From the NCBI GenBank assembly GCA_038746285.1, contig JBCDKT010000028.1:1-51763 (forward strand): a stretch of 51,763 bases of DNA, read 5' to 3'. This DNA comes from Bacteroidota bacterium. Lineage in GTDB: Bacteria; Bacteroidota; Rhodothermia; Rhodothermales; JANQRZ01. Position numbers and translations under genes: made by a program. Position 1 is the first letter of the stretch. Every line of letters begins with the position of its first letter. The notes beneath the pieces are model-generated. The model was given only the letters and a program-made list of their open reading frames with translations, was not told the origin of the DNA and did not search any database. Below are positions 1-51,763 of this stretch, piece after piece.

Positions 1-184
1 CTTGAGAGGCCCTGATGGCGCAGAAACGCTGTTCTGCTACTGTTACCTCCTCACATCGAGTCATTCCCGACCCTGATCGGGAATCCAGAAGGCGTACTAC
101 AAGCTCTGGATTCCCGCCTGCGCGGGAATGACGGCTGTTTTGAGGAGAACGCTGAGACCTAACCGAGTCCATAACATGCTCTAG
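1..184. repeat. Dispersed repeat element, copy 1 (left end cut by window)
   Basis: Bases 1-184 repeat, with small differences, at 16551-16704. Shared blocks include the opening CTTGAGAGGCCCTGATGGCG and the closing ATAACATGCTCTAG. The middle holds palindromic TCATTCCCGA / GGGAATGA arms. This copy has about 50 extra bases between two GGGAAT motifs (roughly 90-139), a second nested palindrome that copy 2 lacks. The left terminus lies outside the window. No reading frame is carried, so it looks like a non-autonomous, MITE-like or REP-like element. Confidence 0.75.
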
Positions 185-230
185 ACGCGAGCCACTCCCA
201 TTCGTAACCCGACATTCGCCACTCGGCACT

Positions 231-263
231 GAAAAAGGGCTGCCCCCGGAAGAGAGCAGCCCT
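231..263 (-). terminator. Rho-independent terminator of the cold-shock gene
   Basis: Read on the minus strand, an 8-base perfect stem (AGGGCTGC at 236-243 against GCAGCCCT at 256-263, plus-strand sense) with a 12-base loop is followed by TTTTT (232-236). It lies about 25 bases after the stop codon of the cold-shock gene, in the right orientation to end that transcript. Confidence 0.8.
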
Positions 264-288
264 GTAGGTTGTGGCGCGGCAGTCGAGG

Positions 289-501
289 TCAGCCTGCGTT
301 CGTGACCTCCTGGGCCTGGAGCCCTTTGCGGCCCTCGCCGACGATGAACTCCACCTTCTGCCCCTCGTCGAGGCTGCGGTAGCCGTCCATCTTGATCTCG
401 CTGTAGTGGACGAAAATGTCGCCGCCGGACTCGCGCTCGATGAAGCCGAAGCCCTTGTCGGCGTTGAACCACTTGACCGTGCCGGTCTCGCGTTCTCCCA
501 T
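289..501 (-). CDS. csp: Cold-shock protein (CspA family)
   Basis: A 70-residue single cold-shock domain, the usual length for the family. The RNP1-like motif KGFGFIER (16-23) and the RNP2-like motif DIFVHYSEI (29-37) are intact, and the protein opens with the typical [15 protein letters not shown]. CspA-family proteins bind single-stranded RNA or DNA in the cytoplasm and melt mRNA secondary structure, either in the cold or constitutively. The gene is monocistronic, with a promoter-like site at 614-644, a leader of about 105 bases and a hairpin terminator at 231-263. The long leader resembles that of cold-regulated csp mRNAs, but cold induction is inferred. The family is certain; the particular paralogue cannot be named. 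Confidence 0.96.
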
Positions 502-613
502 GGTACTGGTGCGTCTTGCGTGATTGGATACGGGAGCAGAGGTACTTTCGAGGTCCGGCTTGCCAATCGAGAGACCGAGGTGCTAGCGGAGATCGACCGT
601 CTGCTTACAGCGT

Positions 614-644
614 CAAAGTATGCATTCTCCACGAATCAAACAAA
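614..644 (-). promoter_or_regulatory. Bacteroidota-type promoter for csp
   Basis: On the minus strand, TTTG (644-641), exactly 20 bases, then TACTTTG (620-614). This is close to the Bacteroidota housekeeping consensus TTTG-N19-21-TAnnTTTG. A start about 7 bases downstream would give a leader of roughly 105 bases before the csp ATG at 501. Confidence 0.55.
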
Positions 645-682
645 GAAATATGCCTCGGCCGCACATTTTCTGCCCATAACCC

Positions 683-1324
683 ATGCCACTGGGCCGCCTC
701 CACGTCCTCACCGACTTCACCTTTCAGCAGCGATTCTCCCACGCCGACCTCGCCGCGCGGGCCGTCGCTGGTGGGGCGGACACCGTCCAGTTCCGCCAGA
801 AAACCGGTCCGGTCCGCGCTCGTCTTCACGAGGCTGAGTGCACCGCCGCCGTCTGCCGCGCAGCCGGGGTCCTGCTCCTCATCAACGACGACCTCGCGCT
901 CGCGCAGGCCGTCGGCGCGGCCGGCGTGCACCTCGGGCAGCAGGACCTGCCGGTGACCGTCGCCCGGCGCATCCTCGGACCGGACGCCGTCGTCGGCGCG
1001 ACCGTCACAACCGTCGCGCAAGCCCGCAAGGCTGAGGCGGAAGGGGCGAGCTACCTCGGCTTCGGCCCTGTCTTCCCGACCCGCTCGAAGCGCAACCCAG
1101 CCTCGGTGAAGGGGCTCGATGGACTGGGTGCCGTGTGCGAGGCAGTTCAGATTCCCACCGTCGGGATCGCGGGGATGACGCCGGAGCGGGTCGCGTCCGT
1201 ACTCCGCGCCGGGGCGTACGGCGTCGCCGCGATGACAGCGGTCACGGCGGCCGACGATCCCGAGGCCGCAACGGCTGCCTTCCGTGCTGCACTAGACGCC
1301 GCCACTGGCAAGGCGGGAGGGTGA
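683..1324 (+). CDS. thiE: Thiamine-phosphate synthase
   Basis: 213 residues, the normal size for ThiE, which joins HMP-pyrophosphate and the thiazole phosphate to make thiamine monophosphate. Visible family features are the first TIM-barrel strand LHVLTD (6-11), the QFRQK motif after GGADTV, the NDDLALA and GVHLGQQD strands, the phosphate-binding stretch GFGPVFPTRSKRNP, and VGIAGMTP near the C-terminus. No other thi genes adjoin it. It diverges from csp, and I see no TPP riboswitch in the 181-base gap. TenI-type paralogues share the fold and are the main alternative; the intact VFPTRSKRNP loop favours a synthase. No Shine-Dalgarno precedes the ATG. Confidence 0.87.
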   Translation: MPLGRLHVLTDFTFQQRFSHADLAARAVAGGADTVQFRQKTGPVRARLHEAECTAAVCRAAGVLLLINDDLALAQAVGAAGVHLGQQDLPVTVARRILGPDAVVGATVTTVAQARKAEAEGASYLGFGPVFPTRSKRNPASVKGLDGLGAVCEAVQIPTVGIAGMTPERVASVLRAGAYGVAAMTAVTAADDPEAATAAFRAALDAATGKAGG

Positions 1325-1399
1325 GCGAAAAATGAGTTGCTCCGGTGTAGTTTTTGACTGCTCCTCTGCGATGTTCGCGCTCTGCCGCCAGGGAAATCC

Positions 1400-2803
1400 A
1401 TGGACCGCCTCTACGCTAATCAGTTTTTGCTGACGCCGTCTCCCTCCGCCGTTCCAGAGGAGTGGCAGACTCAACCGGTCGGCGGTCAGCACCTAGCCCA
1501 CTGTCCGACGATCCCCATTCGCAACCTCACGCTGAATGCGGGCGAGCACCCCCACGAGCGGGGACTCCTTGTCGGTTGGACGCCCGGACTTTTGGCAGCA
1601 CCTGATGCTCCCCAGGCCGCGCTATCGGTCCGTTCGGAGGAACTCGGCGACCTGGGAGGGCGCTGGGTGTTCGTCCACGAAGCCGGCGTCCGGCTAGACC
1701 CGGCCGGCTCGTTCTCTGTCGTCTACAGCGCCGAGCACCGGACGGCGGCGTCGTCTCCGGCGGTGATGCCTCCAGATCAGCTGGAGGCCGACACCAATCT
1801 AGAGCGAGCCATCGGCCTACCCGAGGAGCGGGCGTGGTACCCGTTTGGCCTGACCCCGTACCGCAACGTTCGGCGTCTCCTGCCCGGCCACCTCCTTCCG
1901 TTCGACACGTTCGAGCCCGTCCGGCTTCCACGCTCGCCTAGCCTCGTGGGGGACGACAACGCGCTGCTCGACTGCATCGCGCAGCGGCTCCGGGAGCAGG
2001 CCCTCACCCTGGTCGCAGGGTGCGGCCTCAGCATTCCACTCACCGCCGGAGTCGATACGCGGATGATACTTGCGTCGCTCCGCGACCACACCGAGTCTAT
2101 CTGGAGCTTCACCTTCCAGGCTGGTTCGCGCCCAGGGCTCGACGTGTTCACCGCTGGCTACCTCGCCGAGCGACTCGGCTTGGATCACCACGTTTTACCC
2201 AGGGTTCGCTCGGACGAGGTCGAGAGGCGGTGGTTCGAGCGCACGGGGCGCAGCGTGGCAGCAGGCTCCCTTCGCAACGCCGGAGCTACGGCCCAGCTAC
2301 CTCGCGACCGCGTCTACCTGAAGGGCATAGCCGGCGAGCTAGGTCGAGGCTTCTACTACCGACCCGGCGACCGGCCCGGCATGTCGCTGTCGGTGGAGGA
2401 GATCGTGACCCGGCTTCGTCTCCCGCCGCACGAGACGGTGCTCAGTGCCGGCCGGCATTGGCTAGAGGGGGCGCAGACTGAGGCGAGCGATGCCTTTGAG
2501 CTCCTAGACATGCTCTACCTCGAAAACAGACTTGGGTGCTGGGCCGCTCCCATCCTTCTGGGAAACACCGTGCCGCCGGTAAGCATCTGGCCGCAGAACC
2601 AACGTACAGTTCTGGAGGCTATGCGCGCGTTGTCCCCCGAAACGAAGCGGCAGCAGAGCGCGGGGCTTCGCGTGGTTGAGCGGCTTTGGCCGGACCTGCT
2701 GACGGTGCCCATCAACACACCCTTCGGGGCCTTCAAGCGCGAGAAGCGAATGAAACGGATACGGCAAAAGGTGAGGCGTCTCACCAAGCGGAGCAGAGGG
2801 TGA
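1400..2803 (+). CDS. Asparagine-synthase-like ATP-pyrophosphatase protein
   Basis: 467 residues. The second half resembles the synthetase domain of asparagine synthetase B: PGHLLPF at about 160, then SIPLTAGVDTRMIL at the position of the family's PP-loop SGGxDS, followed by the strand IWSFTFQ. The N-terminal half has the rough length of the glutaminase domain but no N-terminal catalytic Cys2, so it probably cannot use glutamine. Such proteins make amide or acyl-adenylate bonds in asparagine, lasso-peptide, beta-lactam or surface-polysaccharide pathways. No precursor peptide or pathway genes are adjacent, so the substrate is unknown. It stands alone between thiE and the convergent comM. The start ATG gives MDRLYANQF, and I see no better one. 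Confidence 0.6.
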   Translation: MDRLYANQFLLTPSPSAVPEEWQTQPVGGQHLAHCPTIPIRNLTLNAGEHPHERGLLVGWTPGLLAAPDAPQAALSVRSEELGDLGGRWVFVHEAGVRLDPAGSFSVVYSAEHRTAASSPAVMPPDQLEADTNLERAIGLPEERAWYPFGLTPYRNVRRLLPGHLLPFDTFEPVRLPRSPSLVGDDNALLDCIAQRLREQALTLVAGCGLSIPLTAGVDTRMILASLRDHTESIWSFTFQAGSRPGLDVFTAGYLAERLGLDHHVLPRVRSDEVERRWFERTGRSVAAGSLRNAGATAQLPRDRVYLKGIAGELGRGFYYRPGDRPGMSLSVEEIVTRLRLPPHETVLSAGRHWLEGAQTEASDAFELLDMLYLENRLGCWAAPILLGNTVPPVSIWPQNQRTVLEAMRALSPETKRQQSAGLRVVERLWPDLLTVPINTPFGAFKREKRMKRIRQKVRRLTKRSRG

Positions 2804-2867
2804 GAGCGTTCAGGCTTCGTCCCTGAGGCCACGTCCCTGCATCCGATCCTCCGTGCTTCCGCTCCTG

Positions 2868-4409
2868 TCACGCGCCCCACCACGAGCGGTCGAGCGACCG
2901 GTACTGCACCGCCTCAGCCAGGTGCGCCGGCGCGATCCGGCTATCCCCAGCCAGGTCGGCGATCGTCCGCGCCACCTTCAGCATCCGGTCGTAGGCCCGC
3001 GCTGAGAGCCCGAGCCGCGTCAGCGCCATCTTCATCAGCGCCTCGCCCTCGGCGCAGAGCGCGCAGTGCTCCCGGACGAGGCGCGACCCCATCTGCGCGT
3101 TCGCGTAGACGCCGCCCGCCTCGGCGAAGCGCGCGGCCTGGCGCTCGCGTGCGGCGACGACGCGGGCGCGCACCGCCTCCGACGACTCGCCCGGCGCCCG
3201 GCGGTTGAGTTCGTCGAACGGGACCGGCGTGACCTCGACGTGGAGGTCGATGCGGTCGAGGAGCGGGCCGGAGATTTTGGCGAGGTAGCGCTGGACCTGC
3301 GGCGGCGCGCACACGCACGCCCTCGACGGATCGTTCAGATGTCCGCACGGGCACGGGTTCATCGAGGCTACGAGCATGAAACGCGCGGGGTATTCGACGG
3401 TGCAGCGGGCGCGGGCCAGCGTGATCTGCCCCTCCTCCAGCGGCTGCCGCATCACCTCCAGCACCTGACGCCGGAATTCGGGCAGCTCGTCGAGGAAGAG
3501 CACGCCGTTGTGGGCGAGCGAGATCTCGCCGGGGAGCGGATTCGAGCCGCCGCCGCAGAGCCCAGCGTCGGAGATCGTGTGGTGCGGCGAGCGGAAGGGG
3601 CGCGTGGCGACCAGCCCGTGCTGCGCCGACCCGTTGAGCGCGCCGCCGACGCTGTGGATCTTCGTCGTCTCCAGCGCCTCGTCCGGGCTCAGCGGCGGGA
3701 GGATCGTCGGCATCCGGCGGGCGAGCATCGTCTTGCCCGCGCCGGGCGGCCCGATCAGGAGCGCATTGTGCCCGCCCGCCGCGGCCACTTCGAGCGCCCG
3801 CTTGACGTTCTCCTGCCCCCGCACGTCGGCGAAGTCGACCGGGTAGTGCCGCGCCTCGTCGAAGAGGCGGTCGAGGTCGCGGCGGAAGGGCGCGCCGGGG
3901 CCGTCGGCGAGAAGCGTGACGGCGTCGCGCAGTGTAGCGACGGGGTACACGTCGAGCCCCTCGACGACGGCGGCCTCGGCGGCGTTGGCTTCGGGGACGA
4001 GCATAGCCGGCTTGCCTTCGCGCCGCGCGCGTACCGCCGCCGGGAGCACCCCGCGCACCGCGCGCAGGGAGCCGTCGAGCGACAACTCGCCGAGCGCGAA
4101 CAGGGTGCCGAGCCGCTCCTGAGGAACGAGGCCGCTGGCGGCGAGGAGTCCGAGGGCAATCGGGAGATCGAACGCCGCGCCCTCCTTGCGCACGTCGGCC
4201 GGGGCGAGGTTGACGGTGATCGCCCCGCGCGGGACGGGCAGGCCGGAGTTCTTGAGCGCCGCCCACACCCGGTCGCGGCTCTCGCGCACGGCCCCGTCGG
4301 GGAGCCCGACGACGGTCCACTTCGGAAGGCCGGGCTCGGTGTGGGTCTCGATCTCGATGGGGAGGGCGTCGACGCCGAGGACGGTGGCGCTCCAGACGTG
4401 GGACAGCAT
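2868..4409 (-). CDS. comM: YifB/ComM family Mg-chelatase-like AAA+ ATPase
   Basis: 513 residues, the full family length (about 500-510). The N-terminal ChlI-like domain with a Lon-protease-type fold covers about 1-165. The AAA+ core follows with Walker A GPPGAGKT at 220-227, Walker B region GVLFLDELPEF, sensor stretch LVASMNPCPCGH and arginine-rich DRIDLHVEV. The C-terminal Mg-chelatase helical domain covers about 410-505. Characterised ComM is a hexameric helicase that extends branch migration during natural transformation, so it acts on DNA in the cytoplasm. It is convergent with the asparagine-synthase-like gene, and 75 bases separate it from the small membrane gene upstream. Assignment to the family is firm; the transformation role here is inferred. 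Confidence 0.92.
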   Translation of the reverse strand: MLSHVWSATVLGVDALPIEIETHTEPGLPKWTVVGLPDGAVRESRDRVWAALKNSGLPVPRGAITVNLAPADVRKEGAAFDLPIALGLLAASGLVPQERLGTLFALGELSLDGSLRAVRGVLPAAVRARREGKPAMLVPEANAAEAAVVEGLDVYPVATLRDAVTLLADGPGAPFRRDLDRLFDEARHYPVDFADVRGQENVKRALEVAAAGGHNALLIGPPGAGKTMLARRMPTILPPLSPDEALETTKIHSVGGALNGSAQHGLVATRPFRSPHHTISDAGLCGGGSNPLPGEISLAHNGVLFLDELPEFRRQVLEVMRQPLEEGQITLARARCTVEYPARFMLVASMNPCPCGHLNDPSRACVCAPPQVQRYLAKISGPLLDRIDLHVEVTPVPFDELNRRAPGESSEAVRARVVAARERQAARFAEAGGVYANAQMGSRLVREHCALCAEGEALMKMALTRLGLSARAYDRMLKVARTIADLAGDSRIAPAHLAEAVQYRSLDRSWWGA

Positions 4410-4484
4410 CGCGGCAGGGGTTGGTGGAGGGTCTCACCCCCATAGACCCCGCCGCTGGCCCGGCGTAACCTCCTGCCAGAAGTC

Positions 4485-4700
4485 TTATGGACCGGCCACG
4501 CGCTGCGCCAACTGGTATCCGATGAAGCCCGTCACGCCGAACATGATGGCGTAGAGCGTGTCGTCGTAGGTCTCCCCGGCAACAAGCTCGACGAGGAGCG
4601 CCGGAATTCCGGCCCCCAGCCCGCCCGCGACGGCGAACACGACGGCGTAGACAGTCCAGAGAGTGAGGGCACGGGGGATGCTGAGGCGAGAAGAGGTCAT
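4485..4700 (-). CDS. Small membrane protein, unknown function
   Basis: 71 residues with two hydrophobic stretches (about 12-40, and 49-66) separated by an acidic VAGETYDD loop, so probably a two-helix inner-membrane hairpin. I do not recognise the family. It has an ATG start and lies between the outer-membrane barrel gene and comM on the same strand, with gaps of 40 and 75 bases. Base use matches its neighbours, which supports a real gene, but there is no functional clue. Confidence 0.6.
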   Translation of the reverse strand: MTSSRLSIPRALTLWTVYAVVFAVAGGLGAGIPALLVELVAGETYDDTLYAIMFGVTGFIGYQLAQRVAGP

Positions 4701-4740
4701 CGAGGGCTTCGGATCGTGAGCCGCAAGATAGAGCCCGCGC

Positions 4741-5835
4741 TCAAAACGCGATGCTCATGCCGCCGCCGGCAGTAAACCCGCTGAAGCTGCCGAGCGTGTA
4801 GACGAACCGCCCCGTCAGGTGTAGCCGCTCCCCGACCCGGACGGTCGGCACCAGGCCGAGGTCGGTGAGCGTCTGGCCTTCGGGGACGAGCGCGCTCTCG
4901 CCGTAGATCCGCGCGCGTGCCAGCACGCCCAGGCGAAGCACCGGCGCAACCTCGATCTGCCCGGTGGCTGCGACCAGCAGCTGCGTCGGCACGGCGGTCT
5001 CCGCTGCCGTCCCGCCCAGCACGGTCGCCTGCGGCAGACGCCCCTCGCCCCGCGACTGGTACCGGGCCAGCACGCGCACCTCGTGCCGCCCGACGAGTTG
5101 CAGGTACTGCATCGCCGCCGAGACCGTGTTGCCCGGCTCATACTCGATGGCACCCCACGAGTCGGTCCCGTTCAGCGCATACGAGACATCCAGCGAAACA
5201 GATGACAGGTCAGTGACCTTGAGATCGGTCCCGCCGGTGAGCAACACCTCTTCGCCCGGATCGTACTGGTCTAGCTCGTCGGCGAGGGGCTCGTACGGCC
5301 CTCGGTACTGGTACGACGCGCCGAGCCCGAGGGCAACGCGGTCGCTCAGGGGAAAAGCGTAGGTGACGGCGGGCGCGACGCGGAGCCCCTGTCCGAAGGT
5401 CGGCACCCGGAAGTCGTACACGGTCTGGCTCGCGCGCGTGGCCGCCTCGAACTCCTCGAACGTCAGCGCGCTGCTGCCCGTGTTGGCGTTGAAGCCCAGG
5501 CTCAGCACCACGCTGCCGTCCCCGACCGGCTGGAAGTAGCTCGCCACGAACTGCACGTCGCCGAAGGCAGAGAGGGTTTCGATCTCGCTCCCGCTCACGG
5601 CGGCGTAGTTGGCGTTCAGCCCCAGCGCCACGTTTGCGCCGAGGGGGAGGTAGACGCCGAGCGGCACGCTCACTTCGGCGAGGTCTTGCCCCTCGTCGGT
5701 GAAGCGCTGGTAGACCCCTTCGAGGCTGACCCGGACGGACTGCCGGTCCCCGCCCGCGTAGAGCGCCGACGGCTCGGGCTGTCCGAGCACAGCAGGCGCA
5801 AGGGTGAGCAAGAAGAGGAGCGCGAGGTGTCGCAC
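4741..5835 (-). CDS. Outer-membrane beta-barrel protein
   Basis: Starting at GTG 5835 gives 364 residues with a clean signal peptide (VRHLALLFLLTLAPAVLGQ, cleavage after about 18). This start lies 13 bases after the stop of the upstream gene; the frame stays open further upstream but without an ATG or a signal sequence. The mature part is rich in alternating hydrophobic strands with glycine turns (NVALGLNANYAAVSG, RVALGLGASYQYRG) and ends MSIAF with a terminal Phe, as expected for a BAM-assembled barrel. It resembles the transporter/PorV-like barrels of Bacteroidota only in general form. It is the last gene of the run that begins with the T6SS-type kinase, so it may be the surface end of that module. 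Confidence 0.7.
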   Translation of the reverse strand: MRHLALLFLLTLAPAVLGQPEPSALYAGGDRQSVRVSLEGVYQRFTDEGQDLAEVSVPLGVYLPLGANVALGLNANYAAVSGSEIETLSAFGDVQFVASYFQPVGDGSVVLSLGFNANTGSSALTFEEFEAATRASQTVYDFRVPTFGQGLRVAPAVTYAFPLSDRVALGLGASYQYRGPYEPLADELDQYDPGEEVLLTGGTDLKVTDLSSVSLDVSYALNGTDSWGAIEYEPGNTVSAAMQYLQLVGRHEVRVLARYQSRGEGRLPQATVLGGTAAETAVPTQLLVAATGQIEVAPVLRLGVLARARIYGESALVPEGQTLTDLGLVPTVRVGERLHLTGRFVYTLGSFSGFTAGGGMSIAF

Positions 5836-5848
5836 GTCGTTCGAGGGG

Positions 5849-7531
5849 CTAGCGGAGCACGGCGACGCGGCGTGTGGCCGAGGCACCGGCTGCGCGGAGG
5901 CGAACGAGGTAGACGCCGCTGGCGGCGAGGCGGCCTGAGCCGTCGCGCCCGTCCCACACGGCGGTGTGGGGCCCGGCCTCGTGGGCGGCGTCGGCGAGCA
6001 CGCGGACGCGGCGGCCGAGGAGATCAAAGACTTCGAGCGTGGCAGGGCCGCGCCTAGCGAGGCGGTAGCGCATCGTGGTCTGCGCGGCGAAGGGGTTGGG
6101 GAAGCCCGCGTCGAGCGCGAACGCGACCGGCTCCAGCGGCGCGCCCTCGCTCCCGGCCTCGGCGAAGGATTCGGTCCCGGCAATTATGCGGAGCCGGCGC
6201 ACCGGCGCGTCCGGCCCGAGGGTGACCTCGAACGTGCCGCCGTCCACGTCGATGCCCGTCCCGAGGTCGCGGTCGATGACCCAGAGGCCGAAGCCGGGCC
6301 GCCGCGCGCCCTCTTCGGCGAGCGACAGCGTGACGCGGCGCGGCGCGCCGAGCAGGTCCTCCGACGCCGTGACCTCCACCTCCCAGAATGTGCCGTCGGT
6401 GGGCGTGGGCCGGAGGCTGCGCGTCCAAGAGGTGCCCTCGCCGAGCACGCTGACGCGCAGGTGATCGCCGATAGGCGGCGGCTCGCGGAGACTGGGCGCT
6501 ACGCCCTCGGCAAACCCGACCACGTTCAGGGTATCCGCGTAGGCTTCGGACCGTCCGCTCAGGCGCACGGTGTAGGACGCCGACACGGGTAAGGCTTCGC
6601 GGCCGACGCCCGCCTCGCGCGGCAGCACCCTGAGGGTGACAGGCCGGTCCTCGTTGTTCGACACGAAGTAGCCCTCCCACGGCTTCAGCCGCGTCACCTC
6701 GACGTAGGGCGAGACCCCATCGTAGCGGACCGGCAGGCTCACGTCTCCGTCGGCGAGAACGTCAGCCCAGTCCACGGGGAAGGCGTAGGGGTTCCCGATC
6801 TGGTTGAAACCCGGCTGCAGAACGATCGGGGCTAGCGAGTCGGGGTTGGTGGAGTTCGCCAGGTCCACGTCGAACGCGCCGCCCGTCGCCGCAGCGACCC
6901 AGAAGGCGTCGCCGCTCGTGATGGCCTGGTCGGGCGACAGCTCGTACCGCTCCAGCGCGGGCTGCCAGCGCGCTGCGCGCCACCGAGCCGCGTCCGGCCT
7001 GCCCAGGTCATCCTCCAGAATCTCCCGGACCGACTGCACCTCGATGTCGGCAGGGACCGAGACCATCCGGTACGTGCGGGGGACGAGGCCTGCGTCGGCC
7101 CTGAACGAGCCGAGGAAAATGGGCAAGCGGACGGGGTTCTCCGCCGGGTCTTCCTCGGGAAAGGTGAGCACCTCGCTGCCGTCGAACAGCTCGCCGTAGA
7201 GGTCGAGGCCGCGCACGGTCAGGGCGTCGGCCGGGATCTCGACGGTGAACACGAGGCCGTTTTCCGGTTCTACGGCGACCGCTGTGTACGCGCTCGTCCC
7301 GGTGACGCGGTAGAAGAGCGTGCCGCTGAGGGTACTGACCTCGCGGGAGGTGACCGTCACCTGGAGCGGCTCGCCGACGACCGGCAGCAGGCGGTTCACC
7401 TCGACGACGAAGTCCTCGTAGCAGAAAACGGTGACGTCGTTGCAGGATGCTTGCGCCTGCACGCTCGGCGCGGCGGCACACGCGAGGGCGACGAGCAGGC
7501 ACCAGGTTCGGTTGATGGAGCGCATACTCAT
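5849..7531 (-). CDS. Secreted protein with T9SS-type C-terminal sorting domain
   Basis: 560 residues with a Sec signal peptide (to about residue 27, VQAQA) and several beta-sandwich-like regions. The C-terminal domain carries AGFPNPFAAQTTMRYRL, LEVFDLLGRRVRVL, WDGRDGSGRLASGVYLVRLRA-type motifs (the last read with one gap) and a basic end. That pattern is the type A sorting / FlgD-Ig-like domain that takes proteins through the type IX system to the cell surface in Bacteroidota. The ATG overlaps the stop of the upstream lipoprotein gene by four bases (ATGA), so the two are translationally coupled. The mid-region (about 150-330) contains GFNQIGNPYAFPVDW-type segments often seen in large Rhodothermia surface proteins. 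Ligand unknown. Confidence 0.75.
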   Translation of the reverse strand: MSMRSINRTWCLLVALACAAAPSVQAQASCNDVTVFCYEDFVVEVNRLLPVVGEPLQVTVTSREVSTLSGTLFYRVTGTSAYTAVAVEPENGLVFTVEIPADALTVRGLDLYGELFDGSEVLTFPEEDPAENPVRLPIFLGSFRADAGLVPRTYRMVSVPADIEVQSVREILEDDLGRPDAARWRAARWQPALERYELSPDQAITSGDAFWVAAATGGAFDVDLANSTNPDSLAPIVLQPGFNQIGNPYAFPVDWADVLADGDVSLPVRYDGVSPYVEVTRLKPWEGYFVSNNEDRPVTLRVLPREAGVGREALPVSASYTVRLSGRSEAYADTLNVVGFAEGVAPSLREPPPIGDHLRVSVLGEGTSWTRSLRPTPTDGTFWEVEVTASEDLLGAPRRVTLSLAEEGARRPGFGLWVIDRDLGTGIDVDGGTFEVTLGPDAPVRRLRIIAGTESFAEAGSEGAPLEPVAFALDAGFPNPFAAQTTMRYRLARRGPATLEVFDLLGRRVRVLADAAHEAGPHTAVWDGRDGSGRLAASGVYLVRLRAAGASATRRVAVLR

Positions 7532-8844
7532 CGGGGTCGGTTGCCGCCGGGCGGGCCGGGCGGGCCGGGAAGCGGCTCGAAGGTGACCCCACTCCCCGTC
7601 GCCCCTTCGCCAGCCGGGTTGCGGGAGGTGCCCCCGGGCAGGAAGGTCGAACCCACGCTGTCGTTGAGGCGCTGGAGCCGGCTGCCGACCAGGTCGATCC
7701 GTCTAACGTTTCCGAGCGTCCGCGCCGCGGCCAGTCCTTTCCCGACGGACCCGCCGGCTCGCTCGACGGCCCGGGCCTGCTCGGCGCGTGCCGCGGCCTC
7801 GCCGAACCCGGGGTCGCGCTTGACGGCGGCCTGGTAGGCGCTGGCAGCAGCGGCGAAGTTACCGTCGTCCTCCTCCTGGAGCCCGCGCGCGTAGAGCAGG
7901 AACGCCTGGAGGTTGCGCGTCGGCACCACGTCGAGCGCGGCGCGCTCTTCGGGCGAGAGCGTCACGCCGATCTGATCGACAATCCCGAGGACCACCTCCC
8001 GCTTCAGCCGGAACAGCCGGTTGAGGTCGTCGGTGCGCGTCTGGAGGGCGGGCTCCGGCTCGTCGAGGTCCCAGAGGGCGGCGTCGACGCGGAGGTCGCC
8101 GTCGCTCACGTCGAAGGAGCCGCCGACGGCGCGCCCGGCGCGGAGCAGGCGGCCGAGGCGCGGCGTGGTGCGCTGGTCGAACGCGGCACGCTGCGCGAGC
8201 GACAGTTCGTCGAGCAGTGCCTGGAGCCGCACCCGCTCAACGACCTGCAACCCTCCGATGCGTGCCAGGTCGGCCGTCACCATCTCGCCGAGACCCCGAC
8301 CGAGAGCCATGAACTGCGGGTCGCTGCCGAGGTAGGCGAACGGAAACACCGCCACGACGCCCGGCGGCCCGGTGTCGCTCCCGAGCGTGTCCTCGCGCGC
8401 CACGAGATCGCCGACCTCCTCGCGGAGGCGCTCCCGCGTCAGCCACTCGTAGCGCCCCTGCAGCAGCGGCCGGAACGGCGACCGAGGCGAGACGCGGACG
8501 AACTGCCCGTGGAAGCGAATGGCCTCGTCGCGGCTCCCCTCGGCTTCGAGCGTGAGGCCGAGGTAGTAGACAGTTTTGGGGTCGCTGCTGTCATCAACGT
8601 ACGCCTGGCGGAGGTACCCCTCCGCCTCGCCGAAGCGCTCGGCTTGGGCGAGGAGCACGCCGAGGTCGCGGCGCACCCGCACGTTGTCGGGCCGGCGGAC
8701 GAGGTCGGCTTGCGCGCGCGTGATCGCCCGGTCGAGCGCGCCTTCGTCGGTCGCCACGCCGGCCGGGGCGCACGCGGCCAGCAGGCCGGCGGCCAGCAGC
8801 GCGAGCAGCGAGCGGAGCATCAGCGGGCGGGAGCAGACGAGCAT
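7528..8844 (-). CDS. TPR lipoprotein with CsgG-like domain
   Basis: 438 residues. The lipoprotein signal has lipobox LAAC with Cys25; an alternative ATG at 8820 gives a shorter, more typical leader. Tetratricopeptide-like helices follow (about 35-125: RRPDNVRVRRDLGVLLAQAERFGEAEGYLRQAY). The CsgG/FlgO-like domain covers about 160-310, with VVAVFPFAYLGSD, GLGEMVTADLARIGGLQVVERVRLQALLDEL and LLRAGRAVGGSFDV. A last TPR sits near 350-385. CsgG-domain proteins form or gate outer-membrane secretion channels in curli systems; many orphan members have unknown roles. The gene sits 19 bases from a second CsgG-domain gene and overlaps the T9SS cargo gene by 4 bases, so the three probably make one envelope complex. 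Confidence 0.75.
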   Translation of the reverse strand: MLVCSRPLMLRSLLALLAAGLLAACAPAGVATDEGALDRAITRAQADLVRRPDNVRVRRDLGVLLAQAERFGEAEGYLRQAYVDDSSDPKTVYYLGLTLEAEGSRDEAIRFHGQFVRVSPRSPFRPLLQGRYEWLTRERLREEVGDLVAREDTLGSDTGPPGVVAVFPFAYLGSDPQFMALGRGLGEMVTADLARIGGLQVVERVRLQALLDELSLAQRAAFDQRTTPRLGRLLRAGRAVGGSFDVSDGDLRVDAALWDLDEPEPALQTRTDDLNRLFRLKREVVLGIVDQIGVTLSPEERAALDVVPTRNLQAFLLYARGLQEEDDGNFAAAASAYQAAVKRDPGFGEAAARAEQARAVERAGGSVGKGLAAARTLGNVRRIDLVGSRLQRLNDSVGSTFLPGGTSRNPAGEGATGSGVTFEPLPGPPGPPGGNRPR

Positions 8845-8863
8845 GAGCGGCAGCGCTAGAGGA

Positions 8864-9871
8864 TCATCCTAGGAGCAGACGCAGACTGTCGGCACGCTCG
8901 CGGGCGCGGGTGTAGCCCGGGTCGTGCTCCAGCGCCTCGATGAACTTGTCGTAGGCCTCCTGGTACCGCTCCTGGTCGATCAGGCTGAGGCCCTCGGAGT
9001 AGGCCAGCATGGCATCGGCGGAGCGTGTCGCACCGCTCCCCCCCTGCTCTGCCAGTTCCACGTCGATGGCATCGGCCACGCGCTCGGAGAGCGCCCCGGC
9101 CAGGTCCGCGAAGTCCCGCCACCGGCCTTCGACCTGCTCGCTGAACAGGATCTCGCCGGTCTCGACCTTCACGAGCCGAGCCGAGAGCCACATGTCTTTG
9201 CCGAAGATCGTGAACGAGCCGAAGAGGACCGCCGTGACGCCGAGCAGCCGGCCAGTCTCGACGGCCGTCTGCTGGTCTACGACCGAGGCGTCGCGCTGCA
9301 GTTCGAGTTCACCGAGGAGCCACTGGATGCGGTCGCGCTCGACGACCTTCAGGTTGGTCGCTCCGTGGAGGTGGTTCACCAGGCGGTCGGCGAAGCCGCC
9401 CTGCATCGGGTCGAAGCGCTCCTTCTCGTCGACCGAGTTGTTGGCGAAGTCCATCACAGCGAGCGTCTTCATCCCCGGGTCCTCGCGCTCGACGACGTAG
9501 CTCCCGACGTACTCGGCGCGGACTTCGTAGAACAGGTTCTGGAGTGGTGGAGCCTCGCCGCGCAGTTCGACGAGCGGGGGCTCGAGTTCGAGCAGCTTCA
9601 AGAGCGCAAGCCGGGCGTCGTCCCACGCGTTGCGGGCGGCGTAGGTGCGGCCGAGCCACTGGAGCGCCTCTTTCTTGACCTCCTTGTCGGCGGCCTCGTC
9701 CTCAACGAGTGCGTCGAAGCCGACGATGGCCGTCTCGTAGTCCGCGGCTCGGTGCGCGGCGATAGCTTCGCCGAGCCGCGCCTCGTCGTGCTGTGCGTAG
9801 GCCGCGTGCGCGAGCAGTACGGCTCCGAGGCAGGCCAGCGCGCAACGTGTGTGGTGCAGAAGCGGTGTCAT
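8864..9871 (-). CDS. Periplasmic TPR protein with CsgG-like domain
   Basis: 335 residues from ATG 9871, chosen because it begins directly at a signal peptide (MTPLLHHTRCALACLGAVLL, cleavage after AAYAQ). Further upstream the frame is open but encodes no signal. TPR-like helices lie at about 27-95, then a CsgG/FlgO-like domain with TLAVMDFANNSV, GFADRLVNHLHGATNLKVVERDRIQWLLGEL and GRLLGVTAVLFGSF (about 130-260), then TPR helices at 280-330. It has the same architecture as the next gene downstream but is not a lipoprotein, so the pair are probably partners or an old duplication. The kinase gene ends 112 bases upstream. Confidence 0.75.
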   Translation of the reverse strand: MTPLLHHTRCALACLGAVLLAHAAYAQHDEARLGEAIAAHRAADYETAIVGFDALVEDEAADKEVKKEALQWLGRTYAARNAWDDARLALLKLLELEPPLVELRGEAPPLQNLFYEVRAEYVGSYVVEREDPGMKTLAVMDFANNSVDEKERFDPMQGGFADRLVNHLHGATNLKVVERDRIQWLLGELELQRDASVVDQQTAVETGRLLGVTAVLFGSFTIFGKDMWLSARLVKVETGEILFSEQVEGRWRDFADLAGALSERVADAIDVELAEQGGSGATRSADAMLAYSEGLSLIDQERYQEAYDKFIEALEHDPGYTRARERADSLRLLLG

Positions 9872-9983
9872 AGGTTTCTGGACAGGTGGACAGGCATAGC
9901 TCGGGCGCGTGGCCCTTCTCACCGGAACGAAAATAGCACCTCCCCGGGGCCGCTGCCGCAATCTGGCGCACGTCGCGCTCTTC

Positions 9984-11936
9984 TTACTGCTCTTTCATTT
10001 CAAATATAAGGGGAACGGGATCGGGTTGCTCCAGCCCTGCCCGAAGGGTAATGGTGTGGCTCGCTGGCTCTACCCGATACCCTTCGCGCCGCACCTCGAC
10101 CCGGTAGGTGCCGGGGCCGAGCGAGAGTTCCTTAGAAGCAAACTCCTGCGTGTTGCGCCCATTGATCCAGATCTCGCCCCACACGTCCCCGCTCCCCGAG
10201 GCCGGATTCGCCTGCACCCGGACCGGCGTCACGAAGTGGCACGTCGCCCTCGCGGTCTGTCCAGCGCGGACCCGCACCGTGGTTTCATAGGGTCCGTACT
10301 CCGGGCTTTCGCAGCGGACCGTGTGGCGACCAGGTGTGAGCGAGAACGTGCCCGTGCCGGTGGCTCGCTGTCCGGCCACGCGGACCGTCCCGCCTCCCCT
10401 GGACGTCAAGACGAGCGTGCCGGGCTGCTGCGAAGGCGGATCGGTCGGCGGCGGGGTAGCCTCCGAAACGCGCTGCAGGTCGGCGGCGACCTGCGTCGGG
10501 GCGTCCGGCTGGAGTTCTACGCCCTCGCGCGTCCACGGTCGGTAGCCGGCGCGTTCCAGGCGCAGCGTGACGGGCGCGCCGGTCGTGTCCTCGTACGTCA
10601 GCGGCGTCGTCCCCGCAGGCGATCCATTCACGGAGACGGTCGCCCCGGCCGGGGTCGAAGTCACCTCCAGGAGCCGCACCTCTTGCTGGTCCGGCGGCAA
10701 AGCCGCGAGGTCAAACCGCAATGCCACGGGCTCTCCCCCGGCGAGCGCGAGCAGCGTGTCCACGGGGCGGTAGCCGTCACGCTCGACGCGCAGCCGGCCG
10801 GTTCCACTCGTCACCGTCTCAATAGGCGTTTGGCCGAGCCGCTCCCCGCCGAGCGTGACGACTGCCCCGGGCGGGTCCGTGACGACACTCAGCGTCACAC
10901 CCGAGGCAGCGGGCCAGAGCCAGAACGCGAGGGCCGCAATCAGTACTGCCGCGAGCACGCCGCCGACGGCGGGCAAACGGCGCATCGGCGACGTAGCCTG
11001 TGTCTCCTGTGCGAAGGTCGCGTGCTCGACGATCGTCGGTGCCTCGCGCCGCCCCCCGCCGGCCGACGCCCCAGCAGGAACCGCTGCGAAAGCAGCCCGC
11101 ATCGCTGCCGCGTCCGGGTAGCGCTCGGCGGGGTCTTTGGCGAGGGCTTTCATCACCGTCTCGCTGACGCCGGCCGGGAGGGCTGGAGCGAACTGGGCGA
11201 GGGGCGGGTACGGCATCTCGACAATCGTTCGCATCGTCTCGAACTCGCTCTGTCCCCGCTCGAACGGCAGCCGGCCGCTCAGCATCTCGTAGATGGTCAT
11301 CCCGAGCGCGTAGAGGTCGCTCCGGCCGTCGAGGGTGCGCTCGCCCTTAACCTGCTCGGGCGACATGTAGTAGAGCGTCCCCGCGATTCCCTGCGTGACT
11401 GTGATCTCACTGTCACCGGTGCGGAGCTTGGCGAGGCCGAAGTCGGTGACCTTGACGCGCCCCGCTTCGCTCAGCAGGATGTTGCCCGGCTTGATGTCCC
11501 GGTGCACCACCCCGACGCCGTGCGCGTGCTCGAGCGCTGCGATCATCTCCAGGACGAGCGGCCGAGCGGCGGTCCATTTGAGCGGCCCGAAGTCCATGCG
11601 GTCGCTGATCGTGCCGCCGCCGATGTACTCCATCACGATGAAGAGGCCCGCCTCGGTGCGGCGAAGCGCGTAGATGCGCGTGATGTGCGGGCTGTCGATC
11701 CGGGCGAGCGCCCGGGCTTCGGACCGGAAGCGCCGCTCGAAGGACGCGTCGCGGGCGAGGTCGCGGGCGATCATCTTGAGGGCGACAGGACGAGCGAGGG
11801 CGACGTCCTCGGCTTTGTACACCACCCCCATGCCGCCGCGCCCGAGTTCTTCGAGGATGCGGTAGCCGTCGATCTCCTGGCCGATGAACGTGTCGGGCAC
11901 AGCGAAAGATGGAACGGATGGAGGCGGCAGGCGCAT
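9984..11936 (-). CDS. Membrane Ser/Thr protein kinase with PEGA repeats
   Basis: 650 residues. A Hanks-type kinase domain covers 25-285: glycine loop LGRGGMGVVY (31-40), Lys54, catalytic HRDIKPGN (145-152), DFG at 165-167 and MSPEQ (191-195), all intact. One membrane segment (about 322-342) is followed by an extracytoplasmic part built of four PEGA-like repeats (for example DPPGAVVTLGGERLGQTPIE and TPAGATVSVNGSPAGTTPLT). The topology is that of PpkA/PknB-type sensor kinases. The next gene upstream is a PP2C phosphatase, followed by an FHA protein, which is the threonine-phosphorylation trio (PpkA-PppA-Fha) that controls T6SS firing in Pseudomonas. PEGA repeats may sense or bind envelope components. 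Targets are inferred, not shown. Confidence 0.93.
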   Translation of the reverse strand: MRLPPPSVPSFAVPDTFIGQEIDGYRILEELGRGGMGVVYKAEDVALARPVALKMIARDLARDASFERRFRSEARALARIDSPHITRIYALRRTEAGLFIVMEYIGGGTISDRMDFGPLKWTAARPLVLEMIAALEHAHGVGVVHRDIKPGNILLSEAGRVKVTDFGLAKLRTGDSEITVTQGIAGTLYYMSPEQVKGERTLDGRSDLYALGMTIYEMLSGRLPFERGQSEFETMRTIVEMPYPPLAQFAPALPAGVSETVMKALAKDPAERYPDAAAMRAAFAAVPAGASAGGGRREAPTIVEHATFAQETQATSPMRRLPAVGGVLAAVLIAALAFWLWPAASGVTLSVVTDPPGAVVTLGGERLGQTPIETVTSGTGRLRVERDGYRPVDTLLALAGGEPVALRFDLAALPPDQQEVRLLEVTSTPAGATVSVNGSPAGTTPLTYEDTTGAPVTLRLERAGYRPWTREGVELQPDAPTQVAADLQRVSEATPPPTDPPSQQPGTLVLTSRGGGTVRVAGQRATGTGTFSLTPGRHTVRCESPEYGPYETTVRVRAGQTARATCHFVTPVRVQANPASGSGDVWGEIWINGRNTQEFASKELSLGPGTYRVEVRREGYRVEPASHTITLRAGLEQPDPVPLIFEMKEQ

Positions 11937-11967
11937 GACGCGAGGCCGCCAGCCGAAGCTACGCTCG

Positions 11968-12735
11968 CTAGCGCACTTCGACGACGAGGACGGTCACGTT
12001 GTCGTGCCCGCCGCGCTCGTTTGCGAGGTAGACCAGACGCTCTGCCGCTGCCTGCGGTGCTTCCCCGCGAACGATGTCGCGGATCTCTTCGTCTGCCACG
12101 CGAGCCAGGCCGTCGGAGCAGAGCACGAACCGGTCCCCTGCCTGGAGGGGGTCCACGCGTTCCACGTCCACCTCGACGCCCGGCTCGACCCCGACGGCGC
12201 GGACGAGGGCGTGGCGCTGCGGGTGGCGCTCGGCCTCAGCCTCGGTCAGCACGCCCTCCCGCTGCAATTCCCCGACGAGCGTGTGGTCCTGCGTGAGCTG
12301 CGCGATGCGGCCGTTCTGGTTCACCCGGTAGACCCGGCTGTCGCCGACGTGTGCCACCCAGGCCTCACCTCCGATGAGGGCGAGCACGCTGCAGGTCGTG
12401 CCCATCTTCTTCGGCAGGGGTCCTCCGTGCGCCAGCGTGTAGACTCGCTCGTTGGCCGCGCTAATCGCCCGGGCGAGGTGCACCTCGATGGGCTTTTCCT
12501 GCTCACTGAGAGACAGACGGCCAACGATTTCGACCGTGACCCGGCTAGCCTGGCCGCCGTCCTCGTGACCGCCCATGCCGTCGGCCACGACAAATACGCA
12601 GGGGACCGGATCGCCGCCCGGAGCCGCTTCGGGGAAGACCCCGTAGGCGTCCTGGTTCTCCGAACGAACCTGCCCGACGTGGGAGCATGCGCCGTAGTGG
12701 ACGGAGAGAGGACGGGCGGATCGTTTCCAGAACAT
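11968..12735 (-). CDS. PP2C-family Ser/Thr protein phosphatase (PppA-like)
   Basis: 255 residues, soluble, a complete PP2C/Stp1 domain. The metal-binding motifs are present: RSENQDAYGVF (24-34), VVADGMGGHEDG, GTTCSVLAL, HVGDSRVYRVN, LCSDGLARVA and the C-terminal GGHDNVTVLVVE. It removes phosphate from Ser/Thr residues using two metal ions. It lies 31 bases before the kinase gene and 7 bases after the FHA-transglycosylase gene, so it almost certainly opposes that kinase. In T6SS clusters this role belongs to PppA (TagG), which resets the phosphorylated FHA protein. Confidence 0.95.
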   Translation of the reverse strand: MFWKRSARPLSVHYGACSHVGQVRSENQDAYGVFPEAAPGGDPVPCVFVVADGMGGHEDGGQASRVTVEIVGRLSLSEQEKPIEVHLARAISAANERVYTLAHGGPLPKKMGTTCSVLALIGGEAWVAHVGDSRVYRVNQNGRIAQLTQDHTLVGELQREGVLTEAEAERHPQRHALVRAVGVEPGVEVDVERVDPLQAGDRFVLCSDGLARVADEEIRDIVRGEAPQAAAERLVYLANERGGHDNVTVLVVEVR

Positions 12736-12742
12736 GAGCAGG

Positions 12743-14467
12743 TCAGGGGCGGGTGAGCGGCGCGCGCGCGAGGGGCGAAGCCTGCTCGATGTAGCGCTGC
12801 AACGGGTTGTCGAAGTCGAAGCCGAAGAGGCGCGGGTTCTGGCCGATCACGGCCGCGGAGAAGATGTAGAGCACGTAGTTCTTCGTCTCCTCCGGCATCC
12901 GCTCCTCGTACTGGTTCAGGAAGCGCCAGTAGCTCCGCTGCTGCGGGGTCTCGCCGAGCCCCGCGAAGAAGTCCTGCTGCGCCCCCGCCTGCAGCCGGTT
13001 CAGCTTGGGGACGACGCGGTGCTCGCCCCAGTTGTAGGACGCCATCGCGAGCAGGCCCGAGGCCTGGGCCAGTTCTGTGTAGATGTCGGCGAGGTACCGC
13101 GCCGCCGCCTCGGTCGACCTCTCGAAGTCGTGCCGCTCGTCCTGCGGGTCGTAGACGCCGAGGTCTTCGCGCGGGCCGGTGGCGAGGCCGTAGGCCTGCC
13201 CCGTGGACGGGATGAACTGCCACATGCCCTTGGCATGCCCGAACCGCGTCCAGGGCCCGACTCGTTCGGCGACAAAATCACTCTCCTGCATGGCGAGGTA
13301 GAAGAACTCGGGCGGGAGTCCGTGCCGCTGAAAGGCATCGACGATGACCGGCGTGTAGCCGTTGTTCTCGGCGCGCCGCACGGCCGTCTCGAAGCGCCTC
13401 GTGCTCTGCCAGTAGCCGATGTACTCCCTGACGGCCCGGATGAAGCCGGCGGGGATCGCAAACTCGCTCTCGTTGAAGATGCGCGCTACCCGGTAGATCT
13501 CTTTCTCTTCGTCCGAGAGCGCCCGGTAGAGGCCGTGCTCTTCGACGTAGCCCGCGTAGCGGCGCGCCATGCGGCGTCCAGCCTCCGCCTGCTCCTCCAG
13601 AAGCACAGCTAGCTCCTCGTTCCCCTCCACCTCAACGGCGCTGAGCGTCTGCGCAGTGCGGAGATCCTGTTCTTTCATCTCGTAGAAGAGGGTCTCGGCC
13701 AGGCCGGACAGGTGCTCCAGCCGGGTCTGCTGCCAGATCGCGAAGCCGAGCGCGCAGAGCAGGAGCACGGCGACTCCGGCGACCACCTTGCCGTAGGCCA
13801 GTTGCTGCTGCTGCTGCACCTCTTGGAACGCCTGGCGGATCATCATCGTCCGCTCGCCCGCCGGCTCGCCCGCGCCCTCCTCCTCGAAGTAGCTCCGGAT
13901 GACCTGGCTGACGGACCCCGGATCGGCCGAGGCGTCAGGGGGCTCGCTCATCTCGGCTGCGTAGCCTGGCTCTGTCCGAGCCGATTCGGTTGGGGTCGGC
14001 CCCGACGCCTCGTCGCTCGGTGACCAGTCGGTGGCTGGTTCGGGCGGTCGCTCCCGCTGCCGCGCCCGCTTCGTAACCCTCTCAGCAAACGCGGGCGGGG
14101 CTGCTTCGGGCTCGGGCAGCACTGGCTTCGGTGCGGCGTCTACCGACAGATAGACGAACGGCCCTTCCTTCCCGAGGCGCACCGTCGTCTCGGCACCGAG
14201 TTCGACTCGCTCGATCCGCGCTCCGTTGTGGTACGTTCCGTTCGTGCTCTCGGCGTCGCGCAGCACCCATCGCCCGTCCTCTCGGGCTACCTCGACGTGC
14301 ACCCGGCTCACCCGTCCCGAGTCGACGAGCAGCGTTGCCTGCATGCCGCGCCCGATGCTGAAGCGCTCCGTGAAGGTCCGCTCCGCGTTGGGGATGGACG
14401 TGCCCTCGATGCGGACCCGGACTGCGGGCCGCTCGGCGTCGTTTGGCGGCGGGTAGGAGGACGGCAC
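12743..14467 (-). CDS. FHA domain - membrane segment - lytic transglycosylase fusion
   Basis: 574 residues. The N-terminal FHA domain (about 18-110) keeps the phospho-threonine-binding residues: IGRG with Arg40, RVSRVHVEV with Ser54 and His57, and STNGTYHNG with Asn76. A Pro/Glu-rich, probably cytoplasmic linker (110-205), a Gln-rich patch (217-222) and one membrane segment (about 228-245) follow. The periplasmic part carries a family-1 SLT domain (about 365-510): AMQESDF with catalytic Glu395, GMWQFIPSTGQAYGL (414-428) and AMASYNWGEHRV. Lytic transglycosylases cut peptidoglycan with formation of 1,6-anhydro-muramic ends. No signal peptide precedes the FHA domain, which is consistent with a cytoplasmic FHA and a periplasmic enzyme. 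It is encoded 7 bases upstream of the phosphatase. I infer a phospho-controlled wall-opening enzyme for T6SS assembly. Confidence 0.9.
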   Translation of the reverse strand: MPSSYPPPNDAERPAVRVRIEGTSIPNAERTFTERFSIGRGMQATLLVDSGRVSRVHVEVAREDGRWVLRDAESTNGTYHNGARIERVELGAETTVRLGKEGPFVYLSVDAAPKPVLPEPEAAPPAFAERVTKRARQRERPPEPATDWSPSDEASGPTPTESARTEPGYAAEMSEPPDASADPGSVSQVIRSYFEEEGAGEPAGERTMMIRQAFQEVQQQQQLAYGKVVAGVAVLLLCALGFAIWQQTRLEHLSGLAETLFYEMKEQDLRTAQTLSAVEVEGNEELAVLLEEQAEAGRRMARRYAGYVEEHGLYRALSDEEKEIYRVARIFNESEFAIPAGFIRAVREYIGYWQSTRRFETAVRRAENNGYTPVIVDAFQRHGLPPEFFYLAMQESDFVAERVGPWTRFGHAKGMWQFIPSTGQAYGLATGPREDLGVYDPQDERHDFERSTEAAARYLADIYTELAQASGLLAMASYNWGEHRVVPKLNRLQAGAQQDFFAGLGETPQQRSYWRFLNQYEERMPEETKNYVLYIFSAAVIGQNPRLFGFDFDNPLQRYIEQASPLARAPLTRP

Positions 14468-14600
14468 GGACGTAAGCGCTAGCGGAGCCGCAGGCCCGCA
14501 GCTTCTCGCCGAAGCTCAGCAGGGCCGGTGCAGCCCTGCGGTGGTGGAGGCCGCAGGGTCAGTAGGTAGAAACGGAGACTGCCGCTACCGCAGGCCACCG

Positions 14601-16430
14601 TCACGCACGCGGCACGGGGAGCCCAACCGCGAGGTGGACCGGATGATACAGGACGTGGCGCGGAGGCTGCAAACGCACCGCGAGCAAATCGTGCCCGTCG
14701 ATCTCTGCGTCCGGCACCGGCTCAACGGTGACGGCGTCGGCCGGCACCTCCGCTCCGGGTGCACCGAGGAAGGTCTGGAGCTTCTGGGCGACGGCGTCCT
14801 GCTTCGCCTCCAGCGTGTCCGCTGGGTCGAGCTCGCCCGGAAGCTGGAGTAGGCGGTGCCCGGCGCGGGTAGCGAAAAGGCCGCAGGCCAGCGTGGCGTG
14901 AGCTGCCGCCTGCGCCGCTTTATCCAGGTCGTCGAAGCGTTGCGGCTTCGAGAGGTTCGGAGCATGCACGAGGCGCACCGTGTCCCCGTTGGCGTGGCCG
15001 GCGAGGACGGCAAACCCGGCCTCCGCAAGTTCTGCCGCCTTCGCCTCGGGCAGGAGCCTCGCCAGCGGGGTCTGCCCGCGCTTCGTCGGTCGGATCGGCA
15101 GGTTGCCGATCTGCTGCCCTGCGAGGTGGGTCGGCCATCCGGTCCCGGCAAAGGACGCCCCCATCGCCACCCCGACCGCGAGGGCCCCGCCGCCCCACAA
15201 GAACCCCTCTTCATCGAGCGGCACCTCCTTCGACGGGTTGTCCGGACCGTAAGGGGCCCGCAGCAGAAGCGGCGGGAACGCCAGCGCGACAAACCGCGCC
15301 TCGTCCTTCTCACGCAGCTTGTTCCAGTGGATGTAGTCCGGCCCCTCCACAAGGTGAGATACGAGCGGGATGGCTTCCTCCGCTTCCGGCGCGCCGAGTC
15401 CGAAGAAGCCGGGGTCGACCGAGGCGATGATGGGGACTTGGAGGCTCGCTCCGGTCCCGGCAAGGTCATCGAGCAGAGCCACGTCGGCCTGGCTGTTGCC
15501 GAACGCGAAGCCGAGCAGGACGGCCGAGAGCGGAGCCCGCCCGTCGTCTGCGCTGTGCTCGGGCAGGAGCACCTGCTCGTAGAGCGCCTCGCTCAGGTCG
15601 TCGCGCCCGGCCGGCAGCACGTCGAGGTGGACCCCGTCGCGCAGCGGCAGGCGGTCCGCGAGAAACTTCAGCCCGCGCCACGCGGCTTCGAGCCGCCGGA
15701 GGCCCGGGTGCTCAAGGATCGCTCGGAGTTGGCCGCCGAGCTTGCGGTCAAAGTCGGCGAGGATAGTGTCGGCGGCGGAGGCCGCAACGCGCGGCTCGTC
15801 GCCCGAGACGGCACCCGCTATCGCATCGCCGATGCTCTTCGGCTCCTCTGCGCCGTCGGCGCCCGCGTCCACCATTCCCATCAGCCGGTCGAGCGCGGCG
15901 TCCTCGCCAGTGTTTTTCGGTTTGGGTGGTGCGGGGGTGGGCGGCGCGACCGTGAGCTGGGCGTACAGCCCGTCTGCCGAGGCTTCATCCACCCCGGCTT
16001 CGGCGAGGCGGGCGCGGAACGTCTCCCGGTCGGTCCCTTTCGTGCGAACGCCGTAGACCTCGGTGCGGATCGCGAGCAGCCGGGCGAGCGCCGGCACCTG
16101 GCGCGCGAGGCCGCCCGGCGTAAAATCCTTCAGCGACGTAAACCGGAGGGATAGTTCTAGCGCCTTCGGCTCCGAGCTGAGGTGGTTGGGCACGCCGAGC
16201 CGGAGCGTGGGCTGCCACTCGGCCATGAGCTTAGCGAAGCCGTTCGCGTCTACGGACCGGACCAGCGACTCGCCGCGCCAGTTGCGTTTTACCTCCGGCG
16301 CGAGATCGGCCACGAGCAACAGCCGGAGCGGCATCGGCACTTCGCGCTGCCGCAACTCGGACTCAGGTTGCGTGATAGAGGTCGTGTCCGACGTGATGCG
16401 GATCCCGATGTTCTTGTGCGCGTCACTCAT
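14601..16430 (-). CDS. TssB-TssC fusion paralogue (T6SS sheath-like protein)
   Basis: 609 residues. Residues about 30-150 align by eye with the separate TssB of this window (VPMPLRLLLVADL versus LPMRLMVMGDY; SLKDFTPGGLARQVPALARLLA versus SMKSFTPEEVAKQVPQLNRMLA). After a proline linker (PPTPAPPKPK, 163-172), residues 178-609 follow TssC (LEAAWRGLKFLADR, YIHWNKLREKDEARFVALAFPP, FLWGGGALAV). Canonical TssB and TssC are separate chains that interlock into the contractile sheath; the genes for those lie at 32.6-34.7 kb. This diverged single chain is encoded with the kinase, phosphatase and FHA genes. It could be a specialised sheath end piece, a sheath of another system, or a regulator. It retains LDRLMGMV (180-187), resembling the TssC N-terminal helix read by ClpV, but internally. 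Confidence 0.82.
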   Translation of the reverse strand: MSDAHKNIGIRITSDTTSITQPESELRQREVPMPLRLLLVADLAPEVKRNWRGESLVRSVDANGFAKLMAEWQPTLRLGVPNHLSSEPKALELSLRFTSLKDFTPGGLARQVPALARLLAIRTEVYGVRTKGTDRETFRARLAEAGVDEASADGLYAQLTVAPPTPAPPKPKNTGEDAALDRLMGMVDAGADGAEEPKSIGDAIAGAVSGDEPRVAASAADTILADFDRKLGGQLRAILEHPGLRRLEAAWRGLKFLADRLPLRDGVHLDVLPAGRDDLSEALYEQVLLPEHSADDGRAPLSAVLLGFAFGNSQADVALLDDLAGTGASLQVPIIASVDPGFFGLGAPEAEEAIPLVSHLVEGPDYIHWNKLREKDEARFVALAFPPLLLRAPYGPDNPSKEVPLDEEGFLWGGGALAVGVAMGASFAGTGWPTHLAGQQIGNLPIRPTKRGQTPLARLLPEAKAAELAEAGFAVLAGHANGDTVRLVHAPNLSKPQRFDDLDKAAQAAAHATLACGLFATRAGHRLLQLPGELDPADTLEAKQDAVAQKLQTFLGAPGAEVPADAVTVEPVPDAEIDGHDLLAVRLQPPRHVLYHPVHLAVGLPVPRA

Positions 16431-16455
16431 GATGGCGGAGAATAGGCGAGGCTAG

Positions 16456-16485
16456 GATTATACAGAGGAAGATTATACAGAGGAA
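16456..16485 (-). promoter_or_regulatory. Tandem 15-bp duplication carrying two TATAAT boxes
   Basis: GATTATACAGAGGAA occurs twice without a gap (16456-16470, 16471-16485). On the minus strand each copy supplies a perfect TATAAT (16462-16457 and 16477-16472), 27 and 42 bases before the ATG of the fused TssB-TssC gene. No good -35 element is evident at 17 bases, so the promoter call is tentative. Confidence 0.4.
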
Positions 16486-16533
16486 CGAGGGGGGCCGTGG
16501 TGAAAGGCCGCACGAACAGGCCTTGTGTCCCAG

Positions 16534-16704
16534 CTAGAGCTTGTTAGCAACTTGAGAGGCCCTGATGGCGCAGAAACGCTGTTCTGCTACTGTTGCCTCC
16601 TCACACCGAGTCATTCCCGACCCTGATCGGGAATGACGGCTGTTTTTGAGGAGAACGCTGAGACCTAAACGCTGAGACCCAACCGAGTCCATAACATGCT
16701 CTAG
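16534..16704. mobile_element. MITE-like element, copy 2 (complete)
   Basis: A 171-base non-coding element with imperfect terminal inverted repeats. The left end CTAGAGCTTGTTA (16534-16546) matches the reverse complement of the right end, CTAGAGCATGTTA, and similarity continues to about 23 bases (16 matches). CTAG flanks both ends and may be, or contain, the target duplication. The element is the same as bases 1-184. It lacks that copy's extra palindrome but has a 14-base internal duplication (AACGCTGAGACC at about 16655 and 16669). The TAG stop of the TIGR02270 gene lies inside its right terminus. Confidence 0.65.
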
Positions 16705-18107
16705 GTCGGCAGCAGCTGGCGCGCGATGTACCAGCACCCAGGCTGGAACGTCGCGCTGTCCTCCGTGGCCTTCTGGGCCGCGCCGACAATCGCCCGCTGC
16801 TGTTCGGTGACGAGCCAGTCCGACTCAAAGGGGACATCGATGCCGTAGCGGACAACGAGTTCTTCGTGGGCTAGCTGCCTGAGCCAGCGAGGCATCCGCT
16901 CGGCTTGCAAGGTGCGCACGAGGCTTAGCGGCGTACACGGCTCGCCCAGTCGGTAGCGGGTACCCGGTTCGAAGCGCCCGCCGCTCTCGCTCCACCACGC
17001 CCGCCACAGGGCCGGGTCCTGCGCCAGTCGCTCTACAGTCTCGCCATACGGTTCCCCGTCTGGACGCAGCGGGAGCTCGCCCCGCCGGTAGGCTTCGAGT
17101 TCGTCCTCGAACAGTTCGTCCTCGTCCATCTCCTCCGGCACGAACGCTTCCTCGACCGGCGCATGCCCCGTGATGAGGTACAGCCCGAGCGCTGCAGCCT
17201 CAGCCAGATTCGGATTTTCGAGATGGCTCAGCAGCGCCTCCACCGCCACCGGGTCTCCGAGCAGCCCGAGCGCCGTCGCGCTTGCCGGACTCGCCGCCGA
17301 CGCGAGCATCCGCCCGTGATGGGCCGAGCCGCTGATCCCGATGAGGGGGAGCGCCCACGCCGCGTCCCGCTCGTGCGAGGCGATGTGCTGGAGTGCTGCT
17401 TGCTCGCTGAGGCGCAGCAGGGCCAGCGCCGCCTCGGCCCGTACGGTTTCACTGCTGTGTTGCACGTAGTCGTTGTAGAGCACCGTCCGCGCTGCGTTCA
17501 CGCGCAGCCGACCCAGCGCTCGGATGAGGTCCGGCAGAACACCCAGGGCAGCTTGGGGGAGCGCGGCCAGCAGTGCTCTCCCGGCCTCCAGCCGCCGGTA
17601 ACCGATGACGTACGCCGCGACCCGCTGCTTCCACAGGAGGGTGTCCGCGAGCCATCCTACAACGTTCTCCGCCCACGCCTCAGGAAGCTCCGCCGCCAGC
17701 GCATCGCGTACCGCGAGCACCTGCTCTTCGTCGTCACCGTCCAGTTTCTCCAGTACCTCGTCCAGCAGATCCTTGCGCTCGTGCCAGCAGACCACCCGCA
17801 GCGCCGCGTGCAGTTCGCCCGCGCCCCCCTCCTCCGCTTGCTGCTGACACACCGCCAGCGCTAACTCCTCGCCGAGCACAAGCCCGTCAACGTGCGCCTC
17901 AAACCGTTCCTCGGACGCAGCGCGGTCAAGCCACGTCAATTCGAAATCGGTGAGTAGGCTGTCGCGGCGCTGCTCGTAGAGGAAGCTCCCGTCGGCCAGG
18001 TGTTCGAGGTAAACTTCAATCCGAAACCCTTCTTCTGACAATGAAGGGGTCAGCAGCTTGCCGGACCTCAGAAGCTCACGCCATCTATCAACATTCGTTG
18101 CAGGCAT
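16701..18107 (-). CDS. TIGR02270-family HEAT-repeat protein
   Basis: 468 residues from ATG 18107 (MPATNVDRW). This start clears the upstream stop at 18130 by 22 bases; an ATG at 18137 would overlap that gene. The N-terminal part (RDSLLTDFELTWLDRAASEERFEAHVDGLVLGEE in pieces, about 65-110) matches the TIGR02270 pattern as I remember it, a family of unknown function often found near T6SS genes. The middle (190-340) is alanine- and leucine-rich with HEAT-like helix pairs (GVLPDLIRALGRLRVNAART, TVRAEAALALLRLSEQAALQ). The C-terminal stop lies within the repeat element, so the last residues may be altered by the insertion. It ends the effector block, so an accessory, chaperone or immunity role is possible. 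Confidence 0.65.
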   Translation of the reverse strand: MPATNVDRWRELLRSGKLLTPSLSEEGFRIEVYLEHLADGSFLYEQRRDSLLTDFELTWLDRAASEERFEAHVDGLVLGEELALAVCQQQAEEGGAGELHAALRVVCWHERKDLLDEVLEKLDGDDEEQVLAVRDALAAELPEAWAENVVGWLADTLLWKQRVAAYVIGYRRLEAGRALLAALPQAALGVLPDLIRALGRLRVNAARTVLYNDYVQHSSETVRAEAALALLRLSEQAALQHIASHERDAAWALPLIGISGSAHHGRMLASAASPASATALGLLGDPVAVEALLSHLENPNLAEAAALGLYLITGHAPVEEAFVPEEMDEDELFEDELEAYRRGELPLRPDGEPYGETVERLAQDPALWRAWWSESGGRFEPGTRYRLGEPCTPLSLVRTLQAERMPRWLRQLAHEELVVRYGIDVPFESDWLVTEQQRAIVGAAQKATEDSATFQPGCWYIARQLLPT

Positions 18108-18129
18108 CACGCTTGGTCGGGCTTTGCCC

Positions 18130-18909
18130 TCAGGCATCCAGAGGAGTGTAGGGAAATGCGCGAGCTTCGAAGCGGGCATAGTCAGGTTTACGAGCCATAG
18201 TTGGGCAGTAGCGGTAAACATCGCCTGCGGTGATGCCCGAATCTTCGGCAATGCGCAGCAGTGCCAGGCCCTCTAGAAAAACTAGGTGGTGATCGTCGTA
18301 TCGGTACGACACAGACTGCCGGTACTCCATCTCTGCTTCGTACTGAATGAGCAGCCCGAGAAAGGCCTGATGAAACGCGAACCGGTCTCGATCCAATAGC
18401 GCACGCATCACCGGGACCCGTGCTTCCGAAAGCTCTCCGAGCGCTTCGACATACTGTCCGAAGATCCGTTCGGCATCGCTTGCCTCCTCTCTCACCAGCG
18501 CACCGACGAGCCGTGCGTAGTAGTAGTCCTCATCGTACTCGTGGCCCTCGACCGGAGCGTCAGCCACGAGATCGTCCAGCTCTCGGGCGACCCCATACTG
18601 CCCCGCCACAATGGCTCCTACGAGTGGCCCCGTCACACTTGCGCGTCGCTCTGGGTGAACTCGGTCTTCAGCCAGACATCGACGAAGGAAATACCGCCTC
18701 GTTAAAGCGCCGTCGATGAGTCGGTGAAAAAAACCTTCGGTGTTTGCTTCGATCAGTAGCTCGCAGAGACCAAGGGTCTGGTAGAGTTCAGCGAGGTCGT
18801 TCGCCATCCGCCCTATGTCCTCAACGGTTGAGGCCTCGGTGATCCGGTCGATGAGAAAGCTCGCGTATTGGGCTGCCTCATCATGCACATGTTCGAGCGA
18901 ATAGCTCAT
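18130..18909 (-). CDS. Predicted immunity protein, possibly Imm49 family
   Basis: 259 residues, all-helical by composition, with no signal or membrane segment. Stretches such as PLVGAIVAGQYGVARELDDLVADA and FHQAFLGLLIQYEAEME recall Imm49-type proteins, but this is pattern memory, not a search. It begins 3 bases after the Imm11-like gene and follows the AHH nuclease by two genes, which is a typical place for a cognate or spare immunity protein. Acidic residues are frequent (EGHEYDEDYYYARL), as in proteins that bind basic nuclease toxins. GC content is lower than in the core T6SS genes. Alternatives are an unrelated T6SS accessory protein or an orphan immunity gene left from a replaced effector. 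Confidence 0.5.
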   Translation of the reverse strand: MSYSLEHVHDEAAQYASFLIDRITEASTVEDIGRMANDLAELYQTLGLCELLIEANTEGFFHRLIDGALTRRYFLRRCLAEDRVHPERRASVTGPLVGAIVAGQYGVARELDDLVADAPVEGHEYDEDYYYARLVGALVREEASDAERIFGQYVEALGELSEARVPVMRALLDRDRFAFHQAFLGLLIQYEAEMEYRQSVSYRYDDHHLVFLEGLALLRIAEDSGITAGDVYRYCPTMARKPDYARFEARAFPYTPLDA

Positions 18910-18912
18910 GCG

Positions 18913-19500
18913 TCAGAGGATCGCGATGTGTCTAAAACCATCCAACTCGTTGAACTCAATTCCAGTGAACCCCTGAGCCTTGATCCGTTCAGCTAAGCTC
19001 TGCCTAACCAGGACAGGGTATGGGTATCTGTCCAGACGGAACAAAATCACACCAGGATCGAGGCATCCCTCTTTGAGTACAAGGCGCTCGACTGATGCAA
19101 ACACGTCCGGCTTAAACGGCCAGACTTCTCCGCCGCTGGCCTCACCATCCAGGCAGTTCTGGTGCTCTAGGATGTGTGCGACATAGAACTGCTCGTCCAC
19201 GGGCCGTCCTTTATGATCGAGCACCGCGACTGGAAGGAACTCTACGTTGCTTAAATCCTCCTGTATCTCTAGGAACGTTCTGACACGCTCTGAGATGACA
19301 AGCGCACCACTCTGATTATTAACGAAATCGCGGAGCTCCATGCCATAGTTCGGGAGCATGGGGAAATAGGTGTCCTCGGGAAATTCTGCAGCGAGCGAGA
19401 GGTCCTTACTAAGTCTGTAAGGACGCGGGATGTTTACCAGGGCGTCAAGCACTGCCGCGGTCGGCTCTTTCTGGATCGTGATGTAGTACAGGTCTTCCAT
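18913..19500 (-). CDS. Imm11-like (DUF1629/MXAN_0049 type) immunity protein
   Basis: 195 residues, mixed alpha/beta, cytoplasmic. The order of motifs fits the DUF1629/Imm11 family: an early aromatic segment, a middle stretch with a DFVNNQSGALVISERVRTFL helix, LSNVEFLPVAVLDHKGRPV, then FRLDRYPYPVLVRQSLAERI and GFTGIEFNELD near the end. Members neutralise toxins of polymorphic and T6SS systems. It starts 24 bases after the AHH nuclease gene and is therefore the best candidate for its cognate antitoxin. It has a visibly lower GC content than the flanking secretion genes. Family assignment is from recognition of the C-terminal pattern and is moderately sure. Confidence 0.62.
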   Translation of the reverse strand: MEDLYYITIQKEPTAAVLDALVNIPRPYRLSKDLSLAAEFPEDTYFPMLPNYGMELRDFVNNQSGALVISERVRTFLEIQEDLSNVEFLPVAVLDHKGRPVDEQFYVAHILEHQNCLDGEASGGEVWPFKPDVFASVERLVLKEGCLDPGVILFRLDRYPYPVLVRQSLAERIKAQGFTGIEFNELDGFRHIAIL

Positions 19501-19524
19501 TGAGGTTGGACTGAGCAGGCGCGG

Positions 19525-20421
19525 TCAACTAGCTGTTCCGGTTAGCGGGTTCCAGCCATCCGCCATGGTGAAGTTCTTGTACCAGGTGGGATCGTAGTCT
19601 GGGTTCTCCTCCCACTTTCTCTCTCCACCCCGCTTCCTCTTGTTTCCCAGAACTCTCCTGTATCCCTTAGCCCAGTTATCGCCGGTAGCATTCTCACCGC
19701 GAGTCTCGAGTTCCCGACGGAACCACTGAGAGGTGTTTTTGAGAGCCTGCGCGATTTGTGCCGGATCAACACCCAATGCCTCGGGGCTTTCAATATGCCC
19801 GTCGCGCTCCTCTAGGACGAGATTCCACATCTGGTGTAGCCATTTCGCCACCACTCGGTTATACTCCGTATGGCCCCAGTTGACATACTGGTGGATACAG
19901 GAACCCTCGGGCGATCCCTCCTTGTCGAGAAGCCCCTTCCACGTCTTACGAGTTCCTCTGTCCTTCCTGTTAAACGAGCCGATCCGCTGGCTCATGTACG
20001 CCCCCACAATCTCTGCCGCACGAATTTCCAGCTTCGGGTCTTCAGGGTCGAGCGCGATGCTAGCGCGGTCGAAGTACATCATAAACGAGTTGAGGTGAGG
20101 CATGCCGACTAGGTTGTCCTGATCGTCGAGGTTCCACGGAGTAACCCACTTCAGATCCTCGAAGAAATCAGCGTACCCTTCAATTTCAATCGCGGTCACA
20201 CCCTGCGTCGGACTGCCGGGCCGAGCGGGGCTCCCCTCAATAGATTGCTTTATTGATTCCTTGGGCACGATGTGGTGCGCCTCCCAGCGAGGGCCATTGT
20301 AGCCGAGCCCTTCGCAGTTATCGCGGTAGTTCTTGCCTACCGGGTTACCGTCCATGTTCTTCTCGAACCAGCCTTTGCGGTCGCCCAGGTCCTTGCTCTG
20401 GTGCTTGCTTGATTTCCCCAT
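19525..20421 (-). CDS. AHH-family nuclease effector (HNH/EndoVII fold)
   Basis: 298 residues from ATG 20421, which clears the upstream stop by 13 bases and has AGGA just before it; an earlier ATG at 20451 would overlap. The motif RWEAHHIVPKES (45-56) gives the A-H-H signature, followed by DNLVGMPHLNSF (102-113) and the later HQYVNWGHTEYNRVV (177-191) with the spaced histidines of this family. AHH proteins are metal-dependent nucleases used as toxins in polymorphic and T6SS systems. There is no signal peptide and no PAAR or MIX domain, so it is probably cargo loaded on the VgrG/DUF4150 spike through the DUF2169 adaptor. A putative immunity gene follows at once. DNA or RNA preference cannot be told. 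Confidence 0.8.
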   Translation of the reverse strand: MGKSSKHQSKDLGDRKGWFEKNMDGNPVGKNYRDNCEGLGYNGPRWEAHHIVPKESIKQSIEGSPARPGSPTQGVTAIEIEGYADFFEDLKWVTPWNLDDQDNLVGMPHLNSFMMYFDRASIALDPEDPKLEIRAAEIVGAYMSQRIGSFNRKDRGTRKTWKGLLDKEGSPEGSCIHQYVNWGHTEYNRVVAKWLHQMWNLVLEERDGHIESPEALGVDPAQIAQALKNTSQWFRRELETRGENATGDNWAKGYRRVLGNKRKRGGERKWEENPDYDPTWYKNFTMADGWNPLTGTAS

Positions 20422-20434
20422 CGGTCCTGTGTGG

Positions 20435-21562
20435 TCAGTTGCGCGCGGCACTTAGGGCCAGCGCTGCTCGGGCACCGCTGCTAGAAGCAAGGTGGAGAAA
20501 AGCCCGCTCGATCCTCGCGACCCGCTGGAACAGGTGCAGCGTCAGAGCCACTCCGATCAGTCCCGCTGCTGCTCCGGTGTCCCCAAATGAAGCTGCCGGA
20601 TACCAGACCGGGCGATCGAGAGCAGCGTCATGTTCGGCGTAGAGACGTGACAGCGCGTAACCCCAGTCTGCGGCGCGCCATACCTCGCCGTTCAGGTCCC
20701 CGACGATAATGTCTGGGATAAACCCCGACGTGCGGAGGACAGCATCGGTAACTCGGGCCAGAGCTTCTCCGCGCGGCTGATCACCGGTAAAGCGGTCCTC
20801 GGGCTCAGCGTCGAGACCCGTAACATTGATCGTTCCGAGCGTGTCTGTCTGTCCTGAGTACGGTTCGACGAGCAGAAATGCAGCACCTTCGCCGGGCAGA
20901 AAGCCGTTGGCCTGGGCGGGTGTTTTTATCATGGAGAGGCCGAGCAGCGCCTCCAGCAGGTACGGCTCGAGGTGACTGGCAATGCCACCAACTATGCACT
21001 GCTCAATCTGCCCAGCAGCGAGCCAGCTTGCGGCTCGCAGCAGCATCGTTGCCAATCCAGTCTGATCCTCAAAGATCAGGGCTTGGTGCTCGGTATCCAC
21101 GTCCAGTTCGGCAAGACGTAGCATGGTAGGCAAAAGCCGAGAAGCATACTCATTCTGGCGCCACTCCATTTCGTACTCTCCGCCGGTCACTGGCTCCCTT
21201 CTCCCTTCTGCCTCCCGCCAACGCTCCCACTGGGTGTGGTACAAACCGCTGGGTACGTTGACCAGGCACCCTGTTCGGTACTCTTCATTCGGTGAGAGCC
21301 CATCCCAAAGGTCGGCCAGCGCTGCTCCCCCAAGCTGTGCGAGACGACCTAGGCCGGTAAATCCGTCCGTGACCGTGGGAACGCTGTGGGTAAGGACCTC
21401 GACCTCTTCGTCGGTGTCTCCAGCCTGAACGGTCAGGCCCCCGCGTGGCGTCGGGCGCACCATCCCTGCCCGCGCTGCTGCACATCCTGTTGTGGCATCA
21501 AGCCCGAGGCTCGACACCATACCGACCGCTGTGATTGCAAGGTCCAGGCGCTGCGCACCCAT
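20435..21562 (-). CDS. Ketosynthase-like (thiolase-fold) protein of T6SS effector module
   Basis: 375 residues from ATG 21562, 5 bases after the DUF4150 stop; the frame extends to an ATG at 21595 that would overlap. The beta-ketoacyl synthase fold is recognisable from CIVGG (189-193), GFLPGEGAAFLLVE (220-233) and ASFGDTGAAAGLIGVAL (324-340). Aligned by eye with FabB, the nucleophile Cys is Gln167, the first His is near Asn291 and the second His is Asp328, so ordinary condensation is unlikely. Genes annotated as 3-oxoacyl synthase recur next to DUF2169/DUF4150 in T6SS clusters without a known role. I infer a structural or loading factor for the effector that follows it by 13 bases. Confidence 0.72.
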   Translation of the reverse strand: MGAQRLDLAITAVGMVSSLGLDATTGCAAARAGMVRPTPRGGLTVQAGDTDEEVEVLTHSVPTVTDGFTGLGRLAQLGGAALADLWDGLSPNEEYRTGCLVNVPSGLYHTQWERWREAEGRREPVTGGEYEMEWRQNEYASRLLPTMLRLAELDVDTEHQALIFEDQTGLATMLLRAASWLAAGQIEQCIVGGIASHLEPYLLEALLGLSMIKTPAQANGFLPGEGAAFLLVEPYSGQTDTLGTINVTGLDAEPEDRFTGDQPRGEALARVTDAVLRTSGFIPDIIVGDLNGEVWRAADWGYALSRLYAEHDAALDRPVWYPAASFGDTGAAAGLIGVALTLHLFQRVARIERAFLHLASSSGARAALALSAARN

Positions 21563-21567
21563 GCGTC

Positions 21568-22029
21568 TCAGAATGGTTGGTCGCAGATCAGACACACCGG
21601 CTTCTCGTTGCCCGGGATGCTAATGATCGGTGGCTGAATGAGTGGAAAAGGCGGCGTGTTTTTGTCGTTGTGCAACATCAGGTCGAGGGCTCGGGCGACG
21701 TTCTTCCCCTCCACCTTCACGTCGAAGCTGAAGCTGACAAACTCAGCCTTACCTTTTGTCTTGTTGGAGATGATGCCTTTTAGCGTCCCCGGCTCGTCGC
21801 CCGTACTGGTCTTGAAGTTGGAGTCTTTGAGACAGATCGGGTTGCCGTCGCACTTCACCTTCTTGCTTCCCTTCGCAGTGTCGGCAGACCGAGCGATGTT
21901 GGGATAGGGAATCGGGACCGGCGGGGCAGGCGGCGCGGGCGTCTTGCACACGTCGGGAAACGCGATGGTGACGCCGCCGCTGCCTTTGTGGACAACGGAG
22001 AGTTGGTTGACGCCTACAGTGACTCCCAT
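21568..22029 (-). CDS. DUF4150 PAAR-like spike tip protein
   Basis: 153 residues. The N-terminal part has GVTIAFPDVCKTPAPP and PVPIPYPNIARSADT, the hallmark of DUF4150 (PAAR-like) proteins that cap the VgrG spike. Cysteines at DVCKTP, KCDGNPIC and PVCLICDQ may hold metal at the tip. The C-terminal half (from about 75) has strands and the helix VARALDLMLHNDKNTPP. No toxin domain is fused to it, so the tip is separate from the effector. It lies 12 bases after DUF2169, its usual partner, and 5 bases before the ketosynthase-like gene. No classical PAAR gene is seen in the window, so this is probably the working tip. Confidence 0.85.
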   Translation of the reverse strand: MGVTVGVNQLSVVHKGSGGVTIAFPDVCKTPAPPAPPVPIPYPNIARSADTAKGSKKVKCDGNPICLKDSNFKTSTGDEPGTLKGIISNKTKGKAEFVSFSFDVKVEGKNVARALDLMLHNDKNTPPFPLIQPPIISIPGNEKPVCLICDQPF

Positions 22030-22041
22030 GACGGCTCTGGT

Positions 22042-23112
22042 TTAGGCAGCAGGAATGAGGGCAGTGTCGGGCGCGGCGTGTACGGACTGCGCGTGCGGCT
22101 CGACGTGGATCGCCGTGACGGCGTGGGGGCCGGCAGGAATGAGCAGGTGCGCTCGCCACAGCAGAAGCACCTGCATCGCGTCAGTGTCGAGGATGACGGT
22201 GTCGAGATGCGGCTCCAGCGGTCTGTCGGCGGCTCGGTGCCGCACGACAGTTACGTGCGGCGGCGGCTCGGTGGGCAGGCTGAACGAGAGCCACGGCACG
22301 GATGCCGCGTTGGCAATCACGACCGACTCATTTCCTTGAAGATACCTGCCGGTAATCTGGCCGGGAGGTGCCGCGTTGAAAAAGCGCCGGTCGAAGTCTA
22401 TGGGCAAAAGGGGCATCCGCGTCTGCTGCCACGTCTCGTCGTAGGTACCGGCATAGCCGAGCCGAGGGCTCCAGTGCGGGCCGATGAACCCGACGCCGGC
22501 GGGCGGCGGGGTATCGCCGGGAGCCGTGATGAGCTTGCGTGGGTCTTCCAGATTCGGCAACGCGGTCTGCTCGACGAAGGCCACCTGCACCTTCTTCCGG
22601 TAGCCGACCCCGACAGGATTCCGCTGCTCGACGCGGTGCTGGCGCTCGTCGGGAGCGGTACGGTCCCACCCCCCGAAGGCGCGCTCCCAGACCAGCGGGA
22701 CGCGCTCGAACGGCTGCGGCTCGCTGATCTTGTAGAATCCCAGCGTCGAGGTCCAGTGCCGGTCGCCGAAGACGCGGATGGTCTTCTGCACCGGACCGAC
22801 CTGAAAACCAACGTCGACCTGCCGCGCGCCGGCTCGGTCAGGGTAGGCGTGCCCGACAAGGACCACATCAGTGCTTGGCTTGGCGAAAGCGACCTCCGGC
22901 TCGAACCGCATGCTGGACTCGGCAGGATCGCCGTAGTAGGTGCCTGCGAGGTCAACCGCGACTTGCTCCTCGGCAAGCGCGAGCGGCTCGCCCGGCCGGA
23001 TAGCGTACGTCGCTTTCACGACCACCGCGAGGAGGTCGCGCCCGTCTTCGTCAGCGAGGAATAGTTCCTGCGCTGCGAAGGGAGATTCGTTGACGAGGCC
23101 TTCGGTTGCCAT
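22042..23112 (-). CDS. DUF2169 T6SS adaptor/chaperone
   Basis: 356 residues from ATG 23112 (MATEGLVNESPFAAQ). An ATG at 23130 would add six residues, but those bases belong to a recent 16-base duplication, so 23112 is preferred. Family motifs are clear: DGRDLLAVVVKATYAI, TYYGDPAESSMRFEPE, TDVVLVGHAYP and TIRVFGDRHW, then PLVWERAFGGWDRT. DUF2169 proteins are cytoplasmic adaptors that bind effectors and PAAR-like tips and load them on VgrG. The order vgrG, DUF6484, DUF2169, DUF4150, effector, immunity is the standard one for such islands. It is not secreted as far as the sequence shows. Confidence 0.87.
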   Translation of the reverse strand: MATEGLVNESPFAAQELFLADEDGRDLLAVVVKATYAIRPGEPLALAEEQVAVDLAGTYYGDPAESSMRFEPEVAFAKPSTDVVLVGHAYPDRAGARQVDVGFQVGPVQKTIRVFGDRHWTSTLGFYKISEPQPFERVPLVWERAFGGWDRTAPDERQHRVEQRNPVGVGYRKKVQVAFVEQTALPNLEDPRKLITAPGDTPPPAGVGFIGPHWSPRLGYAGTYDETWQQTRMPLLPIDFDRRFFNAAPPGQITGRYLQGNESVVIANAASVPWLSFSLPTEPPPHVTVVRHRAADRPLEPHLDTVILDTDAMQVLLLWRAHLLIPAGPHAVTAIHVEPHAQSVHAAPDTALIPAA

Positions 23113-23114
23113 GT

Positions 23115-23144
23115 CAGTTGATGAGCACATCAGTTGATGAGCAC
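23115..23144. repeat. 16-bp tandem duplication at a gene junction
   Basis: CAGTTGATGAGCAC occurs at 23115-23128 and 23131-23144, a 16-base period. It covers the last codons and stop of the DUF6484 gene and the bases just before the DUF2169 start. It creates a second ATG overlapping the stop (TGATG on the minus strand). Confidence 0.85.
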
Positions 23145-23651
23145 GTTGCCGCCCTTGATCTTGTTCGTCCGACGTGCCCGGCTGACGATCTTCAGTCCTT
23201 TGACGACCACCTCGCCGCTAGCGCGGAGGAGAATGCTGCTCTTACCGCACTGCAGGACGAGTTCGCGCTCGGCTTCGATGCAGACCGTCCGACCATCTAC
23301 CCGGACCTGCCGGTTCGCGCCAGCCGGAAGCACGGCAGCGTGTTCTTGAGGCACCGGTGCTTGTGGCGGCGGCTCATGAACCGGCGCCGTCTGCAGCACG
23401 CCTAGCACGACGGGGCGCTGCGGGTCACTCTGTTCGAAGGCGAGCACGACCTGTTGTCCAACCGCGCTCGGCGTCACGGCGACGGTCGAGCGGGCAGCGA
23501 CGGGATCCCATCCGTGGCCTGGATAGACCACGCGCAGCCCCGCGCCCGGCTCGGCGCTGACGAGCGTGCCTATGCACACGCCTCCTGCACTGGGAGGTGG
23601 CGCGTCGAGCAACTCCGGCCCGGTGACTTGAGGAGTGTGTTCCGAGGGCAT
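23130..23651 (-). CDS. DUF6484 mini-spike protein
   Basis: 173 residues. Residues 24-85 form an OB-like beta domain (GVCIGTLVSAEPG, VVYPGHGWDP, VALAFEQ-like strand, PVVLGVLQ), the DUF6484 pattern seen beside vgrG genes. A Pro/Ala linker follows. The C-terminal 60 residues (VRVDGRTVCIEAERELVLQ, KSSILLRASGEVVVKGLKIV) resemble the tail of the neighbouring VgrG, with the same SGxxxxKG spacing. It looks like a VgrG spike without the gp27-like base. It starts 2 bases after the vgrG stop and ends in the duplicated junction with DUF2169. A role as adaptor or extra spike section is inferred. Confidence 0.72.
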   Translation of the reverse strand: MPSEHTPQVTGPELLDAPPPSAGGVCIGTLVSAEPGAGLRVVYPGHGWDPVAARSTVAVTPSAVGQQVVLAFEQSDPQRPVVLGVLQTAPVHEPPPQAPVPQEHAAVLPAGANRQVRVDGRTVCIEAERELVLQCGKSSILLRASGEVVVKGLKIVSRARRTNKIKGGNVLIN

Positions 23652-23653
23652 GT

Positions 23654-25837
23654 TCAGTTCTCCTTGATCTTGCTACCCTTGATGACGACATCGCCACTCC
23701 CCTTCACCTGGATCTTCTTGCCCTTGATGATGATGTCGCCGCTCTTCTTCATGATGATCTCGGCCTTGCCCGTCTTCAGCACGATCTGGTCCTCGGCCAT
23801 GAGTTGGATCTTCTTCGCGTTGACGGCCCACTCCTTCGTAACCTGCTCATGGTGGTTGCCGCCGATCTTCTCGTCGAGGTCCTTGACCACGCTCAGCGAC
23901 TGGCCATCGCCGACGTTGATCGAGAAACTCTTGCCTACAGAGACCGACTTGGAGCCGCCGATGGTCTCACTCTTGTTGCCGCCGATGGCTTCGCCTTTGA
24001 ACGCGCCGACCTCTTCCATTTTAGCTCCGCCGACGGTTTCATTCATCGCCGCGCCGACGGTGACCTGATAGGCTGCCCCGATAGCGAGCGACTTCGCTGC
24101 TGTGATGTTCTCCGCTTTGGCGCCCGCGACGTTCTGCGTCATGTTGCCGACGATCGTCTCGCTGTGGTTGCCCCCAACGGTGATCGTCTTGTTCGCCCCA
24201 ACCATCTCTGTCTGGTCGGCTCCGACAACCTTATCCCGATTGTTATCGACCTGCAGGCGCTGGTTGTGCCTGACCCACTCGGACTGGTCATGACCGATCG
24301 TGATGGTCTCGTCGTTCTTCACCTCGACCGTGTGGTTTCTGGTGGCGTGGAGGTAGATGTTCTCTTCGCCCTGCTTGTCGTCGAAGGTGAGTTCGTTCTT
24401 GCCCCAGGTGCGGATAACGTTCTGGTGCTTGTTACGCACCGTCGAGGGCGATGCCTGCGATGGGTTGGGAACGGTACCGAGCGCAAACGGGCGGTCGATG
24501 TCCCCGTTGAGGCACGCCCAGATCATCTCGGTGCCGGCGTGATTGGGAAAGTGGATGCCGTAGTCCGCCCCCGAGTAGCCCTGGTTCATGGGAATCGGGA
24601 GCGTGGCGGTGCCGTCGACCGCGTCGCCGAGGTCGAAGTCCATCTTGGCGTGGTAGCGCCCTTGGTCGTCGAGGTGGGCGTAGAGGCCGCCGGCTGTTTC
24701 GACTTTCGCTGTCATCACACCGGGGAGACGAGGCTCCGGCGTCAGACGCGGCGGGCGGAACGCGACGTCGGCCGGGATGCACCTGAACTCGTTGCGGTAG
24801 GGCACGGCCGCGTCTTCGCCTGCCTGCATGGTCATCGCTCCTCGCTGCGAGCCGTAGTGCGTGATTTCGGTAACGAGGTAGGCGTGGTTGAGGTCGAGGC
24901 GGTAGTGCTGATCAAGCGTGAAGGTGTGCCCGGCGCGGAGCCGCAGGCACGTCCCCTCCCCTTGCCCGGCGCGCCGCTGGCACTCGATCTCCTCGTTGCG
25001 GACGCGCGCCAGCCGGTCGCCTTCGTCGGCGTCCTGGAAGTGCGGGCCGTACTCGTAGTACGTCCCCGGCTGGTCGCGGTTGATCTGCGACTCGACGCAC
25101 AGCTTCTCCTCCGGCGTGCGGTAGTTGTGGTCCTTGAGGATCACCTTGCCGGTGACGATCTGTTCGCGGAAGAGAAACTGCTGCACGGTCTCGGTGTGCG
25201 GCTGGGCGAAGCCGTCCATCCGCTGGTAGGTCACCGTGTCTTCGCCCTCGATGGGCGGGTTCTGGCTCCGGTCGTCGGTGAAGACGACGACCTCGCGGCT
25301 CCCCTCCTGCCGGAAGAAGAACTGGATGCCCTCGTGCTCGCAGAGGCGCGACACGAACGCGAGGTCCGTCTCCTGGTACTGCGTGCAGTACTCGCGCGCC
25401 GGGTAGCTCGCCTGGAGCAGGAACTCGAAGTCGCCCCCGGCGAAGCCCGCGTCGGTGAGGACGGCCTCGATGATCTCCTGGACAGACTGCTCCTGGAAGA
25501 TGCGGCTCTGGTGGGTCAGCGAGAGCCGCCACAGGCGCGGGACGAGGACGGCGCGGTAGCGGTAGTAGTCGCTCCCGACGGGGCCGCCCTGCTCGAAGTG
25601 CGCCACGACGCCGTGGACCGGCCACGGCTCGTCCTCGCCGTGGAGGACGAGCGTCGCGGGCTGGTCCATGAGGTCGGAGAACGGGACCGACGGGTCGGTG
25701 GACAGCAGCTCGAGCTCGAACCGGAACGGCTGCGAGATCGCCTCGCGGCCGACGAAGCTGACCACCTCGAGCGTGTCCTCGCCGAGCTGGGCCGTCGAGA
25801 AAGAGAACTTGAGCGCGTTCGCCGGAGTCGTTGCCAT
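23654..25837 (-). CDS. vgrG: VgrG spike protein (TssI)
   Basis: 727 residues. The gp27-like base covers about 8-370 (ISQPFRFELELLS, YRAVLVPRLWRLSLTHQSRIFQ, QETDLAFVSRLCEHEGIQFFF). The gp5 OB domain follows around 375-480 (DQGRYHAKMDFDLGD, IHFPNHAGTEMIWACLNGDIDRP). A long C-terminal beta-helix runs from about 500 to 727 with degenerate repeats (NETITIG, GNHSETIVGN, GGNKSETIGG) and ends in KSGDIIIKGKKIQV and SGDVVIKGSKI. The trimer crowns the Hcp tube and pierces the target cell. No effector domain is fused to it. clpV ends 17 bases upstream, and DUF6484 starts 2 bases downstream. Confidence 0.96.
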   Translation of the reverse strand: MATTPANALKFSFSTAQLGEDTLEVVSFVGREAISQPFRFELELLSTDPSVPFSDLMDQPATLVLHGEDEPWPVHGVVAHFEQGGPVGSDYYRYRAVLVPRLWRLSLTHQSRIFQEQSVQEIIEAVLTDAGFAGGDFEFLLQASYPAREYCTQYQETDLAFVSRLCEHEGIQFFFRQEGSREVVVFTDDRSQNPPIEGEDTVTYQRMDGFAQPHTETVQQFLFREQIVTGKVILKDHNYRTPEEKLCVESQINRDQPGTYYEYGPHFQDADEGDRLARVRNEEIECQRRAGQGEGTCLRLRAGHTFTLDQHYRLDLNHAYLVTEITHYGSQRGAMTMQAGEDAAVPYRNEFRCIPADVAFRPPRLTPEPRLPGVMTAKVETAGGLYAHLDDQGRYHAKMDFDLGDAVDGTATLPIPMNQGYSGADYGIHFPNHAGTEMIWACLNGDIDRPFALGTVPNPSQASPSTVRNKHQNVIRTWGKNELTFDDKQGEENIYLHATRNHTVEVKNDETITIGHDQSEWVRHNQRLQVDNNRDKVVGADQTEMVGANKTITVGGNHSETIVGNMTQNVAGAKAENITAAKSLAIGAAYQVTVGAAMNETVGGAKMEEVGAFKGEAIGGNKSETIGGSKSVSVGKSFSINVGDGQSLSVVKDLDEKIGGNHHEQVTKEWAVNAKKIQLMAEDQIVLKTGKAEIIMKKSGDIIIKGKKIQVKGSGDVVIKGSKIKEN

Positions 25838-25854
25838 CGGGTGCGAAGTAAGCG

Positions 25855-28539
25855 TTAGGAAGTAGCGAGGTCCGCTTCGGCAGGCTCTGCCGCCGCTGCC
25901 TCTTCGTCTCCGCCAAAAGTATACGTGAAGTCGCCCTGCTCGTCGATGCCGAGGGCGAGGCGCTCGGGCGTGGTCGCGTCGGCCATCTGGGCGAGGAGGG
26001 CGCGGCTCGCCTCGGGCAGGAGCGTCCGGTCGATGATGAAGTCGATGTTGCGCGCGCCGGAGTCGACCTGCGTGCAGCGCTCGGCGATGCGCTCGACGAT
26101 CCGGTCGCCATATTCAAACCGCATCCCGTGCGTGGCACGGAGGCGGCGGCCGATCTTGTCGAGCTTGAGCCGCGTGATGCGGGCGATGGCGTCTTTGTCG
26201 AGCGGGTAGTACGGGACCACCTTCATCCGCCCGAGGAGCGCCGCCTGGAAGTGCCCGACGAGTTCGGGGTGGATCGCCGCGCGGAGCGTGTCAGCGTCGG
26301 GGCGGCTGCCTGCCGTCGCCGCCTCGATCACGGTCGCGCTCCCGATGTTGGAGGTCATCAGGATGACGGTGTTTCGGAAGTTGATCTCGCGCCCCTCGCC
26401 ATCGCGCATCATGCCGCTGTCGAGGACCTGGTAGAACATCTCCATCACGTCGGTGTGCGCCTTCTCGGCCTCGTCGAGGAGCACGACCGAGTAGGGCTGG
26501 CGGCGGACGGCCTCGGTGAGGACCCCGCCCTCACCATAGCCGACGTAGCCGGGCGGCGAGCCTTTGAGCGACGAGACGGTGTGCGCCTCCTGGTATTCGC
26601 TCATGTTGATCGTCGTCAGGAAGCGCTCGCCGCCGAAGAGCCGCTCGGCGAGCTGCTTGGCGGTCTCGGTCTTGCCGACCCCGCTCGGCCCGACGAGCAG
26701 GAAGACGGCAATCGGCGCGTCGGGGTTACCCATCCCGGCTTTGGCGGTGCGGATCGTGTCGGCGATCTGATCGAGCGCCTCGTCCTGGCCCTTGATGGAC
26801 TGCCCGAGGTCGGCTTCGAGGGCGAGGAGGGTCTCGGCCTCGTCGCGCTCCATCGTGCCGGCCGGGATGCCGGTCCAGTCGGCGATGACGCTGGCGACGA
26901 CGCGCTCGTCGACGGCGGCGTAGACGAGGGCCTCGCCCTGCTGCACCTCGGCCAGCTGCTCTTTGAGCCTGCCTAGCTTGTCGCGCAGGCTGTCTTGCTC
27001 GGCCGGCGCGCCATCGCCGCCGAGGTGCTCGGCGATCTGCTGGCGCACGGACTCGATCTCAAGCACGACCTCGCGCTCGCGCTCCCAGCGGTCGAGGAGC
27101 GCGTCGCGCCGCTGCTCTAGCTCAGCCTGCTCGGCTTCGAGGGCCGCGAGCGCGTCCGCGTCGTCGTGGAGGCCGGTCTCGAGGTCGCGCCGCATCGCCT
27201 TCGCGGTGATGGCGAGGTTCAGGAGCCGGCGCTCGACGTCGTCGACGGCACCGGGCTTGGCCGACTGGCTCATCTTGACGCGCGCCGAGGCGGTGTCCAT
27301 GAGGTCCACGGCCTTGTCGGGGAGCTGGCGCCCGGTGATGTAGCGGTCGCCGAAGGCGGCGGCGGCGTGCGCGGCCTCGTTCGTGATCTGCACGTCGTGG
27401 TGGTCCTCGTAGATCGACTTGATCCCGCGCAGCATCGTCGTCGCGTCCTCGACCGAGGGCTCCTCGATCTTGACCATCTGGAAGCGCCGCTCTAGCGCCG
27501 GGTCCTTCTCGATGTACTTCTTGTACTCGCTCCAGGTCGTCGCGGCGACGGTCCGCAGCTCGCCGCGCGCGAGGGCGGGCTTGAGGAGGTTGGCCGCGTC
27601 GGCGGTCCCGGCAGCTCCGCCTGCGCCGATGAGGGTGTGCGCCTCGTCGATGAAGAGAATCGTCGGCTTGGGAGCCTCGCGGACCTCCTGAATGACGGAC
27701 TTGAGCCGGTTCTCGAACTCGCCCTTGACCCCGGCTCCGGCCTGGAGCAGCCCGAGGTCGAGCCCGACGATCTCGACTTCCTTCAGGCTGTCCGGCACGT
27801 CGCCGTGCGCGAGCCGCAGCGCGAGGCCCTCGACGACGGCCGACTTGCCGACCCCGGCCTCGCCGACGAGGATCGGGTTGTTCTTGCGCCGCCGGCTGAG
27901 CACGTCGATCATCTGCCGGATCTCGCCGTCGCGCGCGAAGATCGGGTCGATGCCGCCCTGCCGGGCCTTTTCGGTGAGGTTCTCGGTGTAGAGGTCGAGC
28001 GCGGTCTCGCCCGCGCGCTTGCCCGGCCCGGCCGCGCGCGGCCCGCCGGTGCGGAGCGCCGCCTGGTCCTCCGCCGAGCCGGCGACGATCTCGAAGAAGT
28101 CCTCGCGGAGCGCGTCCGGCTTGACGGGCGCGAGCACGTCCGTCACCTCGTCCATCCGCAGCCCGTCGCTCTCGAGGAGCGCTTCGAGGAGGTAGCCCGA
28201 GCGCACCTCGGCGTCGCCGTGGTGGACCGACCCGACGACGAACGCCTTCTCGACGAGGTCGAGCAGGATCGGCGAGAACGTCGGCCGCCCGGTGTTGCCC
28301 GTCTTGAAGCCCTCGAGCCGCGTCGTGATCGCCTCCCACAGCCGCCCGCTGTCCACGCCGAACCGGTCGAGGACGCGCGGGATGTCGCCACCGCCGGCTT
28401 CGAGAAGCTTGGCGAGCAGGTGCTCGGTCGAGACCTCGTAGTGGCCGCGCGCGATTGCGAACCCGGCGGCGGCTTCGAGGGCACGGGTGACGGTGCCGTT
28501 GAGCTTCTGGAGGAGCTTTTTGAGGTCTTTCGAGATCAT
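25855..28539 (-). CDS. tssH: T6SS AAA+ ATPase ClpV (TssH)
   Basis: 894 residues, the normal ClpV size. The N-terminal double Clp-N domain covers 1-160. The first AAA+ module has Walker A GEAGVGKS near 225 and Walker [17 protein letters not shown] coiled middle domain lies at about 440-540 ([20 protein letters not shown]). The second module has Walker A GPSGVGKT near 620, [31 protein letters not shown] in pieces, and MTSNIGS. ClpV hexamers pull TssC from contracted sheaths and recycle the subunits. The position between tssG and vgrG and the [28 protein letters not shown] segment typical of TssH set it apart from ClpB, its close relative. Confidence 0.95.
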
Positions 28540-28614
28540 GGCGGGGCCGAGTCGGGTGTCCGGGGTCGGGAGTGTGAGGCTGTCTTCTGCTCGCTGTTTT
28601 CTGTCCGCTGCCCC

Positions 28615-29640
28615 TCAGGCGTAGGCGACGATGCGTTCGGTGATGACGGCCTCGCGGGGCCGCCCGACCCAGGTGTTCTCGCCGAGGCGGGCGGTGCGGT
28701 CGCCGAGGCGGAGGCCGGGCACGTCGCCGGTGCGGAGCAGGAGGCGCACGTCGAAGTCGAGGTGGTCGGGGGCGTAGAGGCCGACGAGCCAGCCGAGGGC
28801 GTCGGCGCGCGCGCCGCCGGGGAGGTAGGCCTCGAAGTCCTCCAGCCCCATCGGGCCGAGGACGACGCGGAACTTGCCGCCCGCGTCGAGCACGCTCGCG
28901 CCGAGGAGCGCCGAGCCGCCCAGCGTGGCGCGGGTCCCGCTTTGCCCGAGCCGGGGCCGGTTCTCGACCTGCACCCGCCGCATCACGTTCTCCTCCACGC
29001 CCACTTCCAGCCCGTCCGTGAACGCGCCGACGAGCGTCCTCAACCCCTCGGCCGTACGGACACGCCGGCTGAGGAGGCCGGCCAAGCCGGCGAGGCGGTC
29101 CGTGGAAACTGGCGCATTGGCAAGGGCGCCCGGGTTGGCGAGGCCGGCGACCGCGAGAAGATAGGGCGCATAGCTCCCGAAATCGCCTGCGCGGTACTTC
29201 TTCCAGGCCCGGTAGAAGTAGCTGTAGAGGCGGTGGTTGAAGAGGTCCAGGAAGTGCCGGAGCGGGAGCGTCTCGGCGGCTTCCGTGGCGATGTCTTCGT
29301 AGAGGTAGACCGGCAGCGGCGAGGCGATGCCGTAGAGGCCCATGAAGGTGACTGTCACCTCAGCTCCGTCATCGCCGAGCGCCACCGAGCGCACGTCGGA
29401 GGAGGGGAAGATGGTCGCGGGGTGCGGGAGGAAGCGGATGCGCTCGGCGTCGGGATCGGCGCTCGTGCCGGGCGCGGGGGCGTCGGGGAAGTAGGCTTCG
29501 AGGAGGCGGACCGCCTGGAAGAAGTCGAACCGGTAGCCGGCGCGGAAGAGGTCGGCATAGATGCCACGCGTCGGGCGCGCCTCCTCGTCGGCAGGCACCG
29601 CGTCGTGCTCCGGGGCGGTATGGACCGTGGCTTCGCTCAC
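28615..29640 (-). CDS. tssG: T6SS baseplate protein TssG
   Basis: 341 residues from GTG 29640. This start overlaps the tssF stop by four bases (GTGA), and no ATG lies near. Visible TssG features are RFDFFQAVRLLE near 36-47, RIRFLPHPATIFPSSDV, VTVTFMGLYGIASPLPVYL and LRHFLDLFNHRLYSYFYRAWKKY, then LGGSALLGASVLD near the C-terminal third. TssG joins TssF2-TssE-TssK in the wedge of the T6SS baseplate in the cytoplasm. It is translationally coupled to tssF. After its stop, a purine-rich stretch (minus strand) of 75 bases leads to clpV. Confidence 0.93.
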   Translation of the reverse strand: MSEATVHTAPEHDAVPADEEARPTRGIYADLFRAGYRFDFFQAVRLLEAYFPDAPAPGTSADPDAERIRFLPHPATIFPSSDVRSVALGDDGAEVTVTFMGLYGIASPLPVYLYEDIATEAAETLPLRHFLDLFNHRLYSYFYRAWKKYRAGDFGSYAPYLLAVAGLANPGALANAPVSTDRLAGLAGLLSRRVRTAEGLRTLVGAFTDGLEVGVEENVMRRVQVENRPRLGQSGTRATLGGSALLGASVLDAGGKFRVVLGPMGLEDFEAYLPGGARADALGWLVGLYAPDHLDFDVRLLLRTGDVPGLRLGDRTARLGENTWVGRPREAVITERIVAYA

Positions 29641-31376
29641 AGCGGCAGCTGCTCTCCCTGCTCGGCCTCCCACCGCATCGTCTCGCCCGAGGGCATGAGG
29701 ACGACCGCGAGGTGGACGAACGAGTTGATCGTCGCGTAGGACGCGAAGAACCGGCTGAGGACGAGGCCGAGCAGGGCCGCGTCGCCGGTGTCCGCGAACT
29801 TCTGTTCGTCGAGTTCGACCGTGACCTCGGTGCCGCGCAGCACGGCACCCCGGTGGATGCGCTCCTTCGGTACCCAGCGCACGTCGCGGATGCCATCGAT
29901 CCGCTGCCGGACACTCTCGGCCCCGCTCCAGTCGTAGAGCCGGAGCACGCCCGCGAGCGCCTCGCGCGTCGCCGCCGAGCGGTAGTTGAACGACCAGTGC
30001 GAGAGCAGCATCCAGTAGAAGTCCTGCTGCCGATCGGTCGGCGGGTAGCGGATGAGAGTCGGCTGCACGAGGTTCTGGACGGCGACGTTGCGGATGCTCT
30101 TCGAGGCGAAGCGGTTGACCGAGCGCTCCCGGAGATGCTCGCGCGGAATCGTCCCGTTGGTGCAGCGGAGCGCGAGCGACAGGGTCTCGACCGGCAGCGT
30201 CCCGTCGCCGGTTGGGGCCACGCCCTGGAGCGTGAGCGTCGTCTCGTAGCGGTCGGTGAGGCCGCGGCGCGAGACGGCGGTGTAGGTCCGGTCGCCCCCG
30301 GCGCGCTCGGGCGAGAGCAGCCGCCGGTACGCGTGCCGCCGGCCGGTCATGTCCTCGATTCCCGTCACTGACTCGACGGCGTAGACCTCGACGCCGGTGC
30401 GGCGGCGCACGTCGGCCACAACGCGGTACTCGGCGCTGCGGTGGTCCGCCCGGACCGGTTCGGCGTCCTGCTCGAAGAGGTTGACGACGGGGCTGGCGAA
30501 GAGCCTCACCTGCTCGGCCCCGAAGCGCTGCGGCTCGGGGTAGCTCCGGTCGAAGTGGAGCGTGACGCGGAACGCGTCGGCCTGCCCTTCCGGGTCGAAC
30601 CGGTCGAGGCCGAGGAGGTCGGCGCACCAGAACTTGGGCCGGAACGCCAGATACTCCTGCAGCAGCCGGAGGCCGGACGGCGCGCGCTCGGCCTCGGGCA
30701 AGAGGGCGTCGTCGAGGCCGAGGCCGCCGGGCCGGACCCACTCCTGCCCGTGCAGCCGGAGCGACGCCTCGCCGCTCTCGACGGTGACGGTGCGGACCCG
30801 GCGGGTGAAGAAGTAGTGCATCGCCGCGGCCGTCGCCGGGTCGGCGTGGAAGTACAGCCGGAGCGCGCCGAGGTCGAGGTCAGCCAGGGTGGCCCCGGCC
30901 GTGCAGGCAAACGAGAGCGCCGCGCTGGAGGTCCCGTCCGCGGCCCAGGCGAGCGCTACGTCGTCGAGGCGAAGGGGTTGGACGGTGACTGCGCGCGTGG
31001 TCACGAACCGGCAGACGGTATTCTCGTCTCCTACCGGGTCGCTCTGCACCTCGGTGCCGCGCGGGAGCACGGTCTTCTCCCCGCTTCGCTGGCCCTCGAA
31101 CGCGACGAGCGAAAGCGACGGGACCGGGCGCAGGAAGTGCGGAAAGAGCAGCTCGCACAGCCCCTCGGTGATCTGCGGCAGCTCGTCGTCGAGGCGCTCG
31201 CGGATGCGGCCGGTGAGGAGCGCGAACCCCTCGAAGAGGCGCTCGACGTACGGGTCCCGGTCGGTGACGCTGTCGATGTTGAGGTAGCGCGCCTGCTCGG
31301 GGTGGACCTGCGCGAACGCCTTCCCCGCCTCGTGCAGGTAGCGCATCTCCTCGTCGAAGTAGCGTCGCTGGCTCAT
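29637..31376 (-). CDS. tssF: T6SS baseplate protein TssF
   Basis: 579 residues, the typical TssF length. It begins YFDEEMRYLHEAGKAFAQVHPEQARYL and continues DPYVERLFEGFALLTGRIRERLDDELPQITEGLCELLFPHFLRPVPSL in pieces, all strong family motifs. The C-terminal part has WMLLSHWSFNYRSAATREALAGVLRLYDW and ALLGLVLSRFFASYATINSF. TssF is the large wedge subunit of the baseplate. It follows tssE by 27 bases and overlaps tssG by 4 bases, the usual tssE-F-G order. Confidence 0.96.
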   Translation of the reverse strand: MSQRRYFDEEMRYLHEAGKAFAQVHPEQARYLNIDSVTDRDPYVERLFEGFALLTGRIRERLDDELPQITEGLCELLFPHFLRPVPSLSLVAFEGQRSGEKTVLPRGTEVQSDPVGDENTVCRFVTTRAVTVQPLRLDDVALAWAADGTSSAALSFACTAGATLADLDLGALRLYFHADPATAAAMHYFFTRRVRTVTVESGEASLRLHGQEWVRPGGLGLDDALLPEAERAPSGLRLLQEYLAFRPKFWCADLLGLDRFDPEGQADAFRVTLHFDRSYPEPQRFGAEQVRLFASPVVNLFEQDAEPVRADHRSAEYRVVADVRRRTGVEVYAVESVTGIEDMTGRRHAYRRLLSPERAGGDRTYTAVSRRGLTDRYETTLTLQGVAPTGDGTLPVETLSLALRCTNGTIPREHLRERSVNRFASKSIRNVAVQNLVQPTLIRYPPTDRQQDFYWMLLSHWSFNYRSAATREALAGVLRLYDWSGAESVRQRIDGIRDVRWVPKERIHRGAVLRGTEVTVELDEQKFADTGDAALLGLVLSRFFASYATINSFVHLAVVLMPSGETMRWEAEQGEQLPL

Positions 31377-31403
31377 GGCGGCAGGCGTTCGCGGGTCAGG
31401 GTG

Positions 31404-31823
31404 TTACCGGGTGCTTACCACCGGCGTGACGTGGGCTTCCTCTTCCGAGGAAAAGGTCGTCTTGAAGCGGACGCGGTCGCCGTCGAGCGTCTCGGCCGTC
31501 AGCAGGAAGACGAGCTGCATCGCGTAGCGGTCCGTGGCCTGGTGCTCGACGCGGACGCGGCGCAGGCGCGGCTCGAACGTCTCGACCGTCGACTCGATGG
31601 CCCGTTTGAGCTCGACGACCGAGCCGGGCATCTCGCGGTAGACGTCGGAGATGTCCGGCAGGCCGTAGCCCGGAAGGTGGCTGAGCGCCCCCTGCCGGGT
31701 GTTGAGCAGCCGGTCGAGGTTGGCGACGATGCTGTGCTCGCGCTGCGCCTCGGGCGCGACGGTCTCGGTCCGGCGACCGTCGCCGAAGCGCCCGCGCAGC
31801 ACGTCGTAGAGGCTTGCTTTCAT
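31404..31823 (-). CDS. tssE: T6SS baseplate protein TssE (gp25-like)
   Basis: 139 residues from ATG 31823 (MKASLYDVLRGRFGD). The frame continues upstream to 31859, but this start matches the family. It is a gpW/gp25 domain with SIVANLDRLLNTRQGALSHLPGYGLPD (in pieces, about 32-60) and ELKRAIESTVETFEPRLRRVRVE, including the EPR motif that is conserved in sheath initiators. TssE starts polymerisation of the sheath on the baseplate. hcp ends 90 bases upstream, and tssF follows by 27 bases. Confidence 0.94.
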   Translation of the reverse strand: MKASLYDVLRGRFGDGRRTETVAPEAQREHSIVANLDRLLNTRQGALSHLPGYGLPDISDVYREMPGSVVELKRAIESTVETFEPRLRRVRVEHQATDRYAMQLVFLLTAETLDGDRVRFKTTFSSEEEAHVTPVVSTR

Positions 31824-31913
31824 CGGAAGCTCGTCGGGCCGAGATGCCGAGCGCCGCACGGTCCGCCGGGCCGAGACCCGTAGCCCGTGCGGCGCTCGAA
31901 GGCGGAGGCCGGA

Positions 31914-32387
31914 CTAGGCAGGCATGGCAGCCCACTCGTCTTCGTACTCGTAGCCATCGGCGTGCTTCCAGTTGATCTTCTCGTAGAGGAAGCTGACGCG
32001 CTCCTGGTGGTTGAGCTTCTCGAACGACGGGTCCTTCGTGTTCGGGACGTTGTTCGTGACCGACGCCACTTTCACCCCGCTCATCGTGATCGTGTAGTAG
32101 ATCTCCTCCTTGCCAGCGGGCGTGATTTTGTAGAAGTCGATCACGATCTGGTCGAGCGTCTGGCCGGTGCAGCAGGCCTGGTAGAGCGACGGCGAGGCGG
32201 TGTCGATCTCCTTCGTCACCTCGGCCGTGCCGTGGACGCGGCTGCCGGTGACGGTGCCTTCCTGCACGTCGACGGGGCTGTAGACTTGGTGCGAGAACTC
32301 GACGATCGCCGAGGTCTGAGCGCGACCTCCTTTGGTGTTGGAGCCGACGATGTCGTTCGAGTAAGTCATGGCGCATTCGAGGGGCAT
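31914..32387 (-). CDS. hcp: T6SS inner-tube protein Hcp (TssD)
   Basis: 157 residues. Hcp motifs are VTKEIDTASPSLYQACCTGQTLDQIVIDFYK (in pieces, about 58-86), EEIYYTITMSGVKVASV and the C-terminal SFLYEKINWKHADG. Hexamers stack into the tube fired by the sheath. There is no toxin extension. It has AGAGG eight bases before the ATG, one of the few good ribosome sites in the cluster, and 239 non-coding bases upstream, both consistent with high, separate expression of this bulk component. Confidence 0.95.
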   Translation of the reverse strand: MPLECAMTYSNDIVGSNTKGGRAQTSAIVEFSHQVYSPVDVQEGTVTGSRVHGTAEVTKEIDTASPSLYQACCTGQTLDQIVIDFYKITPAGKEEIYYTITMSGVKVASVTNNVPNTKDPSFEKLNHQERVSFLYEKINWKHADGYEYEDEWAAMPA

Positions 32388-32626
32388 AGCAAGAACCTCT
32401 TGGGGGTTGGTTGGATGAAGCGGTAGGGGTGAAGCAGAGCCGAGCGGAGCCCGCCGAACGAGTGCTTCAAGTGTCTGCCAGGGAAACGGGAAGTTCCCTC
32501 CTACAGGGACACGCAGGAAACAGCGAAAGAACAGATCAGAGGTAGAGCGACGAACGGCGAGTTACGAATGACGACCGGGGGCCCGCCGCGAGTTCGTAGC
32601 TCGTCGCTTGGATCTCGTCGCTTGTC
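32388..32626 (-). promoter_or_regulatory. Leader/intergenic region upstream of hcp
   Basis: This is the longest gap inside the T6SS operon (239 bases), between the tssC stop and the hcp ATG. It contains an 11-base perfect palindrome GGGAAGTTCCC (32488-32498). AGCGACGA and TCGTCGCT arms (about 32548-32556 and 32599-32606) could fold around the tssC end. I see no convincing promoter. A private promoter or a processing site for hcp is inferred from position only. Confidence 0.3.
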
Positions 32627-34156
32627 TTACTTCGCCTTCGGCATCTTGCTCACCATCGAGAGGTTGATGTCCATCCCCTCGATCTGGAAGTGCGGCATGA
32701 TCGACATCTGGACGCGGTAGAACCCCGGGTTGTCGTCGAGGTCTTGGACGGTCACCTGCCCGCTCCGGAGCGGGTACTTGGCGATCATCTCCTCGGTCGG
32801 GTTCGGCATCTTGGTGACGAGGCCGCTGATCCACTTGTTGAGCTCCTCCTCGATCCGGCCGGCGTCCTTCGTCGCGCCGATGTTCTCGCGCTGGAGCACC
32901 TTGAGGTAGTGCGAGATCCGCGAGCCGAGCATGATGTACGGGAGCCGGGCGTTGATCCGGCTGTTGGCCGTCGCCTCGGGGTCGTCGTAGAGGGTCGGCT
33001 TCTGGGAGGAGTTGGCTGAGAAGAAGCAGGCGAAGTCCTTGCCCTCGTAGATCGAGAGCGGGATGAAGCCGAGGTTGGCGCACTCGAACTCGAGCGTCTC
33101 CGAGATCGGCACCTCGGTCGGGATCTTCATCTGCTTGCCCTTGCCGACGTCGTAGAGGTGGACCGGGAGGTCGGAGACCCTGCCGCCGGACTGCGGGCCG
33201 CGGATCTGGACGCTCCAGCCGTCGCGGACGTAGGCCTCCACCATGTTCGAGGCGAACGAGAACGAGGCGTTGCCCCAGAGGTACTTGTCGTGGTCGGCCC
33301 CGGTGACGTCCTCGTTGTAGTTGAAGTTCTTGACGGGGACCGTGTCCTCGCCGTAGGGCAGGCGGAGCATGAAGCGCGGGAACGTGAGCGCGAGGTAGCG
33401 CGAGTCCGGGCTCTCGCGGAAGGCGTTCCACTTGACGAAGTCGACCGTCTCCATGTGGGCCGAGACGTCGGGGATCTTCTTCCACTCCTCCATCGACTCC
33501 TTGCCGAAGAACTCGTGCCCGACGCTTGCGACGAACGGGCAGAGCGCGGCGGCGGCCACCTGCGAGGCCTGCTGCATCAGCGCGATGTCCTGCGGCGTGT
33601 TCTTGAACTCGTAGTTCGTCACGATCGCGCTGTAGGGGTCCGCGCCGGGCTGGTCGTAGGCGTTCGTGTAGACGTGCCTGTAGAGCGCCGACTGGATTAG
33701 CTCCGGCGCGTCCTCGAACGACTCCAGGAGGTCCTCCTTGGAGCAGTTGACCATCTCGATCCTGACGTTCTTGCGGAAGTCCGTCCGGTCCACGAGGAAC
33801 TTCAGGCTGCGCCACGAGGACTCCACCTCCTGGAACGCCTCGTGGTGCATGATCGCGTCGAGCTGCTCGGAGAGCTTGTGGTCGAGCTGGGCGACCATCG
33901 AGTCGATCAGCTCTTTGTCGACCTTCTCGACCGGCGCTTCGAGGTCGTTCACGGCGTCGACGAAGACGCGGAGCGCGGCGGCGACGACGGCCCCGCGCGG
34001 CTTGTCGGCGTTGGCGGTCACGTCGTCGAACTCACCGACGTTGACGGCACCCTCGGGCGCGGCGACGGCGACCTGCTGGAAGATGGAATCGAGGATGCTG
34101 CCTTGGTCTTCGGTCTCGGCGGCCGCGGCGGCCCCGTCTTGCTGGGTCTCAGCCAT
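32627..34156 (-). CDS. tssC: T6SS sheath large subunit TssC (VipB)
   Basis: 509 residues. The N-terminal helix SILDSIFQQVAV (24-35) is of the type recognised by ClpV. The core has EVESSWRSLKFLVDRTDF, DFVKWNAFRESPDSRYLALTFPRFMLRLPYG (in pieces), KYLWGNASFSFA and ARLPYIMLGSRISHYLK, and it ends PHFQIEGMDINLSMVSKMP. TssC interlocks with TssB to form the contractile sheath. It starts 41 bases after tssB. It clearly differs from the fused paralogue at 14.6-16.4 kb. Confidence 0.97.
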   Translation of the reverse strand: MAETQQDGAAAAAETEDQGSILDSIFQQVAVAAPEGAVNVGEFDDVTANADKPRGAVVAAALRVFVDAVNDLEAPVEKVDKELIDSMVAQLDHKLSEQLDAIMHHEAFQEVESSWRSLKFLVDRTDFRKNVRIEMVNCSKEDLLESFEDAPELIQSALYRHVYTNAYDQPGADPYSAIVTNYEFKNTPQDIALMQQASQVAAAALCPFVASVGHEFFGKESMEEWKKIPDVSAHMETVDFVKWNAFRESPDSRYLALTFPRFMLRLPYGEDTVPVKNFNYNEDVTGADHDKYLWGNASFSFASNMVEAYVRDGWSVQIRGPQSGGRVSDLPVHLYDVGKGKQMKIPTEVPISETLEFECANLGFIPLSIYEGKDFACFFSANSSQKPTLYDDPEATANSRINARLPYIMLGSRISHYLKVLQRENIGATKDAGRIEEELNKWISGLVTKMPNPTEEMIAKYPLRSGQVTVQDLDDNPGFYRVQMSIMPHFQIEGMDINLSMVSKMPKAK

Positions 34157-34197
34157 GAGGATGGGGATCTGGGGTCAGAGGGTCTGGGATCGGGAGT

Positions 34198-34722
34198 CTA
34201 GCCTTCGGCGTCGTCCTCGCCGGCGTCGTCGGTCTGGACGAACTGCTCGAGCTCGGCGGCGAGGCTGGCGAGCGCGGCCTCGTCCTTGACGATGCCTTCG
34301 AGCTGCTTGCGGAAGTCGTTGGCCGAGACGACGCGGTTGCGGAGGTCCTGGAGGAGGTTCCGCATGGCGAGCATCCGGTTGAGCTGCGGTACCTGCTTGG
34401 CGACCTCCTCCGGCGTGAACGACTTCATCGAATCGATGTCGAGCTCGACCTTCATCTCGGCGTCGTCGCTCTCCGAAAGCTCGTCCGGGACCGTGTACTC
34501 GAGCTTTACGTCCATCGACTTGAGGACGTCCTCGAAGTTGTCCTTGTTGAGGTTGATCAGCTCGCGCTCGGCCAGCGGTGTGTCGTCGGGCCGGCCTCGG
34601 TAATCCCCCATCACCATGAGCCGCATCGGGAGTTCGATTTTCTCCTGGGCGTCGCCCTTGTCGACTTCGAGAAAAAGGTTGACGCGGGCGGGGGGTTTTT
34701 CGCGCTGAAAGCTCTGGGCCAT
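34198..34722 (-). CDS. tssB: T6SS sheath small subunit TssB (VipA)
   Basis: 174 residues, the usual TssB length. Motifs are ARVNLFLEVDKGDAQEKIELPMRLMVMGDY (in pieces, 12-41), the ERELINLNKDNFEDVLKSM helix and DSMKSFTPEEVAKQVPQLNRMLAMRN. It pairs with TssC in the sheath. A Bacteroidota-type promoter site lies about 100 bases upstream (34819-34847), so tssB may begin a sub-operon with tssC and hcp. Confidence 0.97.
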   Translation of the reverse strand: MAQSFQREKPPARVNLFLEVDKGDAQEKIELPMRLMVMGDYRGRPDDTPLAERELINLNKDNFEDVLKSMDVKLEYTVPDELSESDDAEMKVELDIDSMKSFTPEEVAKQVPQLNRMLAMRNLLQDLRNRVVSANDFRKQLEGIVKDEAALASLAAELEQFVQTDDAGEDDAEG

Positions 34723-34818
34723 GACGGTCCTCGGTTCGGGGTGATGCAGGGCTGGGCGGCGTGGGCACGGCGAAGCCGGATACCTTGTAAGCCGGAACGC
34801 AAGCCTGCGGGGTTCAGG

Positions 34819-34847
34819 AAGGTAGGGAAAAAAGTTTACAATTCAAG
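34819..34847 (-). promoter_or_regulatory. Promoter-like site upstream of tssB
   Basis: On the minus strand, TTG (34846-34844), 19 bases, then TACCTT (34824-34819), set in an AT-rich patch (TTGTAAACTTTTTT) that stands out in this GC-rich DNA. The architecture equals that of the csp and tagH sites. It falls between the tssA stop and the tssB start. Confidence 0.45.
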
Positions 34848-34870
34848 GGACTAGCGAGCGCGACGCGGGA

Positions 34871-36496
34871 TTAGCCCTGCTTGGCGCTCTGGACGGCGAG
34901 CGCGCGGGCCGGGTCGGCGGCGCAGACCTTCGCGAAGATGCGCTCGGCGGCTTCCTGGAGCGCGGGCTTGTCGGCGGCGGAGGTGGCACGCTGGAGCGCA
35001 GCGTAGCAGCCGTGGAGCGCGGTCCAGACTTCGAGCGCGAGCGCCGGGTCCCACACGTCGAGCCGGTGGGCCGCGATCTCGGCGTCGAGCGCTTCGAGGA
35101 TCGGGCGGGCGACGGCGGGTCGGCCGCCGCGGAGGCAAAGCGAGGCGAGGTAGAACCGGCGGCGGAACCGGTCGCGGCCAGCGGCATCGGTGCCTTCGCC
35201 GAGCAGGGCGAGTGCCGCGTCGAGGTCGCCGGAGGCGAGGTGCGTGCGCGCCTCGGCGTAGGCGTTGTCCACCGCGCTCGCCTCGCCGTCCGTCGCGAGC
35301 ACCGGCTCAGCCGGCTCGCCCCCGCCGAGCGCCGGGCGGATGCGGGTCTCGATCCACTCCTGCGTCGCGGCGTCGGCGAACGGGGTGCCGTCATCGAAAG
35401 TCAGCGACGGCAGCGACGGGAAGCGGCGGACGAGGCCGACCACGTCCTCGACCACACCGTCGCGGGCCGGGGTGAGCGGAGTCCCGAGCGCGTCGAGCGC
35501 CGTGACGACGTAGCGCTGGAGGTCGAGCCAGAACGGCTGCTCGCGGAAGGTCTCTTCGGCCTCGCTCGCGAGATCGGCGAACTGGGCGCGGCTGAGGAGG
35601 CCGTCGAGGTAGTCTTTGCGCTGCTCGACGAACGGCGGAATGCGGGTCCGCCCCTGCTCGGCGGGCGGAGCGGCGAGGAGGCCGCCCCAGTGCAGCGCAC
35701 GGGCGAGCCGGAACGGGGCCGGGTCCGTCTTGTCGTGGTCGTGCAAGAAAGCCGCTGCGGCGGTAATGGCATCGGCTGCGCCGGCCGGACTGCTCAGTTC
35801 GGAGGGGGCGCTCGGTGCTGCGGTCGGCGCGGCGGCTCCGTCGCCCGACGGCGCAGTAGGCTTCGAGGACGGCGCCTTCGGGACGGCGCGGAGCTTGGCC
35901 TCGAGCAGCTTGGTCATCTTGCTGACGACGGGCGCATGCTCGTCCATCCGCTCCATGACGAGGGCCTGGAGCGTCTTGTAGCTGTCGCGGGCACGGGCGA
36001 GCGCTTCTTCGTCGCCGCGCTTCGGCTTCTGGCCTTCGAGCCACTCGTGCGAGCGGTCGATGAGGAGTTGGAGCGCGTTTTTGCGCGCCGCCATGCGCCG
36101 GGGCGGCGGGTAGAGGTCGTCCCAGTACGTCTCGCACAGGAGCCGCGCCACCTCTACGCTCTCGGCGACGCCGGTGGTGCCCGCCGTGCGGACGAGGCCG
36201 ATCCCGAGGAAGGCCGCCGCCGTGAGGTCTTTCGACTGCTCGGTGAGCACCTTCTGGCCGAGCTCTACGATCCGCTCGAAGTCCGCGTCGGCGCTCGCGC
36301 TCTGGAGCTTGTCCACCTCGGCCTTGAGTTGCTGGAAGCTGTCCTCGTACTTCACGTCCTCGCCGACCGGGTTCGCCTCGGAGATCGGCGCGCGGACGGC
36401 CTGGAGGAGCGCCGAGAGGTTCTGCGCTTCGGTGGCGTCGGGCGCTGCGTCAGTCGGCGTCTCCACGGGCGGTACGTTGGGGGGCGTGTCGGGCAT
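34871..36496 (-). CDS. tssA: T6SS protein TssA (ImpA N-terminal domain)
   Basis: 541 residues. The N-terminal ImpA domain (about 30-165) shows LLQAVRAPISEANPVGEDVKYEDSFQQLKAEVDKLQ (in pieces), AAAFLGIGLVRTAG, ETYWDDLYPPPRRMAARKNALQLLIDR (in pieces) and the EWL helix. An Ala/Pro linker (about 215-245) leads to a helical C-terminal half with a VasJ-like PFRLARALHWGGL segment. TssA proteins guide sheath polymerisation at the baseplate or distal end. The acidic and proline-rich leader (1-25) is not a signal peptide. It lies 32 bases after tagF and 148 bases before tssB, with a promoter-like site in that gap. Confidence 0.92.
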   Translation of the reverse strand: MPDTPPNVPPVETPTDAAPDATEAQNLSALLQAVRAPISEANPVGEDVKYEDSFQQLKAEVDKLQSASADADFERIVELGQKVLTEQSKDLTAAAFLGIGLVRTAGTTGVAESVEVARLLCETYWDDLYPPPRRMAARKNALQLLIDRSHEWLEGQKPKRGDEEALARARDSYKTLQALVMERMDEHAPVVSKMTKLLEAKLRAVPKAPSSKPTAPSGDGAAAPTAAPSAPSELSSPAGAADAITAAAAFLHDHDKTDPAPFRLARALHWGGLLAAPPAEQGRTRIPPFVEQRKDYLDGLLSRAQFADLASEAEETFREQPFWLDLQRYVVTALDALGTPLTPARDGVVEDVVGLVRRFPSLPSLTFDDGTPFADAATQEWIETRIRPALGGGEPAEPVLATDGEASAVDNAYAEARTHLASGDLDAALALLGEGTDAAGRDRFRRRFYLASLCLRGGRPAVARPILEALDAEIAAHRLDVWDPALALEVWTALHGCYAALQRATSAADKPALQEAAERIFAKVCAADPARALAVQSAKQG

Positions 36497-36528
36497 GGCG
36501 GAGGGCAGGAGCCGTTGGTTCGGCTCTT

Positions 36529-37473
36529 CTACCTATTGATACGACGAATAAAGTCGAGCAGGGTCATGGCTTCGTGCTCGAGGAGGCTTCCGAGACGAGG
36601 GGGAAGCGCGAGCGCGGCCAGCGCGGCAGGCTCTCCCCGGGCGTCGTCGAGCACGAGCACCCCGTCGGTGAGCGTGGGGCCTGCGGTGAACAGCCCGCGC
36701 GGCGGCGGCACGGGCGCGAGAAGGAGCGTGTTGCTCGCCCCCGGGGACGCCGTCCAGAAGAAGAGCGGCGCGTCCGGCGTAGCTCCCAGCATCTGCCAGC
36801 AGGTCTCGAGCCAGAAGCTCACGTCGAGATCGCCGGTCGCACTGGGGAGCGGCAGCCGGAGCGCAGCCGGCAGGTGGCCGTGCCCGTTGCGCGCTCGGCC
36901 CAGCGCGTCCGTCAGGTTCTTCAGCGTGACGTACTTGCGCCCGTCCTCCGAGTCGCCCCAGGTGCGGGCCCAGAGGTCGCGCGAGGGGGCCTGGCGCAGG
37001 CGGAACTCGTAGTCTACGAGAAACGGTGTGGCGTCGTGGATCGAGCGCAGCGTCTGGAGTCGACCTGCCAGCGTGCCTTCGGCGAGGCGGCCTTCGACGG
37101 CGTCGTCTACGAGCCCGGCGGCCGCGTCGTAGAACGCCCGGTAGCGCGCCGGCCACGACGGGATGCGCCGCCCGTCTACCTGGCGCTTCTCCACCTCGAC
37201 GGCGACGAGGAACGGATAGCGCCGCCCCGTCCGGTCGCGGCTCGGCCGGAACGCGCCAGCGAGGGCGTGCGGGGCACCGGGCATATCGGCAAAGAAGCAG
37301 GCGGTCGTACCCTCTGGAGGGGCCTCGCCCGACACCGACCGCGCCTGCGCTACGTCCCGCTGCACCCACTCGTCGAAGGCTCGCATCGCCCGCCCACCCG
37401 CGTGGTGGCGGACGAAGTCGCCGTGTGTCGGCAGCTTGCCGAAGCACGCTGCGCTAGGAGAAGCAGGCTGCAT
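36529..37473 (-). CDS. tagF: T6SS regulator TagF (ImpM family)
   Basis: 314 residues. The N-terminal ImpM/TagF domain begins ACFGKLPTHGDFVRHH (9-24) with AMRAFDEWVQRDV, and later shows FRPSRDRTGRRYPFLV. The longer C-terminal half (180-300) includes SFWLETCWQMLGATPDAPLFFW. TagF in Pseudomonas blocks T6SS firing after translation, apparently through the FHA protein, upstream of the kinase control. Its presence with kinase, phosphatase and FHA genes in this window supports a threonine-phosphorylation switch. tssM ends 153 bases upstream, and the gap holds the tandem repeat at 37557-37626. Confidence 0.9.
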   Translation of the reverse strand: MQPASPSAACFGKLPTHGDFVRHHAGGRAMRAFDEWVQRDVAQARSVSGEAPPEGTTACFFADMPGAPHALAGAFRPSRDRTGRRYPFLVAVEVEKRQVDGRRIPSWPARYRAFYDAAAGLVDDAVEGRLAEGTLAGRLQTLRSIHDATPFLVDYEFRLRQAPSRDLWARTWGDSEDGRKYVTLKNLTDALGRARNGHGHLPAALRLPLPSATGDLDVSFWLETCWQMLGATPDAPLFFWTASPGASNTLLLAPVPPPRGLFTAGPTLTDGVLVLDDARGEPAALAALALPPRLGSLLEHEAMTLLDFIRRINR

Positions 37474-37529
37474 GGGGTCGGGGGTCAGGTGCCGAGCCCC
37501 AGGAGCCGAAAACCCCGAAGCGCAACAGC

Positions 37530-37626
37530 CTCGTTAACTTGTGCGGCTTTTCTTGTTCTGTCCTCTGTCCTCTGTCCTCTGTCCTCTGTCCTCTGTCCTC
37601 TGTCCTCTGTCCTCTGTCCTCTGTCC
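37530..37626. repeat. Ten TCTGTCC tandem repeats with a 27-base conserved flank
   Basis: TCTGTCC is repeated ten times without interruption from 37557 to 37626, directly against the tssM stop codon. It reads as a purine tract (GGACAGA) on the coding strand. Bases 37530-37556 next to it match 41951-41977 at 24 of 27 positions, and that second copy also adjoins a pyrimidine-rich tandem repeat. Confidence 0.9.
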
Positions 37627-40600
37627 TCAGTTTAGCGTTGCCGGAGGCGAGAAGGCGAAGAACTGCGTAGCGTTGTTGAAGGGGAAGGCGCGGCTGCGCG
37701 TGCTGAGCGTGTAGACCGCCGTGACGACGTATTCGTCGGGCTCCCGGAATGGCCAGCGCACCTCGTACTGCGTCGTCGTGGTGCGTCGCACGTCGGCCTG
37801 CTGGAGGAGCCGGAACCAGGCCCAGTCACCCTCGAACTGCTTGGGACCGAGTTCGCCTCGGTTGGTCGAGACCGAGAGGCGAGCGCCCGACGGGCCGGGC
37901 CACGCGAACGGCGTCGAGGGACGGAACGAGCCCAGGCCGTAGCTGTCCGGGGTTCCGTGGATCAGGACCGAGACCCGGCTGGGGTTCGGCGCGTCGCCGT
38001 CGCGCTCGGGCAGGTCGGCCTGGAGTTCGAACGCGAGTTGGAGTGTGCCTCCGCTGAAGAGTGCCTCGCCGATAGCCTGCGCCCTGCCGAGCGCGGTTTC
38101 GGCCCGCCCGGAGAGACCGATAGACCCGCCGCCCCAGGTACGCGGCCGGCCGTCCTGGGTCAGGTAGGGAGCCAGCACCTCGTCGTAGAACGCGGCGAGC
38201 GTGCCATCGCCGGGCCGGAAGAAGCGCTCGAAGTCGTCGAGCGGGGCATCCTGCCGGCTGTTCGGGTCGAAGGGATAGGTACCGGCGAGCGTGCGCTGGA
38301 ACTCGGCCTGGACCTCAGCGCGCCAGCGCTCGTTGAGGCGGCGCTGCGCCGACCCGAGGATGGTGCCCCACGCGACGTAGACCGGCTCCTCGAAGAGTGT
38401 CCGGCGCACGTCGGCGTCGAGGCGGCGGAGTCCGCCCCGGATCTGGCCGAGCGCGTTGTTCAGACGCCCGCCGTTGTCCCCCACGACGGCCGCGGCAAAC
38501 TCGGCAGCCTGGGCAGGGTCGGCGGCTCCTTCGAGCATGCTGCCCACCTGGCCGAGCGCCTCGAGCGCCCGGTAGAGGCCCTCGCCCGCGCCTCCGCTCT
38601 CGGCCTGGTCCGCCTGTAAGGCATGCAGCCCCACGAACTGCCGCATCACGGGGTGCATGTTCTCGTCGCCGCCGAGCCCGTCGGTGGCGCGGCCGGTCAC
38701 CCTGCGCCGGACTTGGTCGCCCTGCCGGCGCACGGCGTCCGCTATCCCCTGGCCGACCTGCCCGCCCGGCAGGTCGCCGAAGGTCGTCTCGGCCGTAATC
38801 CGGGCCAGCACGTAGATGAGCGGCGAGTCCGTCGTGTTCGAGAGGAAGCTGAGGTAGGTGACGGCCGTCGGCGCATCGCTGAAGGACTGGTAGCGGACGC
38901 TCCGCATGAAGCGCTTCCAGGCTCGCCCGTAGTCCTCGAAGTAGAACTCGTTGAGCCGCGCCAGCATCTCGCCCGCCTGGAGCATGTCCGGCGGCAGCTC
39001 GTCTCCCGAGACGCCCATCACCCAGTCGTCGCGCGAGGGGTCTTCACTCTCGGTCTCGAACGCCTGGCGAGCGAACTCGTCCCAGCCCCGCTGGGTGAAG
39101 AAGCCCGGAACGCGCGGCCCGCCGCCCTCGCCGAGTTGGAACATGGCGTGGAAGCGCGGGGGCACGACCTCGGCGAGGCGGACCGGGGGGAGGACGGCGC
39201 TGCCCTCGCTGCGGAGGCGGTTGTAGACTCCGCGAACGGAGGGCTGCTCGTAGATCAGGTCGCGCGTGCTCAGGACGAGGCCCGCCTCGGGCTCGAAGGG
39301 CGCGACGGCGGCGGCGTCCAGCCCCTCGACGAACGCCGCGAGGTGCCGGTCGATGCCCGCCGGCGCGATAGCCGAGGTGGAGTCCGCGCCGTAGAGCGAG
39401 CCGTAGGTCACGTCGGTCAGGTACTGCTGGAGGAACGCCGCGTTGGCCTCGTCGTCGAGGCGCTGCGCGTCTGAGGTGAGCAGGAGGTACGCCTTGAGGT
39501 CCTCGTAGGCGCTCCGCCGCGCCGACGAGTCGGAGGCGACGCGTCCGAGGCGGTCCCGCAGCGTGGCCAGCGGGTAGGCTTCGACGAACGCCCGTGCCCG
39601 CGCGTGGTAGAGCGCGCGCGCCGGCTCGAGCACGGTCCCGCGCCGGTTGAGGCCGAGCTGAAGCAGCGGCGGGCCGCCGCCGAGGCGGTCGATCTCGTCG
39701 CGGAGCAACGTCATCCGGTCCAGGTTGGCGATGCTCGGGCGGCGGTCGTCCCAGCGGACGAGGGCGGCCTCTGACGCCGCGTCGCGGGCGCGGTCGAGGT
39801 CACTCTTGCTGCGGAAGACCGCCTGCGAGGCTCCGAGGAGGAACAGCACGAGCGCCGCCACCGCCGCCGCCGAGGTCCCGGCGCGGGCCAGCCGCCGCTG
39901 CGTCGCCGCCCGCGAGGTCTGCCGCCCGAGGTACTGGTCGGGGATCACGACCTCGGTGAACACGTCCTTGATGAAGTAGCTCTTGGCCTCGGTCTCCGCG
40001 CCGAGCGGGGTCATCTCCGGCGGGAGGTCGAACTCCGCCTCGATGGCGCGGATGACGTGGTCGATGGGAACGCCTTCCTGGGTACCGCTCGTGAAGTAGA
40101 ACCCGCGAAAGATGGGCGTCTCCTGGTACGGGTTCGGCTGGAACAGGCGGGCGACGAACGGCCCGAGGGCACCGCGCAGCGAGGCGAACTGGAGCGGGAA
40201 GTTGTAGACCAGCTTGCGCTCCTCGCGCTTCATCGCCCGGCGCAGCCGCCGCGAGCGGAAGCCCGAGAGCGCCTCGGCGAGCCGGTCGAACTCCCGCTCG
40301 AAGAGCGCCCGGAAGCCGGCCTCGGGGGCCGCGTCCGGCTCCAGCGTAGCGCCCCAGATCACCTCGCGCTCGCGCCGGTCGAACTCGCCGAAGAACTCGA
40401 CGAAGCCTTGCAGCAGGTCGGTCTTGGTGAAGAGGAGGTAGACCGGGAAGCGGATGCCGAGGTGCCTGATGAGCTCGTCGATCCGCGCGCGGACGGTGTC
40501 GGCGTGGCGCTCTATCTCGGCCGGCGACGCGCCGGCCAGCTCGTCGAGCGCGATGCCGACGAGGACGCCGTTGATGGGGCGCTCCTTGCGGTGCTTCTTG

Positions 40601-41193
40601 AGGATCTCCAGGAACGCGATCCACTCGTCGTTGTCCTCGCGCTCGGTGACGTAGCGGCCCGCCGTGTCGAGGAGAATCGCCTGATCGGTGAAGAACCAGT
40701 CGCAGTCGCGGGTGCCGCCGACGCCGCGCACGCGGTCCGTGCCGACGGGGAAGCTGAGGCCCGAGTTGGCGATCGCCGTCGTCTTGCCCGCGCCGGGCGG
40801 GCCGATGAAGAGGTACCACGGCAGGGCGTAGAGGGCGGCCTTGCCGCCACCGGGCCGCCACCCCTTCTTGCCGAGCTTGGACTGCTTGAGCGTCTCGATG
40901 GCGCGCTCCAGGTCCGCCTGGAGCTGCTCGATCTCGGCCTGCTGGTCCGGCCGGACGTTCTGCTGCTGCGAGGCCGCCTGGGCCATGAGCTGCTGCTCCA
41001 GCCCGCTCGACGCCTGCGCGGCCTTCATCTGCCGCATCATCAGCGCGAGGCCGACGAGCAGCAGCGCGACCGCGAGCGCGAGCCCCGTCACCACGAGCGA
41101 CCACTCCATGACGAGCGCGGCCAGCAGCACCAGCAGCACCACGAGGACCACGCCGAGGCCGATCCAGAATCCTTTGCTCGTCAGCCACGTCAT
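37627..41193 (-). CDS. tssM: T6SS membrane-complex protein TssM (IcmF family)
   Basis: 1188 residues. Two N-terminal membrane segments (about 9-28 and 33-52) are followed by a cytoplasmic NTPase domain with Walker A GPPGAGKTTAIANSGL near 130 and the DTAGRYV stretch. A third membrane segment lies near 435-455 (AAAVAALVLFLLGASQAVF). A large periplasmic domain continues to the end, including IcmF-related DUF1215 and C-terminal beta regions (ARLSVSTNRGELGPKQFEGDWAWFRLLQ in pieces). TssM spans the envelope with TssJ and TssL. Its start overlaps the tssL stop by 4 bases (ATGA). An intact Walker A suggests nucleotide use. Confidence 0.96.
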   Translation of the reverse strand: MTWLTSKGFWIGLGVVLVVLLVLLAALVMEWSLVVTGLALAVALLLVGLALMMRQMKAAQASSGLEQQLMAQAASQQQNVRPDQQAEIEQLQADLERAIETLKQSKLGKKGWRPGGGKAALYALPWYLFIGPPGAGKTTAIANSGLSFPVGTDRVRGVGGTRDCDWFFTDQAILLDTAGRYVTEREDNDEWIAFLEILKKHRKERPINGVLVGIALDELAGASPAEIERHADTVRARIDELIRHLGIRFPVYLLFTKTDLLQGFVEFFGEFDRREREVIWGATLEPDAAPEAGFRALFEREFDRLAEALSGFRSRRLRRAMKREERKLVYNFPLQFASLRGALGPFVARLFQPNPYQETPIFRGFYFTSGTQEGVPIDHVIRAIEAEFDLPPEMTPLGAETEAKSYFIKDVFTEVVIPDQYLGRQTSRAATQRRLARAGTSAAAVAALVLFLLGASQAVFRSKSDLDRARDAASEAALVRWDDRRPSIANLDRMTLLRDEIDRLGGGPPLLQLGLNRRGTVLEPARALYHARARAFVEAYPLATLRDRLGRVASDSSARRSAYEDLKAYLLLTSDAQRLDDEANAAFLQQYLTDVTYGSLYGADSTSAIAPAGIDRHLAAFVEGLDAAAVAPFEPEAGLVLSTRDLIYEQPSVRGVYNRLRSEGSAVLPPVRLAEVVPPRFHAMFQLGEGGGPRVPGFFTQRGWDEFARQAFETESEDPSRDDWVMGVSGDELPPDMLQAGEMLARLNEFYFEDYGRAWKRFMRSVRYQSFSDAPTAVTYLSFLSNTTDSPLIYVLARITAETTFGDLPGGQVGQGIADAVRRQGDQVRRRVTGRATDGLGGDENMHPVMRQFVGLHALQADQAESGGAGEGLYRALEALGQVGSMLEGAADPAQAAEFAAAVVGDNGGRLNNALGQIRGGLRRLDADVRRTLFEEPVYVAWGTILGSAQRRLNERWRAEVQAEFQRTLAGTYPFDPNSRQDAPLDDFERFFRPGDGTLAAFYDEVLAPYLTQDGRPRTWGGGSIGLSGRAETALGRAQAIGEALFSGGTLQLAFELQADLPERDGDAPNPSRVSVLIHGTPDSYGLGSFRPSTPFAWPGPSGARLSVSTNRGELGPKQFEGDWAWFRLLQQADVRRTTTTQYEVRWPFREPDEYVVTAVYTLSTRSRAFPFNNATQFFAFSPPATLN

Positions 41194-41915
41194 GGGGTTG
41201 CCACCGTTTCGATGTCCCGCGCCACCTCGGCAGCGGTGCGGTTCATGTAGACTGTCATGCCGAGGTAGATCACCAGGCTGAGCATGACGACCGCGGTCAC
41301 GACGGCCCAGGTTGGCACCCGGCTGCGGACTTCAGTGGCGACCTGGCCGCGCGGCTGGCCGTGCGGGGCAAGCTGCCCCGGTGCCATGCCCGGCTGGCGT
41401 TCCACCTCACTCTGGACCTCTTCGACGAGCATGCGGAGTTCTTCCTGCCCGTGCAACTGGTACTTCCCCTTGAAGCCCAGCGCCATGCAGAGGTAGTAGA
41501 CCTCCAGCACTTCGGCGTGGAGGCCGGGGTTGGCCCGCATCCCGTCGAGCCGGTCGAAGAACGTCTCGCCCGCGTCGAAGCGGTCGTAGAGTTCGAGCTG
41601 GAGCGGGTTCGAGAGCCACTGGTTCTTCTGGCTCCACCCCGACGAGAGCAGCGTCTCGTCGAGGAAGGCGACGAGGGCGAACTCGGCCTCGCGGATGTCC
41701 TCAGGCGCGAGCCCGGTGCCCTCAGCCTCGCGCCGGGTAGTCTCCAGGAGGTGCTTGATCCGGCGGCGGAGCATCTCGGCATCCCCGTACTCCTGCGTCG
41801 CCCGAAGCTGGAGCGCGAGCGAGAAGCACGGCGCATATACGTCGGCGAGGCGGGCGCTGAAATCGCCGAAGCTGCCGAAGTGCGCGTCGGGCGGAGGGCT
41901 GGCCGTCGTGGGCAT
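41190..41915 (-). CDS. tssL: T6SS membrane-complex protein TssL (DotU/IcmH family)
   Basis: 241 residues. The cytoplasmic DotU domain (about 20-170) has EAEFALVAFLDETLLSSGW, NPLQLELYDRFDAGETFFDRLD and LEVYYLCMALGFKGKYQLHG. One C-terminal membrane segment (about 200-222, AVVTAVVMLSLVIYLGMTVYM) anchors it. There is no OmpA-like peptidoglycan-binding extension, so wall anchoring must come from elsewhere or be absent. It is translationally coupled to tssM. The 90 bases upstream hold the second purine-tract repeat. Confidence 0.95.
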   Translation of the reverse strand: MPTTASPPPDAHFGSFGDFSARLADVYAPCFSLALQLRATQEYGDAEMLRRRIKHLLETTRREAEGTGLAPEDIREAEFALVAFLDETLLSSGWSQKNQWLSNPLQLELYDRFDAGETFFDRLDGMRANPGLHAEVLEVYYLCMALGFKGKYQLHGQEELRMLVEEVQSEVERQPGMAPGQLAPHGQPRGQVATEVRSRVPTWAVVTAVVMLSLVIYLGMTVYMNRTAAEVARDIETVATP

Positions 41916-41950
41916 GGCGGACGGTGGACAGGGGCTCGAAGGGTGACGGT

Positions 41951-42005
41951 CTCGTTAGCTTGTTCGGCTTTACTTGTCTCTCTCCTCTCTCTCCTCTCTC
42001 TCCTC
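41951..42005. repeat. Three 9-bp TCTCTCCTC repeats with the same 27-base flank
   Basis: TCTCTCCTC occurs three times (41979-41987, 41988-41996, 41997-42005), directly against the tssK stop codon. The flank 41951-41977 matches 37530-37556 with three mismatches. As in the other copy, the coding strand shows stop codon, purine tract, then the conserved block, then the next gene. Confidence 0.88.
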
Positions 42006-43358
42006 TCACGTAGCGATCAGCTCCATGTGCAGCTGGCCGAACTCGGCAGGGACAAAGATGGCGAGGCCGCCGCTGGCCTGGATCGCCTCCCAGAACGGCC
42101 CGCGCTTCTGCAGCTGGAAGTACGTCGCCTGGTTGTCCATCGGGACCCCGGAGGGCAGTCGGTTCGTGTGCTCGACGCTCAGCGCGCGGGTGTAGCTGCG
42201 GAGCACCGCGTCGATCGTGTCCGGCGAGGCGACCCGGATCATCTGCGGAAGCTCCTGGGCCAGCCGCGCCTCGGGGAGGTCGTCGCTGCGGACGAGGAGG
42301 AAGAACTGCGCCTCGTCGAGCAGCCGGCCGTCGGGCTGGGCGACGTAGAGGTTCTCGCGCTCCTCGCGGAGCGGGACGCGGGCGTAGTTGGCTTTCGGAG
42401 CCGCCCCTCCCAGCAACTCCATTAGGATGGCGTCGAGCGCGTTGAAGCAGGTGGTGAGGTCGGCGTGGGCGTAGACCGGGTAGTCGCGTGGGGCCGTCGA
42501 GGCACCAGGAGTGAAGGCGGCGAGGTGGCCGGCGAGGGCGAGGAGGGTCGTGTAGAGCGCCTCCGGGTGGGCGTCGCCCCTGGCGTGGTGGTGGTTGAGG
42601 AGAGGGACGTAGGTGCTCATGGCGAGGTTCAGCCCCAGCACGGTCAGGTCGGCGGGCGAGAGCTCGCGCTGCTGGGTCACGCCGCGCCACCGGTCAGCCA
42701 GGGTCGTGCTGCGGGCGACGAGGAGTTCGAGCAGGCGGCGCGCGAACTGGTTCAGCCGCGCCGAGGCCCCGGTACGGAGGCAGGTCGGGATGAACGTCTC
42801 GCGGAGCGCGAACAGGCCGGTCTCGCGGCGATGCACTTCGGCGACGGGGAGCACCGTGAACTCAGGCAGCGCCTCGGTCCCGAACCCGATCCTGAACCTC
42901 GGCTGTGCTACCTCGACGGTGCGCTCGTCGGCCCCCGTGGTGTCGTCGGGGAGCGAGACCGGGGTCGCGGCGAAGCGCGTCTCGCGGCTCGCGGCTCCGT
43001 TGCGGGCCACGTTGCCGCCGCCCGGGCGCTCCGCCGGAATCGCGAGGACGACCGAGAGCGCGTCGCCGGTGGCGGCGAAGTGCTCGCCCAGGCTGCGCGG
43101 CTCCGGGAGCGGCCCCTCGTCGGGCAGGCTGAAGGGGAGCCCGTCGGGCATCACCCCGGCGCACCGCAGCAGCGCCACCTCGCCGTTGGCGAGCCGCTCT
43201 TCATCGAGCGCGAGCTCCGTCAGCCCCCAGCCGTGCCGCGTAAGCGCCCCGACGCGGGCGTGGACGACGCCCTGGTGGTACCGGTCCCACTGCTGGAGGT
43301 GGTGGGGGTCGAGAGTCATCCCCTCGTACCAGACGGTCTTGCCTCGGTCCTGCGCCAT
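42006..43358 (-). CDS. tssK: T6SS baseplate-membrane connector TssK
   Basis: 450 residues, a full-length TssK. It opens with VWYEGMTLDPHHLQQWDRYHQGVVHARVGAL (in pieces, 9-39), the most conserved part of the family. It continues with GWGLTELALDEERLANGEVAL, the GLFALRETFIPTCLRTGASARL mid-region, and a helical C-terminal head. TssK trimers join the baseplate to TssL-TssM. It follows tssJ by 34 bases. Confidence 0.96.
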   Translation of the reverse strand: MAQDRGKTVWYEGMTLDPHHLQQWDRYHQGVVHARVGALTRHGWGLTELALDEERLANGEVALLRCAGVMPDGLPFSLPDEGPLPEPRSLGEHFAATGDALSVVLAIPAERPGGGNVARNGAASRETRFAATPVSLPDDTTGADERTVEVAQPRFRIGFGTEALPEFTVLPVAEVHRRETGLFALRETFIPTCLRTGASARLNQFARRLLELLVARSTTLADRWRGVTQQRELSPADLTVLGLNLAMSTYVPLLNHHHARGDAHPEALYTTLLALAGHLAAFTPGASTAPRDYPVYAHADLTTCFNALDAILMELLGGAAPKANYARVPLREERENLYVAQPDGRLLDEAQFFLLVRSDDLPEARLAQELPQMIRVASPDTIDAVLRSYTRALSVEHTNRLPSGVPMDNQATYFQLQKRGPFWEAIQASGGLAIFVPAEFGQLHMELIAT

Positions 43359-43392
43359 GATGGAATGCGGATGGGGGCACGCAGCGGGTGCG

Positions 43393-43860
43393 CTAGGGAA
43401 TGGTCACGAACAGCCGGTTCTCGCCGACGCGCACGGCGACCGTTTTGCCACGCACCGCGTCAACGGGATAGATGGCTCGCCAGTGGTCCGGGTCCGGCAG
43501 CCTCAAGTCGGCGGCGAAACCGACGAACTGCGTCTCGTCACCGAGCACCAGATCGGCACTCTCCGTCACGTTGGGAAAGAGTTGGACTTCGCGCGGGCTG
43601 CCGAGCAGTTCGTCGCCAAGTTCCTGCTCGTCGCTCTGCCAGAAGGCTTGCGCCGAGGCGCGCTGGAAGTTGGCGTCGCCCGCCAGCTGGTAGATGCGCA
43701 CGACGGCCGCGTTGCCGCCCGCGTTGAGGTTGGCCTCGCCGACCAGCGTGACGACGGTCGGCGTGGGCGGCGGCGGCGTCCGGCTGCACCCGGACAGGGC
43801 CAGCACGGTGAGGGCGCACATTACGACCCGGACGTTTCGCACGGAGGCACGCAGGGACAT
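43393..43860 (-). CDS. tssJ: T6SS outer-membrane lipoprotein TssJ
   Basis: 155 residues. The lipoprotein signal has lipobox LSGC and Cys25. A transthyretin-like beta sandwich follows (VVTLVGEANLNAGGNAAVVRIYQLAG in pieces, QRASAQAFWQSDEQELGDELLG), with the conserved VRIYQL strand and the FVGFAADLR strand. TssJ anchors TssM to the outer membrane. Its presence separates this machine from the Bacteroidota-specific T6SS subtype, which has no TssJ. It lies 75 bases after the FHA gene. Confidence 0.93.
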   Translation of the reverse strand: MSLRASVRNVRVVMCALTVLALSGCSRTPPPPTPTVVTLVGEANLNAGGNAAVVRIYQLAGDANFQRASAQAFWQSDEQELGDELLGSPREVQLFPNVTESADLVLGDETQFVGFAADLRLPDPDHWRAIYPVDAVRGKTVAVRVGENRLFVTIP

Positions 43861-43935
43861 GGAACGAGAAGGAGGGTTAAAGGGGTGAGGGTAACTTGAG
43901 CCTGGAGCGGCACGCCTCCAGGGAGAGACACGGGG

Positions 43936-45312
43936 TCAGGCCCTGCGCCGGGTCATCCGCGCGAGGTAGGCTTTGATGAACGCCGGCCGGAAGGCCCGCC
44001 GCTCCGCGACCGACCAGTCCTCGCCGCCGAGTTCCTGGTGCAGCTCCTTGAGCCGGTCCAGCACGGCGACGCTCCGAAGCTGGGGTACTTTATAGACTGG
44101 GCTGCTCGCCTCGATCTCTTCTTCCAGCGGCGTCGGGTCCACCTGCCCGAGCAGCCGCCCGGCCCCGTCCTGCACGCTCGCCTTGTACCCGTCGAGCATC
44201 GCCAGTTGGTGCACCGCGACGGCGTCGGCCGCGTCCACGAGTACGCCGATGCGGCGCTCGGCCTCGGCTGGATCGCGCGTGTCGAGCAGGAGTGCTTTGA
44301 GCTCCTCGGGGGGCGTCTCGTACAGAAAGGCCGTCTCGTCGGTCTGGACGATCGTCTGCCCGATGAACTCGTGCCGGAACTGCCACGGGATCGAGACGAG
44401 CTTGGAGACCACTTCCAGGAGGGCGTCGAGCACGCGGTCGGCCTGACCGTCCAGCCCTGACATTTCCGGCGCGGCGTGCCGAACCGGCGGTGCCTCTCTC
44501 GGCAGTTCGGCCCCCCGGAGAGGCTCGGCGCGCACGGGCCCCACCGAGGGCGGAATGCCCGGCGGCGGGGTGTCGGGTGGTGGAATCGCCGGGGGCATCA
44601 ACGGCTCTACCTGCGTGACGGCGAGGGGGTGGCTCCCGGCCTGCGAGGCAGGCGGCTCGTCCGCGAACGGCATGGGCTCGTTGGCTCCCGGCTCGTCCGG
44701 GCTCGGCTGGTCGGGGGCGGGCGAAGCAGCGGGGCTCCATGCCTCTTCGGGCGCGGCTGCCTCGCCGTGTACCACTCCTCCGCCCAGGAGTGCCGCCACG
44801 ACCGCGTCCGGTTCGTCGCCGCCGCCGATCACTGCGGCGCCGAGCGCCTCGCGCAGGGCCTCGGCGCGGTGGGCCCCGCCCTCGGCCTCCCACACGCGGC
44901 GCATGGCTCCGAGCGAAGCGGCCAGTTTCTCCGCCACCTCGTCGAACGGATTCGCGAAGCTGGCGGCGAACACGGTCCGGTCGTCGCGCGGCTCCGGCGC
45001 GGCCTGGGGGTAGAACGTCACCTCGAAGTCGCCGAGCTTGAAGCTGTCGCCGGGGCTGAGCCGGGCCGGCTGGTCCGACGGCAACCGCTTGCCGTTGAGG
45101 AAGGTGAAGTTCTTGCTCCCCAGATCGGCCAGGTAGTACGCGCCGTCGGTGCCGCGCACCTCCGCGTGGTGCTTGCTGAGCACGCGCGACGGGTCGGGGA
45201 GCGTCAGCGCGTTGTCCCCGTCTCGGCCGATTGTGACGGGGCCCTGGTCGAAGACGTACTCGTCCGGCGCTCCGCTGTCCCCGGTGTGTGTGACCAGCAG
45301 CTTGATGGGCAT
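43936..45312 (-). CDS. tagH: T6SS FHA-domain protein (TagH-like)
   Basis: 458 residues from ATG 45312 (MPIKLLVTHTG), just before the first FHA strand; the open frame upstream has no domain. The FHA domain (about 1-100) keeps IGRDGDNALTL with Arg at 25, VLSKHHAEV with Ser and His, and GSKNFTFLNGKRL with Asn. A long Pro/Ala/Glu-rich region (about 200-315) follows. The C-terminal domain (AMLDGYKASVQDGAGRLLGQ with one substitution, VLDRLKELHQELGGEDWSVAERRAFRPAFIKAYL in pieces) is the TagH/Fha1 T6SS-specific end. It binds phospho-threonine proteins. It heads the T6SS operon behind a promoter-like site at 45366-45394. Confidence 0.9.
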   Translation of the reverse strand: MPIKLLVTHTGDSGAPDEYVFDQGPVTIGRDGDNALTLPDPSRVLSKHHAEVRGTDGAYYLADLGSKNFTFLNGKRLPSDQPARLSPGDSFKLGDFEVTFYPQAAPEPRDDRTVFAASFANPFDEVAEKLAASLGAMRRVWEAEGGAHRAEALREALGAAVIGGGDEPDAVVAALLGGGVVHGEAAAPEEAWSPAASPAPDQPSPDEPGANEPMPFADEPPASQAGSHPLAVTQVEPLMPPAIPPPDTPPPGIPPSVGPVRAEPLRGAELPREAPPVRHAAPEMSGLDGQADRVLDALLEVVSKLVSIPWQFRHEFIGQTIVQTDETAFLYETPPEELKALLLDTRDPAEAERRIGVLVDAADAVAVHQLAMLDGYKASVQDGAGRLLGQVDPTPLEEEIEASSPVYKVPQLRSVAVLDRLKELHQELGGEDWSVAERRAFRPAFIKAYLARMTRRRA

Positions 45313-45365
45313 GGGGGCTCGGGGTCGGGCGAAGAAGGCCTGGCTGTCGGACGCGGTGCGCCCGG

Positions 45366-45394
45366 AAAGTAGGGGTCCCGACTCCAACAAGCAA
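45366..45394 (-). promoter_or_regulatory. Promoter-like site upstream of tagH / T6SS operon
   Basis: On the minus strand, TTG (45394-45392), 20 bases, then TACTTT (45371-45366). It has the same layout and the same TACTTT core as the csp promoter site. A start about 7 bases on would leave a leader of roughly 47 bases before the tagH ATG at 45312. Confidence 0.45.
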
Positions 45395-45450
45395 GGGCCC
45401 GCAGCCACGGCGCGAGCAGCATCGTGCGACCTGGTCGCTCGCGCTGCCCC

Positions 45451-45783
45451 CTACGCTTCGCCGCCCGGGATGCTGAACGAGAACTGCGGCGCTCCGCCGC
45501 CCTCGCCGATGGCCCCGAAGCTGGCTTCGTAGCGCCCGATGTTCTCTTCGAGCGCGGCGAGGAGCCGCTTGGCGTGCTGCGGCGTGACCACGATCCGGCT
45601 CTTGACCCGCGCCTTCGGCACGCCCGGCATCACCCGGATGAAGTCGAGGATGAACTCCTCCGGCGAGTGCGCGATCATGACGAGGTTCGCGTACGTCCCC
45701 TCGGCCACCTTCTCCGTCAGTTCGATGTTGATCTGGGGCTGGCTGGCGTTCGGGTCCTGGGGCGTGTCGGCGGCGTCGCTCAT
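45451..45783 (-). CDS. DUF3467 protein
   Basis: 110 residues, soluble. The pattern INIELTEKVAEGTYANLVMIAHSPEEFILDF (in pieces) with RVMPGVPKARVKSRIVVTPQHAKRLLAAL and NIGRYEASFG is characteristic of DUF3467, a small widespread family of unknown function common in Bacteroidota. It lies upstream of the T6SS operon on the same strand with 138 bases between, including the tagH promoter-like site, so it is probably transcribed separately. No link to secretion can be shown. Confidence 0.85.
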   Translation of the reverse strand: MSDAADTPQDPNASQPQINIELTEKVAEGTYANLVMIAHSPEEFILDFIRVMPGVPKARVKSRIVVTPQHAKRLLAALEENIGRYEASFGAIGEGGGAPQFSFSIPGGEA

Positions 45784-45929
45784 GGCGGTCGGGAGTTGAG
45801 ATCAGGAATCGGGGTCGAGAGCCTGGGATCGGAGAGGAGGAGTTGGGCAGAGGTGCGTCAAGGTACCGCGACCGTCGCGCAACGCGCCACCGTCGTACCG
45901 TCTTCCGGTCCCACCGTCCGCCTCCGTCC

Positions 45930-47321
<1,392 letters not shown>

Positions 47322-47596
47322 GAGCGGGTCTGGAAGATCGACGGGCGAAGCGCGGAGACAGCAAGGTACGCGGAGCCCCACCGAGGCGGCGGCGGGCGCT
47401 GATGGATTCGCTGCGACTTGACGACGGGCCGCGCGCCGTCGTTGCCCACTTCCCGGAACGCCGATCACGTTGGTGCCGTGCCTATATTGAGGCGCAGACC
47501 CGGCCGTGCAGGCGCTCCCGGTCTCGCTCACGACGGTCGTGGCTCGCGGCCCACCCGAGAGACTGCCCGCCGCCCGTCCTCCGCCCCGCCACCGCC
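47322..47596. other. Divergent intergenic region cbs / hybrid kinase
   Basis: 275 bases between two divergent starts. On the plus strand, TATATTGA (47483-47490) resembles a -7 element, but no TTG lies 19-21 bases upstream. On the minus strand, TACCTT (near 47364) is likewise alone. I see no strong hairpin or operator. The open frame running through it on both strands lacks domain content. Confidence 0.4.
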
Positions 47597-49081
47597 ATGG
47601 ACATGCCCACCCCCGAGACTCGCTCCTCCGAGGTGCTTGCTCTTCTGGCACCGGAGGTGCTCGCGGCCACGGTGTCCGCCAAGAACCAGCGTCTCGGCTC
47701 GAACGCGGCCTGGGACGCGGTCTTCGGCAGCGAGGGCCTGTGGGACCGGCTCAGCCCCGAGGACCGCCGCTTCGCCGGCGACTACGTCACCGAGGCCGCC
47801 ACCGGCGCGCTGATCACGCACCAGATGTTTCTCATCGCCCACCGACCCGAGGAACTGCCGGTGCCGGTGCTGCTCAACTTCCTCCCCGTCCACCTGCCGC
47901 ATTCCAGAGCGTCGGGCCGCCCGGTCGTCATCACGGGCGAGGTCCTGCAGGAGCCCAAGCGCTGGGCCACCGACCAGACCAAGCGGCGGCGCATGGAGAT
48001 GCTCGGCCAGATGGCGATGGGCATCGCGCACGACTTCAACAACCTGCTGACCAGCATCCTCGGCCACGTCGAACTCCTCAAGGGGGCGCTCGACGAGGTG
48101 CCCGGCGTGCTCCCGGCCACGCGCGACCACCCGCACACGATCGAGCGGGCCGCCCTCGACGGGGCCGCGCTCGTGCGCAAAATCCAGCGCTACATCCGCC
48201 ACGAGAAGAAGCAGCGCTTCGACCTCGTCGACCTCGCCTCGATTCTCGACGAGGTGGCCTCGCTGACCCGGCCCTACTGGTACAACGAGCCGCGCGGCCA
48301 GGGCATCGCCATCGAACTCGTCAAAGAACTCGGCGAGGTCCCCCCGGTCCGCGGCGTCGAGCCCGAGCTGCGCGACGTGTTCGTCAACCTCATCCTGAAC
48401 GCCGTCCAGGCCATGCCCGACGGCGGCACCCTCACGCTCCGTACCCGGCTCGACGGGTCGAGCGTGGTTGCCCAGGTGGACGACACCGGGGTCGGCATGA
48501 CGGACGCGACGCGGCAGCACATCTTCGAGCCGCTCTTCACCACGAAAGGCGAGAACGGCACCGGCATGGGCCTCGCCGTTGCCTACGGCATCGTGCAGGA
48601 GCACAGCGGCGACATCGACGTGGCGAGCACGCCGGGCGAGGGCACGCGCTTCTCGGTCCGCTTCCCGGTCGCGGCGGCCAGCCCGCTGACGCTCGAGCCC
48701 GCCGCCCCGCCCGCCGAGCGGCGCTCGGTCGAGACCGCCCGCCTCCTCGTCGTGGACGACGAGCGCATGGTGCGCGACATCACCGTCCGCCTGCTGCGCA
48801 GCCGCCGCTACGAGGTCCAGGAGGCCAGCGGCGGCACCGACGCCCTCCGCTGCATCGCCGACGAGCCCTTCGACCTCATCGTAACCGACCTCGGGATGCC
48901 GGAGATGAGCGGGAGCGAGCTCGCCTACCGCATCAAGCAGCACCACCCGCACCTCCCCATTGTCCTGCTCAGCGGCCACACCGACGCCGAGGACCAGGCC
49001 GAGAGCGTCGACGCTGTCGTCCGCAAGCCGTTCCAGATCCAGGCGCTCGACGAGACGATCCAGGGCCTGCTGGCGGAGTAG
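47597..49081 (+). CDS. Soluble hybrid histidine kinase - response regulator
   Basis: 494 residues from ATG 47597 (MDMPTPETRS). The frame is open further upstream but gives low-complexity sequence. Residues 25-115 are probably a degenerate PAS sensor. HisKA has MGIAHDFNNLLTSILGH with His145. The HATPase domain has N-box VFVNLILNAVQAM (261-273), DDTGVGM (295-301), FEPLFTTKG and GTGMGLAVAYG. A receiver domain (about 382-490) carries DDER, Asp431 in LIVTDLGMPEMSG, LLSGHT and the VRKPF lysine. There are no membrane segments, so it senses a cytoplasmic signal. The NtrB-like HDFNN H-box is typical of such hybrids. No partner regulator gene adjoins it, so the output is unknown. Confidence 0.92.
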   Translation: MDMPTPETRSSEVLALLAPEVLAATVSAKNQRLGSNAAWDAVFGSEGLWDRLSPEDRRFAGDYVTEAATGALITHQMFLIAHRPEELPVPVLLNFLPVHLPHSRASGRPVVITGEVLQEPKRWATDQTKRRRMEMLGQMAMGIAHDFNNLLTSILGHVELLKGALDEVPGVLPATRDHPHTIERAALDGAALVRKIQRYIRHEKKQRFDLVDLASILDEVASLTRPYWYNEPRGQGIAIELVKELGEVPPVRGVEPELRDVFVNLILNAVQAMPDGGTLTLRTRLDGSSVVAQVDDTGVGMTDATRQHIFEPLFTTKGENGTGMGLAVAYGIVQEHSGDIDVASTPGEGTRFSVRFPVAAASPLTLEPAAPPAERRSVETARLLVVDDERMVRDITVRLLRSRRYEVQEASGGTDALRCIADEPFDLIVTDLGMPEMSGSELAYRIKQHHPHLPIVLLSGHTDAEDQAESVDAVVRKPFQIQALDETIQGLLAE

Positions 49082-49097
49082 GAGCGGAAGCGTGGAC

Positions 49098-49160
49098 GAG
49101 CGGAGGCTGGGAAGACCACCTTCGGTGGCGCGGTCTGTGACCGTCCTCCGCTCTTCCTCT
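49098..49160 (+). terminator. Possible terminator after the hybrid kinase gene
   Basis: GAGCGGAGG (49098-49106) pairs with CCTCCGCTC (49145-49153), and a smaller hairpin CCACC-TTC-GGTGG lies in the loop. A pyrimidine-rich TTCCTCTCCCC follows, not a clean T-run, so termination is only moderately likely. Confidence 0.35.
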
Positions 49161-49270
49161 CCCCCGCTCTTCCACACCTGAAACCCGCCACTTTGTCACG
49201 CTCCGGCCGGTGGCACGGTTTTGGGCCAACGCGGTTGCTCCACTCCTCGTCTGTCTACGCCCTCCCATTG

Positions 49271-51763
49271 ATGACCCGTCTTCCCCACTGGTTCTCCGAC
49301 GAGACCGATCCTGAAGGTCCCCAGAACATCCCCCTCCTCACGCCCGACGAAGAGGCGGCGATGCACGAGTCTAGCCTGCCGGACGAGCTTCCGGTCCTGG
49401 CGCTCAAAAACACCGTCCTCTTCCCCGGCGTCGTCCTCCCGATCACCGTCGGGCGCGACACCTCGCTCAAGCTCGTCAAGGACGCCTACGGCGGCGACCG
49501 CATCATCGGCGTCGTCTCGCAGCGCGACGCCGAGGTCGAGAACCCGGACCCGGCTGACCTCTACCACGTCGGCACGGCCGCGACGATCCTGAAGCTCATC
49601 AAGATGCCCGACGGCTCGGTGAGCATCGTGATCCAGGGCAAGCGGCGCTTCGAGATCAGCGAGTTCACCCAGGACGACCCGTACCTCCGGGCGACCGTCC
49701 GGCCGATCCCCGAGGAGGTGGTCGGCGAGGATATCGAACTCGCCGCCCGTGTCCGCTCGATCAAGGAGATGGCGATCCAGATCGTCAACATGTCGCCCAA
49801 CCTCCCGAGCGAGGCGGCCTACGCGATCCAGAACATCGAGTCGCCCGGCTTCCTCATCCACTTCATCGCCTCGAACCTCCAGATCGACGTCGAAAACAAG
49901 CAGGAGCTTTTGGAGACCGTGCCGATCGTCGAGCGCGCCGAGCTCGTCCTGAAATACCTGGAGCAGGAGATCCAGGTCCTCCAGCTCTCCGAGGAGATCC
50001 GCTCGAAGGTCAAGACCGACGTGGACCAGCAGCAGCGCGAGTACCTGCTGCGCCAGCAGCTCAAGACGATCCAGGACGAACTCGGCGAGAGCGAGGGCGG
50101 CGGGGCCGAGGCGCAGGAGCTGCGCGAGCGCATGGACGAGCGCGGCGACGAGCTCCCCGAACGCGTCGTCGAGACGCTCGAAAAGGAACTCACCAAGCTC
50201 GCCCGCACGAACCCGGCCAGCCCCGAGTACGGCGTGACGCGCAACTACGCCGAGACGATCCTCGACCTCCCGTGGCGGCACTACTCCGAGGACGACCTCG
50301 ACATCGGCCGCGCTCAGGAGGTCCTCGACGAGGACCACTTCGGGCTGGAGGACGTCAAGCGCCGCATCCTCGAATACCTCGCCGTGCTCAAGCTCAAGGG
50401 CGAGCGCGCCGCCGACGGCGGCACGGCAGGCGACGCGATGAAGGCACCGATCCTGTGCTTCTACGGGCCGCCCGGCGTCGGCAAGACCTCGCTCGGCAAG
50501 AGCATTGCCCGCGCCATCGACCGCGAGTTCGTGCGGATGTCGCTCGGCGGCGTCCGCGACGAGGCCGAGGTCAGGGGCCACCGCCGGACCTACATCGGCT
50601 CGATGCCCGGCCGCATCCTCCAGGGCCTCAAGAAGGCCGGGACCTCGAACCCCGTCTTCATGCTCGACGAGGTCGACAAGCTCGGGTCCGACTTCCGAGG
50701 CGACCCGTCGTCGGCGCTCCTCGAAGTCCTCGACCCCGAGCAGAACGACACCTTCAACGACCACTACCTCGAACTCGACTACGACCTGTCGAAGGTCCTC
50801 TTCATCGCCACCGCCAACTACCTCGACCAGATCCCGCCGCCGCTCCGCGACCGGATGGAGGTCATCGAGATCAACGGCTACACGCCCGCCGAGAAGCTCG
50901 CGATTGCGAAGCAGTACCTCGTCCCGCGCCAGATCGAGCGCAACGGGCTGACCGAGGAGCAGTTCGACGTGGCGGACGACGCGCTCGCACTCCTCATCGA
51001 CGGCTACACGAGGGAATCGGGCGTCCGGCAGCTGGAGCGCACCATCGGCTCGGTCGTGCGCGGGGTGGCGAAGAAGGTAGCTCTCGGCGAGACCGAGCAG
51101 GAGACCGTCGAGGAAGGCGACGTGGAGACCTACCTCAAGGGCCGCAAGTTCTTCTCCGACGTGGCCGAGCGCACCGAGGTGCCGGGCGTGGCGACGGGCC
51201 TCGCCTACACGCCCGTCGGCGGCGATATCCTCTTCATCGAGGCGAGCGTCAGCCGGGGTACGGGGCGGCTCGTCCTGACCGGCCAGCTCGGCGACGTGAT
51301 GAAGGAGAGCGCGCAGGCGGCGTTCTCGTACATCAAGGCCCACGCCGAGGACCTCGGCGTCCCGCTCGACGCCTTCCGCTACTGGGACGTCCACGTCCAC
51401 GTCCCCGCTGGGGCGATCCCCAAAGACGGCCCGAGCGCGGGCGTCGCGATGATCTCGGCGCTCACCAGCATCTACACCCAGCGCTGCGTCAAGCACACGG
51501 TCGCGATGACGGGCGAGATCACGCTGCGCGGCCTCGTCCTCCCCGTTGGCGGGATCAAGGAGAAGGTCCTCGCCGCCAAGCGCGCTGGGATCGAGACGGT
51601 CCTCCTGCCGGAGAAGAACCGGAAGGACATCGCCGAGATCAAGGCATCCGCCATCGAAGGGCTGGAAGTCGTCCACGTCTCGCGCATCGAGGAGGTCGTC
51701 GAGCACGTCCTCATGCCCGAGCCCGTCGCCGACCCCGCCGAGGCGTTCGCCCTCTCCGAGCGC
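49271..51763 (+). CDS. lon: ATP-dependent protease Lon (3' end cut by window)
   Basis: 831 codons from ATG 49271 are present, with no stop before the window edge; most Lon proteins are about 780-830 residues, so little is missing. The N-terminal LAN domain begins [23 protein letters not shown] (in pieces, about 40-62). The AAA+ module has Walker [10 protein letters not shown] (399-407), Walker [32 protein letters not shown] (in pieces) and the sensor FIATANY. The proteolytic domain has PKDGPSAGV with catalytic Ser722 and [14 protein letters not shown] with Lys765. It degrades misfolded and regulatory proteins in the cytoplasm. No heat-shock operator was recognised upstream. Confidence 0.96.

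Follow-up and report, generated by a model that had tools for sequence, protein, structure and literature searches.

Local cutting of the cell's own wall without lysis by bacteria building a type VI secretion system (T6SS) is known mainly for two enzymes, MltE and TagX. TagX, an L,D-endopeptidase anchored in the inner membrane and encoded in T6SS clusters, opens the wall through a periplasmic enzyme domain and is required for T6SS secretion in Acinetobacter, Burkholderia and Ralstonia (PMC5061870), while MltE is a housekeeping lytic transglycosylase that is recruited and stimulated by TssM for assembly of the membrane complex in enteroaggregative E. coli (PMC10433429, PMC5841429). Control by threonine phosphorylation has likewise been described: the PpkA/PppA/Fha pathway of P. 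aeruginosa and Agrobacterium comprises a kinase, a PP2C phosphatase and FHA partners (PMC3953482, PMC10433429), with Fha reading phosphothreonine (pThr) on the membrane complex, and in Agrobacterium the binding of Fha to pThr14 of TssL activates the T6SS (PMC3953482).

Here, we analysed a 51,763-nucleotide stretch of DNA from a Rhodothermales genome (the window; GCA_038746285.1, contig JBCDKT010000028.1), which holds a complete T6SS island with, at one end, a gene module encoding a protein that joins an FHA domain to a lytic transglycosylase (SLT) domain (FHA-SLT). Taking together its architecture, its active-site and pocket residues, the genomes in which it occurs, its proximity to and co-occurrence with T6SS genes and the losses that go with one another, we consider it reasonably likely that FHA-SLT is a T6SS-dedicated inner-membrane lytic transglycosylase tied to the threonine-phosphorylation pathway of the system, with the probable role of opening the wall for the T6SS under signal control. 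Both T6SS wall hydrolases and control by threonine phosphorylation are thus known in kind, and the combination in one chain is, as far as we have seen, new: searches of an open-access literature library yielded no description of a protein combining FHA with SLT or lytic transglycosylase in a T6SS, and Boyer et al. 2009 do not mention one.

The FHA-SLT gene (12743..14467; all window features given here lie on the minus strand) is a single intact open reading frame of 574 residues, with a GTG start at 14467 and its stop at 12743, and is not a chance reading frame, since long homologues occur in 17 of 60 genomes of the order and on the 80 contigs of a wider scan. Two Pfam matches exceed their curated cut-offs, FHA at residues 37–99 (E 1.6e-13) and SLT at residues 381–494 (E 2.7e-13, 50 bits), and hydrophobicity peaks in a 19-residue stretch starting at residue 226. 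An AlphaFold2 model built with 54 homologues (mean pLDDT 82.8) shows an FHA sandwich at residues 16–110 (14138..14422), a disordered linker at about 112–185, a single continuous helix at 205–281 that crosses the membrane, with the transmembrane segment at about residues 226–244 (13736..13792), and a helical, MltD-like SLT domain at 319–562 (12782..13513). The initial annotation, which had read an intact FHA domain, a transmembrane segment and an intact SLT domain with catalytic Glu395 in one protein, is therefore confirmed by Pfam, hydrophobicity and the model. We infer that the FHA domain is cytosolic and the SLT domain periplasmic, because a K/R-rich charge pattern precedes the membrane helix in homologues.

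Catalytic Glu395 (13283..13285) and the GxWQF and AxYNxG motifs place the enzyme part, by sequence, in lytic transglycosylase family 1. The glutamate is conserved in 81 of 81 sequences spanning many phyla and, like the FHA residues and Thr207, lies outside the search patterns of our wider scan, which span SLT motifs 2 and 3, so that the conservation of those two motifs is biased. In the FHA part, the R, S, H and N of a pThr pocket are present, indicating a predicted phosphothreonine reader; the pocket residues of the window protein are G39, R40, S54, R55, H57, S74, N76 and G77, with R40, S54 and H57 kept in all 79 sequences that cover them and N76 in 80 of 80. Among solved structures, the SLT part is closest to the MltD-like 8rhe and the FHA part to FHA domains from mycobacteria, and a search with the whole model returned FHA-type structures as the only interpretable matches among the top 50. 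FHA-SLT shares the SLT fold and the motifs ES, GxWQF and AxYNxGE with MltD-type enzymes (8rhe, NF008050), but lacks LysM repeats, is fused to a transmembrane segment and FHA, and scores 45.6 bits against the MltD equivalog NF008050, short of the curated cut-off of 508 bits. A tree of SLT domains places every FHA-SLT protein, those with dead domains among them, in a clade of its own, separated from the MltD-like paralogues of the order with support of 100/100; the sequences indicate that the family has one origin.

Several other identities were considered and rejected. FHA-SLT is not TagH, scoring 42.6 bits with TIGR03354 against a cut-off of 120.25, and a separate TagH/Fha protein with an FHA and a weak T6SS_FHA_C match is encoded at 43936..45408. 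It has no Pfam match to the VanY-type peptidase (PF13539) of TagX, and TssW of Acidovorax, considered as a potential homologue, belongs to the outer membrane. Thus, FHA-SLT resembles TagX in its predicted placement, as an inner-membrane-anchored wall hydrolase, but would cleave glycans with an SLT domain and carries a cytosolic FHA domain, whereas TagX is an L,D-endopeptidase without FHA. It resembles MltE in its predicted activity and T6SS use, but is encoded in the island, spans the inner membrane and has a phospho-reader domain.

Two variants of the architecture were also observed. A short paralogue (L002, 1363-2007(-) on G000:C29; also in G001) consists of the FHA half, at 52% identity, with a C-terminal hydrophobic segment and no SLT, and three proteins of family f4 (L041, L043, L044) carry a low-complexity, repeat-rich insert of about 500 residues between FHA and the membrane helix.

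Besides TssA, B, C, F, G and ClpV, the island encodes TagF, TagH and, at 37627..43860, the membrane and baseplate core TssM, TssL, TssK and TssJ; VgrG was assigned by eye and position, and a PAAR-like (DUF4150-like) protein by eye alone. The module at its end runs in the order fused TssB-TssC, FHA-SLT, PP2C, PEGA kinase, two CsgG/TPR proteins and a FlgD-Ig protein, a gene order preserved in most relatives. The PP2C-type Ser/Thr phosphatase gene (11968..12735; Pfam PP2C_2, E 6.6e-19) ends at 12735, which bears out the earlier reading of a 7-base gap; the Ser/Thr kinase with PEGA repeats (9984..11936; Pkinase E 9.4e-49, PEGA E 4e-36), described there as adjacent, is indeed present but lies two genes away, beyond the phosphatase. 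The two TPR/CsgG-like proteins (the first, CsgG-LpoB-like, at 8864..9961 and the second at 7528..8844) are conserved neighbours by Pfam and gene-order comparison. With a Ser/Thr kinase, a PP2C phosphatase and an FHA protein, the island contains the genes of a T6SS threonine phosphorylation pathway, as in the PpkA/PppA/Fha systems; unlike those, it has a second FHA protein besides TagH that bears a wall-cleaving domain, and its kinase, which carries PEGA repeats, is accompanied by CsgG-like proteins in place of TagQRST. In other phyla, 28 of 73 loci have a Ser/Thr kinase (STK) or PP2C gene within 10 kb of the FHA-SLT gene.

T6SS effectors commonly contain SLT domains, and FHA-SLT is encoded on the island's effector side, close to the VgrG/PAAR cluster, in a region with PAAR-like, nuclease-like and Imm49-like genes. 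Nevertheless, we regard an exported antibacterial effector as a very improbable reading, given the internal transmembrane segment, the modelled folded FHA domain in the cytosol, the lack of fusion to PAAR or VgrG and a kinase/phosphatase module that, unlike variable effectors, is conserved across genera. The Imm49-like gene of this region is at 18130-18909(-), and a ketoacyl-synthase-like gene is at 20435-21595(-). The conserved upstream neighbour of FHA-SLT, the TssB/TssC N-terminal domain fusion (14601..16430), is encoded in addition to a regular TssB and TssC. It turns up again in T6SS-bearing genomes of the order, G047 with no FHA-SLT among them, and in a Nitrospirae locus (L062), and may serve to cap or nucleate the sheath.

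FHA domains recognise pThr and not phosphoserine, often selecting the residue at position +3. Residues 100–225 of FHA-SLT form a mostly unalignable linker, to which a juxtamembrane motif around Thr207 (13847..13849), with the consensus G-E-H/R-T-M-M-I/V-R-x-A-F, is the near-invariant exception: the column holds T in 80 of 81 sequences, E once and S never, and position +3 is I, V, M, F or L in nearly all. The motif was not found in the other T6SS or module proteins of the window that were scanned. These features make Thr207 a candidate phosphosite in a motif shaped like an FHA ligand, although its conservation could instead serve helix structure. Thr207 would be the candidate counterpart of the own-chain phosphothreonine bound by FHA in the GarA/OdhI and DgcB switches (6i2p, 2kb3, 6hc1), differing in that it adjoins a membrane helix leading to a putative periplasmic enzyme.

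The initial annotation had proposed an architecture search for T6SS co-occurrence as a means of refuting its reading, and the outcome was favourable. Among 60 genomes of the order, the window's own included, 17 encode long FHA-SLT homologues and 16 TssK, with both in 15, FHA-SLT without TssK in two (G010, G022), TssK without FHA-SLT in one (G047, which also lacks the close phosphatase) and neither in 42 (Fisher p=3.9e-11, a value that overstates independence because the genomes are related). The wider scan covered 84,980 species, and we took the 80 best-scoring of 234 confirmed stretches. According to record titles, these 80 come from Rhodothermia, Acidobacteria, Aminicenantes, Nitrospirae, Desulfobacteria and relatives, Ignavibacteria/Chlorobi, KSB1, Gemmatimonadetes, Chrysiogenales and Gamma/Betaproteobacteria, a spread of about ten phylum-level lineages. 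T6SS genes were within reach of 34 of the 80 loci, a count from 10 kb flanks in which single-sequence tblastn and home-made HMMs under-detect them, and we accordingly searched whole genomes for TssK. After setting aside three contigs also among the 60 genomes of the order, TssK was found in 65 of the 77 genomes from these best-scoring loci. Of the other 12, one has TssC, a second carries ClpV, TssG and VgrG next to the gene, and another three yield one match each, to VgrG, PAAR or a TssBC-like protein. As a background, 37 of 199 genomes of the phylum Acidobacteriota have TssK, a comparison that is a guide only because it covers one phylum; strong FHA-SLT matches occur in four of the 199, and most TssK-bearing Acidobacteriota genomes lack the protein, so the T6SS does not generally need it. 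Many Acidobacteria with FHA-SLT have two TssK genes within a few kb (G065:C7, G103:C495, G126:C64 and others).

The link to the T6SS is thus strong but not absolute. In two small clades (L086/L107/L130 and L075/L089/L094), neither TssK nor TssC was found in what are mostly fragmented assemblies, yet FHA-SLT is intact with its catalytic Glu, a pattern by clade that suggests either a T6SS-free use or a divergent T6SS; in two members of the first the gene lies beside one for a NamZ muramidase. Such cases would fit a general wall-remodelling enzyme under a Ser/Thr kinase envelope-stress pathway, loosely tied to the T6SS and with neighbours that form a shared signalling operon, as would the CsgG/LpoB-like and PEGA envelope genes of the module and the several Acidobacteria in which the gene lies apart from the T6SS cluster. 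We consider this explanation unlikely in view of the strong co-occurrence with TssK, the absence of FHA-SLT from nearly all T6SS-free genomes of the order, and the loss of Glu395 in the one family of the order, f9, that has the signalling genes but no detectable sheath.

This sister family (L045, L046 and L047, from three genera) keeps FHA (66–68 Pfam bits in the two complete domains), while its proteins have no SLT match and lack both Glu395 and the motif around Thr207. All three genomes retain the close phosphatase, with a kinase near the gene; TssC was not found, TssK, TssL and TssM are found only in G031, and a search for relatives of the f9 TssM in G010 and G022 found none. L045 and L046 also keep TagH and have, by eye, a large FG-GAP/LRR-like protein nearby. 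The mirror image occurs in G046 (L042), of the genus of G032 and G039, which has a T6SS and keeps Glu395 and SLT (59 bits), while its FHA pocket is broken (R40S, S54R, R55D, S74R, G77Q) and the Thr207 motif is gone; its genome has no match to the phosphatase family, and no STK or TagH was found in 80 kb around the T6SS. From these two events, one genome and one family, the enzyme therefore tracks the secretion machine and the FHA pocket the phosphatase, with Thr207 lost if either is lost; relaxed constraint could be the cause of the Thr207 loss in both. The earlier proposal that kinase signalling may recruit or activate wall cleavage at the very place of T6SS assembly gains partial support here, in that the mirror-image losses favour a phospho-input joined to a wall-cleaving output and STK or PP2C genes are often nearby. 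The same family bears on a peptidoglycan sensor or scaffold, whose SLT domain would bind wall glycans and signal damage of the envelope to the kinase pathway, catalysis being of secondary importance: f9 retains FHA, phosphatase and kinase with a dead SLT domain, and the PEGA kinase and CsgG-like proteins resemble an envelope sensor (cf. TagQRST-PpkA, PMC10433429). However, G046 retains Glu395 after losing the FHA pocket, the opposite of what a sensor needs, and Glu395 is otherwise invariant across phyla, making this reading quite improbable.

For a T6SS-dedicated, signal-controlled transglycosylase, the PEGA kinase would phosphorylate threonines of TagH or of the T6SS membrane complex, with Thr207 of FHA-SLT as a further probable target. 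FHA domains, those of FHA-SLT itself and/or TagH, would bind these phosphothreonines and cluster or release the enzyme at the assembly site, as suggested by the intact pocket and the Agrobacterium Fha–TssL precedent. The periplasmic SLT domain would then cut glycan strands so that TssJLM crosses the wall, in keeping with Glu395, the fold and the known need for MltE or TagX, and the PP2C phosphatase would reset FHA-SLT. More tentatively, FHA-SLT may represent a widespread, undescribed T6SS accessory family in which an own-chain switch, FHA reading Thr207, turns on a periplasmic glycan cutter. If so, kinase signalling would decide when and where the wall opens for the T6SS, and many phyla would possess a dedicated enzyme coupled, within a single polypeptide, to the kinase pathway that sets off firing. 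Substitutions at R40, Thr207 and Glu395 would tell signal reading, switching and cutting apart. Bacteria in culture that carry FHA-SLT include Roseithermus sacchariphilus, Thiocapsa roseopersicina and Thiorhodococcus drewsii.
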